41,599 nucleotides of DNA from Deltaproteobacteria bacterium (lineage in GTDB: Bacteria; Desulfobacterota; Syntrophia; Syntrophales; UBA5619): the NCBI GenBank assembly GCA_021372415.1, contig JAJFUM010000179.1, forward strand, positions 1 to 41,599, in the 5' to 3' direction. The number at the start of each line of letters is the position of its first letter. Position 1 is the stretch's first letter. The notes beneath the pieces are model-generated. The model ran no database searches and was not told where the DNA came from. It saw nothing but the letters and a program-made list of their open reading frames with translations. Both the position numbers and the translations under genes were made by a program. Shown one piece after another: positions 1-41,599 of the stretch.

Positions 1-817
1 CCAGTACCTGCCCAGCTGGAGTGAGATCAAGCGATCCACATCGGCTCTGATCAAGGGGAGCCTCATCGGCACTTTCGTCGGGGCGATCCCCGGCGCGGGC
101 GGGGACATCGCGGCATTCATCGCCTACGCGGATACGAAGCGTTCCTCGAAGACCCCCGAACTCTTTGGGACGGGATTGGTCGAAGGCGTCGCCGCGACGG
201 AGTCGGCCAACAACTCCTGCCAGGGCGGGGCGATGATCCCGCTCCTCTCCCTGGGGGTTCCCGGAGATGCAGTGACGGCCGTTCTCCTGGGGGCCTTCGT
301 CATCCAGGGCCTTCCGCCGGGTCCCTTGCTCTACAAGGAACACATAGACCTCGTTTATGTGATCTTCGCCTCGATGGTCGTCGCCCAGTTCGTGATGCAG
401 TTCGTCGGCATGGCCGGGATGCGGTTCTTTGCAAAGGTCATCATGATCGAGAACTCGATCCTCATGCCGATGATCCTGGTCCTGTCGATCATCGGCTCCT
501 ATGCGATGCGCGGCAGCGTCTTTGACGTGGGGCTGACGATCCTCTTCGGGATCACCGGCTTTCTCTTACAGCGCTACGACTTTCCCCTTTCGCCGATCCT
601 GCTGTCGCTCATCCTCGGGCCGATGGCCGAGAGCAACCTGCGGCGTGCCCTGGTCATCTCCAGCGGACATGGCTCAATCCTCGTCACCCGGCCGATCGCC
701 GTCGTGCTCTTGGTCCTGGCCGTCACCTTCCTTGTCCTGTCGTTTCTGACCCACAAGAAGATCGAGAGACGGCTGGCCGAGATGGCCGTCCCGGACGACG
801 ACGCGGCCTTGCCTTAG
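1..817 (+). CDS. tctA: Tripartite tricarboxylate transporter large membrane subunit TctA, 3' part
   Basis: This is the C-terminal part (about 271 residues) of a TctA/DUF112-family permease. It is open at the left edge, with codons in phase from base 2. TctA is the large multi-helix subunit of TTT transporters, which import carboxylates with TctB and a periplasmic TctC. Family-typical segments are visible: GAIPGAGGDIAAF, EGVAATESANNS, LLSLGVPGDAVTAVLLGA and GLPPGPLL. Several hydrophobic helices follow, and the chain ends in a charged tail. A TTG at 176 is in frame but lies inside the conserved domain, so it is not the start. The gene ends facing the minus-strand ABC operon, and no TctB or TctC is in view; they may lie to the left. 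The family is clear, but the substrate cannot be told. Confidence 0.93.
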   Translation, partial: QYLPSWSEIKRSTSALIKGSLIGTFVGAIPGAGGDIAAFIAYADTKRSSKTPELFGTGLVEGVAATESANNSCQGGAMIPLLSLGVPGDAVTAVLLGAFVIQGLPPGPLLYKEHIDLVYVIFASMVVAQFVMQFVGMAGMRFFAKVIMIENSILMPMILVLSIIGSYAMRGSVFDVGLTILFGITGFLLQRYDFPLSPILLSLILGPMAESNLRRALVISSGHGSILVTRPIAVVLLVLAVTFLVLSFLTHKKIERRLAEMAVPDDDAALP

Positions 818-949
818 GGACTCCGGAGAGGGCGGTTCGGACATGGCCGGTACGGCGGCGCCTATCCCCGGGCTCGAATGCTGCACCCCATCCTTGATTT
901 TCACTGGTCGGCGGAAATCCCTGGTTAGCCAGGATGGATTGAACGGCGG

Positions 950-1771
950 TTACTTGATGCCGGATCGCATGAAACTCTGGACGAACTGTCGCTGGAAGAG
1001 CAGGAAGGCGATCAGGAGCGGCGAGACGGCCAGGAGCGTGCCGGCCGAGATGACCGAGAAATTGACCCCTGATTCCGGGGCCCCGAAGATGGACAGCCCC
1101 ACCGTCAACGGCCGGGTCTCCGTGGAATTGGTAATGACCACAGGCCACAGGAAGTTGTTCCAGTGGTAGCTCACCGAGACCAGGCCGTAGGCCAGATAGG
1201 TCGGCTTGGCCAGGGGGATGTAGACCTTCCAGAGGACCGAGAACCATCCCGCCCCCTCGACCCGGGCGGCCTCCACCAACTCCTTGGGGACCTGCTTGAA
1301 GGCCTGCCGCAGGAGGAAGATGCCGAAGGCCGAGGCCATGTAGGGCAGGCCGATGCCCAATATCGTGTCCACCAATCCAAGGGAGCTGATGGTCTGGTAG
1401 TTCTTCACGATCAAGACATCCGGCATGATCATGATCTGGACCAGGACCAGGAGAAAGGCGATATCCTTTCCGGGGAATTCGTAGCGCGCAAAGGCGTAGG
1501 CCGCCATGGTGCAGAGGATGAACTGCCCGATGAGGGTGATGCAGACCAGGACGAAGGTGTTGTAAAAGTAGCGGGCAAAGGGGGCCACCTTCCAGGCGTT
1601 CCGGAAGTTGTCCAGGGTCAGCGGCGCCGAGAGGTCGAAGCGGCTGACAAAATCCATGGGGTGGAAGGCCGCCCAGAAGGCATACAGGAGCGGTGCCGCC
1701 CACAGAAAGGCCAGCAGCCATGCCGCCGCCGCTTCCAGCTTCTGAGACCAGTCGGACGTCCGTGCGATCAT
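950..1771 (-). CDS. Carbohydrate ABC transporter permease, MalG/UgpE type
   Basis: This is an inner-membrane permease of a binding-protein-dependent importer (MalG/UgpE family), 273 residues with about six hydrophobic helices. The cytoplasmic EAA loop that docks on the ATPase is visible as ELVEAARVEGAG, followed by IPLAKP. The start chosen is the ATG at 1771-1769, whose bases overlap the TGA of the upstream permease as ATGA (translational coupling). A longer reading adds 18 residues from inside the upstream gene and is unlikely. It is the last gene of the operon ATPase, binding protein, permease, permease. The substrate is inferred only from relatives: a sugar, polyol or glycerol phosphate. 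Confidence 0.9.
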   Translation of the reverse strand: MIARTSDWSQKLEAAAAWLLAFLWAAPLLYAFWAAFHPMDFVSRFDLSAPLTLDNFRNAWKVAPFARYFYNTFVLVCITLIGQFILCTMAAYAFARYEFPGKDIAFLLVLVQIMIMPDVLIVKNYQTISSLGLVDTILGIGLPYMASAFGIFLLRQAFKQVPKELVEAARVEGAGWFSVLWKVYIPLAKPTYLAYGLVSVSYHWNNFLWPVVITNSTETRPLTVGLSIFGAPESGVNFSVISAGTLLAVSPLLIAFLLFQRQFVQSFMRSGIK

Positions 1772-2652
1772 TGGTAGTGCACCCTCTTTTCCATGTAGAG
1801 AAACTGGGTGATGGCCGCCACACACAGGATGACCAGCAGCACCACCGTGAGTGTCGAGGCATAGGCGGTGTCCCAGAAACCGAAGGCCACTTCGTAGATG
1901 TAATACAGAAGGAGCGACGAGGCGTTGTCCGGCCCGCCCTTGGTCAGGATGAAGATGTGGTCCACGAGCTTGAAGGAATTGATCGTCGCGTTGACCAGGA
2001 CGAAGAGCATCGTCGGCATGAGAAGCGGCAGGGTCACGCGGCGGAAATAATACCAGCGGCCCGAGCCCTCGATCAGGGCCGCCTCCTCGAGTTCAGGCGG
2101 GATGCCCTGCAGGGCGGCCAGGAAGAAGATCATGAAGAACCCCGCGTCCTTCCAGACGGCCAGGACCATCATGCACCCCAGGGCCGTTCTCGTGTCTCCC
2201 AGCCAGCTGCGGCTCGGGATGTCGAAAAGGGCGCAGATCTGGTCCAGGAGCCCGATCTGGGGCGTGTAGAAGAAGAGCCAGATGTTCGCCACAGCGATCA
2301 TGGGCAGGATCGTCGGCGTGAAGTAGGCCGCCCGCACCACGCCCCGCCCGGGGAGCTTGCCGTTGACGCAGATCGCCATGAAGAGGGCGAGGCTCACGCT
2401 GATCGGGATCACCCCCAGGGCGTAGATGACGTTGTTCTGGAGGACCTGCCAAAAGACGGGATCGGCGATCATGGAGGCGTAATTCTCAAGCCCGATGAAC
2501 TTCGCGGGGCGTCCTGCCCGTGCCGTGGAGAAGAAACTGGAGATCAACCCGCCGACAATAGGGAAGTGGGTGAAGGCGATCATGAGGACCGCCGCCGGCA
2601 AAAGGAGGAGCCATGCGTATACCTGCCCGGCGATGTGACGCTTCAACTTCAT
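1768..2652 (-). CDS. Carbohydrate ABC transporter permease, MalF/UgpA type
   Basis: This is the partner inner-membrane permease, 294 residues of MalF/UgpA type without the large periplasmic loop of E. coli MalF. It begins with a positively charged stretch and a long hydrophobic helix (WLLLLPAAVLMIAF). The EAA loop is ELEEAALIEGSG, followed by RVTLPLLMP. The likely start is the ATG at 2652-2650, with a GGGG purine stretch a few bases upstream. The longer reading back to 2775 adds a proline/arginine-rich tail with no membrane character and is rejected. The stop overlaps the next permease start by four bases. It should form a heterodimer with the 950-1771 product. Confidence 0.9.
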   Translation of the reverse strand: MKLKRHIAGQVYAWLLLLPAAVLMIAFTHFPIVGGLISSFFSTARAGRPAKFIGLENYASMIADPVFWQVLQNNVIYALGVIPISVSLALFMAICVNGKLPGRGVVRAAYFTPTILPMIAVANIWLFFYTPQIGLLDQICALFDIPSRSWLGDTRTALGCMMVLAVWKDAGFFMIFFLAALQGIPPELEEAALIEGSGRWYYFRRVTLPLLMPTMLFVLVNATINSFKLVDHIFILTKGGPDNASSLLLYYIYEVAFGFWDTAYASTLTVVLLVILCVAAITQFLYMEKRVHYQ

Positions 2653-2754
2653 GAGGACCCCTGGCGGGCTCAGAATGACGGCCCGTCTGCGACGTTTCCC
2701 CTCTCCCTTGCCTTTTGGCGGACCCGGGGAGCGGCGGCTCTCGGGGCTTGAGGG

Positions 2755-2771
2755 GGTGCGGCCGCCGCACC
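2755..2771 (-). other. Stem-loop between binding-protein gene and permease genes
   Basis: A 7-bp perfect stem (GGTGCGG / CCGCACC) with a 3-base loop lies just after the binding-protein stop, in the 142-base gap before the permeases. There is no T-run, so it is not a classic terminator. In the maltose system such structures protect the binding-protein mRNA and lower permease expression. A similar role here is inference. Confidence 0.4.
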
Positions 2772-2794
2772 ACAAGGCGCGGCGGCCTGAAGGG

Positions 2795-4087
2795 TTACCG
2801 ATAGGCCTTGAGGACCCGCTCAGCCTGCGCCTGGGCGGACGTCAAGGCGTCCTTGGCCGACTTGCCACCGGTCAGCACGCTCTGGATCGCGTCGTCTAGG
2901 AACTTCTTGTTCCTGGCGTTCTCGTGGGTGGCGAACTCGGCGACGGAATACTTGAACTGGTCGCGCGCCACGGCTGCCGCAGGGAATTCAGCCACGTACT
3001 TCTTGAGGACGTCGGTTTCATAAGCGTCGGCGCGGGTGGCCGTGTAGCCCGTGGCGATGGACCACTTCGCCGTCAGCTCCGGCTCGGTCATGAATTTGAT
3101 GAACTTCAGGGCGGCGGCGCGTTCCTCGGCGGACGCCTTCTTGAAGATGTAGAAGTTGCCGCCGCCAGTGGGGGAACCCAGGCGTTTGGAGGCGGGCAGC
3201 ATGCTCACGCCGAAGTTGAACTTCGCCCCGTCACGGACCGCCGTGAGATTCCCCGTGGTATGCCACATCATCGCCGTGGCGCCCTCGAGGAACTTCTGCC
3301 GCAGGGTCCCCCAGTCGATGGTCCCTTCGGGCATCACCTTGTGCTTAACGGCCAGGTCACGCCAGAACTGCATGGCCTCGATGACCGCCGGCTTGTCGAA
3401 GTAGGTCCGGTTGCCGTCCAGGTTCATCAGGACCTCGCCGTTCTGGATGCAGAGGGCCTGGAACATCCAGTAGGCGTACCCCGTGGAGGGGATGTGCAGA
3501 CCCCAGCGGGTCACGTTGCCGGAGGCGTCCTTCTTCGTCAGTTTCTGAGCTACTGAAACCATCTCATTCCAGGTCGTGGGTGGCTTGTTCGGGTCAAGCC
3601 CCACTTCCTTGAAGGCGTCCTTGTTGTGGTACATGACGATCGTGGAGCGCTGGAAGGGAATCCCCCATGTCTTGCCCTTGGCCTTGGAGTTCTCCATCAG
3701 GGCCGGATAGAAGGAGGTGAGCCATTTCTTGTCCTCCGCCGAGCTGGCGAACTCGTCAACGGGCACGATGACGCCCTGATCGATGAGTTCAAAGACATCG
3801 ATGGAGAAGAGGACGCTCAACTGGACCGGCTGATTGGCCTTGAGAGCGGCCAGGGCCTTCACGCGGGTGTCATCGTAGTTTCCGGCGTAGACCGCCTTGA
3901 CCTTGATGTCAGGGTTGGCCTTTTCGAAATCCGCGATCATGCCGTCGATGACCTTGGTGATCGGCCCGCCGACGGCCACGGGGTAGTACATGTTGAGATT
4001 GACGGCAGCCGTCGCTGTTGTCACGCCCATGAGCACGAATGCAAGTGCAAAGGCGAACAGGAACGCTTTGCTCAAACCTCTTTTCAT
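2795..4087 (-). CDS. Extracellular solute-binding protein (family 1, UgpB/MalE-like)
   Basis: This is the periplasmic binding protein that delivers substrate to the adjacent permeases, 430 residues. It opens with a signal peptide: MKRG, then a hydrophobic core, with probable cleavage after TATAA near residue 28. The mature start contains ADFEKANPDIKV and YAGNYDDT, which resembles the N-terminal lobe of UgpB-type proteins. The ATG at 4087-4085 is chosen because AGGAGG sits just upstream (plus-strand cacctcctt), and because the extra N-terminal residues of the longer reading would bury the signal peptide. It lies between the ATPase gene (38-base gap) and the permeases. The ligand is unknown; glycerol phosphate or a sugar is a guess from resemblance. 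Confidence 0.9.
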   Translation of the reverse strand: MKRGLSKAFLFAFALAFVLMGVTTATAAVNLNMYYPVAVGGPITKVIDGMIADFEKANPDIKVKAVYAGNYDDTRVKALAALKANQPVQLSVLFSIDVFELIDQGVIVPVDEFASSAEDKKWLTSFYPALMENSKAKGKTWGIPFQRSTIVMYHNKDAFKEVGLDPNKPPTTWNEMVSVAQKLTKKDASGNVTRWGLHIPSTGYAYWMFQALCIQNGEVLMNLDGNRTYFDKPAVIEAMQFWRDLAVKHKVMPEGTIDWGTLRQKFLEGATAMMWHTTGNLTAVRDGAKFNFGVSMLPASKRLGSPTGGGNFYIFKKASAEERAAALKFIKFMTEPELTAKWSIATGYTATRADAYETDVLKKYVAEFPAAAVARDQFKYSVAEFATHENARNKKFLDDAIQSVLTGGKSAKDALTSAQAQAERVLKAYR

Positions 4088-4124
4088 GTGACACCTCCTT
4101 GATGGATTTCCAATGGATTCGGTC

Positions 4125-5189
<1,065 letters not shown>

Positions 5190-5261
5190 CGGGTGTTGAC
5201 CTCCGCTAAGCTTGTTGTCGATGTATGGCGAAAAGAATGGCGGGCTTGTGGAAACGGGCCT

Positions 5262-5290
5262 TCAATAGCATTGACCCGCAGATCCGTCAA
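5262..5290 (-). promoter_or_regulatory. Candidate sigma70 promoter of the ABC importer operon
   Basis: Read on the minus strand, TTGACG (5290-5285) is followed after 17 bases by TATTGA (5267-5262), about 73 bases upstream of the ATPase start. The -35 matches consensus at five of six positions. The -10 is weaker. Confidence 0.4.
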
Positions 5291-5390
5291 GTATTGATTC
5301 GCCGGGAAATACCATCCCTGTCCGGGAATGGCCTTCTTCGGGGGATTCCTTAATGAATTTGAATGACTTTCCGAGAACGACCTCTCCCGC

Positions 5391-5410
5391 GGGGCCGTTG
5401 CGACGGCCCC
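5391..5410. other. GC-rich stem-loop between metG and the ABC operon
   Basis: GGGGCCGT and ACGGCCCC form an 8-bp perfect stem around a 4-base loop. No T-run follows on either strand. The 335-base gap 5190-5524 holds this, the hairpin at 5501-5519 and the promoter candidate at 5262-5290. I see no gene in it. Confidence 0.35.
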
Positions 5411-5500
5411 CGTCCCCTGCCTATTCAGGCGGCAACCCTGAGCTGGTCGGCGTCATCTCCACGATGGGCTTGAGGGGCAAAGCGGACGGTCTCGAAAGGC

Positions 5501-5519
5501 GGGGAAGGTTCCCTTCCCC
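5501..5519 (-). terminator. Possible terminator hairpin after metG
   Basis: GGGGAAGG and CCTTCCCC form an 8-bp stem with a 3-base loop, 6 bases past the metG stop. On the minus strand only a short CCTTTC follows, so termination strength is doubtful. Confidence 0.4.
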
Positions 5520-5524
5520 CTCTC

Positions 5525-7432
5525 TCAGTGGATCTTGGCTCCGGTCTTGGGCGGCCGGTCGAACCCCAGAAGGGTGAGGCCTTCCTCGGTGTCCGTGGCC
5601 AGGAGCATCCCGCGGGACTCGATCCCCATAAGCTTGGCGGGCTTGAGATTCGCCACGACAACGATGGTCTTGCCGACGATCTCCTCAGGGGTGTAATCCT
5701 TCCCCATTCCGGCCACAATCTGACGTTCCCCGTCGATCTCGACGGTCAGCTTCAGGAGCTTGCTCGACTTGGGGACCCGTTCGGCGGCAATGACCTTCGC
5801 CGCTCTGAGGTCGATCTTCTCGAATTCTTCGTAGGTGATCTCCGGTTTGATCGGCGGGACCTCGGCTTTGGGAGACTCCGGTCTGGCCTGATCGGTCTTG
5901 AGCTCCACCCGGGGGAAGAGAGACTCGCCCCGTTTCAGTTCACTGCCGGCCTTCAGACCGCCCCAGTTCGCGAGGCTCGCAAAGTCCTGACCCGCCCCGT
6001 CGGCGATGCCGAGTTGCTCCTGGATCTTTGCGGCCGATCCCGGCATGAAGGGAGAAACGAGGACGGACGTGATGCGGAGGGCCTCCAGGAGGTGGTAGAC
6101 GATCGTTTCCAGGCGGCCCCGGTTCGCCGGGTCTTTCGCCAGGACCCAGGGCTCCCGTTCGACGATATACTTGTTCGTGACGTTGATGAACTCCCAGATC
6201 GCAATCAGGGCCTTGTGAGGAGCCATCTCGGCAAAGCCCGCTTCCACCTCGGCAATGGTCCGCGAGGCGGTTTCCCAGAGGATACGGTCCTCATCGACGG
6301 CAACCCGCGCTTCGGGCACACGGCCGATGGTGTACTTGACGGCCATCGTCATCGTCCGGCTGACGAGATTTCCCAGGTCGTTGGCAAGGTCCGAGTTGAT
6401 CCGCTGGACAAAGGCCTCTTCGGAGAAAGTGGAATCGAGGCCGAAGACCATGTCCCTCAGGAGGAAGTACCGGAAAGGATCGAGACCGTACTTGTCCTTG
6501 AGGTCGAGCGGACGGACCACGTTGCCCAGGCTTTTGGACATCTTGCTCTTCTCGATGTTCCAGTAACCGTGGACGTTGAGGTGCCGGTAGGGCTCGATCC
6601 CGGCGGCTTTGAGCATCGTCGGCCAGTAGATCCCGTGGGGCTTGAGGATGTCCTTGGCGATCAGGTGCTCGGCTGCGGGCCAGAAGGTCCGGAAGTTATC
6701 CCCGTCAGGATAGCCGATCCCCGTAAGGTAGTTGATCAGCGCATCAAACCATACGTACGTCACATAGTTATCGTCAAAGGGGAGCGTCATTCCCCAGGTG
6801 AGGCGGCTCTTGGGCCGGGAGATGCAGAGGTCCTCCAGGGGGTCGCGCAGGAAGGCAAGGACCTCGTTGCGGTAGCGCTCGGGACGGATGAAGTCCGGAT
6901 GGTCCTGGATGTGCTGAATGAGCCAATCCTGATACTTGCCCATCCGGAAAAAGTAGTTGCTCTCCTTGCGGTGTTCGGGGACCGTCTCGTGCTGGGGACA
7001 CTTCCCGTCGACAAGTTCCTTGTCCATATAGAACCGTTCGCAGCCGACACAGTAGAATCCCTCGTACTGGCCGAAATAGATGTCGCCGGAATCATGGACC
7101 TTCTGGAGGATCCGCCGGACCGTCTCCACGTGGTTGGCATCGGTCGTCCGGATGAAGTAGTCTTGGGTAACCGCCAGTTCCGGCCAGAGGGCCCTGAACT
7201 GGGCGCTGATCCGGTCGGCGTAGGCCTGGGGCGTGACCTCCGCCTTCCTGGCCGCCTCGGCGATCTTGTCTCCGTGTTCGTCCGTTCCGGTCAGGAAGAA
7301 GGTCCTGCGGCCGTGGAGGCGGTGGTAGCGGGCCAGGACATCTGCGATGATCGTCGTATAGGCATGGCCGATGTGGGGTGAGGCGTTGACGTAGTAGATC
7401 GGCGTTGTGATATAGAAGGTATTCCCCGTCAT
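5525..7432 (-). CDS. metG: Methionyl-tRNA synthetase
   Basis: This enzyme charges tRNA-Met with methionine in the cytoplasm. It is about 635 residues. The class I signatures are clear: HIGH at residues 20-23 and KMSKS at 297-301. A single-zinc insertion has CVGC (128-131) and CPQH (145-148). An anticodon-binding helical domain follows, and the last 105 or so residues are an EMAP/Trbp111-like OB domain (KIDLRAAKV, MLLAT), as in long dimeric MetRS. I prefer the ATG at 7432 because AAGGGA lies about nine bases upstream; the ATG at 7441 would sit almost on it. It is the last gene of tmk-holB-PSP1-metG, and the 55-base spacing to PSP1 suits cotranscription. Confidence 0.97.
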   Translation of the reverse strand: MTGNTFYITTPIYYVNASPHIGHAYTTIIADVLARYHRLHGRRTFFLTGTDEHGDKIAEAARKAEVTPQAYADRISAQFRALWPELAVTQDYFIRTTDANHVETVRRILQKVHDSGDIYFGQYEGFYCVGCERFYMDKELVDGKCPQHETVPEHRKESNYFFRMGKYQDWLIQHIQDHPDFIRPERYRNEVLAFLRDPLEDLCISRPKSRLTWGMTLPFDDNYVTYVWFDALINYLTGIGYPDGDNFRTFWPAAEHLIAKDILKPHGIYWPTMLKAAGIEPYRHLNVHGYWNIEKSKMSKSLGNVVRPLDLKDKYGLDPFRYFLLRDMVFGLDSTFSEEAFVQRINSDLANDLGNLVSRTMTMAVKYTIGRVPEARVAVDEDRILWETASRTIAEVEAGFAEMAPHKALIAIWEFINVTNKYIVEREPWVLAKDPANRGRLETIVYHLLEALRITSVLVSPFMPGSAAKIQEQLGIADGAGQDFASLANWGGLKAGSELKRGESLFPRVELKTDQARPESPKAEVPPIKPEITYEEFEKIDLRAAKVIAAERVPKSSKLLKLTVEIDGERQIVAGMGKDYTPEEIVGKTIVVVANLKPAKLMGIESRGMLLATDTEEGLTLLGFDRPPKTGAKIH

Positions 7433-7487
7433 GACTTCCATTCCCTTTCTAAGAAACCCTTTGAAAACCCAGAAAAAGGCGACCTCA

Positions 7488-8300
7488 TTACCGGCCCTCC
7501 GGCGTGATGCGTCGGACGTCCTTGGTCTCGAAGGACGCCTCGGTCCCGCTCTCCAGGATGACGACGACCTCTCCCTGCAGGGCGTTCTGACGGAGCACCT
7601 TGCCCTTCCCCTGAGGGGTCTGGACGGGCTTGCCGCATTTGGGCATGTCCTTTTTCATCTCCAGATAACCATCGTATTCGTAACCGAGGCAGCACATCAG
7701 CCTGCCGCAGAGTCCGGAGATCTTCTCGGGATTGAGGGACATGTTCTGCTCCTTGGCCATCTTGACCGATACCCGGTCCAGACTCTGCAGAAGCATCGCG
7801 CAACAGACTTCCCGCCCGCAGATTCCGAGCCCTTTGACGATACGGGCCTCCTGCCGTGCGCCGATCTGCCGAAGCTCGATGCGCGTCCGGAACTTCTGAA
7901 CAAGATCCTTGACCAGTTCCCTGAAGTCGACGCGGTTGCCCGCCGTGAAATAGAAGATCACCTTGCTCTTGTCGAAGAGGCATTCCACACTGATCAGCTT
8001 CATGGGAAGCTGCCGCTCGTCGATCTTCCGGGAGCAGAACTGCTTGGCCTCCTGTTCCAGTTTGCGGTTGTTTTCGCAGGTCCGCAGGTCGTCATCAGAG
8101 GCAATCCGGATGACGTTCTTGAGGTTGGCGGTCAGCTGTTCGTCCGGTACGGCCTGGACCTCTGCCGCCACCATGCCGATCGCCGGACCGTTTTCCGTGC
8201 TGACCATCACGAGGTCATCGCGTGTCAGGGTCAGATCGGCCGCATGGAAGCTGTAGATCTTTCCTTCCTTCTTGAATTTGACACCCACAATATTCTTCAA
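7488..8300 (-). CDS. ricT: PSP1-domain protein (RicT/YaaT family)
   Basis: A 270-residue protein of the PSP1 C-terminal-domain family, known as RicT/YaaT in Bacillus. There it joins RicA and RicF in an [4Fe-4S]-containing complex affecting RNase Y and development. Family hallmarks are visible: VGVKFKKEGKIYSF at the N-terminus, and the cysteine segments GICGREVCCAM and LCGRLMCCLGYE in the second half, which are candidate cluster ligands. The ATG at 8300 follows a purine-rich stretch. It sits between holB and metG, the same neighbourhood as in Firmicutes. No RicA or RicF partner is in view, so its job in this organism is open. Confidence 0.88.
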   Translation of the reverse strand: MKNIVGVKFKKEGKIYSFHAADLTLTRDDLVMVSTENGPAIGMVAAEVQAVPDEQLTANLKNVIRIASDDDLRTCENNRKLEQEAKQFCSRKIDERQLPMKLISVECLFDKSKVIFYFTAGNRVDFRELVKDLVQKFRTRIELRQIGARQEARIVKGLGICGREVCCAMLLQSLDRVSVKMAKEQNMSLNPEKISGLCGRLMCCLGYEYDGYLEMKKDMPKCGKPVQTPQGKGKVLRQNALQGEVVVILESGTEASFETKDVRRITPEGR

Positions 8301-8323
8301 GGTTGGTCACCCTTTTGCTTTCG

Positions 8324-9292
8324 TCAAAGCAGCTTAATCGCCATGGTTTCCAATGTCAATGTCTTATTGGCGTTCTGGTCGATGGCGCTCATGGCGGCCT
8401 CCACGATGGCCAAATTGTCCAAGATGCTACGCCCCGGCAGGCGATCGGCAAGGGCTTGGACGAGAACGGTCTGGTCCCGGAAGATCAGCCGCTGGGGCTC
8501 CCCGGTCTCCCGCATGACGAGGGCATCCCGGTAACAGGTCCTGAGGATGCGGAGGTTCTCAAGGATCTCCTCCCGTTCCGCGCCGAGGCGGCCGGCCAGG
8601 GAAAGCCTCTGGATGGGATTGGCCGGATCGACGCTAGAGAGATACTCCAGGATCCCCTTTCTCATGGCCAGGAAATCCTCCCGGTTCATCTCCAGCGCCT
8701 TGCCGATGCTGCCGCCTGCAGAGGCAGCCACCACCTCCGCCGCTTCAGCATCGAAGTCTTCCCGGTCCCGAAGGAACCGCGCCACTTCCTCCTGCGGCAA
8801 CGGGGCAAAACGCAAGTGCTGGCACCGGGAAAGGATGGTCATGGGAAGGGCGTGGGGCCGCGAGGTCGTCAGGATGAGGAGGTTGCCCGCCACAGGTTCC
8901 TCAAGGGTCTTCAGGAGGGCGTTGGCCGCCGCCGCGTTCATCCGGTCCGCTTCCGGCAGGATGAAAACCCGTCTGATGCCCTCCCGGGGGCTGAATTTCA
9001 TCTGCTCCTGGAGTTCCTTGACCGCCCCGATCTTGATGAACTGCCCTTCTCCGGCGATCGTGACGATGTCGGGGTGGTGATGGTGCAACGCCTTTCGGCA
9101 GGAGAGGCAGGCGTCGCAGGGGGGGGACGGGTCCAGGCAGTTCAGTGCCCTGGCAAAGGCCGCTGCTGCCGTCCTCTTTCCGACCCCTTCCATTCCGTAG
9201 AAGAGATAGGCATGGGCGGTGCGGCCTTTCTCCATGGCGCCTCTCAGGATTGAAATCGGTTTTTCGTGGCCGTAGATCCCGCCGAAGGCCAT
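8324..9292 (-). CDS. holB: DNA polymerase III, delta' subunit
   Basis: This is a clamp-loader AAA+ subunit, 322 residues, needed to open and load the beta sliding clamp. The N-terminus has a P-loop-like GMEGVGKRT near residues 33-41. A zinc module follows with cysteines in CDACLSCR, then the sensor/SRC region LSRCQHLRF. The order and length fit delta' (HolB) rather than the longer tau/gamma. It lies 21 bases after tmk and 23 bases before the PSP1 gene, an arrangement shared by many bacteria. The start is the ATG at 9292. Confidence 0.93.
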   Translation of the reverse strand: MAFGGIYGHEKPISILRGAMEKGRTAHAYLFYGMEGVGKRTAAAAFARALNCLDPSPPCDACLSCRKALHHHHPDIVTIAGEGQFIKIGAVKELQEQMKFSPREGIRRVFILPEADRMNAAAANALLKTLEEPVAGNLLILTTSRPHALPMTILSRCQHLRFAPLPQEEVARFLRDREDFDAEAAEVVAASAGGSIGKALEMNREDFLAMRKGILEYLSSVDPANPIQRLSLAGRLGAEREEILENLRILRTCYRDALVMRETGEPQRLIFRDQTVLVQALADRLPGRSILDNLAIVEAAMSAIDQNANKTLTLETMAIKLL

Positions 9293-9313
9293 GTTGGAAA
9301 CCCCATCAAAAAC

Positions 9314-9964
9314 TTAGCCACCTGAAGCCTGTAGGAATTCCTGGAGACAGCCGCAGATCTGGCGATGTATCGCTTCGATTGTCGCCGCGCCGTCGATGAT
9401 CCGGAAGCGCTGGGGCTCCTCGGCCGCGAGGACCTGGTAACCCTCCCGGATCCTGTCATGAAAGGCCAGGTTCTCCCGCTCGAAACGGTCTTCCGCCTCT
9501 TCCGGCCGGACGCCGGCTGTCCTTCGCCCTGCCCGGTCCAGTCCGGTCTTGACGTCCAGATCGATGAGGAGCGTCAGGTCCGGTTTTACCGAAAGGGAGG
9601 AGAAGGCGTTCAGCGCGCGGATGAAGGCCATGTCGATTCCCCTCCCGAAGCCCTGATAGGCGACTGTCGCGTCTGCAAAGCGGTCGCAGAGGACCCACTG
9701 ACCCTTTTCCAGCGCAGGAAGGATGGTCTCCCGCACGTGCTGGGCACGGGCAGCGGCAAAGAGCAGGAGCTCCGTTTCGGCGCTGATGGCGCTTGGCCCC
9801 CGATTGAGCAGGATCTCCCGGATCTTCCTGCCGAGCGGGGTTCCGCCGGGCTCGGCGGTCGCCAAGACCGGAATACCGCGTCCCTTCAACCACTCCACGG
9901 CAAGTCCGATCTGGGTGGTCTTTCCGGATCCCTCGCCGCCCTCAAAGGTGACAAATTTACCCAT
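9314..9964 (-). CDS. tmk: Thymidylate kinase
   Basis: This enzyme phosphorylates dTMP to dTDP with ATP, on the dTTP synthesis route. It is 216 residues. The P-loop GGEGSGKTT is at residues 9-17, followed by the substrate motif AEPGGTPLG, the DRF motif (CDRFADATVAYQG) and a lid segment rich in Arg (RRTAGVRPEEAEDRFE). Length and motif order match bacterial Tmk. It is the first recognisable gene of tmk-holB-PSP1-metG. No convincing promoter was found in the 350-base non-coding stretch upstream. Confidence 0.96.
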   Translation of the reverse strand: MGKFVTFEGGEGSGKTTQIGLAVEWLKGRGIPVLATAEPGGTPLGRKIREILLNRGPSAISAETELLLFAAARAQHVRETILPALEKGQWVLCDRFADATVAYQGFGRGIDMAFIRALNAFSSLSVKPDLTLLIDLDVKTGLDRAGRRTAGVRPEEAEDRFERENLAFHDRIREGYQVLAAEEPQRFRIIDGAATIEAIHRQICGCLQEFLQASGG

Positions 9965-10075
9965 TTCCCGGCCTTTTCAAAGCCCTTTAACCATCATGAT
10001 GCGATATCCGAATGACCTATACTCATCAATCAACCCAGCGTTCCGAATTGATTTTCATGAGGGACGATTCGGAGA

Positions 10076-10187
10076 TTTTTTCCGGGCCCCTGCCCCCGCA
10101 GTGAAGCGTCCGCCGGGAAAACTGTCTGAGCGCCTTTGCGCGAGTTTTTTCCCGGCAGCGCAGCGAGGAGGGGCAGGGTCGAAAAAA
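10076..10187. repeat. Large nested palindrome (REP-like)
   Basis: A 112-base nested inverted repeat. The outer arms are TTTTTTC (10076-10082) with GAAAAAA (10181-10187), and CCCTGCCCC (10088-10096) with GGGGCAGGG (10170-10178). The middle arms are GCCGGGAAAACT (10112-10123) with AGTTTTTTCCCGGC (10143-10156), which differ by a two-T bulge. At the tip GCGC pairs with GCGC across CTTT. It lies in the non-coding gap 9965-10314 between tmk and the ferredoxin gene. It looks like a dispersed intergenic palindromic element, but no second copy occurs in this window. Confidence 0.6.
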
Positions 10188-10233
10188 GATCCTGAGTCCC
10201 GATGGAAATCGGTTCGGAACGCCAGCAATACCA

Positions 10234-10280
10234 TAAAACACGGGGGAATGCCGCGGACCGTTCCGGCGCGGCGTTCCCCC
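10234..10280 (-). terminator. Rho-independent terminator of the NifU-like/ferredoxin genes
   Basis: GGGGGAATGCCGCG (10242-10255) pairs over 14 positions (one G-U) with CGCGGCGTTCCCCC (10267-10280). On the minus strand the stem is followed by TGTTTTAT. It starts 35 bases past the ferredoxin stop. Confidence 0.85.
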
Positions 10281-10314
10281 CGTATCATTTTGCCATGTCG
10301 TGTCGATGCGGCTT

Positions 10315-10488
10315 CTATTCTCCGGGCTTGATCGCCTCTACCGGACACTGCTCCGCGCAAGCCCCGCAATCCGTGCACAGTTTGGGGTCAATCGTGTACT
10401 TGTCTTCCCCCTCGCTGATCGCTTCGACGGGACACTCGTCTTCGCAGGAACCGCAAGCAATGCATTCATCGGTAATGATATACGCCAT
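10315..10488 (-). CDS. 2[4Fe-4S] ferredoxin, clostridial type
   Basis: A small soluble low-potential electron carrier, 57 residues. Two CxxCxxCxxxCP motifs are present: CIACGSCEDECP and CTDCGACAEQCP. Each is followed by VEAI, giving two [4Fe-4S] clusters and the internal repeat typical of the family. The ATG at 10488-10486 (MAYIITDE) has AAGGAG upstream. The longer reading to 10542 adds a polar tail foreign to the family. It follows the NifU-like gene by 67 bases and ends at a strong terminator. It could serve the aldehyde:ferredoxin oxidoreductase encoded at 28434-30293; this is inference. Confidence 0.95.
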   Translation of the reverse strand: MAYIITDECIACGSCEDECPVEAISEGEDKYTIDPKLCTDCGACAEQCPVEAIKPGE

Positions 10489-10555
10489 GTTGTCTTCTCC
10501 TTCTTTTTTCGTTGTTTTATGATTCCTCGACCCGGCTTCCACCGGTCCGGACTTC

Positions 10556-10777
10556 TCAGACGGAAACCACGGACTGGACGCCCGGGACTTCCTGTTTCAG
10601 GAATTTTTCAATTCCGCTCTTGAGGGTCATCTGGGCCATCGGGCAGCCGTGACAGGCCCCGACAAGCCTGACTTTGACGACCCCGTCGTTTCCTACGTCA
10701 ATTAGCTCCACATCCCCGCCGTCCGCCTGGAGATTGGGTCTGATCTTGTCGATCGCCTTTTGTACCGCTTCCTTCAT
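10556..10777 (-). CDS. NifU C-terminal-domain protein (Fe-S scaffold/carrier)
   Basis: A 73-residue stand-alone NifU C-terminal domain, the Nfu fold that carries a labile [4Fe-4S] cluster between paired CxxC motifs of two subunits. The CHGCPMAQMTLK motif and the LQADGGDVELIDV segment are diagnostic. The ATG at 10777 has GGAG upstream. It lies immediately before the ferredoxin gene, and both run into the same terminator, so a role in supplying clusters to that ferredoxin or to other Fe-S enzymes is plausible. There is no NifU N-terminal or NifS gene here. Confidence 0.93.
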   Translation of the reverse strand: MKEAVQKAIDKIRPNLQADGGDVELIDVGNDGVVKVRLVGACHGCPMAQMTLKSGIEKFLKQEVPGVQSVVSV

Positions 10778-10823
10778 GAGTCACTCCTTCCCTGGCCTTT
10801 TCCGGCGGCCCGTGTTCCGGCCG

Positions 10824-11411
10824 CTAGTGCGGCATGTAACCGATCATCTCCCGGATGAGCCCTCTGGCCACATCGGGGAGGGCCGGCTTGATCAGCAGGT
10901 AGTCGCTGACCCGCTGGTGGACGGCCGTCCAGATGGTCTTTCCGGTCTTGGCCTCGATCATGGTGATGCCGAGGCTGACCTTGGCCATTTTAGTGTCGTC
11001 CTCGACCGTGTAGTTCCAGTAATTGACCTGGACAAGCAATATGGCCTCAGTTCCGGTCAAGGCGGCGATCCTGCCGCTCAACTCCGGATCGGAAAAGTGG
11101 ACCTTGTCGCGCTTGGCCAGGTATTCCGCAACGGTTTGCCGCAACTCTGCGTCCGTTGAGAGGCGACGTGCGATCTGCTCACCCCCGACGACATCGGTGA
11201 ACCACCCCTTCTCTTTCAGAACCTCCTCGAAGAGGCGGTCGATGTCCGCCTTGGCCTCGCCGAAGGTTGTGGCCTCGGCGGGAAGGACAAGGATCCCTTT
11301 GGGATGGAAGTCCTTGGCCTCAGGGGACAGTTGGGAATAACGGAGGCCCCCACAAGCCAGAAGCCCCACGATCAGGATCGCGGGGGCCAATGCTTTCAAT
11401 ACCCTCGTCAT
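10824..11411 (-). CDS. Putative lipoprotein (GNA1162/DUF799-like)
   Basis: A 195-residue predicted lipoprotein. From the ATG at 11411-11409, which has AAGGAG five bases upstream, a signal peptide runs to the lipobox LLAC with Cys20. The start annotated further upstream would displace it. The body is soluble, with alternating strands and helices and a conserved-looking TGTEAILLVQVNYW segment. It recalls the GNA1162/CsgG-like outer-membrane lipoprotein group, which I offer only tentatively. It follows ispH by 20 bases at the end of the isoprenoid operon, with a 6-bp hairpin right at its stop (10805-10824). Its function is unknown. Confidence 0.75.
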   Translation of the reverse strand: MTRVLKALAPAILIVGLLACGGLRYSQLSPEAKDFHPKGILVLPAEATTFGEAKADIDRLFEEVLKEKGWFTDVVGGEQIARRLSTDAELRQTVAEYLAKRDKVHFSDPELSGRIAALTGTEAILLVQVNYWNYTVEDDTKMAKVSLGITMIEAKTGKTIWTAVHQRVSDYLLIKPALPDVARGLIREMIGYMPH

Positions 11412-11431
11412 CCATACTCCTTCCGAGACTC

Positions 11432-13165
11432 TCACGTCCAAACCGTCCACCACAGCAGGGCACTCACCCCGGCGACGATGTAACTGCTCTCCAGGAGTCC
11501 TTCCAGAACGACTCCGGAAAACGCGGACCTTTTATCATAAAGTTTTAAACAAATCCATATATAAAATACGGAAGTGGATAGGATGAACCCGGCGTAAGTG
11601 GACCAGCCGACCAGGGGGGCCGCCACGAGGAGCATCAGCAGGACCACCGAGGTCCCCTCGATCAGGAGGAGGGTCCTTTTTTCCCCGATGAGGACCGGCA
11701 GGGTCTCCCGGCCGATCAGGCGGTCGCTCTGGATGTCGAGGATGTCCGAAAGGGCGGAACGGATGAAGACGATGCCCGCGGTGAAGAGAAAGGCGACCGC
11801 GAGCCTCGGCGTGAGGACCAGGCTCGGTTCGATCCCCGGCAGAAGGGCCGTCACGGCCGCCCAGGCAACGGCGGTGGCGATGTTCTTAGAACCGGGGATG
11901 TCCTTCAGGCTCTGGAAGCGCCAACCTGGCGGCAAAAGGTTGGCGGTGTACAGGAGCCCCAGGAGGGTGATGGCGAACAGGAGGATGAAGGAGGCCGGGC
12001 CGGCGACGAAGGAGGCGCTCAATGCCAGGACCATGGAGAGGATCGCCAGGGTGATGTAGATCTTCTCGTGAAGGAGGTAGGACTCCTCACGAAACGAGCT
12101 GATACTGCTGGCTTTTCGGTTGATGAAGCGGTTCAGGATGTGCATGGCGAAGACGTAAAGGCTGGCCGTTAGGAGGTGGAGGAGGTTCACGGGCAGACCC
12201 TGGATGAGCGTGGCGGCCAGGGACAGGCATCCGGCGCCCGTGGCGGAATAAATATCCGTGCGGACCGTGAAGACCCAGCCCTTGAACAGGAGCCTGAAAA
12301 CTTCTTTCCGTTTCCCCTGGCGGTCGGTGAGGTGGTCCATCACCCGATCGATGATCCAGTTGGGTGTCGAGGCCCCCGCGGAAACACCGATCCGGCGGTA
12401 GGGGCTGATGTCGATCCCCCTCAACTCATCGTCGGTCTCGATATGAAAGGAGGGCTTCCCCTGGAGTCTCGCCAACTCCGCAAGACGCCGGGTATTGGCG
12501 CTGTTGCGTCCGCCAACGATGAAGACGGCATCCGTTTCGGAGGCGAGGGTCTTGATCTCCGACTGGCGTTTCTCCGTGGAGTCGCAGATGGTGTCGAAGA
12601 CGACCGCCTCGGGGAATTTCTCCCGGATCCGCCCAACGATCGCGGCAAACTCCTCGATGCTCTGCGTCGTCTGAGCGACGACGCATACCTTCTCAAGTTC
12701 GGGGAGGCATTCGACATCCTCCGGGGCGCCCAGGACGATCCCCCTCTCCCCGGCAAAACCAAAAAGGCCATTCACTTCGGGATGTTCCCTGTCCCCGACG
12801 ATGAGGACCGCATACCCCGCGGCGGCGTGTTTCCTTATGATTGCCTGGACGTGGGCCACCTTGGGGCAGGTGGCGTCAACGATCCGGAACCCCTTTTCCT
12901 TGATCTTCTGCCGCTCGGCAGGAGAGATGCCGTGGGTGCGGATGATCATGGCGGCACCGGGAGGGGTGTTGGCGATCTCGTCGAGACTCCGGATCGGGAC
13001 GATGCCCCGCTTCCGGAGAAGCTCGATCGTCTGGGGGTTGTGTATCAGGGGACCGTAAGTGAAGATCGCCTCATGGCCCTTGCGGCGGGCCATGTCGAGG
13101 ACCATATCCATGGCCCTTCTCACCCCCATACAGAATCCTGCGGTGTTGGCCAGTTTGACGCTCAT
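11432..13165 (-). CDS. ispH: IspH (HMBPP reductase) fused to a UbiA-like prenyltransferase domain
   Basis: A 577-residue fusion. Residues 1-285 are a complete IspH, the last enzyme of the MEP pathway (HMBPP to IPP and DMAPP), with [4Fe-4S] ligands Cys12, Cys100 and Cys194. Other IspH residues are also present: His41, His78 and His128 (EHPE), the AQTTQS loop, the SAN motif and SAGASTP. Residues from about 300 to 577 are hydrophobic, with roughly eight membrane helices resembling UbiA. The second Asp motif is intact (SDILDIQSDRLIGRETLPV). The first, normally NDxxDxxxD, reads LNRFINRKAS and lacks its aspartates. The ATG at 13165 overlaps the tlyA stop as ATGA. The IspH part should be active; activity of the UbiA part is uncertain. 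Confidence 0.93.
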   Translation of the reverse strand: MSVKLANTAGFCMGVRRAMDMVLDMARRKGHEAIFTYGPLIHNPQTIELLRKRGIVPIRSLDEIANTPPGAAMIIRTHGISPAERQKIKEKGFRIVDATCPKVAHVQAIIRKHAAAGYAVLIVGDREHPEVNGLFGFAGERGIVLGAPEDVECLPELEKVCVVAQTTQSIEEFAAIVGRIREKFPEAVVFDTICDSTEKRQSEIKTLASETDAVFIVGGRNSANTRRLAELARLQGKPSFHIETDDELRGIDISPYRRIGVSAGASTPNWIIDRVMDHLTDRQGKRKEVFRLLFKGWVFTVRTDIYSATGAGCLSLAATLIQGLPVNLLHLLTASLYVFAMHILNRFINRKASSISSFREESYLLHEKIYITLAILSMVLALSASFVAGPASFILLFAITLLGLLYTANLLPPGWRFQSLKDIPGSKNIATAVAWAAVTALLPGIEPSLVLTPRLAVAFLFTAGIVFIRSALSDILDIQSDRLIGRETLPVLIGEKRTLLLIEGTSVVLLMLLVAAPLVGWSTYAGFILSTSVFYIWICLKLYDKRSAFSGVVLEGLLESSYIVAGVSALLWWTVWT

Positions 13166-13932
13166 GGACTTTCCTCTGTCCGGGGCTTCTCAGAAGGCTT
13201 CCTGAGGCAGATGAAGAATTCCCGGTTTCCCGCCGGCCCTGTGAGCGGGGACTCGCATCTCCCCAGGACCTCGAGCCCCAGTCCCCGGCAGAAACGGTCG
13301 ATTTCCTCCAGGAGCCTCTCGTGGATGGCCGGATCCCGGACGACGCCGTGCGGCCCCACTTCGGCCTTTCGGGCCTCGAACTGCGGTTTGACAAGGGCGA
13401 CCACGATGGCCTCGTCCCGGATCCATTTCAGGACCGGCGGGATCACCTGTTTGAGCGAGATAAAAGAGGCGTCGATCACGGCCAGGTCGATGGGGCCGGT
13501 TATCCCTGCCCCGTCGTAATGGCGGACATTCATTCGTTCGATTGGCACGACCCGCGGGTCTTCCCGGAGCCGCCATGCCAATTGCCCGTAAGCCACATCC
13601 AGGGCATACACCTTGGCTGCTCCCGCCTGGAGGAGGCAGTCGGTGAAACCGCCCGTGGAGGCCCCCACATCGATGGCCGTCATTCCCTCCACGGCGAGAT
13701 TGAAGGCGTCCAGGGCCCCCCGCAGCTTGAGACCACCCCGGCTGACATAGGGGCACTCCTCTCCCCGGATCCGGACCGGGGCGTCGGCCGGGACCTGGGT
13801 CCCTGCCTTGTCTTGGGGACGGTCGGCGACGATCACGGCCCCCGACAGGATCATGGCCTGCGCCTGTTCGATGTTCTCGGCCAGACCCCGTTCGACGAGG
13901 AGGCGGTCCAGGCGGATCCTTGGTGTTTTCAA
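13162..13932 (-). CDS. tlyA: TlyA-family rRNA 2'-O-methyltransferase
   Basis: A TlyA-family (FtsJ-like) protein, known for 2'-O-methylation of 16S/23S rRNA with SAM and sometimes described as a hemolysin. It is 256 residues from a TTG start at 13932-13930, preceded by GGGAGAAGG. The longer reading to 14094 would run into dxs. An N-terminal S4 RNA-binding domain (RLDRLLVERGLAE, ILSGAVIV) is followed by the Rossmann methyltransferase with the SAM loop DVGASTGGFTDCLL, VIDASFISL and LVKPQFE. It lies between dxs and ispH, and this coupling of tlyA to dxs recurs in many bacteria. Its stop overlaps the ispH start. Confidence 0.92.
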   Translation of the reverse strand: MKTPRIRLDRLLVERGLAENIEQAQAMILSGAVIVADRPQDKAGTQVPADAPVRIRGEECPYVSRGGLKLRGALDAFNLAVEGMTAIDVGASTGGFTDCLLQAGAAKVYALDVAYGQLAWRLREDPRVVPIERMNVRHYDGAGITGPIDLAVIDASFISLKQVIPPVLKWIRDEAIVVALVKPQFEARKAEVGPHGVVRDPAIHERLLEEIDRFCRGLGLEVLGRCESPLTGPAGNREFFICLRKPSEKPRTEESP

Positions 13933-13973
13933 TACCTTCTCCCTGTGCTTCCCGTCTGGATCGCGCTGAACGG

Positions 13974-15881
13974 TCAGGGACGCGCCAGCATCTGGCGGAC
14001 CGCCGCCGCGATTCCTTCGGCATCGATCCCGTAAAAACTCCGAAGCTCCCTCTGGGTCGCATGCTGGACGAACTCGTCCGGGATAGCCAGGCACCGGATG
14101 CGGACGCCGGTGATCCCCTTTTCTGCGAGCAGCTCCAGGACGGCACTTCCAAATCCCCCCATCCGGACATTCTCCTCGACGGTGACGAGGGTCCCGATCT
14201 CCTCGGCCGCGCTGCAGAGGAGGGACTCGTCGAGGGGCTTCACGAAGCGCGCGTTGATGACCCGGACTGGGATCCCCTCGGACAGGAGGCGCTCGGCGGC
14301 GGCCAAGGCGGGATAAACGCAGGAACCGATGGCGGCCAGCGCGATCCGGGCGGCGGGGGGATCCATGAGGATCTCGCCCTTGCCGACGGGGATCGCCGTG
14401 GGCTTCTCGTCCAGGGGCACGCCGAGACCCGCCCCGCGGGGATAGCGCAGGGAGGCAGGGCCGCCACAGGTCACGGCGGTTTTGAGCAGGTGCTGAAGCT
14501 CGTTTTCGTCCTTCGGGGCCATGACGACGATGTTCGGGACGGTGCGCAGGAATGTGAAATCGAACAGGCCGTGGTGCGTGGGGCCGTCGGCGCCGACCAG
14601 GCCGCCCCGGTCCAGCGCCATGACCACCGGGAGGTTCTGCAGACAGACGTCGTGGATCACCTGATCATAGGCCCGTTGCATGAAGGTCGAATAGATCGCC
14701 ACAATCGGGATGAGACCCTGGGTGGCCAGCCCCGCGGCGAAGGTCACGCCGTGCTGCTCGGCCATCCCCACGTCGTAGAACCGGTTCGGGAACTTCCCGG
14801 CGAACTGGTCGAGTCCTGTTCCCTCGGACATGGCCGCGGTGATCGCGACGATCCGGGGGTCTTCCTCGGCCAGGGTCACGACGGTCCGGCCGAAGACCTT
14901 GGTGTAGGAGGGGGGGGTGGGGGACGGTCCCCCGTTGACCGGCTCGCCCGTGTCGATGTCGAAGGGCGGCATGCCATGGAAACGCGAGGGGTCGTTTTCG
15001 GCGAAGTGGTAACCCTTCCCTTTCTGGGTCAGGACGTGGACGAGGACCGGCCCCTCCAACTGGCGGACATTCTCCAGATTCTTGATCAGGGGGTCGAGGC
15101 GGTGCCCCTCCAAGGGACCCACGTAAGTGAACCCCAGCTCCTCGAAGATCGCACCGGGGACGAAGAAGGTCTTGAGCGATTCCTCGACCTGGCGGGAGAA
15201 CTTCAGCATCTGCTCCCCGATGCCGGGGACCGACTTGAGGAAGGTCTTGACTTCAGCCCGGATCCGGCTGACGGTCTGGCCGGTCATAATCCGGTTCAGG
15301 TAGGAAGAAAGGGCGCCGACATTGGGGGAGATGGACATCTCGTTGTCGTTGAGGATGATGATCATGCCCTTGCGGCGGTCGCCGGTCCAGTTGAGCCCCT
15401 CGAAGGCCATCCCTGCGGAGATGGCGCCGTCTCCAATGACGGCGATGATCCGGAAGTCCTCTCCCTTGAGGCAGCGCGCCTCGGCCATTCCCGCCGCCGC
15501 CGAGATGGAGGTCCCGCTGTGGCCCACGTTGAAGACATCGTAGGGGCTCTCCTCCCGTTTCGGGAAGCCGCTGAGTCCCCCCTTCTGGCGGAGGGTGCCG
15601 AAGCGATCCTTCCGGCCCGTGATGATCTTGTGGGCATAGGCCTGATGCCCCACGTCCCAGACGAGACGGTCCCGCGGGGTGTCGAAGACGTAATGGATGG
15701 CCAGCGTCAGCTCCACCGTCCCCAGGGACGAGGCGAGGTGGCCTCCCCGGCGGGAGACGGTTTCGATCATCAACTCCCGGATCTCCTCCGCCAGGCGGCC
15801 CAGCTCAGCCAGGCTGAGCCTCCGGATATCCTCGGGGAAATTGACCCTTGCCAGAATGCTGTCGTTACGGTTATCGGTCAT
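13974..15881 (-). CDS. dxs: 1-deoxy-D-xylulose-5-phosphate synthase
   Basis: A thiamine-diphosphate enzyme that condenses pyruvate and glyceraldehyde 3-phosphate, the first and flux-controlling step of the MEP pathway. It is 635 residues. The ThDP motif begins at GDGAISAGMAFEGLN and ends at LNDNEMSIS. The start contains GGHLASSLGTVELT and WDVGHQAYAHKI. The pyrimidine-binding domain has DRGGLVGADGPTHHG, and a C-terminal transketolase domain follows. The start is the ATG at 15881, with no strong ribosome-binding site. A 192-base gap separates it from ispA and holds a good promoter candidate, so dxs-tlyA-ispH may have independent transcription. Confidence 0.97.
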   Translation of the reverse strand: MTDNRNDSILARVNFPEDIRRLSLAELGRLAEEIRELMIETVSRRGGHLASSLGTVELTLAIHYVFDTPRDRLVWDVGHQAYAHKIITGRKDRFGTLRQKGGLSGFPKREESPYDVFNVGHSGTSISAAAGMAEARCLKGEDFRIIAVIGDGAISAGMAFEGLNWTGDRRKGMIIILNDNEMSISPNVGALSSYLNRIMTGQTVSRIRAEVKTFLKSVPGIGEQMLKFSRQVEESLKTFFVPGAIFEELGFTYVGPLEGHRLDPLIKNLENVRQLEGPVLVHVLTQKGKGYHFAENDPSRFHGMPPFDIDTGEPVNGGPSPTPPSYTKVFGRTVVTLAEEDPRIVAITAAMSEGTGLDQFAGKFPNRFYDVGMAEQHGVTFAAGLATQGLIPIVAIYSTFMQRAYDQVIHDVCLQNLPVVMALDRGGLVGADGPTHHGLFDFTFLRTVPNIVVMAPKDENELQHLLKTAVTCGGPASLRYPRGAGLGVPLDEKPTAIPVGKGEILMDPPAARIALAAIGSCVYPALAAAERLLSEGIPVRVINARFVKPLDESLLCSAAEEIGTLVTVEENVRMGGFGSAVLELLAEKGITGVRIRCLAIPDEFVQHATQRELRSFYGIDAEGIAAAVRQMLARP

Positions 15882-15999
15882 TGGTCTCAGATTCCCGGCC
15901 GTCGTCCTTCTCGGATTTCCCGCCTTCCGGCCCGCCTTTCCGGCCGGGTCGGCCCCGGTTCCCGCCGCCGTCTCAGGGGCTGCAGGTTCCTCCGCGGCG

Positions 16000-16028
16000 C
16001 ATATACGACGATTCTGCCGTCATTTCAA
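16000..16028 (-). promoter_or_regulatory. Candidate internal sigma70 promoter for dxs-tlyA-ispH
   Basis: On the minus strand TTGAAA (16028-16023) is followed after 17 bases by TATATG (16005-16000). It lies in the only sizeable gap of the isoprenoid operon and predicts a leader of about 110 bases before dxs. Confidence 0.5.
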
Positions 16029-16073
16029 GCCAGTTTTGTGGTTCCCTTCACCGGCGCCCCGTTCGTGCCTTCG

Positions 16074-16988
16074 TCAGGATTTTCGCTCCAGAATGTAGCG
16101 GGCGATCCAGCGTAGCGGCTCGGCCTTCTCGTCGAAGGGGGCCAGGGCCTCGATGGCCCCCTTCACGAGCTCTTCCGCGCGGCTGCGGGACGCCTCGAGC
16201 CCCAGGAGAAGGGGAAAGGTGACCTTTCCCCGGGCCGCGTCGCTCCCTGTTCCCTTGCCCAGAAGGGCTTTGTCCCCCTCCACGTTGAGGATGTCGTCGG
16301 CGATCTGGAAGGCGAGCCCGATTTGCCGACCGTAATCGGAAAGGGCGGCGAGGGCTTCCTCCGCCGCGCCGGCGAGGATGGCCCCTGTCCGGAGAGAGAC
16401 GAGGATCATCGCGCCTGTTTTCATCCGATGGATCGCGTAAAGGGTCTCCGGGGCGACTGTTTGGCCCTCCGATTGGACGTCCAGGACCTGGCCTCCGACC
16501 ATCCCGAACCAACCGGCTGCCTCTGCGATCTCACGGACGACCTGGAGAAGCCGAGCCGGCGGGAGTCCGGCCGCGACCTCCCGCCGGGTCATGACCTGGA
16601 AGGCCTCGGTCAGGAGGGCATCACCGGCGAGGATGGCGAGATCCTCGCCGAACACCTTGTGGGATGTGAGCCGGCCCCGGCGGTAATCGTCGTTGTCCAT
16701 GGCCGGGAGGTCGTCGTGGATAAGGGAGTAGGTGTGGATCATCTCGATGGCGCAGGCGACCGGCAGGATCGGCTCCGGCTTCCCCCCGACCGCCTCTGCC
16801 GCGGCCAGGCAGAGGATCGGACGGATCCTCTTGCCTCCCGCAAAGAGGCTGTAGCGGACCGCCCGGAAGATCTCCGGCGGATAGATCGTCTCGTCGGGGA
16901 TCAGGGCCTCGAGCATCCCGTCGACCTCCGTCTTCTGCCGGGCCAGATATTCCTTCAGTGTGACATTCTCATTCGGTTTCACGTTCAT
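16074..16988 (-). CDS. ispA: Farnesyl diphosphate synthase (polyprenyl synthetase family)
   Basis: A trans-prenyltransferase that condenses DMAPP and IPP into C10 and longer diphosphates, about 304 residues. The first Asp-rich motif is HDDLPAMDND (residues 91-100) and the second is DDILN (231-235). GGKRIRP, GQVLDV and KTGAM are also present. Tyr sits five residues before the first motif, as in E. coli IspA (YSLIHDD), which suggests C15 rather than C20 product. The start taken is the ATG at 16988; a TTG at 16997 is possible. It overlaps xseB by about 20 bases. The order xseB-ispA-dxs is the classical one. Confidence 0.95.
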   Translation of the reverse strand: MNVKPNENVTLKEYLARQKTEVDGMLEALIPDETIYPPEIFRAVRYSLFAGGKRIRPILCLAAAEAVGGKPEPILPVACAIEMIHTYSLIHDDLPAMDNDDYRRGRLTSHKVFGEDLAILAGDALLTEAFQVMTRREVAAGLPPARLLQVVREIAEAAGWFGMVGGQVLDVQSEGQTVAPETLYAIHRMKTGAMILVSLRTGAILAGAAEEALAALSDYGRQIGLAFQIADDILNVEGDKALLGKGTGSDAARGKVTFPLLLGLEASRSRAEELVKGAIEALAPFDEKAEPLRWIARYILERKS

Positions 16989-17205
16989 CCCCCGCAAAGG
17001 GTTGGGTGACGATTTCCCCTTCCTGCTTCAGGAGGATCTCGACGCGCCGGTCGGCCTCGTCGAGCCTCTTCGCGCAGAGCCGGGACAGCCGGATCCCCTC
17101 CTCGAAGGCCTTGAGGGACTCCTCCAGGGACATCTCGCCGCCCTCCATCCTCTTGACGATCTCCTCCAGTTTCTCCAACGCCTCTTCAAACTTCTCCTTG
17201 GCCAT
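16969..17205 (-). CDS. xseB: Exodeoxyribonuclease VII small subunit
   Basis: The small helical subunit of exonuclease VII, 78 residues. It binds XseA in multiple copies to form the enzyme that degrades single-stranded DNA to oligonucleotides. The sequence is nearly all charged helix (FEEALEKLEEIVKRMEGG, LEESLKAFEEGI), the family signature. The ATG at 17205-17203 (MAKEKF) has AAGGAGG upstream; the ORF extended to 17259 is an artefact of reading into xseA. It overlaps the xseA end by 20 bases and the ispA start by 20 bases, a tightly coupled trio. Confidence 0.95.
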   Translation of the reverse strand: MAKEKFEEALEKLEEIVKRMEGGEMSLEESLKAFEEGIRLSRLCAKRLDEADRRVEILLKQEGEIVTQPFAGDERETE

Positions 17206-18553
17206 GGGGCCCCTCCTTGAAAATTTCCGTGACGGTCGCCTGCAGACTGCCCGCGGCAAGGCGGACGGCTATCCGCTGGCCGACCGGAATGTCCTGGACC
17301 TGACGGATGATGGTCCCCTCCGGAAGCCTCCGCGTGATGCTGTATCCCCGGTTGAGGACCGCCAGCGGGCTCAGGGAATCCAGGAGGGCCAGCAGTGCCT
17401 GCAGTCGGTTACTCCTTTGCTCCGACCTCCTCTGCCAGGATGCCTGGAGCCGGTTTCCGAGCGCGTCGACGAGTCTCAGCCCCTCGGCGATCCTTCCCCG
17501 GGGGCTCTGGTGCCCCAGCCGGACGGCCAGGTGGACCCAGTCCTGGCGACGGACTCTCTGGAGGTGGTTAAGACGAATCCGCATGCGCTCCAGGGCGTCG
17601 TCCAGGGCGATGCGGATTTCCGCCAGACGCCTCTTTGGGTCCCGGAGCCTGCCCGCCAGTTCTGCCACACGCCCACGGAGCCGGTCTGCATCCCCCTGTT
17701 GCCGGCGGATCAGCCGAAGCCTGAGAGACTCGATGGCTTCCCGGAGGTCGGCGCGGCGCGGCACAACCATTTCCGCCGCTGCCGAGGGGGTCGCCGCTCT
17801 GAGGTCCGCTGTAAAATCGGCGATGGTGAAGTCCGTTTCGTGCCCCACCGCCGAGATGACAGGGATCGGGGAGCGGGCGATCGCCCGGGCCACCCCTTCG
17901 TCATTGAAGGCGGACAGATCCTCCAGCGAACCGCCGCCCCGGGCGAGGATGATCACATCCACGCCGGGGACAAGGGGCATCTCGTCAAGGGCCCGGATGA
18001 TCTCTGCCGGGGCCTCAACGCCCTGGACGCGGACGGGCACGATCAGGATGGGGACCGACGGGAAACGGCGTCCTGTCACGGTCAGGATGTCCCGGATGAC
18101 GGCTCCGGTCGGCGAGGTGACGACCCCGATTCGTTCCGGCAGGAAGGGGATGGGCCGCTTGCGGTCCGGTGCGAAGAGTCCCTCCGCTTCGAGCCGGGCC
18201 TTGAGCTGCTCGAAGGCCTTCTGGAGGGCGCCGAGCCCCTTGGGCTCAACAGCGTCGACGATGAGCTGGTAGTCGCCCCGGGGCGGATAGACCGACAGGC
18301 GCGCCCGGCAGACGAGCCCCATCCCCTCCTCGAGTGCGAAGGCCGCGGCCCCGTTCCGCCCCCGGCCGAAGGGGGTCCGGAAAATCACCGCCCGGATCTG
18401 GCTTTTGGCGTCCTTCAGGGTGAAGTAGACATGTCCCGAGGCCGGCCGATGAAGGTTCGACACCTCCCCCTCCACCCAGAGGAGGGGGAACCCCTCCTCC
18501 AGGAGTGCCTTGATCCGTTCGTTGAGCGCGGAAACGCTCAGAATCTCCCGCAT
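17186..18553 (-). CDS. xseA: Exodeoxyribonuclease VII large subunit
   Basis: The catalytic subunit of exonuclease VII, 455 residues, close to the E. coli length. The N-terminal OB domain starts at ILSVSALNERIK and includes WVEGEVSNLHRPASGHVYF. The catalytic region contains VVTSPTGAVIRDI, ILARGGGSLEDL and SAVGHETDFTIAD. A long coiled helical part and a C-terminal domain (LNRGYSITR) follow. The start is the ATG at 18553-18551, preceded by AAGGGG. An alternative ATG at 18568 adds five residues. It heads the operon, and no clear promoter was found just upstream. Confidence 0.96.
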   Translation of the reverse strand: MREILSVSALNERIKALLEEGFPLLWVEGEVSNLHRPASGHVYFTLKDAKSQIRAVIFRTPFGRGRNGAAAFALEEGMGLVCRARLSVYPPRGDYQLIVDAVEPKGLGALQKAFEQLKARLEAEGLFAPDRKRPIPFLPERIGVVTSPTGAVIRDILTVTGRRFPSVPILIVPVRVQGVEAPAEIIRALDEMPLVPGVDVIILARGGGSLEDLSAFNDEGVARAIARSPIPVISAVGHETDFTIADFTADLRAATPSAAAEMVVPRRADLREAIESLRLRLIRRQQGDADRLRGRVAELAGRLRDPKRRLAEIRIALDDALERMRIRLNHLQRVRRQDWVHLAVRLGHQSPRGRIAEGLRLVDALGNRLQASWQRRSEQRSNRLQALLALLDSLSPLAVLNRGYSITRRLPEGTIIRQVQDIPVGQRIAVRLAAGSLQATVTEIFKEGPHGQGEV

Positions 18554-18636
18554 GCTTCCCCTTTCCATGGCTTCGGACCTATCAGATATCCGCCGACGTG
18601 ACAAGGCCGAATTTGACCGCCCAGGGGAGGGCCCCA

Positions 18637-18666
18637 TTGACTTTTTACCGTGGTCCCCACTATAAT
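18637..18666 (+). promoter_or_regulatory. Strong sigma70 promoter of the deoxyhypusine-synthase-like gene
   Basis: TTGACT (18637-18642) and TATAAT (18661-18666) are separated by 18 bases. The -10 is a perfect consensus. It gives a leader of about 120 bases before the ATG at 18793 and lies in the divergent gap with xseA. Confidence 0.8.
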
Positions 18667-18792
18667 GATTCCTGCTCAGGGATCGGCGCATCTGCCGACC
18701 GGAGCGGCCCGCCGCCGTTTCCTCCCACCGGGAGTTCCGGCCGGATTCGTTTCCCGCCGCCACGGCAGCCATAAAAAACAACAGGGGAGTTT

Positions 18793-19812
18793 ATGAAAAA
18801 GAAAGAGTTTCTGAAGACGCCCGTCCGGCATATCGACATCACCTCCTTCGACGCCACGCCGATCATCGAGCAGATGAAGGAAATGTCCTTCACGGCCCGT
18901 GATCTGGCCGTTGCCGCCGACATCTACGACCGGATGCTTGCCGAGAAACGGTGCGGCGTGATCCTGACCATCGCGGGGAGCACCAGCGCCGCGGGGTGCA
19001 TGCAGGTCTATGTGGAGATGGTGAAGAACAACATGGTGGACGCGATCGTCGCCACGGGGGCCACGATCGTGGACATGGATTTCTTCGAGGCCCTCGGTTT
19101 CAGGCATTACCAGGGGACGCCCTTCGTGGACGACAAGGTCCTCCGGAAGCTTTACATCGACCGGATCTACGACACCTTCATCGACGAGGAGGAACTCCAG
19201 GCCTGCGACCGGACGGTCCAGACGATCGCCGACGGCCTTTCTCCCCGCCCCTATTCCTCCCGGGAGTTCATCCGGGAGATGGGGCGCTATCTGACGGAGC
19301 ACAGCGTCAAGAAGGAGTCCCTCGTCCAGGCCGCCTTCGAGAACGATGTCCCGATCTTCTGCCCGGCCTTCTCTGACAGCAGTGCCGGCTTCGGCCTCGT
19401 CCTGCACCAGGTGAAACACCCCAAGACTCACCTTTCCATCGACTCGGTCAAGGATTTCCGTGAGCTCACCGAGATCAAAATCAAGGCAGGGACGACGGGC
19501 CTTCTGATGATCGGCGGCGGCGTGCCGAAGAACTTCGCCCAGGATACGGTGGTCTGCGCCGAGATCCTCGGGAAGAAGGCCCCGATGCACAAGTACGCGG
19601 TCCAGATCACCGTGGCCGACGTCCGCGACGGGGCCTGTTCCAGCTCCACGCTCAAGGAGGCCAACTCCTGGGGGAAGGTGGACAGCAGTTGCGAGCAGAT
19701 GGTCTATGCCGAGGCGACCTCGGTCCTGCCGCTGCTGGCCAGTTACGCCTGGCACCGGGGGAACTGGAAGAAGCGGAAGGCCTGGCGGTTCTCCGGAATG
19801 TTCAAAGAGTAA
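18793..19812 (+). CDS. Deoxyhypusine synthase-like protein
   Basis: A 339-residue member of the deoxyhypusine synthase family (NAD-dependent transfer of an aminobutyl group from spermidine). Bacteria lack eIF5A, and some bacterial homologues act in homospermidine or related polyamine synthesis. The catalytic lysine region is conserved: KEANSWGKV, with Lys295 corresponding to human Lys329. The family GGG..K..  segment reads GGGVPKNF, so the two histidines of true DHS (KHH) are replaced by Asn247 and Phe248. This predicts a different acceptor or donor. It is a monocistronic unit: strong promoter at 18637, AGGGGAG before the ATG, terminator at 19912. The family is sure; the substrate is not. Confidence 0.88.
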   Translation: MKKKEFLKTPVRHIDITSFDATPIIEQMKEMSFTARDLAVAADIYDRMLAEKRCGVILTIAGSTSAAGCMQVYVEMVKNNMVDAIVATGATIVDMDFFEALGFRHYQGTPFVDDKVLRKLYIDRIYDTFIDEEELQACDRTVQTIADGLSPRPYSSREFIREMGRYLTEHSVKKESLVQAAFENDVPIFCPAFSDSSAGFGLVLHQVKHPKTHLSIDSVKDFRELTEIKIKAGTTGLLMIGGGVPKNFAQDTVVCAEILGKKAPMHKYAVQITVADVRDGACSSSTLKEANSWGKVDSSCEQMVYAEATSVLPLLASYAWHRGNWKKRKAWRFSGMFKE

Positions 19813-19911
19813 AACCACGAGACAGGCCGGAAAAGGCAGAAAAACCGGGATGGGCAGGAGAACCGGCTCTGATGCCGGGAACGATGCGTGTTCCGGGGAA
19901 AATAAAAATAA

Positions 19912-19950
19912 GGGGGCAGGCGCCGTTCCCTCCGGTGCCTGCCCCCTTTT
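19912..19950 (+). terminator. Strong Rho-independent terminator
   Basis: GGGGGCAGGCGCCG (19912-19925) pairs over 14 positions (one G-U) with CGGTGCCTGCCCCC, followed by TTTT. It lies 100 bases past the deoxyhypusine-synthase-like gene. An A-rich stretch before it would let it work on the other strand too. Confidence 0.88.
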
Positions 19951-19980
19951 CCACGCCGCGGACCTTGCTTTCACTGGAAA

Positions 19981-20026
19981 AAAGTGGTAGGCAAATCCAT
20001 CCGGCCGGATGATCGAAAACCACTTT
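19981..20026. repeat. Interrupted inverted repeat with a 14-bp palindromic core
   Basis: Arms AAAGTGGT (19981-19988) and ACCACTTT (20019-20026) flank a perfect palindrome CATCCGGCCGGATG (19998-20011). It lies 150 bases upstream of the enolase-superfamily gene. A regulator-binding site or cruciform is possible. The 363-base gap 19813-20175 otherwise holds the terminator above and no gene. Confidence 0.4.
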
Positions 20027-20175
20027 GAAATCTTCATTTGCGACCGATTGACCGTCTCTGAGCGGTTGTCACCGGGGATGATCGTGCATCTTGGGTCGGG
20101 AATCCGGCCATGGGAAGTGACCCGCTTCCCTTCCTCCCACGGAAGCCGATCCCGACGACTCGACAGGAGGATCCG

Positions 20176-21411
20176 ATGAAGATATCCGAGATCGAGCTTT
20201 ATCATGTCAGTGTTCCGCTGAAGCACACCTTCTGGCCCACCTGGATCCCCGGGTACCCTCAGACCCACAACCGCTTCACCCTCATCCGGATCACGACGGA
20301 CGAGGGCATCGAGGGGTACTCGGCAGGGACGGCCATGGGCGCCGAACGGCAGGGACTGGGCGATCTGCTGGGCGGCTACCTGATCGGGGCCGATCCCACC
20401 GACATCGGCCGCATCCAGGGCCTGCTCAAACAGGCGGGCTTCCTCGGCTGGCGCAACTTCTGGATCGAACCGGCCTGCTGGGACATCGCGGGCAAGGCCC
20501 AAGGCAAGCCCGTCTACGAGCTCCTCGGGGGCGAGGCCAGGCCCGTGGAGGTTTATTGTTCCTTTGGCGAGCTGCACGAACCGGGAAGACGAGTGGAAGA
20601 GCTGCTGGCCATGCGGGAACGCGGCTTCAGGACCTTCAAACTGCGGGTGAAGGCGGCGGAATTCAAGGATGACGTGAGATTGATCCAGGAGGTCCGGAAG
20701 GGCGTGGGCGACGGCCCCCTGATCGGCGTGGACGCCAATCAGGGATGGCTGGTCTCCATCGTGGACCGCCTCCCCGCCTGGGACCTCCAGCGCGCCTCGG
20801 ATTTCGCCAGGGCCTGTGCCGATCACGGGATCGAGTGGCTGGAAGAGCCCCTGGACTGGCACGACTACGACGGCCTGGCGGCCCTCAAGAAGATCTCGCC
20901 CGTCAAGATCTCCGGGGCCGAGCTCAACCACGGCTGGGACGAAATCAAGATCATGTTCGAGAAGGACTGTTTCCACGTTTACCAGCCGGACGCCACGTTC
21001 GCCGGCGGGATTGCCCAGGTCCGGCAGGTGATCGAGGCCTGCCACGAACGGGACCGGCTCTTCTCGCCGCACACCTGGACCAACGGCATCGGCTTCTACG
21101 TCAACTGGAATATGGTCCTGGCCGACAAGGCCAACCGGCTCCCATTGGAGTATCCCCTGGAGGAACCCTCCTGGGTGCCGCAGTTCAGGGAGGGCATCAT
21201 CGAGCCCATCGTGCCCGACCAAAACGCCATGCTGCAGCCCTTCAGGCGGCCCGGCCTGGGATTCGAAATCGACGGAAAACTGCTCCGCAAATACGGGAAG
21301 CGCTTCTATCGCATCACCGGGCGCAGCCTGGCCTTCAAGGTCATCCGGGAGAAAGGGCTCAAAACGGCCCTGGCCCTGAAGAAGCGCAAAGAGGGGCATG
21401 GGCAGCGGTGA
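20176..21411 (+). CDS. Enolase-superfamily enzyme (mandelate racemase/muconate lactonizing type)
   Basis: A 411-residue enolase-superfamily protein; these enzymes remove the alpha proton of a carboxylate using Mg2+. The capping domain is N-terminal. The barrel then shows KLRVK (Lys155-Lys159), metal ligands Asp186 (GVDANQGW), Glu223 (WLEEPLDW) and Glu249 (SGAELNHG), Asp272 (QPDATFAGG) and His299 (SPHTWTNG). The set fits a racemase or sugar-acid dehydratase subgroup. The ATG at 20176 has AGGAGG six bases upstream; a longer reading from 20110 has none. The last 45 residues are unusually basic (KRFYRITGRS, ALKKRKEG) and go beyond the usual barrel end. The substrate cannot be assigned. Confidence 0.88.
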   Translation: MKISEIELYHVSVPLKHTFWPTWIPGYPQTHNRFTLIRITTDEGIEGYSAGTAMGAERQGLGDLLGGYLIGADPTDIGRIQGLLKQAGFLGWRNFWIEPACWDIAGKAQGKPVYELLGGEARPVEVYCSFGELHEPGRRVEELLAMRERGFRTFKLRVKAAEFKDDVRLIQEVRKGVGDGPLIGVDANQGWLVSIVDRLPAWDLQRASDFARACADHGIEWLEEPLDWHDYDGLAALKKISPVKISGAELNHGWDEIKIMFEKDCFHVYQPDATFAGGIAQVRQVIEACHERDRLFSPHTWTNGIGFYVNWNMVLADKANRLPLEYPLEEPSWVPQFREGIIEPIVPDQNAMLQPFRRPGLGFEIDGKLLRKYGKRFYRITGRSLAFKVIREKGLKTALALKKRKEGHGQR

Positions 21412-21523
21412 AGGACGCCGGCTACCGAAATCGCCATTTGCATTTTTCCGGTCTCTGATTTATGAGCATGGCCAGGGGCGATAAGGCGTCATGCCCCATA
21501 TCACCAGGAGGTAAGGACCCTCT

Positions 21524-22915
21524 ATGTTGACGGTTGAAAAGATCGGCGGGACGTCGATGTCCCGGTTCCAGGATGTGCTGACCAACATCATTATCGGCAA
21601 GCGGGGGAAGAAGAAGGACTATTACAACCGCATCTTCGTCGTGTCGGCGTACAACAACGTGACCAACTGGCTCCTTGAACACAAAAAGACGGGGGACCCG
21701 GGGGTCTACACATGGTTCGAGCAGCAGACGGACTACCATGCTCCTCTGGAATCCCTGCTGTGCAGCCTCATCGAGATCAACAAGACCTTTGCCGATATCG
21801 GCCTGGACTTGGCCGCCGCCGAGGCGTACATCCGCGAGCGGGTCAACAGGACCAAGCTCACCCTCGATAGCCTCGCCCATGTCCTCTCCTCTGGATACCT
21901 GGACAGGCAGAGCATCCTCCTGGCTGCCCGCGAGATCCTGGCTTCGGTGGGGGAGTCCCATGCCGCCTGGAATTCGGTCAACATCCTGCACAACAACGGG
22001 ATTCGTTCCACCCTCGTCGACCTGAGCGGTATCCGGGATTCCCAGTTCCTCACCATCGACGAGCGGATATACAAATCGTTCCGGGGAATCGACTTCTCGA
22101 AGACCGTGACCGTCGCGACAGGCTACGCCAAGGGAACCGAGGGGATCATGCGGGAATTCGACCGCGGCTACTCGGAGGTCACCTTCAGCAAGATCGCCGT
22201 GGCGGTGAAGGCCGACGAGGCGGTGATCCACAAGGAATTTCACCTCTCCTCGGCGGACCCCAAGATCGTAGGCCGCGAGAAGTCTGTCGTCGTCAACTTC
22301 ACCAATTACGATGTCGCCGATCAACTGGCGGACGTCGGGATGGAGGCGATCCATCCCAAGGCCTCCAAGCCCCTTGAGAACGCGGGGATCAACCTGCGCA
22401 TCAAGAACACCTTCGATCCCGACCATCCCGGCACGCTCATTTCCAAGAATTACGTGGGCCGGGAGTCGCGGGTGGAGTTCGTAAGCGGGACGGACAAGGT
22501 GGTGATCGTGGAGGTCTACGACCCCTCCATGGTGGGGCAGGTGGGGTTCGACATGCAGATTATGGAGATCTTCAACAAGTACAACGTCAGCTACGTGGTG
22601 AAGTCCACCAACGCCAACAGCATCTCCATGGTGATCTGGGAGAAGGACCGGAACAAGGGGCTGATCAGGGAACTCAAGGAGCGTTACCAGTCGGTGACCG
22701 TCAAGAACGTCGCCGTCGTCTGCGCCATCGGGACGAACTTCGCCAAACCGGGAGTGCTGGCCAAAGCCGCCAATGCGCTGGCGGCCAACAGGATTAACGT
22801 GGAGTGCATCTCCCAGTCGCTCAGGCAGACGAACATGCAGTTCGTGATCCGGCGTGAATCCTTCGAAAAGGCCATCATCGCCCTCAACGACGCCCTCTGC
22901 GTGGATCGGTCGTAA
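21524..22915 (+). CDS. Aspartate kinase, Ask_Ect-like subgroup
   Basis: An aspartokinase (aspartate to 4-phosphoaspartate, entry to Lys, Thr and Met synthesis), 463 residues. The amino-acid-kinase domain starts with VEKIGGTSM, where most aspartokinases have KFGGTSV. FVVSAYNNVTNWLLEHKK and VATGYAKGTEGIM follow. Two ACT-type regulatory repeats occupy about residues 320-463 (VVIVEVYDPSMVGQVGF and the stretch after VKNVAVVCAIG). The KIGGTSM start and the inserted TWFEQQTDYHAPL region recall the paralogue found with ectoine genes, but no ectABC genes are here. AGGAGG lies about a dozen bases before the ATG. It ends convergent to the HAD gene. Confidence 0.88.
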   Translation: MLTVEKIGGTSMSRFQDVLTNIIIGKRGKKKDYYNRIFVVSAYNNVTNWLLEHKKTGDPGVYTWFEQQTDYHAPLESLLCSLIEINKTFADIGLDLAAAEAYIRERVNRTKLTLDSLAHVLSSGYLDRQSILLAAREILASVGESHAAWNSVNILHNNGIRSTLVDLSGIRDSQFLTIDERIYKSFRGIDFSKTVTVATGYAKGTEGIMREFDRGYSEVTFSKIAVAVKADEAVIHKEFHLSSADPKIVGREKSVVVNFTNYDVADQLADVGMEAIHPKASKPLENAGINLRIKNTFDPDHPGTLISKNYVGRESRVEFVSGTDKVVIVEVYDPSMVGQVGFDMQIMEIFNKYNVSYVVKSTNANSISMVIWEKDRNKGLIRELKERYQSVTVKNVAVVCAIGTNFAKPGVLAKAANALAANRINVECISQSLRQTNMQFVIRRESFEKAIIALNDALCVDRS

Positions 22916-23131
22916 TCGAGAGATCGGGGCCGTCTTCACGGCGCACCAGGGCACAGACGACAGGTGTGGTCCGGGCATCCCCCGAGAAGGGATCCCTGAA
23001 GATTGCGGGGTCCGGGTCCGGAACCGACGGTCGTTCAGCGGCCGTTCGTCCGGAGCTGCTTCAGATAGCCGAAGCTCCTCTTCCAGCGGGTGGTGCGCCC
23101 AGCGGTGTCGGCGCAGCCCCTCGGGCGAGCC

Positions 23132-23935
23132 TCAGGAGGCTTTTGCGGACAGGGCTGCGCGCCAGGCGTCGAGGAGGTGGCCGATGTCCTCGAAGATGAA
23201 GTCGGTCCCTGCGGCCTCGGCCTCGGCCCGGTCGGATACCCCTGACAGGACGCAGATCGTTGTCAGGCCCGCCCGCTTTCCCCCCACGATGTCCGTCATC
23301 ACACGGTCGCCCACGGCGGCAGTCGTCGCGAGCGGGGCAGCCATCTGCGCCATGGCGATCTCGTACAGGATCGGCTCGGGCTTACCGATGTAGATCGGAG
23401 AGACCCCCGAGGCGGCCGCCAGCATCGCGACCATCGCGCCGGTCCCCGGCACCAGGCCCTCCTCCGAGGGGATATTGGGGTCGAGGTTGGTGGCGACAAA
23501 GAGGGCCCCTTTCCGGATGAGCCGGGAGGCCACCTTGACCTTCTCGAAGTTCAAGTCGCGGTCCACGCTGGCGACGACGACCTTCACGTCCTCGTCCGCC
23601 AGGACGAACCCCTCCTCTGCCAGGGCCCGTCGGAGGGAGGGCATGCCGAAGACGTGGACCTTCGTCCCTGCCGGATACTGGCGGAGCAGGTAGCGGGCCG
23701 CCCCCTGTCCCGAGGTCAGGATTTCGGAAGGCAGGACCTGGGCCCCCATCGCGGCCAGTTGCTTCGAGCGCTCCTCGGGGGTCTTGGTCGCGTTGTTGGT
23801 GACCAGCATGAACGGGATGGCCCGTTCCCGCAGGAAGGCGAAGAGTTCACCCAGGCGCGGCATCGGCTCGCTTCCCCGGTAGAGGACGCCGTCCATGTCG
23901 AGGATCAGGTGGGTGATCTGGTCCAGGGATTCCAT
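23132..23935 (-). CDS. HAD-IIA family hydrolase (NagD/phosphoglycolate phosphatase-like)
   Basis: A haloacid-dehalogenase phosphatase of subclass IIA, 267 residues from the ATG at 23935. Asp13 and Asp15 in LILDMDGVLYRG are the nucleophile and acid. LVTNNATKTPEE is motif II, YIGKPEP carries the lysine and VGDRVMTDIVGG the final metal-binding acids. A C2-type cap lies between. Relatives dephosphorylate nucleotides, phosphoglycolate or sugar phosphates; which applies here is unclear. A TTG at 23968 would give an overlap with ccsA; neither start has a clear ribosome-binding site. It is the last gene after resB and ccsA, and a functional link to cytochromes is not evident. Confidence 0.88.
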   Translation of the reverse strand: MESLDQITHLILDMDGVLYRGSEPMPRLGELFAFLRERAIPFMLVTNNATKTPEERSKQLAAMGAQVLPSEILTSGQGAARYLLRQYPAGTKVHVFGMPSLRRALAEEGFVLADEDVKVVVASVDRDLNFEKVKVASRLIRKGALFVATNLDPNIPSEEGLVPGTGAMVAMLAAASGVSPIYIGKPEPILYEIAMAQMAAPLATTAAVGDRVMTDIVGGKRAGLTTICVLSGVSDRAEAEAAGTDFIFEDIGHLLDAWRAALSAKAS

Positions 23936-23942
23936 GGCATTT

Positions 23943-24782
23943 TCAGAAGTAGCTGTGGAGGCTGTCAAGGTAGTTCACTCCGAGATAGGTGAAAAGGACC
24001 GAAACGAAACCGACGAGGGACATCCAGGCCATCTGCCGCCCCCGCCAGCCCCGGACCGCCCGGGCGTGGAGCATGATGGCGTAGACGATCCAGGTGATGA
24101 GCGACCAGGTCTCTTTCGGATCCCAGCTCCAGTAGGCCCCCCAGGCGTAGTGCGCCCAGATGGAACCCGTCATGATCCCCAGACTCAGAAAGACGAAGCC
24201 AAGGATGATGCTCCGGTAGAGGAGATCTTCGAGGACCTCCGGCGCGGGGATCGCGCGTCCCAGGAAACCTCCGTTGCATCCCTCTCCCCTTCGGGACCGG
24301 ATGAGATACATCTGTCCCAGGGCGAAGGCCACGGCAAAGGCGGCGTAGCCCAGAAAACAGGTGAGGACGTGCACGGTCAGCCAGTTGCTCTGCAAGGCCG
24401 GGATGAGGGGCTCGATCCGGCCGCTGACTCCGGGAACGATAGAGGCGTAGGCCATCAAGAGACAGGCAACCGGCAGGACGAAGGCGCCGGGGCTGCGGCT
24501 CCGGGTCCGCCATTCGACGAGCAGGTATAAAAGCATGACCGCCCAGGCGAAGAAGATGAGGGACTCGTAGAAATTCGCCAGAGGCACATGGCCGATGCCC
24601 ATCTCGTAGGAGGCCCGCCAGCGGAGAAGGATCCCCGCACTGTGGAAGAGAAAGCCGATCCGGGCGATCCACGAGGCGCCTGCGCCCCAGAATTCGGCGC
24701 CCCGGACCATCCAGACCAGGTAGCCGATGAAGGACAGCAGGTAGACGAAGGTGACCGCGCTCAGGACCCACTCGTGGTTCAT
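23943..24782 (-). CDS. ccsA: System II cytochrome c biogenesis protein CcsA/ResC (CcsB)
   Basis: An integral membrane protein, 279 residues with about eight hydrophobic helices. With ResB/Ccs1 it carries heme across the membrane and attaches it to apocytochrome c. The WWD-type heme-handling segment is clear (WGAYWSWDPKETWSLITW), and histidines are placed near helix ends (FLFHSAGILL, TVHVLTCF, IMLHARAV). The ATG at 24782 overlaps the resB stop by four bases, so the two are translationally coupled. Presence of System II implies that the organism makes c-type cytochromes; none is encoded in this window. Confidence 0.93.
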   Translation of the reverse strand: MNHEWVLSAVTFVYLLSFIGYLVWMVRGAEFWGAGASWIARIGFLFHSAGILLRWRASYEMGIGHVPLANFYESLIFFAWAVMLLYLLVEWRTRSRSPGAFVLPVACLLMAYASIVPGVSGRIEPLIPALQSNWLTVHVLTCFLGYAAFAVAFALGQMYLIRSRRGEGCNGGFLGRAIPAPEVLEDLLYRSIILGFVFLSLGIMTGSIWAHYAWGAYWSWDPKETWSLITWIVYAIMLHARAVRGWRGRQMAWMSLVGFVSVLFTYLGVNYLDSLHSYF

Positions 24783-26161
24783 GAAACCTTCCCCTCTCCG
24801 CGGATCGCGGCCGCCAGCCTTCTGAGTTCCCCCTCCAGGCCGATGGGATCGCGGCTGGCGGTCCCGGCCACACAGATCCGGCTGCCCTCCTCACGGGCCT
24901 TCAGCAGGATCCGCACGCGGCGGTGGGAGAAGAAAAAGACAGTGATCAGCCCCGCGATGAGCAGGATGGCCCCCGCGGCGACCAGCGGGGCGCCGGGGTC
25001 GCGGGTCGCCTGCAGGACCGTATAGAACCGCTCCCCACCCCTCTGGAGCGAGAAGATCCAGGGGGCAAAGAGTCCCGGATTCATGAGCGGGACCTGCGAG
25101 AGGATCCCCGGGTTTGCCTCCTTGATCCTCTCGATGTTCTGGAACACCCAGAACTGGAAGTCCCCCCGGGACGATCTCACGGCCAGTTTGACCGCCGGCC
25201 CCATCCGCATGAGGTTCCCCTCGGCGCGCAGGACCTCGACCTCGCCGCCGGCGCCCGGCAGTTCGAAACGCTCGCCCACGGTGATCTCCCGTTGGACCTT
25301 TTCCTCCCGCCCTTTGGCATAGGAAAGCGTCATCCGGCCGCCGGGCAGGATGCCGTAGCTCGACTGGTAGAAGCGCAGACCGCCGAAGTCGATGGGGTGG
25401 TTGACCAGGAGCGGCCCCTGATGGACGACCTGCCCGCCCTTGAGGAAGCTGAGGTCGGAGCGGAAGACCTTCGGTGCGCCGCTCGCATAGTATTCCACGG
25501 TAAAGCGGTCGCAGCGGATGCTGAATTCGAGGGGAAGGGACGGTTCGCCGCGACGCTGCAGGACGTTTGAGGACTCCCCCTCGACGATCTCGATGGACCC
25601 CTTCACGCCCATCAGGCCGCCGGCCATCCCGCCTGCGATCATGGCCAGGACCCCGAAATGGACGACGTACACCCCGAAGCGGGAGAAGCCTCCCTTCTCG
25701 GCGGCAATCAGGAGTCCCTGGGGGTGTTCCGTCTTCACGAGGCGCCGCCATCTTCTGGCGAGGAGGGCCTCGATCCTTACGGCCGCCTCGTCGGGCGGGC
25801 GGTCCGTCTCGACGATCCTCTCGGGCGGAAGCGCCGCGAAAAGCCCTGGATCAATCGGCCCCGTTACTCCCCTGAACTGCCGCCAGGCAGCAGGGAAGCG
25901 GTCGAGAGAACAGGCGATGAGGTTGACCGCCAGAAGCCCGAGGAGCCCGATAAACCAGACGGAGTGATAGACATCGAAGAGTTGCAGGGCCTGGAACAGG
26001 GCCGCAAGCGAGGGATTGAGCTTTTCGGCAAAGGCCTCGGCGGCTTCCTGCTGGGGGATGATGGTCCCCACCACGGCACCCAGCGCGATCGCGGCCAAAA
26101 GGACGATCGAAAGCCTGACGGAGGTAAGGAAATCACGGATGCCGCTTCCTGGTTTCGCCAT
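24779..26161 (-). CDS. resB: System II cytochrome c biogenesis protein ResB/Ccs1
   Basis: The partner of CcsA in heme delivery and apocytochrome handling, 460 residues. Two N-terminal helices (VLLAAIALGAVVGTIIPQ, VWFIGLLGLLAVNLIA) are followed by a third (VYVVHFGVLAMIAGGMAGGL) and a large extracytoplasmic domain containing FGGLRFYQSSYG. A final helix (AGAILLIAGLITVFFF) precedes a short basic cytoplasmic tail. This layout is typical of the family. The start is the ATG at 26161, preceded by GGGAGAG. It is the first gene of resB-ccsA-HAD; a 115-base gap separates it from the SCP2-like gene upstream. Confidence 0.92.
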   Translation of the reverse strand: MAKPGSGIRDFLTSVRLSIVLLAAIALGAVVGTIIPQQEAAEAFAEKLNPSLAALFQALQLFDVYHSVWFIGLLGLLAVNLIACSLDRFPAAWRQFRGVTGPIDPGLFAALPPERIVETDRPPDEAAVRIEALLARRWRRLVKTEHPQGLLIAAEKGGFSRFGVYVVHFGVLAMIAGGMAGGLMGVKGSIEIVEGESSNVLQRRGEPSLPLEFSIRCDRFTVEYYASGAPKVFRSDLSFLKGGQVVHQGPLLVNHPIDFGGLRFYQSSYGILPGGRMTLSYAKGREEKVQREITVGERFELPGAGGEVEVLRAEGNLMRMGPAVKLAVRSSRGDFQFWVFQNIERIKEANPGILSQVPLMNPGLFAPWIFSLQRGGERFYTVLQATRDPGAPLVAAGAILLIAGLITVFFFSHRRVRILLKAREEGSRICVAGTASRDPIGLEGELRRLAAAIRGEGKVS

Positions 26162-26276
26162 ATCTCTCCCGCATTTCCCGGCCGCCTTGCCCGCAAAGGG
26201 GTGCGGGGCCTCTCACCCCTTCCGTTCTTTCCGGTCTGCGGACCCCTTTGGCCGACCCGAGGGTTCGGGAGATTAT

Positions 26277-26717
26277 TTACACCACGGACATGAGGATTGT
26301 CAACCGCGTGAGGAAGAGCGGATGGGCGAACATCCCCTTGATCTTTAGCCTGCCCGCACAGAGATGGCCCAGGACCTTCCGGCCCGCCTCGTCGCCGTAC
26401 CAGGGAAGCCCGCCGACGATCCGGATCGCATTGAGGTCCGTCACTTGCCCGGAGGTGGTCCGGATGACGATCAGGGGATTCCCGACGACCCCGGCTTCGA
26501 CCCGGAGCCGGCCCTGAGCGAAGATCAGGGTCACCGCCGCCTCGATGTCGGTCAGCTCGATGGCTGCGCCCCCTTTCATCCTCTCGAAGAGGGCCCGCTT
26601 CTCGGGATGCTGCGTCAGGTTTTCCATCAGGAGGTCGGCGAGGATCCCGGCGAAGGGAACCCCGTCGGCCCGATTGTCGATCCATCCTTGCTCCGTCCTA
26701 GCCAGCGCATCTTCCAT
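26277..26717 (-). CDS. SCP2-like (sterol carrier/lipid-binding fold) protein, copy 2
   Basis: A 146-residue soluble protein that I read as SCP2-like, a fold with a hydrophobic cavity for acyl chains or other lipids. The pattern is a helical start (EKRALFERMKGG), strands (AAVTLIFAQGRLRVEAG, PLIVIRTTSGQVTDL), a helical stretch (GRKVLGHLCAG) and a final RLKIKGMFAHP with a hydrophobic tail. The start is the ATG at 26717, one base after the alcohol dehydrogenase stop; the ORF extended to 26795 reads backward into that gene. It closes the operon aldehyde oxidoreductase, SCP2, alcohol dehydrogenase, SCP2. The family call is by pattern only. Confidence 0.65.
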   Translation of the reverse strand: MEDALARTEQGWIDNRADGVPFAGILADLLMENLTQHPEKRALFERMKGGAAIELTDIEAAVTLIFAQGRLRVEAGVVGNPLIVIRTTSGQVTDLNAIRIVGGLPWYGDEAGRKVLGHLCAGRLKIKGMFAHPLFLTRLTILMSVV

Positions 26718-26718
26718 C

Positions 26719-27882
26719 TCAGAATGCCTCCCGATAGACGGCCAGGACCTCCTCCGCATCCAGGACCGGCCGCGGGTTGTTGACGATCGCCCCATCGGAG
26801 AGGCTGAGCGCCGCGGCCCTGGTCAAATCCTCCTCCTTAACGCCCGCCTGGGAGAGCCGCTCGGGATGGCCGATCCGGACGAGAAAGGAACGGATCGCCG
26901 AGACGGCTGCCTCCGCGGCCTCCCGTTCCCCCATCCCCCTCTCCCGCGCTCCCAGGGCCTCGGCGGCCATGGCGTACGCCTCCGCTGCCTCCTCGAGATT
27001 GAAGGCCATTACATGGGGCAGGAGGATCCCGTTGGCGATCCCGTGGGGAACGCGGGCGACGGCCCCCAGCGAGTGGGCCATCGCATGGACCAGGCCGACC
27101 ATGGCGTTTCCGAATGCCCAGCCGGCCATCGTCGCGGCAAGCTGGACCTGGCCCCGGGCCGCCAGGTCGTGGCCGTTTTGCGTGCAGGCGGGCAGGTGCC
27201 GGTGCAGGAGACGGATGGCCTGCATGGCCAGCCCGTCGGCGATCGGCTCCCGCTGCACCGATTGGAGGGCCTCTACGGCATGGGTCATGGCATCCATTCC
27301 CGTCGAGGCCGTAAGCCCTGGCGGCAGCCCCTCGGTCATGACCGGATCGAGGATGGCGATCCTGGGGGTGTTGAAATACTCGACAATGAGGATCTTCTGC
27401 CCCTTTCTCTCGTCGAGGACCACGGCCATGCAGGTCACTTCACTCCCCGTACCCGCCGTCGTCGGGACGACGATATGGGGCGTCTGCGGCCGGGTGAGGA
27501 GCTGGATCCCCTCGATGGCCTCGAGTCCTCCCCCTTCGGTCAGGAGGATGCAGATCCCCTTTCCCGTGTCGATGACGCTCCCGCCGCCCACGCTGACGAC
27601 ACAGTCGGCGCCGCGTCCTCGGGCGTAGTCGGCGGCCCGGTTGATGACCCCCAGCCCGGTGTCCTGGGGGACGTCGTCCCAGATCCCCACGCACTGTCCG
27701 CCGAGCGCCTTGAGGATCCCTTCGACGAGTCCCGCCTTCCTCACCCCCGGGTCGGTCACGACCAGCGCGCGGCTGCAGCCGAGACCTGCCATCTCCGCCC
27801 CGACGTCACGCGCAGTCCCGGCACCGAAGACCACCTTGGTCGGGCCAAAGTAGACAAACGACAAATCCCGATCATATGCCAT
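26719..27882 (-). CDS. Iron-containing alcohol dehydrogenase
   Basis: A group III NAD(P)-dependent alcohol dehydrogenase, 387 residues, interconverting an alcohol and an aldehyde. The N-terminal Rossmann-like domain contains FGPTKVVFGAGT and the nucleotide motif GGGSVIDTGKG. PTTAGTGSEVT and GMDAMTHAVEAL are family signatures. The metal-binding histidines lie in GLVHAMAHSLGAV and PHGIANGILLPH. Length and motifs are complete. It lies between the two SCP2-like genes (1-base and 34-base gaps) downstream of the aldehyde:ferredoxin oxidoreductase, so acid-aldehyde-alcohol interconversion is the natural reading. The chain length of the substrate is unknown. Confidence 0.95.
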   Translation of the reverse strand: MAYDRDLSFVYFGPTKVVFGAGTARDVGAEMAGLGCSRALVVTDPGVRKAGLVEGILKALGGQCVGIWDDVPQDTGLGVINRAADYARGRGADCVVSVGGGSVIDTGKGICILLTEGGGLEAIEGIQLLTRPQTPHIVVPTTAGTGSEVTCMAVVLDERKGQKILIVEYFNTPRIAILDPVMTEGLPPGLTASTGMDAMTHAVEALQSVQREPIADGLAMQAIRLLHRHLPACTQNGHDLAARGQVQLAATMAGWAFGNAMVGLVHAMAHSLGAVARVPHGIANGILLPHVMAFNLEEAAEAYAMAAEALGARERGMGEREAAEAAVSAIRSFLVRIGHPERLSQAGVKEEDLTRAAALSLSDGAIVNNPRPVLDAEEVLAVYREAF

Positions 27883-27916
27883 GGAACCTTCCTCCCGCGG
27901 CAGGATGCCGCCCCGC

Positions 27917-28342
27917 TCAGGCCTCGTCCGGCCAGAGGGTTTCGATCTCGCAGAGCAGGTCGATCACCTTGTTGACGGTTTTGATGTTCCGGACCACGTA
28001 GGTCAGATCCCCCTTGAGCTTGATCTTCCCCTGCATGAGGGCCTTGGTGGCATCGACTTCCTTCTTGGCCACCTGCTTCCAGCGGACGTAGTCGCCGGAC
28101 ATGACGAACTTGGCGCTTTCCGCCTTTGCCTTGTCGCAGATCAGAAAATCCAGGACATCGCCGTGCCAGTAGTCTGTGAAGAGGTAAATCGTCTCGGGGA
28201 TCCCCTTCGCGGGATCGGCATTCACGATGATCGAGACGCTCCCCTCCCAGTTCTTGGCAATCTCCTTGTACTCATGCGATTCCGAGATCTTCCGCTTCCA
28301 CACATCGAGCCACTCCTGTGTCATTGCCGGGTATCCTGCCAT
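27917..28342 (-). CDS. SCP2-like (sterol carrier/lipid-binding fold) protein, copy 1
   Basis: A 141-residue soluble SCP2-domain candidate. After a helical N-terminus (EWLDVWKRKISES) come strands (GSVSIIVNADP, TIYLFTDYWHGDV) and the characteristic end: KFVMSGDYVRWKQV, then ALMQGKIKLKGDLTYVV and a final amphipathic helix. The ATG at 28342-28340 has AGGAGG five to six bases upstream, which overrules the longer ORF. It stands between the aldehyde oxidoreductase (91-base gap) and the alcohol dehydrogenase (34-base gap). It may present a hydrophobic aldehyde or acid to these enzymes; that is inference. It is not closely similar to copy 2. Confidence 0.72.
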   Translation of the reverse strand: MAGYPAMTQEWLDVWKRKISESHEYKEIAKNWEGSVSIIVNADPAKGIPETIYLFTDYWHGDVLDFLICDKAKAESAKFVMSGDYVRWKQVAKKEVDATKALMQGKIKLKGDLTYVVRNIKTVNKVIDLLCEIETLWPDEA

Positions 28343-28433
28343 GGCTGCCTCCTTGACATGAGATGATGGTCTTGCTGTTGGCTCCTTTTTCTTTTCGCAT
28401 AACCGAAGGGGAACGAGACGCCGCTCCCTTTTT

Positions 28434-30293
28434 TCAGGGATAAAGACGCACCCGGAGTTCGTCGAGCCCCAGTTCTCCGAGCTTCTCAGCCCGCGGGAAG
28501 CCTCGTTCATCCAGGCCCCGCAGGGCGTAGTATTCATGCTTGAGCCTCTCCACGTCGGGGACCGACCCGGCACCGGCGCCCTCCGCAAGGGGCGTCAGGA
28601 TCCGCTTGGGCAGGGCATCGTCTCCGGCCCTCACCCCCAGGAGGTTGTTGATCCCCCGCTTGAGGGTCCAGTCCCGGGCCCCGCAGGTCATCAGGTCGGC
28701 AAAGGTGAAGTCGAAGCCGGTGATCGCGTTGAAGGCGTCGCGGATCGTTTCGGGTTTGAGGCAGTCCGTGAGGTAATGACAGAGGGAAAGCGAATTTCCG
28801 AGGATCCCGTAGTTTTCCGAGTGGAAGACGAGCTCCGCCTTTCCCTCGCTCGTCGTCCCCTGGTAGTCGTCCTTCATGGGGAAGAGCTGGGGCCAGGAGG
28901 CCATCCCCTGTTCCGTGGCCAGGACCGCATGCTGGAGGTGGCAGGCCCCCCGGTTCGACATCATGTAGGCCAGCCCCATTCCGTGGAATCCCCTGGGGTC
29001 GTGCATGGGAAGCTCCAGCCCTTTGACATGGACAACGGCGTCGACGGCCTCGCCGCCGATCCGCTCGGCCGCCCGGAGACTCCCCTCGGCGAGCTGATCG
29101 CCGAACCCCTCCCGCCGGGCGATCCGGTTCAGGAGCGTCAGGACCGTCTCCATGTTGCCCCAGGCTAGGTCGAGGCCGCCGGCGGCCTCCCTCGTCAGGA
29201 GCCCCTTTTCGGTCATCTCCATCGCCCAGGCGATCGCGGCCCCGCAGCTGATCGTGTCCATGCCGTAGCGGTTGCACAACTCGTTGGCCTTGATGACCCC
29301 AGCCAAGTCCCGGTTCATGATCATCGTCCCGAAGGTGGCGCAGGTCTCGTACTCAGGCCCCGGCCCCTCCTCGGTCCGGAAGGGGCCGTCAGGGACCCTG
29401 ACAACCCGCTTGCAGGCGATCGGACAGTGGGTACAGGCGTGGGCGCGGGTGAGGTAGGTTTCGGAAAGGGTGGGGCCGCTGAGCGCGGTGGCCAATTCGA
29501 AGTCTTCTCCCACGCTCCAGTTCCGGACGGGCACGTCGCCGTTGATCATGCCGATGTCCATGTTCGCGTCGGAGCCCATGGCATGGAGCGAACCGGCCAG
29601 GGCCGACTCCTTGATTTCCAGGAAGGCCTCCTTCTGGATTTCCCGGAAACGCACCTCGTCGGCCTTGTCCGCTTTCCCATCCCCCCGGACCGAGATCGCC
29701 TTGAGCCTCTTGGCCCCCATGACTGCCCCAAGGCCCGTCCGGCCCACAAAGTGACCCTTGTCGTTGCCGATCGCCGCGAAGCGCACGAGGTTCTCGCCGG
29801 CCTGGCCGATGGCCAGGACCTTGACGGCCCGATCGCGCTCCTTGAGCCGGTCGGTGGTTTCGTAGGTGTCCGTCCCCCAGAGATCTGCGGCATTGGTCAG
29901 CGATGCCCGGCCGTCCAGGATGGAAAGGACGACCGGTGCCTCCGAACGGCCGGTGATCACGATCCCGTCGTAGCCGGCCTTCTTGAGTTCCGGACCGAAG
30001 GTCCCGCCGCAGGCCGACTCCCCCCAGATCCCCGTAAGTGGGGATCTGGCGCAGACCGCAAAGCGCGACGTCCCCGGGAAGCCGCTGCCCACCATGGGTC
30101 CGGTCATGATCATGAGCGGACTCTCCGGGGCGAAGGGATCGGCCTCAAGCGGAAAACCCTTCAGATAGAGCCAAGCCCCCAGAGCGCTCCCGCCGATGAA
30201 TTTCCTCAGGAGTGTTTCTTCGACGGTGAAATCGGAACAGAGCCCGGCGGTCAGATCGACGCGCAGAAAACGCCCGGCATACCCCTTGGCCAT
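28434..30293 (-). CDS. aor: Aldehyde:ferredoxin oxidoreductase (tungsten-pterin)
   Basis: A tungstopterin enzyme that oxidises aldehydes to acids with ferredoxin, or reduces acids in the reverse direction. It is 619 residues. The N-terminal domain begins GYAGRFLRVDLT and has FIGGSALGAWL and GRTGLGAVMGAK. The cluster ligands are Cys287, Cys290 and Cys294 (ACTHCPIACK) with Cys505 (SLSLCHYL), at spacing very like the Pyrococcus enzyme. The pterin-binding segment is HDPRGFHGMGLAYM followed by SNRGACH. GGAGGAGGG precedes the ATG. It heads the AOR-SCP2-ADH-SCP2 operon. The two ferredoxin clusters encoded at 10315-10488 would suit it as partner. Subfamily substrate preference is not readable. Confidence 0.95.
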   Translation of the reverse strand: MAKGYAGRFLRVDLTAGLCSDFTVEETLLRKFIGGSALGAWLYLKGFPLEADPFAPESPLMIMTGPMVGSGFPGTSRFAVCARSPLTGIWGESACGGTFGPELKKAGYDGIVITGRSEAPVVLSILDGRASLTNAADLWGTDTYETTDRLKERDRAVKVLAIGQAGENLVRFAAIGNDKGHFVGRTGLGAVMGAKRLKAISVRGDGKADKADEVRFREIQKEAFLEIKESALAGSLHAMGSDANMDIGMINGDVPVRNWSVGEDFELATALSGPTLSETYLTRAHACTHCPIACKRVVRVPDGPFRTEEGPGPEYETCATFGTMIMNRDLAGVIKANELCNRYGMDTISCGAAIAWAMEMTEKGLLTREAAGGLDLAWGNMETVLTLLNRIARREGFGDQLAEGSLRAAERIGGEAVDAVVHVKGLELPMHDPRGFHGMGLAYMMSNRGACHLQHAVLATEQGMASWPQLFPMKDDYQGTTSEGKAELVFHSENYGILGNSLSLCHYLTDCLKPETIRDAFNAITGFDFTFADLMTCGARDWTLKRGINNLLGVRAGDDALPKRILTPLAEGAGAGSVPDVERLKHEYYALRGLDERGFPRAEKLGELGLDELRVRLYP

Positions 30294-30399
30294 GGTTCCC
30301 TCCTCCCAAGCTTCAAGACGTATGTACCAACGATGACGGAGACCGTTTCAAACCCGGCATCACGGTTTTTTCTTCATTGAGTGAAATGCGCAGAGACAG

Positions 30400-30444
30400 G
30401 TGGTGTTCAATTGACTATCACATCTCTCGGTTAAAGTCCACCAC
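30400..30444. promoter_or_regulatory. Imperfect inverted repeat upstream of the aldehyde oxidoreductase operon
   Basis: GTGGTG (30400-30405) and CACCAC (30439-30444) enclose TTGAC (30411-30415) and GTTAA (30430-30434), which also pair with one wobble. It lies about 110-150 bases upstream of the operon start in a 286-base gap (30294-30579) that is less GC-rich than its surroundings and has no gene. It could be an operator; no convincing promoter was found near it. Confidence 0.28.
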
Positions 30445-30579
30445 ATTGGAATTCGAAATTCCCGAGCATGCGGGAAACCACCATCGATCCCCGGAAGCCT
30501 CCGATCCGCCGCTTCCTCAGAGCTGCAAACGCTCCCGTGAGGACGGGAAAGTACAGTGGCGGCGACGGATGCAGGCCGA

Positions 30580-31416
30580 TTAAAGGATGAAGGGAAAAGG
30601 GGGAAGCGTGAGCGGATTGAGGCGGTCACCCTCGTAGAGGACCTGGGCGAGGAAGAGACCCGACGGGGGCGCCGTGCAGCGTGCGGGAACCGGCGAAGCC
30701 GAGGTCAGCATCCCCTCGATCTCGGCCCGGGACAGGGCCCCCCGGCCCGCCTCGACCAGGATGCCGACGATGCGACGGACCATCTTCCAGAGGAAGTGGG
30801 AACCGGCGATCCGAAAAACGATCAGGTCCCCCCAGGAGACGAATTCCGTCTGATCGATCTGGACTTCTGTGGAGAGATGTTTGTCGATCCGCCTGTCGGC
30901 GAAGGAGGCGAAGTCGTGGAATCCTCGGAACACCTCTGCTGTCGTCCTCATAAGGTCGAGATCGAGATTGTCCTTCACCCACCAGACGTATCGTTTGCCG
31001 AAGGCGGTCCGTGAACGCGAGATCAGGTAGAGGTAGCTCCTCCCTCTCGCATCGTGACGGGCATGGAATTTGGCCGGGGCCTCCTCGACGGCAAGGACGT
31101 TGACGGGGGCAGGCAGAAGATCGTTCAGCCCGTAGAGGATCTTCTGCGGCGCCAGCGGGTGCGGGGCCTCCAGGTGGGCAACCTGGGCCAGGGCGTGGAC
31201 GCCGGCATCGGTCCGGCCTGCCCCCTGAATCTCCACGTCGGCGCCGAAGAGCTCCCTGGCCGTTGCGATCAGTGTCCCCTGGATGCTCCGTGCGTTGGCC
31301 TGCATCTGCCAGCCGCTGAAACCCGTTCCGTCATACTCGATCACCAGTCGGTACCGGCATCGGGACGCCGTCGAGCCTGTCCTCGTTCTTCCTGTCCGGA
31401 CCTGTTTTCGGTTCAT
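30580..31416 (-). CDS. truA: tRNA pseudouridine(38-40) synthase
   Basis: Converts uridines 38, 39 and 40 of the tRNA anticodon arm to pseudouridine. It is 278 residues. The catalytic Asp70 lies in GAGRTDAGVHA, preceded by RLVIEYDGTGFSGWQ and RSIQGTL. FHARHDARGRSYLYLI and the later GSHFLWKMVRRIVG are further TruA signatures. The first 20 residues are basic and variable. The ATG at 31416 overlaps the stop of the NlpC/P60 gene as ATGA, so translation is probably coupled although the functions look unrelated. Confidence 0.96.
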   Translation of the reverse strand: MNRKQVRTGRTRTGSTASRCRYRLVIEYDGTGFSGWQMQANARSIQGTLIATARELFGADVEIQGAGRTDAGVHALAQVAHLEAPHPLAPQKILYGLNDLLPAPVNVLAVEEAPAKFHARHDARGRSYLYLISRSRTAFGKRYVWWVKDNLDLDLMRTTAEVFRGFHDFASFADRRIDKHLSTEVQIDQTEFVSWGDLIVFRIAGSHFLWKMVRRIVGILVEAGRGALSRAEIEGMLTSASPVPARCTAPPSGLFLAQVLYEGDRLNPLTLPPFPFIL

Positions 31417-32771
31417 GGCGCTTCTCCAGGCAGCGAGACACCATCCTCGGGCGGTTCTCCTAGAAAGGTCATCACCTCGACATCGCTCCGGGGGAGATCC
31501 GGGCCGGAGAGTTCACGCCCCGGCCGGAGCGTCGTCACCGCAGCCCGCCCTACGATGAGCTTCCCTCTGTTGCCCTTGGCGTCCCGCGTCTTGACACTCC
31601 AGAAACTGTGGAAGATCAGGGGCCGTCCCTGATGAACGCCGATGTAGAGCATGATATGCCCCGGCGTCCACAGGAGGGTCCGCCAGGGGATCCCTTCCCG
31701 GGCGATGCGGGCCTCCCTCTCGGCGGAGGCAAGCCCCCGAAGGCTGACAAAGCGTCCAGCCTCCGCCTGTTCTCTCGAATTGCGGGGGAGCCAGATCCCG
31801 AAAGGGGTGAAGATGTCCCGGATCAGGGCGGAGCAGTCCCTCTTGCCATCCATTCCTCCCCATCCGTAGGGTTGGCCGCTCAACTCCGCGGCGAGCCGCG
31901 CCACATTGCGCGGGGTCAGCGGCAGGGGTTTGTCCGCAGCGGCATCCTTCGGAATCCACGCCTTTCGGAGCCGTGCGTTTCCCTGGCTGTCCCGCTCCGC
32001 CGTCAGGATCCAGATGCGGTTCGACTCTTCACCGATCTTGGGGAACAGGGCACCCAGCGGCAGAGGGAGAAGTGCGACACCTTTTTCATCCCGGACGGGC
32101 ACACGGTCGCGAACGATCGCCGCATAGCGGCCGCATTCCCAACTCCGGATGAAATCCGGATCCACCTTGGCCAGATCCTTCACCGGCACCCAGCCGAGGG
32201 CGTAGCCATTCTCTGCCAGGAGCCACTCCCGATCGCGGCTGATCTGGGTCACCAGGACAGGTGTGCCCGCTGGAGCCGAAGATTCCTGGAGATTGTCGAA
32301 GGGGTTGTTCTGGCCCTGCCGCCGGGGATAGAGGGAATGGGATTCCCTGGTGGGCAGAACGCGAAAATCGATCCTTCTGACGGCGATGGCTGGAAATCCG
32401 CCCTGCGGGTAGTCTTCGAGATGTGCGTTGCGGGCCATCTTCCGGACCCAGTCCGCCGGATGCCGTCGTCCGTCCTTTCCGTAGCCGGTCTTCTCACCGT
32501 ACTCTTTGAATCCCCAGGTGACCTGCTCCAAAGTGTGGCGGGGCATGCTCTGGTGCCAGGGGAGAAATGCGATCTCGTTGCTGATGGCATTCCATTCATC
32601 CTGCCGGGCAGGCGGCAGCAGAGAAAGATCCGCGTCGGATGCGCGAACGTAGGCAAGCGGATTCTGGTTGAGCTCGCCGATATCACGTATCGCCGCTGCC
32701 CATCCATCGATGCCTGACGAGACTAAGAGCAGCAACACCAGCACTGCCGGGATCGCGCTTCTTCTCTTCAA
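31413..32771 (-). CDS. SH3-domain NlpC/P60 family peptidase, exported
   Basis: A predicted cell-wall gamma-D-glutamyl-diamino acid endopeptidase, 452 residues. From a TTG at 32771 (GGGGGA just upstream) a signal peptide is evident: LKRRSAIPAVLVLLLLV, ending near DGWAAA. Two SH3-like domains follow (about residues 125-280; VLPTRESHSLYP, GWVPVKDLA, RDRVPVRDEKGV). The C-terminal NlpC/P60 domain has the nucleophile Cys313 in KRDCSALIRDIF, His372 in TPGHIMLYIG and a third polar residue near IFHSFW. The longer ORF from 32996 would bury the signal peptide. It should act on periplasmic peptidoglycan during growth or recycling. Confidence 0.88.
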   Translation of the reverse strand: MKRRSAIPAVLVLLLLVSSGIDGWAAAIRDIGELNQNPLAYVRASDADLSLLPPARQDEWNAISNEIAFLPWHQSMPRHTLEQVTWGFKEYGEKTGYGKDGRRHPADWVRKMARNAHLEDYPQGGFPAIAVRRIDFRVLPTRESHSLYPRRQGQNNPFDNLQESSAPAGTPVLVTQISRDREWLLAENGYALGWVPVKDLAKVDPDFIRSWECGRYAAIVRDRVPVRDEKGVALLPLPLGALFPKIGEESNRIWILTAERDSQGNARLRKAWIPKDAAADKPLPLTPRNVARLAAELSGQPYGWGGMDGKRDCSALIRDIFTPFGIWLPRNSREQAEAGRFVSLRGLASAEREARIAREGIPWRTLLWTPGHIMLYIGVHQGRPLIFHSFWSVKTRDAKGNRGKLIVGRAAVTTLRPGRELSGPDLPRSDVEVMTFLGEPPEDGVSLPGEAP

Positions 32772-32983
32772 TGTTCCCCCATCGTCTTCAATTTTTCTCA
32801 CTCTAGATATTTTCAAAAAATCCTGCAATCCTTTTTCGGAAAATTCATCCATGCAAAAGATCATTTTTTTATGGCGTTCGCATGGAAAGCTTGGTATATT
32901 CACCGCAACTCGGTGGTCCGCTGGGGCACCGACTCCGGCATGAGTTCGAAAACCTCGACAGTGACGCAGGAGGCCGCAACGCC

Positions 32984-33469
32984 ATGATCTCGGCAAATCG
33001 ACTGAAGGCGTTCGAGTTCTTCAGGGGTTTCGGAAATGAGCAACTGGAGCAGCTGGCTGTGTTGGCCACTGAAGAGATTTATGATGCCGGCGCCCAGGTG
33101 CACAGAAGCGGAGACACGGCCAGGGCCCTGTTCATGATCGAAGAGGGCAAGGTGGTCCTCATCATGGACAGTCGCCTGAGTCCGCACAAGCCCCCGATGC
33201 AGGTGACCGTCGATGTTGTCACCAAGGGGGACTCGATGGGTTGGTCGGCTGTCGTGGAGCCTTATGCATACACGCTCGGTGCCCTTTGTATCGACCGGAC
33301 CAGGATCATCGCCATCGATGCAGCCGGAATCCGAAAACTCATGGAGGAGGACAAGGCCCTGGGCTACCAGATCATGAAGGCCGCCGCCAGGGTCATCTCC
33401 CATCGTCTCACCCACACTCGAATCATCCTGGTGGGAGAACGGGGCCTCTCGATGAAGAACGAATACTGA
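32984..33469 (+). CDS. Cyclic-nucleotide-binding-fold protein without DNA-binding domain
   Basis: A 161-residue single-domain protein of the CRP/cNMP-binding fold. It starts with LKAFEFFRGFGNEQLEQLA, then EIYDAGAQVHRSGDTARALFMIEEGKV, the usual beta-roll opening. The phosphate-binding cassette, normally GE-x-L-R-A, reads KGDSMGWSAVVEP followed by YAYTLGA, with no Arg where cAMP is gripped, so cAMP binding is doubtful. There is no C-terminal helix-turn-helix. The ATG at 32984 follows AGGAGG by ten bases. It may sense another ligand or serve as a subunit. The genes after it (ferritin-like fragment, arginine decarboxylase, nitroreductase) run the same way with short gaps. Confidence 0.82.
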   Translation: MISANRLKAFEFFRGFGNEQLEQLAVLATEEIYDAGAQVHRSGDTARALFMIEEGKVVLIMDSRLSPHKPPMQVTVDVVTKGDSMGWSAVVEPYAYTLGALCIDRTRIIAIDAAGIRKLMEEDKALGYQIMKAAARVISHRLTHTRIILVGERGLSMKNEY

Positions 33470-33503
33470 CGTTCTTTTGCAACGGAACGCGAGGATCGTG
33501 AAC

Positions 33504-33680
33504 ATGAGCGAAGTGGAATCCGTTATCGAAAGGGCAGTCGCCAGCGAACAAGAGGCCTACGACTTCTACATGGGCCTCGACATATTTGTCTTTTCCACAG
33601 ACAGCCGGCGGCCAGCGCTTCGGCAGTTGAAAGGCGGCAGGGGTATTCTCGGCGCAGAGGTCGGGGAGGCGATGAATTAG
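33504..33680 (+). pseudogene. Truncated ferritin-like/rubrerythrin-type ORF
   Basis: A 58-residue ORF. The first 26 residues, [24 protein letters not shown], look like the first helix of a ferritin-like (rubrerythrin-type) di-iron domain, with the ExxxxxFY pattern. The remaining part ([15 protein letters not shown] and on) does not continue the four-helix bundle and lacks the second-helix ExxH ligand set. No other frame restores it within the next 100 bases. It ends two bases before the arginine decarboxylase start. It is probably a remnant left by deletion, or a short protein using the space as a translational leader. Confidence 0.5.
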
Positions 33681-33682
33681 CG

Positions 33683-34231
33683 ATGCGGGATTTGGTTCCG
33701 AGCAAGATCTTCTTCACCAAGGGCGTCGGCACCCACAAGGACGAGCTCCACTCTTTCGAACGGGCACTCAGGGATGCAGGGATAGAGAAGTGCAACCTCG
33801 TCCAGGTTTCCAGCATCTTCCCTCCGGGCTGCCGGATGATCTCCAAGACCCAGGGGCTCAAGAAACTGGTACCGGGGGGCATCACCTTCTGCGTGCTGAG
33901 CCGCTGCTGCAGCAACGAACCCAAACGTCTGTTGGCCGCATCGGTCGGATGCGCGATTCCGGCCGATCATGCCTCCTACGGTTATATCAGCGAACACCAC
34001 TCCTTCGGCCAGACCGAAAAACAGGCGGGAGACTACGCGGAAGACATGGCCGCGGCCATGCTGGCCTCGACGCTGGGAATCGATTTCAATGTGGATGAAA
34101 GTTGGGACGAAAAAAAGGAGATCTTCAAGATCAGCGGCAAGATCGTTATGACCCGGAACGTCACCCAATCGACGATCGTGAAAAACAGCGGATACACCAC
34201 GGTCATTGCCGCAGCGGTCTTCCTGTTCTAG
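33683..34231 (+). CDS. pdaD: Pyruvoyl-dependent arginine decarboxylase
   Basis: Makes agmatine and CO2 from arginine, the first step of an agmatine route to putrescine. It is 182 residues, as in archaeal and chlamydial PvlArgDC. The proenzyme self-cleaves at a Ser-Ser pair: VSSIFPPG with Ser43-Ser44, where Ser44 becomes the pyruvoyl group. The surrounding [33 protein letters not shown] and [16 protein letters not shown] segments are typical. The start is the ATG at 33683, two bases after the previous stop. No agmatinase or agmatine deiminase is in the window. A small hairpin (GCCGG/CCGGC) separates it from the nitroreductase gene. Confidence 0.93.
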
Positions 34232-34266
34232 ACGTTGCCGGGATAGAGTCCGGCATGAGGAGGAGA

Positions 34267-34932
34267 ATGGAACTCTTTCAGGCTGTCACTTCGCGCAGGA
34301 GCATCCGGAAATTCAAGAAGGATCCAGTCCCGGAGGCGCTCATCCGAGAGATCCTGGATGCGGCGCGCTGGTCTCCGTCCTGGGGAAATACCCAGCCCTG
34401 GGAGATCGTGGTCGTTTCCGGCGAATCTCTGGAACGCCTCCGCAGGGCCAATCAACAGAGGATCCTCGACAAGGCGATCCCCGAACCGGACACCCCGATG
34501 CCCGGCATCTGGCCGGAAACCTTGAAACGGCGATACACGGAGGTGGGGAAAAGGGTCCTGACCTCCCTTCAGATCGCCCGTGAGGATCGGGAGGCCAGAG
34601 ACCGCTACACCGCCGACATGTTCGCCTTTTTCGATGCCCCCTGTCTGCTGCTCTTCCTGGTGGACAAGACCCTCTCCCGGGAATATGCGATGCTGGATAT
34701 CGGCGCGGTCCTGCAGACCGCCTGTCTGTTGATCCACGCCCGGGGGTTGGGGAGCTGCATCATGGCAGCCTCGGTCAGCTATCCGGACGCCATCCGCGAG
34801 ATCGTCCCCATCCCGGAGGGGAGGGCCGTTATCATCGGCGCCGCCCTGGGCTATCCAGAACAGGATGCGCCGATCAACCGCTTTGTCCGGGAACGGGCGA
34901 CCCCGGACGAGTTTACCACCTGGGTCAGGTGA
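34267..34932 (+). CDS. Nitroreductase-family FMN oxidoreductase
   Basis: A 221-residue flavin enzyme of the nitroreductase family, which use NAD(P)H to reduce nitro groups, quinones or flavins. The N-terminus has the FMN-phosphate segment SRRSIRKFKKDPVP and then LDAARWSPSWGNTQPWEIVVV. Later LDIGAVLQTACLLIHARGLGSC and VIIGAALGYPEQD complete the fold. The ATG at 34267 directly follows GAGGAGGAGA; the ATG at 34255 is an alternative. It is adjacent to an alpha/beta hydrolase gene with zero spacing, so the two are likely co-expressed. The true substrate is unknown. Confidence 0.9.
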   Translation: MELFQAVTSRRSIRKFKKDPVPEALIREILDAARWSPSWGNTQPWEIVVVSGESLERLRRANQQRILDKAIPEPDTPMPGIWPETLKRRYTEVGKRVLTSLQIAREDREARDRYTADMFAFFDAPCLLLFLVDKTLSREYAMLDIGAVLQTACLLIHARGLGSCIMAASVSYPDAIREIVPIPEGRAVIIGAALGYPEQDAPINRFVRERATPDEFTTWVR

Positions 34933-35826
34933 ATGGTGAGCGAAACGACCGGCCATAAACCGCAAATGGGCAGACAGAATATCGGGGATGCCGAGCTCCC
35001 CTACCTGCTCTATGAAGGGGAAGGGCCTCCCCTGATCCTCCTTCACGCCACGGGATTCCAGCCCTGGCTGTGGCACCCCATTGCCAGAAAACTCGCCCGG
35101 CACTACCGTATCTTTGCCCCCGACTTCTGCAACCATCGCGAATCCGATCCGGAGAAGGGGGGGCTTGGCTGGACCATCCTGGCCGAAGACGTCGACCGTT
35201 TCTGTCGAGCCCTGAACCTGAAGAAACCCTTCCTGGTGGGGCACTCCATGGGGGGCACGGTCCTGATGGTCGCCCATGCACTCTACGGTCTGCCCGCATC
35301 GGGCATGGTCCTCATCGAACCGATCCTCCTTCCTCCCGAAATCTACCGGACACGAATCCGCGTCGATCAGCACCCCTTCGCCGCCAAGGCAATCAAGCGG
35401 ACGAACTTCTGGCGGGACGAGCAGGAGGCTTTGGCGTACCTCCACTCCCGCGCACTCTTCCGGGAATGGGATGCCGAAATGCTGGAGCTCTATATCCGCC
35501 ACGGCATGACCGGTGGGGAAGGCGGGCTTCAGCTTGCATGCAGCCCACGGCGCGAAGCGTCCCTCTTCATGGGGGGACTACAATACGATCCCTGGCCGCT
35601 GCTGGCAAAGATTTCCTGTCCTGTTTGCCTCCTGGAAGGTCAGAAGAGCGAGAACGGGGCCTTCATCGATTTCGACAAGATCCACTCGCTCATCCCGGAT
35701 TGCCGTCGCAGTGTGGTGAAAGACGCAGGGCATCTGATTCCCATGGAGCGCCCCGGCGAGGTCGCCCACATCATCGAAGATTTTTTCCACCCGCTGAGGT
35801 CGCGCCGAGAGAGGGAGGCGGCATAG
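34933..35826 (+). CDS. Alpha/beta-fold hydrolase
   Basis: A 297-residue serine hydrolase. The oxyanion loop LLHATGF lies near residue 40, the nucleophile elbow GHSMGG has Ser105, and the catalytic His267 is in DAGHLIPMERP. A cap domain occupies about residues 130-215. The acid residue is not certain. The family covers esterases, lipases, C-C hydrolases and haloperoxidases, so the substrate is open. The start ATG abuts the TGA of the nitroreductase, which implies translational coupling. The tail RSRREREAA is polar. The 218 bases after it hold no gene but do hold a strong hairpin. Confidence 0.9.
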   Translation: MVSETTGHKPQMGRQNIGDAELPYLLYEGEGPPLILLHATGFQPWLWHPIARKLARHYRIFAPDFCNHRESDPEKGGLGWTILAEDVDRFCRALNLKKPFLVGHSMGGTVLMVAHALYGLPASGMVLIEPILLPPEIYRTRIRVDQHPFAAKAIKRTNFWRDEQEALAYLHSRALFREWDAEMLELYIRHGMTGGEGGLQLACSPRREASLFMGGLQYDPWPLLAKISCPVCLLEGQKSENGAFIDFDKIHSLIPDCRRSVVKDAGHLIPMERPGEVAHIIEDFFHPLRSRREREAA

Positions 35827-35979
35827 TGGAGGAGAAAGCTAAAGGATTGGCTGAAACGAGCCGATGAAAGGATGGGCCAGAATAAACCGGATGCCAAGGA
35901 GTTGAAAACCCGATTGCCCTGAAACGGGGATGGGGGCCGTGGAATCCCGCGGACCTCGATTCCCCGTGATGGATTACGC

Positions 35980-36016
35980 GATTTCTCCTGCAGGGCGATC
36001 CCTGCAGGGAGAAATC
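35980..36016 (+). promoter_or_regulatory. Strong stem-loop in the leader of the histone-like gene
   Basis: GATTTCTCCTGCAGGG (35980-35995) pairs with CCCTGCAGGGAGAAATC (36000-36016) over 16 bp with a single bulged G and the loop CGAT. No T-run follows. It ends 28 bases before the ATG of the histone-like gene and 12 bases or so before its ribosome-binding site. It may stabilise the mRNA or control translation. Confidence 0.55.
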
Positions 36017-36044
36017 GACTTTGAAGCAAAGGGAGGAAACATTT

Positions 36045-36377
36045 ATGGCAAAGGCAAAGAAGGGTGATTCACTGAATTGTGAGGTGTGCGGTCTGGTGAC
36101 GGTCGTCGACAAGGCGTGCGGCTGCGCCGATACGGCGGAAGTCATCTGCTGCGGAAAGCCCATGGTCGTCAAGAAGAAGGTGGCCAAGAAGGCGGCTAAG
36201 AAACCGGCCAAGAAGGCTGTGAAGAAGGCCAAACCAGCCGCCAAGAAACCGGCCAAGAAGGCCAAGCCGGCCGCCAAGAAGCCGGCCAAGAAGGCCAAAC
36301 CGGCTGCCAAGAAGCCGGCCAAGAAGGCCGTGAAGAAGGCCAAACCGGCCGCCAAGAAGCCGGCGCCGAAGAAGTAA
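36045..36377 (+). CDS. Desulforedoxin-like domain fused to a histone-H1-like Lys/Ala/Pro tail
   Basis: A 110-residue two-part protein. Residues 1-43 hold a compact Cys motif: CEVCG (Cys12, Cys15), ACGCAD (Cys25, Cys27) and ICCGKPM (Cys35, Cys36). The CxxCG...CCGxPM pattern is that of desulforedoxin and the N-terminal iron domain of desulfoferrodoxin. From residue 44 on, the chain is almost only Lys, Ala, Pro and Val in KPAAKKPAKKA repeats, like eukaryotic H1 tails, AlgP or chlamydial Hc2. The ATG at 36045 has GGGAGG upstream. The tail should be disordered and bind DNA or RNA; the head should bind Fe or Zn. Function is not known to me; nucleoid binding that responds to metal or redox state is inference. 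Confidence 0.8.
   Translation: MAKAKKGDSLNCEVCGLVTVVDKACGCADTAEVICCGKPMVVKKKVAKKAAKKPAKKAVKKAKPAAKKPAKKAKPAAKKPAKKAKPAAKKPAKKAVKKAKPAAKKPAPKK
36231..36374 (+). repeat. Tandem 33-bp coding repeats (11-residue KPAAKKPAKKA unit)
   Basis: Three adjacent 33-bp units (36231-36263, 36264-36296, 36297-36329), a 12-bp spacer encoding VKKA, and a fourth unit (36342-36374) whose end is altered to APKK. The units differ mainly at third codon positions. The number of repeats is likely to vary between strains. Confidence 0.85.
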
Positions 36378-36402
36378 TCCTGTTTCCTGCCAGGATGGAA
36401 AC

Positions 36403-36444
36403 GTTCACCGGGGGCCCGTCCCCGGGACGGGCTCCCCGGCGAAC
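36403..36444 (+). other. Long GC-rich hairpin after the histone-like gene
   Basis: GTTC, CCGGGG and CCCGTCC pair in turn with GGACGGG, CCCCGG and GAAC, with one- or two-base interruptions and a 3-base loop. It starts 25 bases past the stop. It lacks a T-run, so it is more likely a 3'-end protecting structure than an intrinsic terminator. Confidence 0.5.
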
Positions 36445-36488
36445 GGCATCCAGGAGAGGACAGGAGGGATGGGGATAGGTGACGCAAA

Positions 36489-36686
36489 ATGGGGGCGATG
36501 AACTCGGCCGGAATGAGGAATACCGTGCCTGAAGGGTATACAACGGCTGAAAACCGGTGGTGCGAAAAACACGGTTACTTCATCGATGTGGATGCCTGCC
36601 GGGCGAGGGCCCTCCAGAAGCGCTCCTGCGGGATCTGCCTCGCCCGCTGGCGGCAATTGCCCCTCCCCTTCCCGGAGCCCCTTTAG
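36489..36686 (+). CDS. Small Cys-rich protein, possible zinc-binding
   Basis: A 65-residue ORF (or 62 from the ATG at 36498). After a polar start it reads RWCEKHGYFIDVDACRARA, then SCGICLARW. Four cysteines and one His, spaced Cx3H...C...CxxC, suggest a small zinc site. I do not recognise the family. Support for it being real is the ordered Cys pattern, an AGGTGA stretch upstream and a hairpin (36690-36714) placed four bases after its stop. It follows the histone-like gene by 111 bases on the same strand and could share its transcript. Confidence 0.55.
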   Translation: MGAMNSAGMRNTVPEGYTTAENRWCEKHGYFIDVDACRARALQKRSCGICLARWRQLPLPFPEPL

Positions 36687-36689
36687 ATC

Positions 36690-36714
36690 CCTTCGGGACG
36701 GTCGTCCCGGAAGG
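36690..36714 (+). terminator. Hairpin directly after the small Cys-rich gene
   Basis: CCTTCGGGAC (36690-36699) pairs with GTCCC and GAAGG (36704-36714) with one bulged G and a 4-base loop. It starts four bases past the stop. There is no T-run, so it may be a weak or Rho-assisted end. Confidence 0.4.
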
Positions 36715-36854
36715 CCCAGCCGTCCGGTCTCCCGCGGCGGTGAGGGGGTATTGTTCCCTTGGCTCCCGGCTGCCCGCCGTGAGCCCCACTCCGGTTGCCC
36801 CTGCAGCACCCGGTCTCGCAGCCGGGAAGCCTCAGCCGCGGGGAATTGCTCCGC

Positions 36855-37439
36855 TCAAGGATTTGCCGGCTTGCAGATCACTTCCTGGACCTTGAGGTCG
36901 AAGAGGTGGGCGCTGGTGGCCGGCTTCAGGACAAGGGCCGTATCCGCCCCTTTCCCAGTGCCACCGATGGAGATGATGGCCTCGTCGGTCCGGACGAGGC
37001 CGGCATCGGCGGCCATCAGAGCGATCTCGACGGCCACCTTCGTCCCCTGCCCGAAGAGCCGCAGGGTGTAAGCCATCACCTCGTCAACCTGATAGGTGCC
37101 GAGCTTGTTTCTCACGGCCCGTCCGACACCTCCGAAGGCGTGGGCACAGGTCAGCACCTCCACCCCGTCGGCCAGGAGCCTGCGGCGGTCCTCTTCTTTC
37201 AGCTCCAGTTCGTCCGGCCCCGCGTACCCCATCGCATGGGTTACGGCAACGATCTTCATTCCTGGAAGACGTTTGAGCGTCTCAAAGGCCGTCCGGCCGC
37301 TGCACGTGGCCAGGACCAAGCGGCCGATGGCCAGTTCCTTCGCCCGTCGGCCTACGGCTTCGAGAACGGCACCCGTATTGGCGGGACCCGGCTTGGGGAA
37401 ATAACGACAGGGGACCTCGAATAGAGGGCTTGCTCGCAT
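36855..37439 (-). CDS. Stand-alone pyruvate kinase C-terminal (alpha/beta) domain protein
   Basis: A 194-residue protein consisting only of the fold found at the C-terminus of pyruvate kinase, where effectors bind. Visible features are NTGAVLEAVGRRAKEL (where PK has TxxAVxxA), LVLATCSGRTAFETLKRLPG, VVAVTHAMGY, GTYQVDEVMAYTLRLFGQG, ALMAADAGL and the closing IISIGGTGKGADTALVLKP. Nothing of the PK barrel is present. Such single-domain homologues occur in archaea and anaerobic bacteria and their role is not established. The ATG at 37439 has AGGAGGT nine bases upstream. It faces away from the HesB gene across a 340-base gap. Confidence 0.85.
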   Translation of the reverse strand: MRASPLFEVPCRYFPKPGPANTGAVLEAVGRRAKELAIGRLVLATCSGRTAFETLKRLPGMKIVAVTHAMGYAGPDELELKEEDRRRLLADGVEVLTCAHAFGGVGRAVRNKLGTYQVDEVMAYTLRLFGQGTKVAVEIALMAADAGLVRTDEAIISIGGTGKGADTALVLKPATSAHLFDLKVQEVICKPANP

Positions 37440-37705
37440 CCTGTCTGACCTCCTTTCTGAATGGAAGACTTTCCGATGAGAAGATGTCCCGTCTCCGTGA
37501 GGATCGCCCCGCGGGCCCCAGCTTCAGCTCAGGCAAACCGGCGCGACATCCTCTGTATCATAAGAAGCGGGAGGATCCCTGTCAACCTCAATCGCAGGGG
37601 GGTGGTGTCCCCGCCTGGGCCGGAGGACCGGCTTCAGGCCCAAGGTGACAAACTGAGGCACTGCCGGCAGGGGATCGGCCTTCGTCGGCAGGCAAAAAAT
37701 ATTAT

Positions 37706-37733
37706 TTGACAAACGGGCATGAATCGTTAAGTT
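37706..37733 (+). promoter_or_regulatory. Candidate promoter of the HesB selenoprotein gene
   Basis: A perfect -35 TTGACA (37706-37711), preceded by an A/T-rich stretch, is followed after 16 bases by the poor -10 TAAGTT. Transcription would start about 40 bases before the ATG. The gap 37440-37780 contains nothing else I can identify besides the ribosome-binding site of the PK-domain gene. Confidence 0.42.
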
Positions 37734-37780
37734 AGTCGAAATTCAACGGGGCGTCACGGGAGTCCCAAAAGGAGACCAAC

Positions 37781-38095
37781 ATGTTTTCCGTATCTGAAAA
37801 GGCTAGTGAGATGATTAAGGAATTCCTTAAGAATCGCACGGAATCCCCCTCCATCAGGGTACTGATGCAGGAGGGTGGCTGATCGGGGCCCTCACTGGGC
37901 ATGGCTCTGGATGAGTCAAAACAGAACGACGAGATTTTCGAGGACCGGGGGATCACCTACCTGGTCGAAAAGGACCTCTTTGAAAAGGTCAAACCCATCG
38001 AAATCGATTTTATCACCACGCCACGGGGGTCGGGGTTCAAGCTGACCTCAAGTCTGAAGCAGGAAAGCGCCTGCGGCTCCTCCTGCAGTTGCTGA
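37781..38095 (+). CDS. HesB/IscA-family selenoprotein (in-frame TGA = selenocysteine)
   Basis: A HesB/IscA-like Fe-S carrier, 104 residues if the TGA at 37880-37882 is read as selenocysteine. The N-terminal part (SVSEKASEMIKEFLKN, then IRVLMQEGG) runs in one frame straight into SGPSLGMALDESKQND. The break falls exactly at the first conserved Cys of the family (GGCSG becomes GGUSG, Sec34). The C-terminus has GSGFKLTSS and Cys-rich ACGSSCSC, corresponding to the usual CxC ligands. AAGGAG precedes the ATG. A SECIS-like stem-loop follows the TGA, and a terminator follows the stop. Without recoding, the gene would wrongly be called from an ATG at 37901. Alternatives (pseudogene, sequencing error) are much less likely. 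Confidence 0.9.
37891..37915 (+). promoter_or_regulatory. Bacterial SECIS-like stem-loop
   Basis: CTCA (37891-37894) pairs with TGAG (37912-37915), and GGGC (37897-37900) with GCTC (37904-37907, one wobble). The apical loop ATG starts 19 bases after the TGA, inside the 16-37 base window usual for bSECIS elements that recruit SelB. It lies within the coding sequence. Confidence 0.6.
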
Positions 38096-38101
38096 ACTTA
38101 C

Positions 38102-38135
38102 GCCCCGGAAACCCCATCGGTTTCCGGGGCTTTTT
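38102..38135 (+). terminator. Rho-independent terminator of the HesB gene
   Basis: GCCCCGGAAACC (38102-38113) and GGTTTCCGGGGC (38119-38130) form a perfect 12-bp stem with a 5-base loop, followed by TTTTTC. It begins six bases past the stop. Confidence 0.93.
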
Positions 38136-38149
38136 CTTCGCCGTGTCTC

Positions 38150-39103
38150 ATGAGGGAAGATCCCGCCCAAAGAGAGCGCAATCGCGCAGACGCCCTGATC
38201 CTCTCGGGGTGTTACGCCGAGGCCATCCCAATTTACCGCTGGCTTGCCGAGACCTTTCCCGAAGAGGAGTCGCACCTGCTGGCCCTCGCCTGGGCCCTCC
38301 ACGACGGCGGCTGTCATGAGGAGGCCGTCGCCTGCTTCGAGCGCCTCTTCGAGGGGGAAGTCGCCAGGAAAGTCTTCACGGGGTTCGCTTATGACGAGCT
38401 CGTCCGCATTTATCGGGCAAGACAGGATTGGAAAGCCCTGATCCTTCTCTGCGAGCGGGCCGCCGCGGCCCAGTCCGATGATGTCGGTCTCCAGCAGACC
38501 CTCGGCGAGGCCTATCTGGCGGCCGGAAAGACCGGAGAAGCCCTGCAGGTGTTTGAATCCCTGGCCCGTCTGGAACCGGAGAGCCCGGAAAGCTGGTGCG
38601 CGCTGGGCATCGCCCGGCTGGCCACCGGGGACCCCGGAGGGGCCGAATCGGCCTGTCTGAGGGCTGCCGAGATCGAACCGGCGGACGCCCCCGCCTTCTT
38701 CGACCGTCTGGCCGAGGGATGCCTCCGTTACGACCATCCTGAGCGGGCCAAGGCGGCCCTCGATCATGGCCTGGCCCTCGACCCCGGCCAGCCGGCTCGG
38801 TGGATGGCCCTCGCCGAAGCCCTGGTCCGCCTGGAAAGGACCGCTGAAGCGGCGGAGGCCTGCGAGAAGGCAGGCTCCCTTAACCCCGCAACAGCGGGAA
38901 GCTGCTGGCACCACCTGGGCAACCTCCTGACGAAGGAGGGGTTCCATCCCCAAGCCGCGGAAGCCTTCACCAGGGCCGCCCTGGCCGAACCGGACAATCC
39001 CCGCTACCTCCTGCGCCTAGCCGCATCCTACACGGCACAGGGCCGGATCGAATCCGCCGCGGACGTCCTCCGCCGGGCAGAGGCGCTGATCGGCCATTCA
39101 TAA
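38150..39103 (+). CDS. Tetratricopeptide-repeat protein
   Basis: A 317-residue all-helical protein made of about eight TPR units, which usually mediate protein-protein contacts. Units are visible as NRADALILSGCYAEAIPIYR, LGEAYLAAGKTGEALQVFE, LGIARLATGDPGGAESAC and LGNLLTKEGFHPQAAEAF, each with the G/A/P spacing of TPRs. It has no signal peptide or membrane segment and should be cytoplasmic. The ATG at 38150 lies only 15 bases past the HesB terminator T-run and lacks a good ribosome-binding site. It may therefore depend on readthrough or on a promoter overlapping the terminator. The partner is unknown. Confidence 0.88.
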   Translation: MREDPAQRERNRADALILSGCYAEAIPIYRWLAETFPEEESHLLALAWALHDGGCHEEAVACFERLFEGEVARKVFTGFAYDELVRIYRARQDWKALILLCERAAAAQSDDVGLQQTLGEAYLAAGKTGEALQVFESLARLEPESPESWCALGIARLATGDPGGAESACLRAAEIEPADAPAFFDRLAEGCLRYDHPERAKAALDHGLALDPGQPARWMALAEALVRLERTAEAAEACEKAGSLNPATAGSCWHHLGNLLTKEGFHPQAAEAFTRAALAEPDNPRYLLRLAASYTAQGRIESAADVLRRAEALIGHS

Positions 39104-39109
39104 TAATCC

Positions 39110-39138
39110 TTGACAGATAGAACCTTTTCCCTTATTTA
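39110..39138 (+). promoter_or_regulatory. Candidate promoter of the exported aldose epimerase gene
   Basis: A perfect -35 TTGACA (39110-39115) is followed after 17 bases by TATTTA (39133-39138), at the start of an AT-rich 235-base gap. The predicted leader is about 195 bases, and the palindrome at 39231 lies within it. Confidence 0.42.
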
Positions 39139-39230
39139 TTAAACGCCACAGCACCTCGGCTCTTCTTTCAATCCATCCTCCACGCACCTTTGGGGATCTT
39201 TTTATTTGCATCTCGATATTTGAAACATTG

Positions 39231-39245
39231 TTCCGCATTGCGGAA
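39231..39245. promoter_or_regulatory. Perfect 15-base operator-like palindrome
   Basis: TTCCGC and GCGGAA arms surround ATT. This resembles sites used by IclR-family regulators in proteobacteria. It lies 93 bases upstream of the exported aldose epimerase gene and downstream of its candidate promoter, where a repressor could act. No regulator gene is encoded next to it. Confidence 0.5.
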
Positions 39246-39338
39246 TTATGGCGTCAAGAAATCCAGGAAGGTTCCAGAAGGAAAGGGGGGCTTCAGAAAA
39301 ACGTCCCATTCACCGGTTAACAGAAAGGAGGGTTCCAG

Positions 39339-40478
39339 ATGAAAAGGTTTATCGGGGTTGTGGCATGGGTACTGGTATCTTGCATGTTCTGTATTGCCCA
39401 GGCCCAGGGGGGGTATGTCGAGCCGACGAGCGACCAGTACCGGAAGGTGATCGACAACAAGCAGGTCGATCTGTACACGATCAAGAACAGCAAGGGGATG
39501 GTGGTGAAGATCACCAATTACGGCGCCAAGATCGAACAGATCCTGGTCCCCGACAAGAAAGGCGTCTTCGCCGATGTCGTTCAGGGTTATGAAAGCATCG
39601 ACAAGGCCGTCGGCGGCCAGGGATCGATGGGGGCTTTCGTCGGCCGCTACGCGAATCGGATCGGCAAGGCGAAATTCACGCTGGACGGAAAAGAATACCA
39701 ATTGGCCAAGAACAACGGCGAGAACAGTCTCCACGGCGGGCAGAAGGGATCGCGGTTCTGCGTCTTCGATGCCCATCAGATCAACGACTCCATGGTCGAG
39801 ATGTCCTATACGTACAGGGACGGTGAAGAGAATTATCCCGGCACCTTGGCCACGCGCGTGCTTTACGAGGTCACCCCTGACAACGAACTGGTGGTCGACT
39901 ATCAGGCCTTTGCCGTCGACAAGAACACGGTGGCCAATTTCACCACGCACTCCTTCTTCAACCTGTCGGGAGACCTCGGCAGCGTGATCCTCGACCACGT
40001 GATCAAGGTCAACGCAAGCCATGTGCTGGAGATCGACGGCACGCTCATCCCCACGGGCGTCCTGAGGCCGGTGGCCGGCACCGTGATGGATTTCCAGCCG
40101 CCGATTTCCTTCGGCGCCCGCATCAAGTCCGATTACGATCTCCTCAAATACGCCAACGGCTACGACCACCACTATGTCCTCGACAAGTTGACCCCGAATG
40201 AACTGTCGTTCGCGGCCAGCGCCTACGAACCCAAATCCGGCCGCTACATGGAGGTGTGGACGACCGAACCCGGCATGCAGCTCCATACGGGCAACAACCT
40301 CGAAGGGAAGGCCCCGCGGGATGTGGGCAAAGGGGCCACGTTCATCTTCCGCTCCGGCTTCAACATGGAGCCCTCCCGCTTCCCCGATTCTCCGAACAAG
40401 CCGGATTTCCCCACGACGGTCATCCAGGCCGGGCAGTGGTTCTCCGGAAGGACGGTCTATAAGTTCTCCGCGAAATAG
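39339..40478 (+). CDS. Exported galactose mutarotase (aldose 1-epimerase)
   Basis: Interconverts alpha and beta anomers of aldoses. It is 379 residues. It starts with a signal peptide (MKRFIGVVAWVLVSCMF, probable cleavage after AQA near residue 23), so it is likely periplasmic. The mature part shows YGAKIEQILVPD, GRYANRIGKAKF, NSLHGG with His132, TTHSFFNLSG with His204, GYDHHYVL and the C-terminal MEPSRFPDSPN, whose Glu should be the catalytic base. In many family members this last motif is EPQxFPD, so Gln is replaced by Ser. AAAGGAGG precedes the ATG at 39339. No sugar catabolic genes are adjacent, so the role (scavenging polysaccharide sugars) is inferred. Confidence 0.94.
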   Translation: MKRFIGVVAWVLVSCMFCIAQAQGGYVEPTSDQYRKVIDNKQVDLYTIKNSKGMVVKITNYGAKIEQILVPDKKGVFADVVQGYESIDKAVGGQGSMGAFVGRYANRIGKAKFTLDGKEYQLAKNNGENSLHGGQKGSRFCVFDAHQINDSMVEMSYTYRDGEENYPGTLATRVLYEVTPDNELVVDYQAFAVDKNTVANFTTHSFFNLSGDLGSVILDHVIKVNASHVLEIDGTLIPTGVLRPVAGTVMDFQPPISFGARIKSDYDLLKYANGYDHHYVLDKLTPNELSFAASAYEPKSGRYMEVWTTEPGMQLHTGNNLEGKAPRDVGKGATFIFRSGFNMEPSRFPDSPNKPDFPTTVIQAGQWFSGRTVYKFSAK

Positions 40479-40492
40479 CGCATGCGCTTCTC

Positions 40493-40524
40493 TTGGGGCA
40501 CCGGGCCCACCCGGCGCCCCAAGG
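40493..40524 (+). other. GC-rich hairpin after the epimerase gene
   Basis: CTTGGGGC with GCCCCAAG and CCGGG with CCCGG form a 13-bp stem interrupted by a one-base mismatch, with a 4-base loop. It begins 15 bases past the stop; no T-run follows. A 10-base palindrome GCGCATGCGC (40479-40488) lies between stop and hairpin. Confidence 0.5.
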
Positions 40525-40643
40525 GGATTCAAGCCCGGCCCGCCCGGGATCGAGGGGATCGGCAAAGCCCCGGTACCGGGCGGGGCCGGAGGGAAAACCA
40601 CCACCGTCTTGCCCGCCATCCGAGCAAAGGCCGGGGAATTCGC

Positions 40644-40672
40644 TTGACACCCCGGAGGGGCCTTCCTATACT
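40644..40672 (+). promoter_or_regulatory. Strong sigma70 promoter of the cupin gene
   Basis: TTGACA (40644-40649) and TATACT (40667-40672) are separated by 17 bases; eleven of twelve positions match consensus. Transcription would start about 63 bases before the cupin ATG. Confidence 0.82.
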
Positions 40673-40741
40673 CCTTTGCCGGGGTGGACCCGACCCAACA
40701 AGGCCTGCCCGCTGGGGAAAGCCCCATCGCCTGGAGGCGCC

Positions 40742-41107
40742 ATGAAGATCATCAAGAGCGAAGCGCTCTGCCGGATCGTCAACCCGACGCCCGGCCAGCC
40801 CCACCGGCCAGAGATCCGGCTCGACGGGGACGGCTTCAAGCGTCTCGGGGCGATGTTCGGCCTCCTGGCCCCCCATACGCAGGTCCCGTACCACTACCAT
40901 CGGGACCGGGAGTCGATCCTGATCCCTCTGAGCGGCGAGGCCATCGAGATCATCGAGGGGCAGGAGACCGTCATCCGGCCCGGCGACATCCTGGTGATCC
41001 CCGCCGGGGAGAAGCACGCCACTGCCAACCGCTCCGACGGGGAATTCCGTTTCCTGGAGTTCTTCACCTGCCCGCCCCTGTCGGCGGATTTCGTGCAGGT
41101 CGATTAG
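40742..41107 (+). CDS. Single-domain cupin protein
   Basis: A 121-residue cupin (double-stranded beta-helix) protein. Motif 1 is HYHRDRESILIPLSGE, giving His51, His53 and Glu57. Motif 2, PGDILVIPAGEKHATANR, gives His92. These four would bind one divalent metal. The fold serves isomerases, dioxygenases, sensors and anomerases, so no reaction can be assigned. The ATG at 40742 has GGAGG upstream. The longer ORF from 40493 reads through the promoter and hairpin and is rejected. It is transcribed from its own strong promoter, about 260 bases after the epimerase gene; whether the two share a sugar substrate is open. Confidence 0.9.
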   Translation: MKIIKSEALCRIVNPTPGQPHRPEIRLDGDGFKRLGAMFGLLAPHTQVPYHYHRDRESILIPLSGEAIEIIEGQETVIRPGDILVIPAGEKHATANRSDGEFRFLEFFTCPPLSADFVQVD

Positions 41108-41115
41108 AGGAGATC

Positions 41116-41160
41116 ATGGCCTTCATCCGCGCCGAGGCCCCGCAGATCTTCGCCGCATAG
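41116..41160 (+). other. Possible 14-residue ORF after the cupin gene
   Basis: ATG at 41116 with GAGGAG just upstream, reading MAFIRAEAPQIFAA and then TAG. It is 8 bases past the cupin stop. It could be a tiny protein, a gene remnant or chance. From here to the terminator at 41428 I see no gene. Confidence 0.25.
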
Positions 41161-41427
41161 CCTCTCGGAAAATCGGAATAAGTCCGTCCCGGATCGTCAC
41201 CACAGCGGCGTCCCCTCTAATCCAACGGGATCTCGCATATTCAATACCCAGCCCCTATGCTGACGATATCCGCGTCCCTATGGCGCGCCCGACCGCAACC
41301 GCCCACTTTGCAGGCAGGGGTGCCCGCGAGATTTGCCGTGGCTCGCTTCTTGGTGGTTTTTTTGCCGGATGTCCTCTTGTCAAGATGGCGTTCTCGGCCA
41401 TCCGCCTTCTGGCCTGAGCGCAGCCCC

Positions 41428-41470
41428 AAAAACCGGAGGGCCGGGTCCGATCTTTCGGACCCGGCCCTCC
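41428..41470 (-). terminator. Rho-independent terminator of the gene entering from the right
   Basis: GGAGGGCCGGGTCCG (41435-41449) and CGGACCCGGCCCTCC (41456-41470) form a perfect 15-bp stem with a 6-base loop. On the minus strand it is followed by GGTTTTT. It lies 69 bases past the stop of the partial minus-strand gene. Confidence 0.88.
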
Positions 41471-41538
41471 AATAGAAGGATCCGGTTTTGCGTTTCAGAC
41501 TGCTCGCTGGGAAAGTCACTTCCTCCTGTGGTGCACGC

Positions 41539-41599
41539 TCAGGCCTTACCTCCCTTCTGCAGCGACTCCCGGAAGACATGGTAGAAGGCCCGGTGGTCG
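41539..41599 (-). CDS. 3' end of an unidentified gene
   Basis: On the minus strand, from the right edge, an open frame reads DHRAFYHVFRESLQKGGKA and stops with TGA at 41541-41539. The placement just before a strong terminator on the same strand supports a real gene end. Nineteen residues are too few to name the family. Confidence 0.55.
   Translation of the reverse strand, partial: DHRAFYHVFRESLQKGGKA

Follow-up and report, generated by a model that had tools for sequence, protein, structure and literature searches.

A conserved operon joining an aldehyde oxidoreductase and an iron-type alcohol dehydrogenase with two SCP2-fold proteins: a candidate module for hydrophobic alcohol oxidation

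A four-gene operon in the window (the whole 41,599-nucleotide stretch analysed) joins an aldehyde:ferredoxin oxidoreductase (AOR) and an iron-type alcohol dehydrogenase (ADH) with two small SCP2-fold proteins, SCPa and SCPb, and the full order AOR-SCPa-ADH-SCPb recurs at 32 of the 69 SCPa places examined. We propose, with about even confidence, that this module oxidises a hydrophobic primary alcohol via the aldehyde to the acid and thereby feeds acyl-CoA metabolism, with the SCP2-fold proteins acting as carriers.

Layout and products of the operon

The genes are read on the minus strand from 30293 to 26277, with gaps of 91, 34 and 1 nt (Table 1), which bears out, at unchanged coordinates, the four-gene operon with short gaps described in an earlier note on this DNA. 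SCPb starts at the ATG at 26717, 1 nt past the ADH stop and preceded by GGGAGG; a listed open reading frame that reaches 26795 begins inside ADH. Shine-Dalgarno-like stretches could be read at all four gene starts, and a scan of 26100-30700 returned no sigma-70 promoters (0.4 expected) and four terminator-like sites (3.3 expected). According to Pfam, AOR is flanked by TruA (PF01416) upstream and SCPa downstream. The upstream truA family recurs in 8 of 40 sequences compared, and the downstream ResB/CcsA genes, considered as a possible part of the module, are absent from the recurring families listed among 40 sequences and were therefore taken as chance neighbours. No acyl-CoA ligase or beta-oxidation gene lies inside the window's own operon.

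Table 1. Positions and assignments of the four operon genes in the window.
Gene	Coordinates	Strand	Assignment
AOR	28434..30293	(-)	619 aa single-subunit tungsten-type aldehyde:ferredoxin oxidoreductase, first gene of the operon; PF01314/PF02730
SCPa	27917..28342	(-)	141 aa stand-alone SCP2-family protein; PF02036 over cut-off
ADH	26719..27882	(-)	387 aa iron-type alcohol dehydrogenase; PF00465 + PF25137
SCPb	26277..26717	(-)	146 aa divergent second SCP2-fold protein; PF02036 just under cut-off, predicted fold

AOR matches PF01314 (E 1.5e-124) and PF02730 (E 1.7e-72), and phmmer aligns it to 1aor at E 1.1e-120. Its Cys287, 290, 294 and 505 correspond to Cys288, 291, 295 and 494 of 1aor, the cysteines of the [4Fe-4S] cluster, and Glu316 and His452 to Glu313 and His448, the catalytic pair. 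The AFOR_N and AFOR_C domains, the cluster cysteines, the Glu/His pair and the absence of a gene for the WorS iron-sulphur small subunit in the operon or beside AOR place the protein among Class I tungsten oxidoreductases, and judging from its sequence it is probably a tungsten enzyme. ADH carries PF00465 (E 3.2e-45) and PF25137 (E 5.7e-56), and phmmer aligns it to the C-terminal half of 9ldl (E 4.4e-112) and to the 1,3-propanediol oxidoreductase 3bfj (E 3.6e-78). The Asp/His motifs of the metal site are conserved in these alignments and, together with the domains, identify an iron-type enzyme. The acid-aldehyde-alcohol chemistry suggested in the earlier note thus follows from the enzyme families. 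Neither ADH nor any of the ligases found near the module in relatives reaches its NCBIfam equivalog cut-off, and therefore no substrate is assigned to them.

SCPa is a member of PF02036 (E 4.9e-10, 40.1 bits against a cut-off of 21.3), and its profile matches 1wfr and 2cx7 at E 2e-32 to 5e-32. Its AlphaFold2 model (pLDDT 94.2) superposes on 2cx7 with Z 20.5 and rmsd 1.6 over 129 aligned residues, which assigns it the SCP2 fold. SCPb itself scores 19.2 bits (E 0.0016) and does not reach the gathering cut-off of 21.3, so we term it an SCP2-fold protein and not a curated SCP2 member; its homologue in L054 lies above the cut-off at 21.8 bits, and in its family 23 of 27 proteins hit PF02036 at E<=0.01 (best 2.2e-6). 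Since the SCPb sequence profile found nothing in the PDB at E<=1, the predicted fold (pLDDT 82.2, pTM 0.74) was compared instead. Foldseek placed the SCP2 domain of UbiJ first (6h6p, E 9e-7), the SCP2-like domain of the alkylsulfatase Pisa1 (2yhe) gave Z 12.4, and most SCP2 structure entries gave Z 8-12, in agreement with an SCP2 fold for the predicted model. The earlier view that both small proteins are SCP2-like therefore stands after profile searching, for SCPa through Pfam and for SCPb, whose own score is below the cut-off, through its family members and predicted fold. Recent duplication of one gene from the other was not supported, profile comparison of the two being weak (hhalign probability 4.8, E 0.0084). 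Fold matches of the small proteins include 1pz4, the structure of an SCP2 protein together with a C16 fatty acid, and 2cfz, that of an alkylsulfatase carrying an SCP2-like domain together with 1-dodecanol.

Gene order and AOR lineages among relatives

Relatives preserve both the order and the strand, which makes the four-gene grouping more than chance and agrees with the earlier expectation that these genes stay together. In addition to the 32 places with the full order, AOR is near SCPa at 52 of the 69 places and ADH at 47. AOR is missing within 4.5 kb at the other 17, and at eight of these no partner gene that was looked for is present; ADH without AOR in that range occurs at 5/69. SCPa is thus tied to AOR in many places, not everywhere. 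The count covers neither the short loci (L001-L028 and L068-L092) nor the loci centred on AOR (L125-L164). Duplicate rows were removed (L095, L113, L114, L115, L121, L159 and L164, equal to L045, L034, L033, L041, L030, L062 and L118, respectively, by the length or coordinates of the contig), and AOR pieces below 500 aa and ADH pieces below 330 aa were left out. In a phylum-wide sample, AOR lay within 4 kb at 24 of 28 SCPa places and ADH and SCPb were present at 19 of 28 each, on the same strand throughout. AOR-ADH pairs without SCP2 are present in the same genomes (L125-L143), as are many AORs with no SCP2 gene nearby. The module is found in many oxygen-avoiding bacteria, and record titles of uncultured carriers indicate fens, sediments and groundwater.

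The 49 SCP2-linked AORs do not form one clade (AU p 0.0002; unrooted tree in which several long branches meet), and therefore more than one AOR lineage adjoins SCPa. This speaks against a single origin of the SCP2-AOR link, although an unrooted tree does not separate gain from loss. L118_10, whose label rests on a distance of ~3.3 kb, was omitted from the second AOR tree.

Proposed function and alternative readings

In the proposed pathway, the iron-type ADH would use NAD(P) to oxidise a hydrophobic primary alcohol to its aldehyde, the putative tungsten AOR would convert this aldehyde to the carboxylic acid with electrons passing to ferredoxin, and an acyl-CoA ligase would activate the acid, which could then enter beta-oxidation or related acyl-CoA chemistry. 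Some relatives have a ligase gene next to the module; in the window's genome, which holds 16 AMP-ligase and 15 acyl-CoA dehydrogenase matches, it presumably lies elsewhere. SCPa and SCPb would keep the alcohol, aldehyde or acid, all poorly soluble, in a cavity and relay it from one soluble enzyme to the other, and would in this way also curb harm from the reactive aldehyde.

Neighbouring genes point towards acyl-CoA metabolism. FadD-like ligases adjoin the module in L100 and L108 and score best, although below cut-off, with long-chain fatty-acid--CoA ligase models; other AMP-ligases lie near it in L035, L050 and L062. Acyl-CoA dehydrogenases occur near the module in L100 and L108, thiolases in L059 and L105 and ETF in L109, and acyl-CoA reductase-like genes join it in some relatives. 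L062 has a gene for a GMC-type FAD oxidoreductase upstream, and no iron-type ADH was found there. Fumarate addition to alkanes was dismissed as a source of the substrate, the window's genome having no PFL-like glycyl-radical match.

Identical gene content would serve the opposite direction, in which a ferredoxin-driven AOR would reduce a hydrophobic acid and ADH would yield the alcohol, either as an electron sink or to provide the fatty alcohol of ether lipids or wax-like products, with the SCP2-fold proteins carrying acid and alcohol. Such acid reduction by AOR and ADH is documented in fermenters, according to the available part of PMC10816221, and most of the 69 SCPa places have no ligase beside the module. 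However, the genes added in relatives (acyl-CoA ligases, acyl-CoA dehydrogenases, ETF and thiolases) indicate acyl-CoA catabolism, and we regard the reductive direction as unlikely.

The earlier note had suggested hydrophobic or long-chain substrates such as fatty alcohols or aldehydes. A hydrophobic substrate suits the SCP2 folds and the genes for FadD-like ligases, acyl-CoA dehydrogenase, thiolase and ETF near the module in relatives, whereas a specifically long-chain fatty one is made less certain by the resemblance of SCPb to UbiJ, a ubiquinone-synthesis protein, and by benzoyl-CoA-reductase/2-hydroxyacyl-CoA-dehydratase-like genes near AOR and the ligase in L108 and L109. An oxidative module may therefore act on isoprenoid or (alkyl)aromatic alcohols or aldehydes in place of straight fatty ones. 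The UbiJ likeness is at the level of fold, with 13-17% identity, and the L100 and L108 ligases favour the long-chain models, so that this substrate range appears quite improbable.

UbiJ is thought to act as a scaffold or assembly protein in the Ubi complex. By analogy, the SCP2-fold proteins might be scaffolds for AOR and ADH, or helpers in AOR maturation, and not carriers; the presence of SCPa beside AORs of more than one lineage would suit an AOR partner. This reading, which we rate as very unlikely, sits poorly with the five places where SCPa accompanies ADH with no AOR within 4.5 kb, the eight where it has none of the partners looked for, and the many AORs in the same genomes that lack a nearby SCP2 gene. 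A general role in detoxifying aldehydes, without a dedicated substrate and with the SCP2 genes as passengers, is hardly credible given the fixed order of two SCP2 genes at 32/69 places and the presence of more than one AOR lineage beside SCPa, even though the accessible text of the 2026 classification (PMC13328260) assigns that role to several characterised single-subunit tungsten oxidoreductases.

Returning to hydrophobic alcohol oxidation, we tentatively extend the proposal beyond this operon: SCP2-fold proteins could be dedicated carriers of free fatty or otherwise hydrophobic alcohols, aldehydes and acids in anaerobes, passing them from one soluble enzyme to the other between tungsten AOR and iron-type ADH and serving more than one AOR lineage, and tungsten-enzyme clades so far uncharacterised would thus gain a role in hydrophobic alcohol oxidation. 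According to the same classification, just five of the 92 clades of tungsten oxidoreductases contain a member whose physiological role has been defined (PMC13328260). The ordered operon offers such an enzyme a testable one, in moving aldehydes that are toxic and dissolve poorly from one soluble enzyme to the next in anaerobes, and places stand-alone bacterial SCP2 proteins, whose first structures appeared about 20 years ago with no function known, in a metabolic setting.

Relation to known systems

We found no description linking SCP2 or sterol-carrier proteins to AOR, tungsten, aldehyde or ADH in a literature search that covered subscription papers and preprints thinly, which suggests that the joining of the AOR-ADH couple, itself already known, with SCP2 proteins is so far undescribed. 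In the AOR-ADH pathway of the Thermoanaerobacter type, AOR and an alcohol dehydrogenase interconvert acid, aldehyde and alcohol (PMC10816221); here AOR and ADH are encoded in one operon and would act on the same substrate. Unlike that pathway, for which the available text has neither 'SCP' nor 'sterol' and reaches aldehydes up to octanal, the present operon includes two SCP2-fold proteins.

AOR resembles Class I tungsten oxidoreductases (WorL only) in being a single large subunit with no small-subunit gene in its operon, its closest solved relative being P. furiosus AOR (1aor). However, the accessible part of the 2026 classification names a ThiS-like WorX neighbour and says nothing of genes for SCP2 or sterol carriers (PMC13328260). 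SCPa shares fold and sequence family with the Thermus SCP2 protein TT1886 (1wfr, 2cx7), but the two are only 29% identical and the TT1886 entries say only 'possibly sterol carrier protein'. The nearest folds to SCPb are the UbiJ SCP2 domain and the SCP2-like domains of the alkylsulfatases SdsA1 and Pisa1, whereas identity to these is just 9-18% and SCPb is a stand-alone protein encoded directly behind ADH. MFE-2-like enzymes with a fused SCP2 domain likewise bring SCP2 together with lipid-oxidising enzymes, and the window's genome encodes MaoC-SDR-SCP2 and SDR-SCP2 fusions adjoining a thiolase (L122); in contrast, the SCP2 proteins of the module are free-standing and placed with AOR and an iron-type ADH.

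Composition of the operon

The window carries a four-gene operon (Table) encoding a single-subunit tungsten-type aldehyde oxidoreductase (AOR), a stand-alone SCP2 protein (SCPa), an iron-type alcohol dehydrogenase (ADH) and a divergent SCP2-fold protein (SCPb). The genes are separated, in that order, by 91, 34 and 1 nt, and a Shine-Dalgarno-like stretch can be read before all four starts. A TruA gene (PF01416) lies 286 nt upstream of the operon and same-strand ResB and CcsA-type genes 115 nt downstream; no sigma-70 consensus was found around it. Elsewhere in the window, an isoprenoid gene group comprises a DXS gene and a single ORF in which LytB/IspH (residues 3-279) is fused with a UbiA prenyltransferase domain (residues 310-547), and two further ORFs without a Pfam match at E<=1e-8 may not be genes.

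Table. Features of the window and of two other loci
Location	Feature	Position	Strand	Length
Window	AOR	28434-30293	minus	619 aa
Window	SCPa	27917-28342	minus	141 aa
Window	ADH	26719-27882	minus	387 aa
Window	SCPb	26277-26717	minus	146 aa
Window	IspH-UbiA fusion	11432-13165	minus	577 aa
Window	DXS	13974-15881		
Window	ORF, possibly not a gene	18676-21399	minus	907 aa
Window	ORF, possibly not a gene	39246-40727	minus	493 aa
L037	AOR split over two frames	2936-4740		
L122 (G000:C354)	SCP2 fusion cluster	84-5855		

Pfam and profile matches together with comparisons of modelled folds identify SCPa and SCPb as SCP2-fold proteins from different branches. SCPa scores above the Pfam SCP2 cut-off, its profile matches the Thermus SCP2 entries 1wfr and 2cx7 (E 2e-32 to 5e-32), and its predicted model (pLDDT 94.2) superimposes on 2cx7 with Z 20.5 and rmsd 1.6 over 129 aligned residues. 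SCPb falls 2 bits short of the same cut-off, and 23 of 27 members of its family match SCP2 at E<=0.01. The best Foldseek match of the SCPb model (pLDDT 82.2) is UbiJ-SCP2 (E 9e-7), and comparison with alkylsulfatase SCP2-like domains and most SCP2 proteins gives Z of 8 to 12. Profile comparison led us to reject the idea that the two are close duplicates.

The AOR matches the Pfam domains AFOR_N and AFOR_C, and its nearest solved structure is P. furiosus AOR (1aor, E 1.1e-120). In the alignment it retains all four cluster cysteines as well as Glu313 and His448 (1aor numbering), which we take to be the catalytic residues. It has Lys at the position of Glu332, a residue described in a 2026 review as special to the P. 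furiosus dimer (PMC13328260). Pfam assigns the ADH to the iron-type alcohol dehydrogenases; its nearest match is the C-terminal half of the 886-aa aldehyde dehydrogenase family protein 9ldl, followed by methanol and propanediol dehydrogenases. Since it falls below every NCBIfam equivalog cut-off, its alcohol cannot be named from sequence.

Conservation and descent of the gene association

SCPa was detected in 20 of 100 relatives (E<=1e-5) and in 23 of 395 phylum-sample genomes (E<=1e-15; own genome counted), and its distribution is therefore patchy. Within 4 kb of the 28 SCPa places in the phylum sample we found an AOR in 24, an Fe-ADH in 19, SCPb in 19 and a ligase in five, invariably on the strand of SCPa; a contig edge directly follows SCPa in three of the nine places lacking an ADH (L094, L102 and L103). 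As the genome of the window (3.95 Mb in 477 contigs, the window being C123; completeness 97.0%, contamination 6.4%) contains eight AOR matches, we estimate that a random gene would lie equally near an AOR in about 2% of cases.

Pooling all sources and removing duplicates gave 69 SCPa places. The full order AOR-SCPa-ADH-SCPb occurs in 32 of them, seven of which carry an extra or split AOR, an extra ADH or a ligase; an AOR lies within 4.5 kb of 52 places and an ADH within that distance of 47. These shares do not equal natural frequencies because the collection was gathered via SCPa and holds many near relatives. Going by record titles, SCPa lies near an AOR or ADH in taxa including Syntrophaceae, Smithellaceae, Syntrophomonadaceae, Dethiobacter, Desulfobacteraceae and Anaerolineales. 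None of the searched-for partners was found within 4.5 kb at eight places; five of these are Actinomycetota loci, and L052 among them has just 414 nt of downstream sequence. These Actinomycetota homologues (L049, L052, L057, L063 and L067) have neither AOR nor ADH within 4.5 kb, and in L049 and L067 an ORF of 466-500 aa with a SEC-C motif follows. At L037 the AOR of the module is split over two overlapping open frames, pointing to a frameshift or to a mistake in the assembly.

When the 88 AORs of a tree are labelled by the presence of an SCP2 gene within 4 kb, the label requires at least four changes, compared with a mean of 28.7 after shuffling, and none of 500 shuffles was as low; the four changes persist when the doubtful row L118_10 is left out. 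With that row left out, a single clade of SCP2-linked AORs was rejected (AU test, p 0.0002). Most of these AORs belong to a large group including that of the window, to a further group including Syntrophomonadaceae and L062/L108-L110, or to a set consisting of L107/L119/L120 with L064 nearby. In the ADH tree (n=69), a single clade (SH-aLRT 99) holds 44 of 49 SCP2-linked ADHs, whereas the ADHs of L107/L119/L120 fall outside it. SCPa thus adjoins AORs of different descent, which favours a functional tie, although the trees are unrooted, were built quickly and include long branches. Many AOR-ADH pairs in these genomes lack SCP2 (L125-L143); the SCP2 proteins therefore distinguish some pairs and do not belong to every one.

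Proposed function and relation to known systems

We propose that the ADH would oxidise a hydrophobic primary alcohol and the AOR the resulting aldehyde with ferredoxin as acceptor, that a ligase would activate the acid for acyl-CoA catabolism, and that SCPa and SCPb would act as carriers for the intermediates, which dissolve poorly. While the enzyme steps follow from the families of the AOR and ADH, we infer the substrate, direction and carrier step. The main rivals are that the module runs in reverse, that its substrates are isoprenoid or aromatic, and that SCPb serves as a scaffold.

Neighbouring genes give hints of function. Genes for AMP-dependent acyl-CoA ligases occur near the module at several loci, those of L100 and L108 scoring highest, below cut-off, against long-chain fatty-acid--CoA ligase models. 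Upstream of the ligase-AOR-SCPa-ADH-SCPb genes, L100 encodes a biotin carboxylase and an acyl-CoA dehydrogenase; L105 has thiolase, SDR and ligase-like genes and L059 a thiolase gene. L108 combines an acyl-CoA dehydrogenase, SCPa, SCPb, AOR and ligase with two benzoyl-CoA reductase/hydroxyacyl-CoA dehydratase-like (HGD-D) genes, and L109 combines SCPa, SCPb, AOR, ETF, a ligase and a second SCPa with two HGD-D genes and an activase. L110 likewise has genes for SCPa, an AOR and an acyl-CoA ligase, and the three loci possibly represent a further SCP2-linked anaerobic acyl-CoA cluster. At L062 a GMC-type FAD oxidoreductase gene precedes SCPa-AOR-ligase, and no Fe-ADH was found there. In the genome of the window, 15 matches to acyl-CoA dehydrogenase and 16 to AMP-ligase were found, and none to a PFL-like glycyl-radical enzyme.

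Our search of the open-access literature found no paper linking SCP2 or sterol carrier proteins with AOR, tungsten, aldehydes or alcohol dehydrogenase, and a word search of the 2026 tungsten oxidoreductase survey (PMC13328260) found neither "sterol" nor "SCP". In the same genome as the window, L122 encodes MaoC-SDR-SCP2 and SDR-SCP2 fusions next to a thiolase, a cluster resembling MFE-2-like β-oxidation. The AOR-ADH couple is already known (PMC10816221), and the module is a variant on this couple whose components are all known.

Follow-up and report, generated by a model that had tools for sequence, protein, structure and literature searches.

The window, a stretch of 41,599 nucleotides of contig JAJFUM010000179.1 from a bacterium of the order Syntrophales, holds a small gene that joins a cysteine-containing head to a purely basic tail. 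The features at this locus are the following.

34933 to 35826, + strand: alpha/beta hydrolase gene, a recurrent upstream neighbour (Pfam Abhydrolase_6, E=2.2e-21)
35979 to 36017, + strand: leader hairpin of about 17 base pairs, interrupted by one bulge and closed by a loop of 4 bases, ending 27 nt ahead of the ATG
36045 to 36377, + strand: desulforedoxin-headed, H1-tailed (Dx-H1) gene, stop included, an open reading frame of 110 amino acids with relatives of the same build
36045 to 36173, + strand: head, residues 1-43, desulforedoxin-like domain by profile and fold match
36174 to 36374, + strand: tail, residues 44-110, K/A/P/V only, with 33-bp repeats and a net charge of +32 by count
36489 to 36686, + strand: small Cys-rich gene of 65 amino acids with four Cys, an unnamed conserved family found in 52 of the order's 155 genomes

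The Dx-H1 open reading frame is served by the ribosome-binding-like site GGGAGG, starts with ATG and ends with TAA, and its product divides into the 43-residue head and the 67-residue tail. Translation and residue count bear out the preliminary description of this DNA, made from its letters, in which a head with CEVCG and ICCGKPM had been seen joined to a tail of Lys, Ala, Pro and Val. A frameshift or assembly artefact as the origin of the tail, which that description had considered, is excluded by some 90 relatives that share the same in-frame build.

Assignment of the head depends on whether the single sequence or the family is consulted. The window sequence alone scores 13.2 bits against Pfam Desulfoferrod_N (PF06397), below the gathering score of 23, and its head alone matches PDB desulforedoxin at E=0.018. 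A profile of 22 sequences, on the other hand, finds desulforedoxin 1cfw as its best match in the PDB (E=2.1e-5), with desulfoferrodoxins at about 0.01, and PF06397 is matched by 20 of 21 family members at E<=0.1 (best 4.2e-7), with a member from the same genus as the window (L001) showing no Pfam match at this threshold. Of nine relatives for which bit scores were compared, L008 passes the Pfam cut-off (23.7 bits) and L001 has no match; the family is thus borderline for the model and is therefore named desulforedoxin-like. Structure prediction, with 38 aligned heads as input, gave a head model with a mean pLDDT of 81.5, for which the top six Foldseek matches in the PDB are all desulforedoxin or superoxide reductase (probability 0.94-1.00), including 1dxg with probability 1.00 and a TM score of 0.84 on the target. 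The Foldseek E-values are weak because the domain is tiny, the best being 0.05 and not significant alone; a second structure aligner places the model on 1dxg with Z 5.5 and an rmsd of 1.0 over 35 residues at 40% identity. The predicted head fold is consequently that of desulforedoxin, so that the desulforedoxin head of the preliminary description stands by family profile and predicted fold and falls short of the Pfam cut-off as a single sequence.

Within the 38 aligned heads, two desulfoferrodoxins included, Cys12, Cys15, Cys35 and Cys36 are invariant, and these four putative ligands suggest that the head would bind Fe or Zn. An additional pair, Cys25/Cys27 (CxC), is common and not invariant, being present in 79 of 96 members of the order. 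With desulforedoxin of Desulfovibrio gigas (PDB 1dxg/1cfw) the head shares the CxxCG ... CC..M pattern and the fold; desulforedoxin itself is armless with 36 residues, whereas Dx-H1 has a slightly longer loop, often with CxC, and carries the basic arm. Equally, desulfoferrodoxin (class I superoxide reductase) has the desulforedoxin domain (PF06397) at its N-terminus, followed by a reductase domain that Dx-H1 lacks: the superoxide reductase C-terminal domain is absent, the K/A/P/V tail fills the rest of the protein, and the TIGR00320 score is 10.5 bits against a cut-off of 146.9. True desulfoferrodoxins are separate proteins in the genomes of L042, L044 and L045. Desulforedoxin is a dimer, and to our knowledge its stand-alone role has long been unclear.

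The tail consists of 32 K, 22 A, 10 P and 3 V and nothing else, a composition that supports the histone-H1-like character proposed for it and suggests that it would bind nucleic acid. Across the window's six reading frames the longest K/A/P/V run has 70 residues and the second longest 10. TRF finds a period of 33 bp with 3.7 copies and 88% matches at 36207-36329, and in three repeat units compared 12 of 16 pairwise differences fall on codon position 3, a bias expected for a translated frame. The full-length structure model leaves the tail structureless with low confidence (mean pLDDT 62.4), and a search for a tail paralogue elsewhere in the genome returned just two matches, both of them weak (E 0.66 and 7.9) and interrupted by stop codons. 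As a long, low-complexity basic tail of Lys, Ala and Pro the arm belongs to the AlgP/Hc type. Chlamydial Hc1/Hc2 and the tail of mycobacterial HupB are alike in being basic low-complexity arms and differ in that these proteins have no cysteine metal head, the head of HupB being an HU domain. The window protein has no match to chlamydial Hc2 (PF07382) at E<=0.1, and among 21 members L024 alone has one, at E=0.031 and with 14.8 bits where the cut-off is 40. AlgP (AlgR3) and PhaF of Pseudomonas likewise possess a C-terminal domain of Lys/Ala/Pro repeats, and DNA binding has been reported for their KPAA-type tails (PMC9239181). The description of AlgP given there, a predicted helical head of 124 residues with a repeat region of 154 residues, mentions no desulforedoxin-like head (PMC9239181).

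The head profile was searched against 155 genomes of the order, one genome per species. At E<=0.001 it matched in 102 genomes, and 96 strong matches (E<=3.2e-11) came from 90 of the 155, so that the architecture singled out in the preliminary description recurs across the order; the counts given here omit 32 weaker matches in the order with E between 1.2e-7 and 9.9e-4. Five weak loci were inspected, of which L042, L044 and L045 are desulfoferrodoxins and L041 and L043 stand-alone desulforedoxin-like proteins of 34-36 residues. All 96 strong matches were inspected as well, and the CxxC and CC ligand pairs occur in 96 of 96, with a basic C-terminal tail in nearly all. These tails (n=96) have a median length of 57.5 residues and a median net charge of +23, complete ones ranging from +9 to +36; four are incomplete owing to contig ends or Ns, and that of L039 is less H1-like (K/R/A/P/V 52%). 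Such drift in tail sequence at constant composition would be typical of an electrostatic arm. No strong match was found in 65 of the 155 genomes, including 16 of 20 family-mates of the window, and the protein is therefore not essential there.

A census of the phylum, with 395 genomes and a threshold of E<=1e-6, gave 42 genomes with a match, 10 of them from the order, and 32 of 33 matches outside the order were inspected, the one in genome G184 being left out. In these 32 the K-rich arm is N-terminal in 26, C-terminal in five and missing in one, and all five C-terminal arms belong to a single family (f38). Most N-terminal arms have 13-22 residues, which is weaker than a classical H1 tail, with up to 72 in L179. 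The head hence stays with a basic arm, the side of which varies between lineages, and a pairing that is conserved while the arm is free to switch ends argues that both parts work together. This result, which takes the finding beyond what had been described from the window, is the most telling one of the analysis. It also bears on the suggestion that nothing functional is present and that slippage expanded a low-complexity tail behind a desulforedoxin gene, as the 33-bp repeats might indicate: nearly all relatives, from many families, retain basic arms, which differ in sequence and sit at either end, and this arm census largely refutes such an origin, which we consider hardly credible. A scan reaching beyond the phylum, over the whole genome collection, returned, among the matches listed, close relatives only. 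Phages and plasmids contained no tblastn match of the head, speaking against an origin from either; in a scan of viral contigs 0 of 53 pattern matches were confirmed, with no PHROG match.

Upstream of the coding sequence, the strong leader hairpin pointed out in the preliminary description was confirmed, with a fold z of -4.98 against dinucleotide shuffles. The region is significantly stable in two of six leaders, that of the window and that of L004 (z -3.27), the remaining four leaders of near relatives having z from -1.77 to +0.68. Stems lie at the same place in three of the five nearest relatives (L001, L004, L009); they are imperfect and show pair-keeping changes, which hints at a conserved leader element. 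A leader RNA conserved across the family is unsupported, as folds differ between families by eye and two of six genus leaders are significantly stable. With up to 3 mismatches allowed, the genome contains no further copy of the hairpin, and an interpretation of it as a repeat element was rejected; no Rfam model comes close to its gathering score here, and neither a terminator nor a sigma-70-like promoter was found at the hairpin on the + strand.

A strong hairpin in front of the gene, matched in position by stems in three of five relatives, would suit a Zn-ribbon-like protein associated with RNA or the ribosome, the arm of which binds rRNA or mRNA and possibly its own leader, and ribosomes commonly carry small, basic proteins of the Cys4 type. 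Significant stability in two of six leaders, the lack of a common hairpin in other families (by eye) and a patchy presence, which counts against a core ribosomal role, make this distinctly unlikely.

The Dx-H1 gene of the window follows a nitroreductase gene and the alpha/beta hydrolase gene, and among 27 loci compared 10 have a hydrolase ahead of Dx-H1; these 10 represent at least five families, and in nine of them the hydrolase gene ends within 400 bp. Downstream, the Cys-rich small gene noted in the preliminary description proved to be conserved in the order with the pattern WC...DAC...CxxC...QxPLPF; it gave 53 matches in 52 of the 155 genomes, and 26 of the matches are no more than 1.5 kb away from a Dx-H1 gene. 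Fourteen of these 52 genomes have no strong Dx-H1 match, and the link is therefore partial. Its product is matched by no Pfam model at E<=1 and by no PHROG, and none of its NCBIfam scores comes close to a cut-off. That it might be a selenoprotein was rejected on examination of eight regions, one of them (L194) a doubtful match, as TGA is the terminal stop behind PLPF in seven clear members. No neighbour is common to all Dx-H1 carriers in the loci compared and N-armed loci have neighbours that differ from those of the order; assigning a function from gene neighbours was rejected, as the hydrolase and the Cys-rich small gene are recurrent in only part of the order. In one family the N-armed genes (L080, L081, L086, L089, L090, L094, L095) precede a flavoprotein-like gene with a GxGLAG motif (by eye).

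By eye, a rubrerythrin-like gene precedes the N-armed gene in two of the 18 loci listed, L080 and L089. This neighbourhood would fit an electron-transfer or iron-buffer protein tethered to DNA by its arm, which handles superoxide or free iron beside the chromosome, all the more as the domain, by profile and fold, is the Fe(Cys)4 module of desulforedoxin and desulfoferrodoxin and the genome of the window has no desulfoferrodoxin above the Pfam cut-off. With so rare a rubrerythrin-like neighbour, and with desulfoferrodoxin proper present besides the Dx-H1 protein in the genomes of L042, L044 and L045, we regard such a role as quite improbable. The recurrent hydrolase, on the other hand, recalls AlgP and PhaF, the tails of which are alike in composition and which are reported to organise polyphosphate or PHA granules (PMC9239181). 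A granule-organising protein with an arm that bridges granule and nucleoid is nevertheless very improbable, the head being unlike the helical head of AlgP and the hydrolase reaching 37.8 bits against a PHA depolymerase model with a cut-off of 300.

Taken together, Dx-H1 is probably a real, nucleic-acid-binding kind of protein that is undescribed in the literature searched. The preferred reading, to which we give a probability of about 0.5, is a small nucleic-acid-binding protein in which a Cys4 metal-binding, probably dimeric head is coupled to a polycationic arm and which would bridge or compact DNA beside HU. The CxxC and CC pairs would hold one Fe or Zn ion, and the head would probably make the protein a dimer by analogy with desulforedoxin. 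The disordered, purely basic H1-like arm, with up to +36 charges, would neutralise and bridge a polyanion, most likely chromosomal DNA, and with two arms per dimer the protein might bridge or compact the nucleoid. As target, DNA is the initial guess because tails of such make-up bind DNA in AlgP and PhaF; the case is weakened in that no direct sign favours DNA over RNA or polyphosphate. The genome has five matches to the HU/IHF family, so the Dx-H1 protein would be an accessory and not the sole packer.

A nucleoid protein built on such a metal site can be imagined to respond to its surroundings, as the preliminary description had surmised. If the Fe(Cys)4 centre were lost or oxidised, dimerisation or exposure of the tail would change, and hence the packing of DNA with the supply of oxygen or metal; the desulforedoxin-type site, the CxC pair that could form disulfides in 79 of 96 order members and the carriers' descent from lineages of anaerobes are in line with this. 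As a candidate redox pair, CxC is absent from 17 of the 96 members and therefore cannot be the common mechanism or a required switch; a Zn-filled site would be redox-silent, and in the order no regulator or oxidative-stress gene turned up as a regular neighbour, all of which makes a redox- or metal-responsive chromatin protein unlikely. The broadest version, a phylum-wide family of chromatin proteins of anaerobes on a desulforedoxin-type metal site, with an N- or C-terminal arm and with DNA packing gated by the metal occupancy or the oxidation of Cys4 (with CxC), is put forward as a tentative and rather unlikely proposal. If DNA binding were indeed metal- or redox-dependent, a new link in anaerobes from oxygen and metal state to chromosome structure would emerge.

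Both halves of the protein are of known kinds, and it is the recurrent pairing of head and arm that the literature searched does not describe. A search of the open-licence literature found no published description of a desulforedoxin-type (or rubredoxin) head with a histone-H1-like arm, which is consistent with the preliminary description, where such a build could be placed in no described system. A desulforedoxin domain commonly fused to a polycationic arm poses the direct question whether the Fe(Cys)4 module acts on nucleic acid.

Several minor observations were made on copies of the gene and on other genes of the window. Stand-alone desulforedoxin-like proteins of 34-36 residues or slightly longer occur alongside the H1-tailed form in the genomes of L041 (G055) and L043 (G039). 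Four genomes of one family (G122-G125) carry an additional Dx-H1 copy (L172-L175) that has diverged and is short-tailed, and these copies have an extra Cys before the CC pair, like the N-armed heads. At L003, bases just upstream of 5001 resemble the end of another K/A/P tail, and a tandem second copy may exist. Within the window, a pyruvoyl-dependent arginine decarboxylase gene lies at 33683-34231 on the + strand (PvlArgDC, E=8.4e-61), and 37781-38095 on the same strand probably encodes a selenoprotein: its product is an Fe-S protein of IscA/HesB-like type, the frame contains an internal TGA (GGC TGA TCG), and the translation with TGA read as U matches Fe-S_biosyn at E=3.8e-5 and 24.3 bits against a cut-off of 26.3.

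Follow-up and report, generated by a model that had tools for sequence, protein, structure and literature searches.

HesB-like selenoproteins are an established family. A survey from 2006 reported 11 of them, listed HesB-like selenocysteine (Sec) in Syntrophus aciditrophicus, Syntrophobacter fumaroxidans, Geobacter and Desulfovibrio, and found two Sec-to-Cys and no Cys-to-Sec conversions (PMC1794560). The family is also included in a review from 2022 (PMC9312934) and in another from 2026, the latter giving the motif UxGP (PMC13188914). The model used by surveys for HesB-like selenoproteins is TIGR01911. In M. maripaludis, a HesB-like selenoprotein has been identified via mutagenesis and 75Se labelling; its function is termed unclear in a paper of 2024, and the mutant was viable and retained nitrogen fixation (PMC11097638). 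The first-pass annotation of the locus described here had stated that selenoproteins of this kind were already known, as the 2006 survey and the model NF038090 (IscA_HesB_Se) confirm, and that their cluster chemistry was undescribed; the literature searched yielded no description of it.

The window, by which we mean the whole 41,599-nucleotide stretch of DNA analysed, contains a gene of this kind with the following features and neighbours.

36855 to 37439, − strand: divergent gene for a stand-alone pyruvate kinase alpha/beta-domain protein (PF02887, 44.7 bits), a recurrent neighbour
37770 to 37774, + strand: ribosome-binding site AGGAG, 6 nt 5′ of the ATG at 37781
37781 to 38095, + strand: IscA/HesB-like selenoprotein gene, 104 aa plus the stop TGA at 38093-38095, assigned by the NF038090 match and by AF2/Foldseek
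37880 to 37882, + strand: in-frame TGA read as selenocysteine 34 (codon 34, GGUSGPS), aligned with Cys35 of E. coli IscA
37902 to 37918, + strand: bacterial SECIS hairpin, stem UGGCUC/GAGUCA (37902-37907/37913-37918), loop UGGAU (37908-37912)
38072 to 38092, + strand: C-terminal three-cysteine tail (C98, C102, C104; ACGSSCSC), from the translation and the Cys counts over Sec copies
38102 to 38135, + strand: intrinsic terminator, a 12-bp stem (38102-38130) followed by TTTTT
38150 to 39103, + strand: gene for a TPR-repeat protein, a conserved neighbour lying directly 3′ in 33 of the 43 genomes with both genes

The gene product reads as follows.

MFSVSEKASEMIKEFLKNRTESPSIRVLMQEGGUSGPSLGMALDESKQNDEIFEDRGITYLVEKDLFEKVKPIEIDFITTPRGSGFKLTSSLKQESACGSSCSC

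A single frame through the TGA at 37880-37882, a ribosome-binding site and a terminator had been described by the first-pass annotation, and all three were borne out by the sequence, the terminator with 12 pairs and its run of T. Sites resembling AGGAG or AAGGAG were located 5′ of the ATG in most relatives, too. A search of the + strand gave no sigma-70-type promoter for the hesB-like gene. A near-consensus promoter of this type (TTGACA-17-TATGAT, 37557-37585, − strand) was observed 5′ of the divergent pyruvate-kinase-domain gene. The possibility that the terminal TGA encodes a second Sec was rejected, the Sec copies ending there in TGA (n = 52), TAA (n = 37) or TAG (n = 15) and the terminator following. 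An Rfam search of the window gave no match reaching any gathering score, and around the gene there were only weak sub-threshold matches, mostly at the terminator.

A set of 118 distinct homologues was assembled from 61 related genomes together with 80 named contigs, the record titles being Syntrophales, Syntrophaceae, Desulfobacteraceae, Syntrophorhabdaceae and other Deltaproteobacteria. In 105 of the 118 a TGA stood at the matching site; these Sec copies are kin, hence counts over them do not represent independent events. The hairpin was in register in 103 of the 105, with the loop UGGAU or UGGAC in every one of the 103. Six of six pairs were formed in 77 of these and five in 26, whereas six pairs arose in 1.9% and five in 19.5% when the codons of these proteins were resampled synonymously. 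When the partner strand was slid out of place, the mean number of pairs fell from 5.75 to 1.1-3.0. The codons within the hairpin were constrained as well: a four-fold degenerate Ala codon in the stem was GCT in 94 of 95 copies against 12% elsewhere in these genes, and a Leu codon was CTG in 103 of 103 against 37%. The mean codon-resampled folding z was −1.32 in 48 Sec copies and 0.00 in 10 others. Folding of the window sequence by itself was weak (z of −1.86 for 42 nt, a longer stretch taking another fold), and the SECIS assignment is therefore based on comparison of the copies and on the codon tests. A stem-loop with its loop 19 bases after the TGA had been noted before; the stem-loop is there, but it is the stem that starts 19 nt downstream, and the loop starts at 25 nt.

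Among the copies with Cys at the site, the hairpin had decayed in several (1/6 pairs in L162, 3/6 in L032 and L169, 4/6 in L160). Three others, L003 with 6/6 pairs and L019 and L058 with 5/6, look like recent Sec-to-Cys changes, judging from the hairpin they retain.

The genome to which the window belongs encodes SelA (605 bits), SelB (356 bits) and SelD (390 bits; L066, G000:C417:2402-3325). An in-frame TGA lies within the selD gene, so that SelD is probably itself a selenoprotein. The tRNA-Sec model RF01852 gave no match above threshold in this genome. With the surroundings of selC in a sister genome as the query, the first 60 of the 98 bases of selC, identical at 60 of 60 positions, were located right where contig C31 (4381 bp) ends; absence of selC was rejected, the gene being cut by the contig end. 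A search for selA, selB, selC and selD had been proposed in the first-pass annotation, with absence of the machinery as the outcome that would count against Sec; as all four genes were found, selC in part, the reading came through this test. In another genome (G001) an integrase-like ORF, recognised by eye, adjoins the selC tRNA gene (L071:6079-7398), which suggests selC as an integration site.

Under an opposing view, TGA-34 would be a genuine stop or an error of sequencing, and the gene a pseudogene or one encoding Cys. The incomplete selC copy in the assembly could be cited for this view, but the TGA in 105 relatives, the synonymous constraint on the SECIS and the presence of selA, selB, selD and most of selC make it extremely improbable. 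We regard Sec decoding of codon 34 as practically certain on these genomic grounds. For a predicted Sec at the site of the first IscA cysteine there is support from conservation, from the constrained SECIS and from the four Sec genes.

The protein matched NF038090 over its full length (positions 1-100 of 101) with 118.8 bits, the cut-off being 85. The trait described for this model, Sec (or Cys) at a GG[UC]xG site together with a downstream SECIS, is present in the window gene, and in an alignment of the named relatives 40 of 40 matched the model at E<=0.001. TIGR01911 (HesB_rel_seleno) gave 44.6 bits, below its cut-off of 66.35, which places the window gene in a sister subfamily. The scores were 60.1-60.2 bits for TIGR00049 (cut-off 58.8), 24.3 for PF01521 (cut-off 26.3) and 48.5 for the IscA equivalog TIGR02011, the last below the cut-off of 150.6 and with the C-terminal CxC not in register. 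The AF2 model had a pLDDT of 84.8, with the tail 96-104 below 50, and its best Foldseek match was E. coli IscA 1r94 (E=1.3e-7, TMq 0.75). The top ranks were IscA, SufA and related structures, with DsrR (2k4z) at rank 9. An IscA fold and membership of the IscA_HesB_Se subfamily of A-type proteins are thus supported. Since DsrR is a structural match too, the fold is not proof of cluster binding.

In the profile alignment with E. coli IscA, Sec34 falls on Cys35 and C98 on Cys101, and S96 stands opposite Cys99. The earlier placement of the TGA at the first conserved Cys ligand agrees with this alignment. The two other Cys ligands had been described as kept, and here the picture is mixed: C98 on Cys101 and Ser on Cys99 mean that the second Cys of the canonical CxC is in place and the first is lost, a re-spaced three-Cys tail replacing the CxC. 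C102 and C104 are additional to the IscA set. The last 14 residues contained exactly three Cys in 88 of the 105 Sec copies and four in 7, so that one Sec plus three thiols is the usual make-up; outside the tail, Cys was rare in these copies, with 2 after and 6 before the Sec.

Multiple homologues of IscA_HesB_Se were observed in two genomes, seven in G038 and five in G054 (L008, L074-L083). Several of these carry a vicinal Cys-Sec (SCUGP, GCUGA, FCUGP) in place of GGU and few or no tail Cys, and others have no chalcogen at the site (W in L008, R in L082). Tandem pairs were seen in L084 and L085 (genomes G058 and G026), with a Sec copy (ETUGG, EAUGG) followed by a Cys (ENCGG) or Ala (ESAGN) copy and the TPR gene next downstream.

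From gene to function, we picture the following route. SelB, directed by the hairpin that starts 19 nt after the codon, brings tRNA-Sec to UGA-34 and translation goes on to 104 residues, a step supported by comparative genomics. In the predicted fold the core places Sec34 at the position of the first cluster-ligating Cys of A-type carriers and the flexible tail adds three thiols; Sec34 and the tail cysteines together would hold an Fe-S cluster or iron. The protein might then pass cluster or iron from a NifU/IscU- or SufB-type scaffold, both of which are present, to apo-proteins. A selenolate would be a ligand that is always deprotonated and exchanged faster, affordable for a strict anaerobe. 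We infer cluster binding, selenium as a ligand and transfer, and consider a cluster or iron held by Sec34 and the tail Cys and handed on by an A-type carrier the most likely reading, with a chance of about even or slightly better. Though drawn from homology, it is also the most economical one, given the fold, the site and the finding of no second carrier homologue.

The search behind that last point used TIGR00049, which scored above cut-off in 8 of 14 control genomes, E. coli among them. With this model no A-type-carrier homologue besides the hesB-like gene was found in the genome of the window, and most of the 61 related genomes had one gene. No match at all was obtained in 13 of the 61, seven of which have a completeness of 90% or more and a contamination of 5% or less, and this is a point against a role as carrier. 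Further points against it are that the IscA CxC is not kept in register and that the M. maripaludis mutant is viable and fixes nitrogen, although the protein of that species may lie outside this subfamily.

The surroundings of the gene recurred in two arrangements, in which profile searches named only the TPR and pyruvate-kinase domains, the other genes being named by inspection of their sequences. The first consists of a divergent pyruvate-kinase-domain or transglutaminase-like gene, hesB, TPR and a PilT-like ATPase, and the second of phosphoglucose isomerase, RdgB, hesB, a YggS-like and a TtcA-like gene. In the window, the terminator stands between the hesB-like and TPR genes. A small protein encoded at 36048-36374 (+ strand) had a weak desulfoferrodoxin N-terminal match (13.2 bits, cut-off 23) and a long Lys/Ala/Pro repeat tail resembling a histone H1 tail. 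Proteins matching NifU_N and SUFBD were found in the genome, and Fe-S assembly thus exists elsewhere in it.

The clustered conserved neighbours included no recognisable isc, suf or nif gene, which counts against an A-type carrier and in favour of its main rival, a selenol/thiol redox protein built on the IscA scaffold. Here Sec34 would attack an oxidant or persulfide and a tail Cys would resolve the product as a selenenylsulfide, with no cluster involved. The layout of the copies scanned, with one Sec and nearly all Cys in the tail, fits Se-S exchange; some f19 paralogues (L080, L083; genomes G038, G054) combine a vicinal Cys-Sec with little or no tail Cys, and most uncharacterised selenoproteins are expected to be redox proteins by the 2026 review (PMC13188914). 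The site, however, has the UxGP of the A-type-like HesB family and no CxxU, UxxC or TxxU motif is present, the table of the 2006 survey does not give HesB-like its mark for homologues of thiol-oxidoreductases (PMC1794560), and the sole carrier homologue found would have left its ancestral role. We rate this redox role as somewhat unlikely.

A TtcA-like tRNA-thiolation gene near hesB in another lineage, assigned by reading its sequence, points to a third reading, handling of metal, metalloid or selenium, in which the Sec/Cys set would bind soft metals or carry selenide or persulfide rather than an Fe-S cluster. Soft metals would suit one Sec and three tail thiols, and Sec has been suggested as a metal ligand in other selenoprotein families (PMC13188914). 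The conserved neighbours included no recognisable resistance or transport genes, and the fold and site match those of Fe-S carriers; such a role appears quite improbable.

Returning to the A-type carrier, a stronger form of it would be that in many Syntrophales the sole A-type Fe-S carrier homologue is a selenoprotein holding its cluster by one selenolate and the thiols of the three-Cys tail; this we put forward as an unlikely, tentative proposal. If true, Fe-S protein maturation in these syntrophs would depend on selenium supply. No mixed Se/S ligand set for Fe-S trafficking was described in the literature searched.

The in-frame TGA of the window gene holds up as a Sec codon and was correctly read by the first-pass annotation, and genes of this kind were already known. 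It adds one more member to a catalogued selenoprotein family and confirms that UGA in such frames is not to be annotated as a stop. The sole carrier homologue, the make-up of one Sec and three tail Cys, the TPR neighbour and the Cys-Sec paralogues were not found in the literature searched and are modest additions to the known family. The main interest lies in the role of the family, a question standing since at least 2005-2006, and the lineage is informative for it because the Sec protein is the sole A-type homologue found and one Sec with three tail Cys is usual across many families.

Compared with known systems, the window copy is closest to NF038090 IscA_HesB_Se, with a full-length match and nothing found that distinguishes it. 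With the HesB-like selenoprotein of the surveys (TIGR01911) it shares the Sec in UxGP, here USGPS, although the cut-off of that model is not reached. E. coli IscA (1r94, 1s98), SufA and ErpA share the fold, with Sec34 aligned to Cys35, but have Cys where the window protein has Sec and a CxCG tail where it has one of the CGxxCxC type. Allochromatium DsrR (2k4z) also shares the IscA fold and is without the cluster cysteines, whereas Sec and Cys are conserved in the window family.
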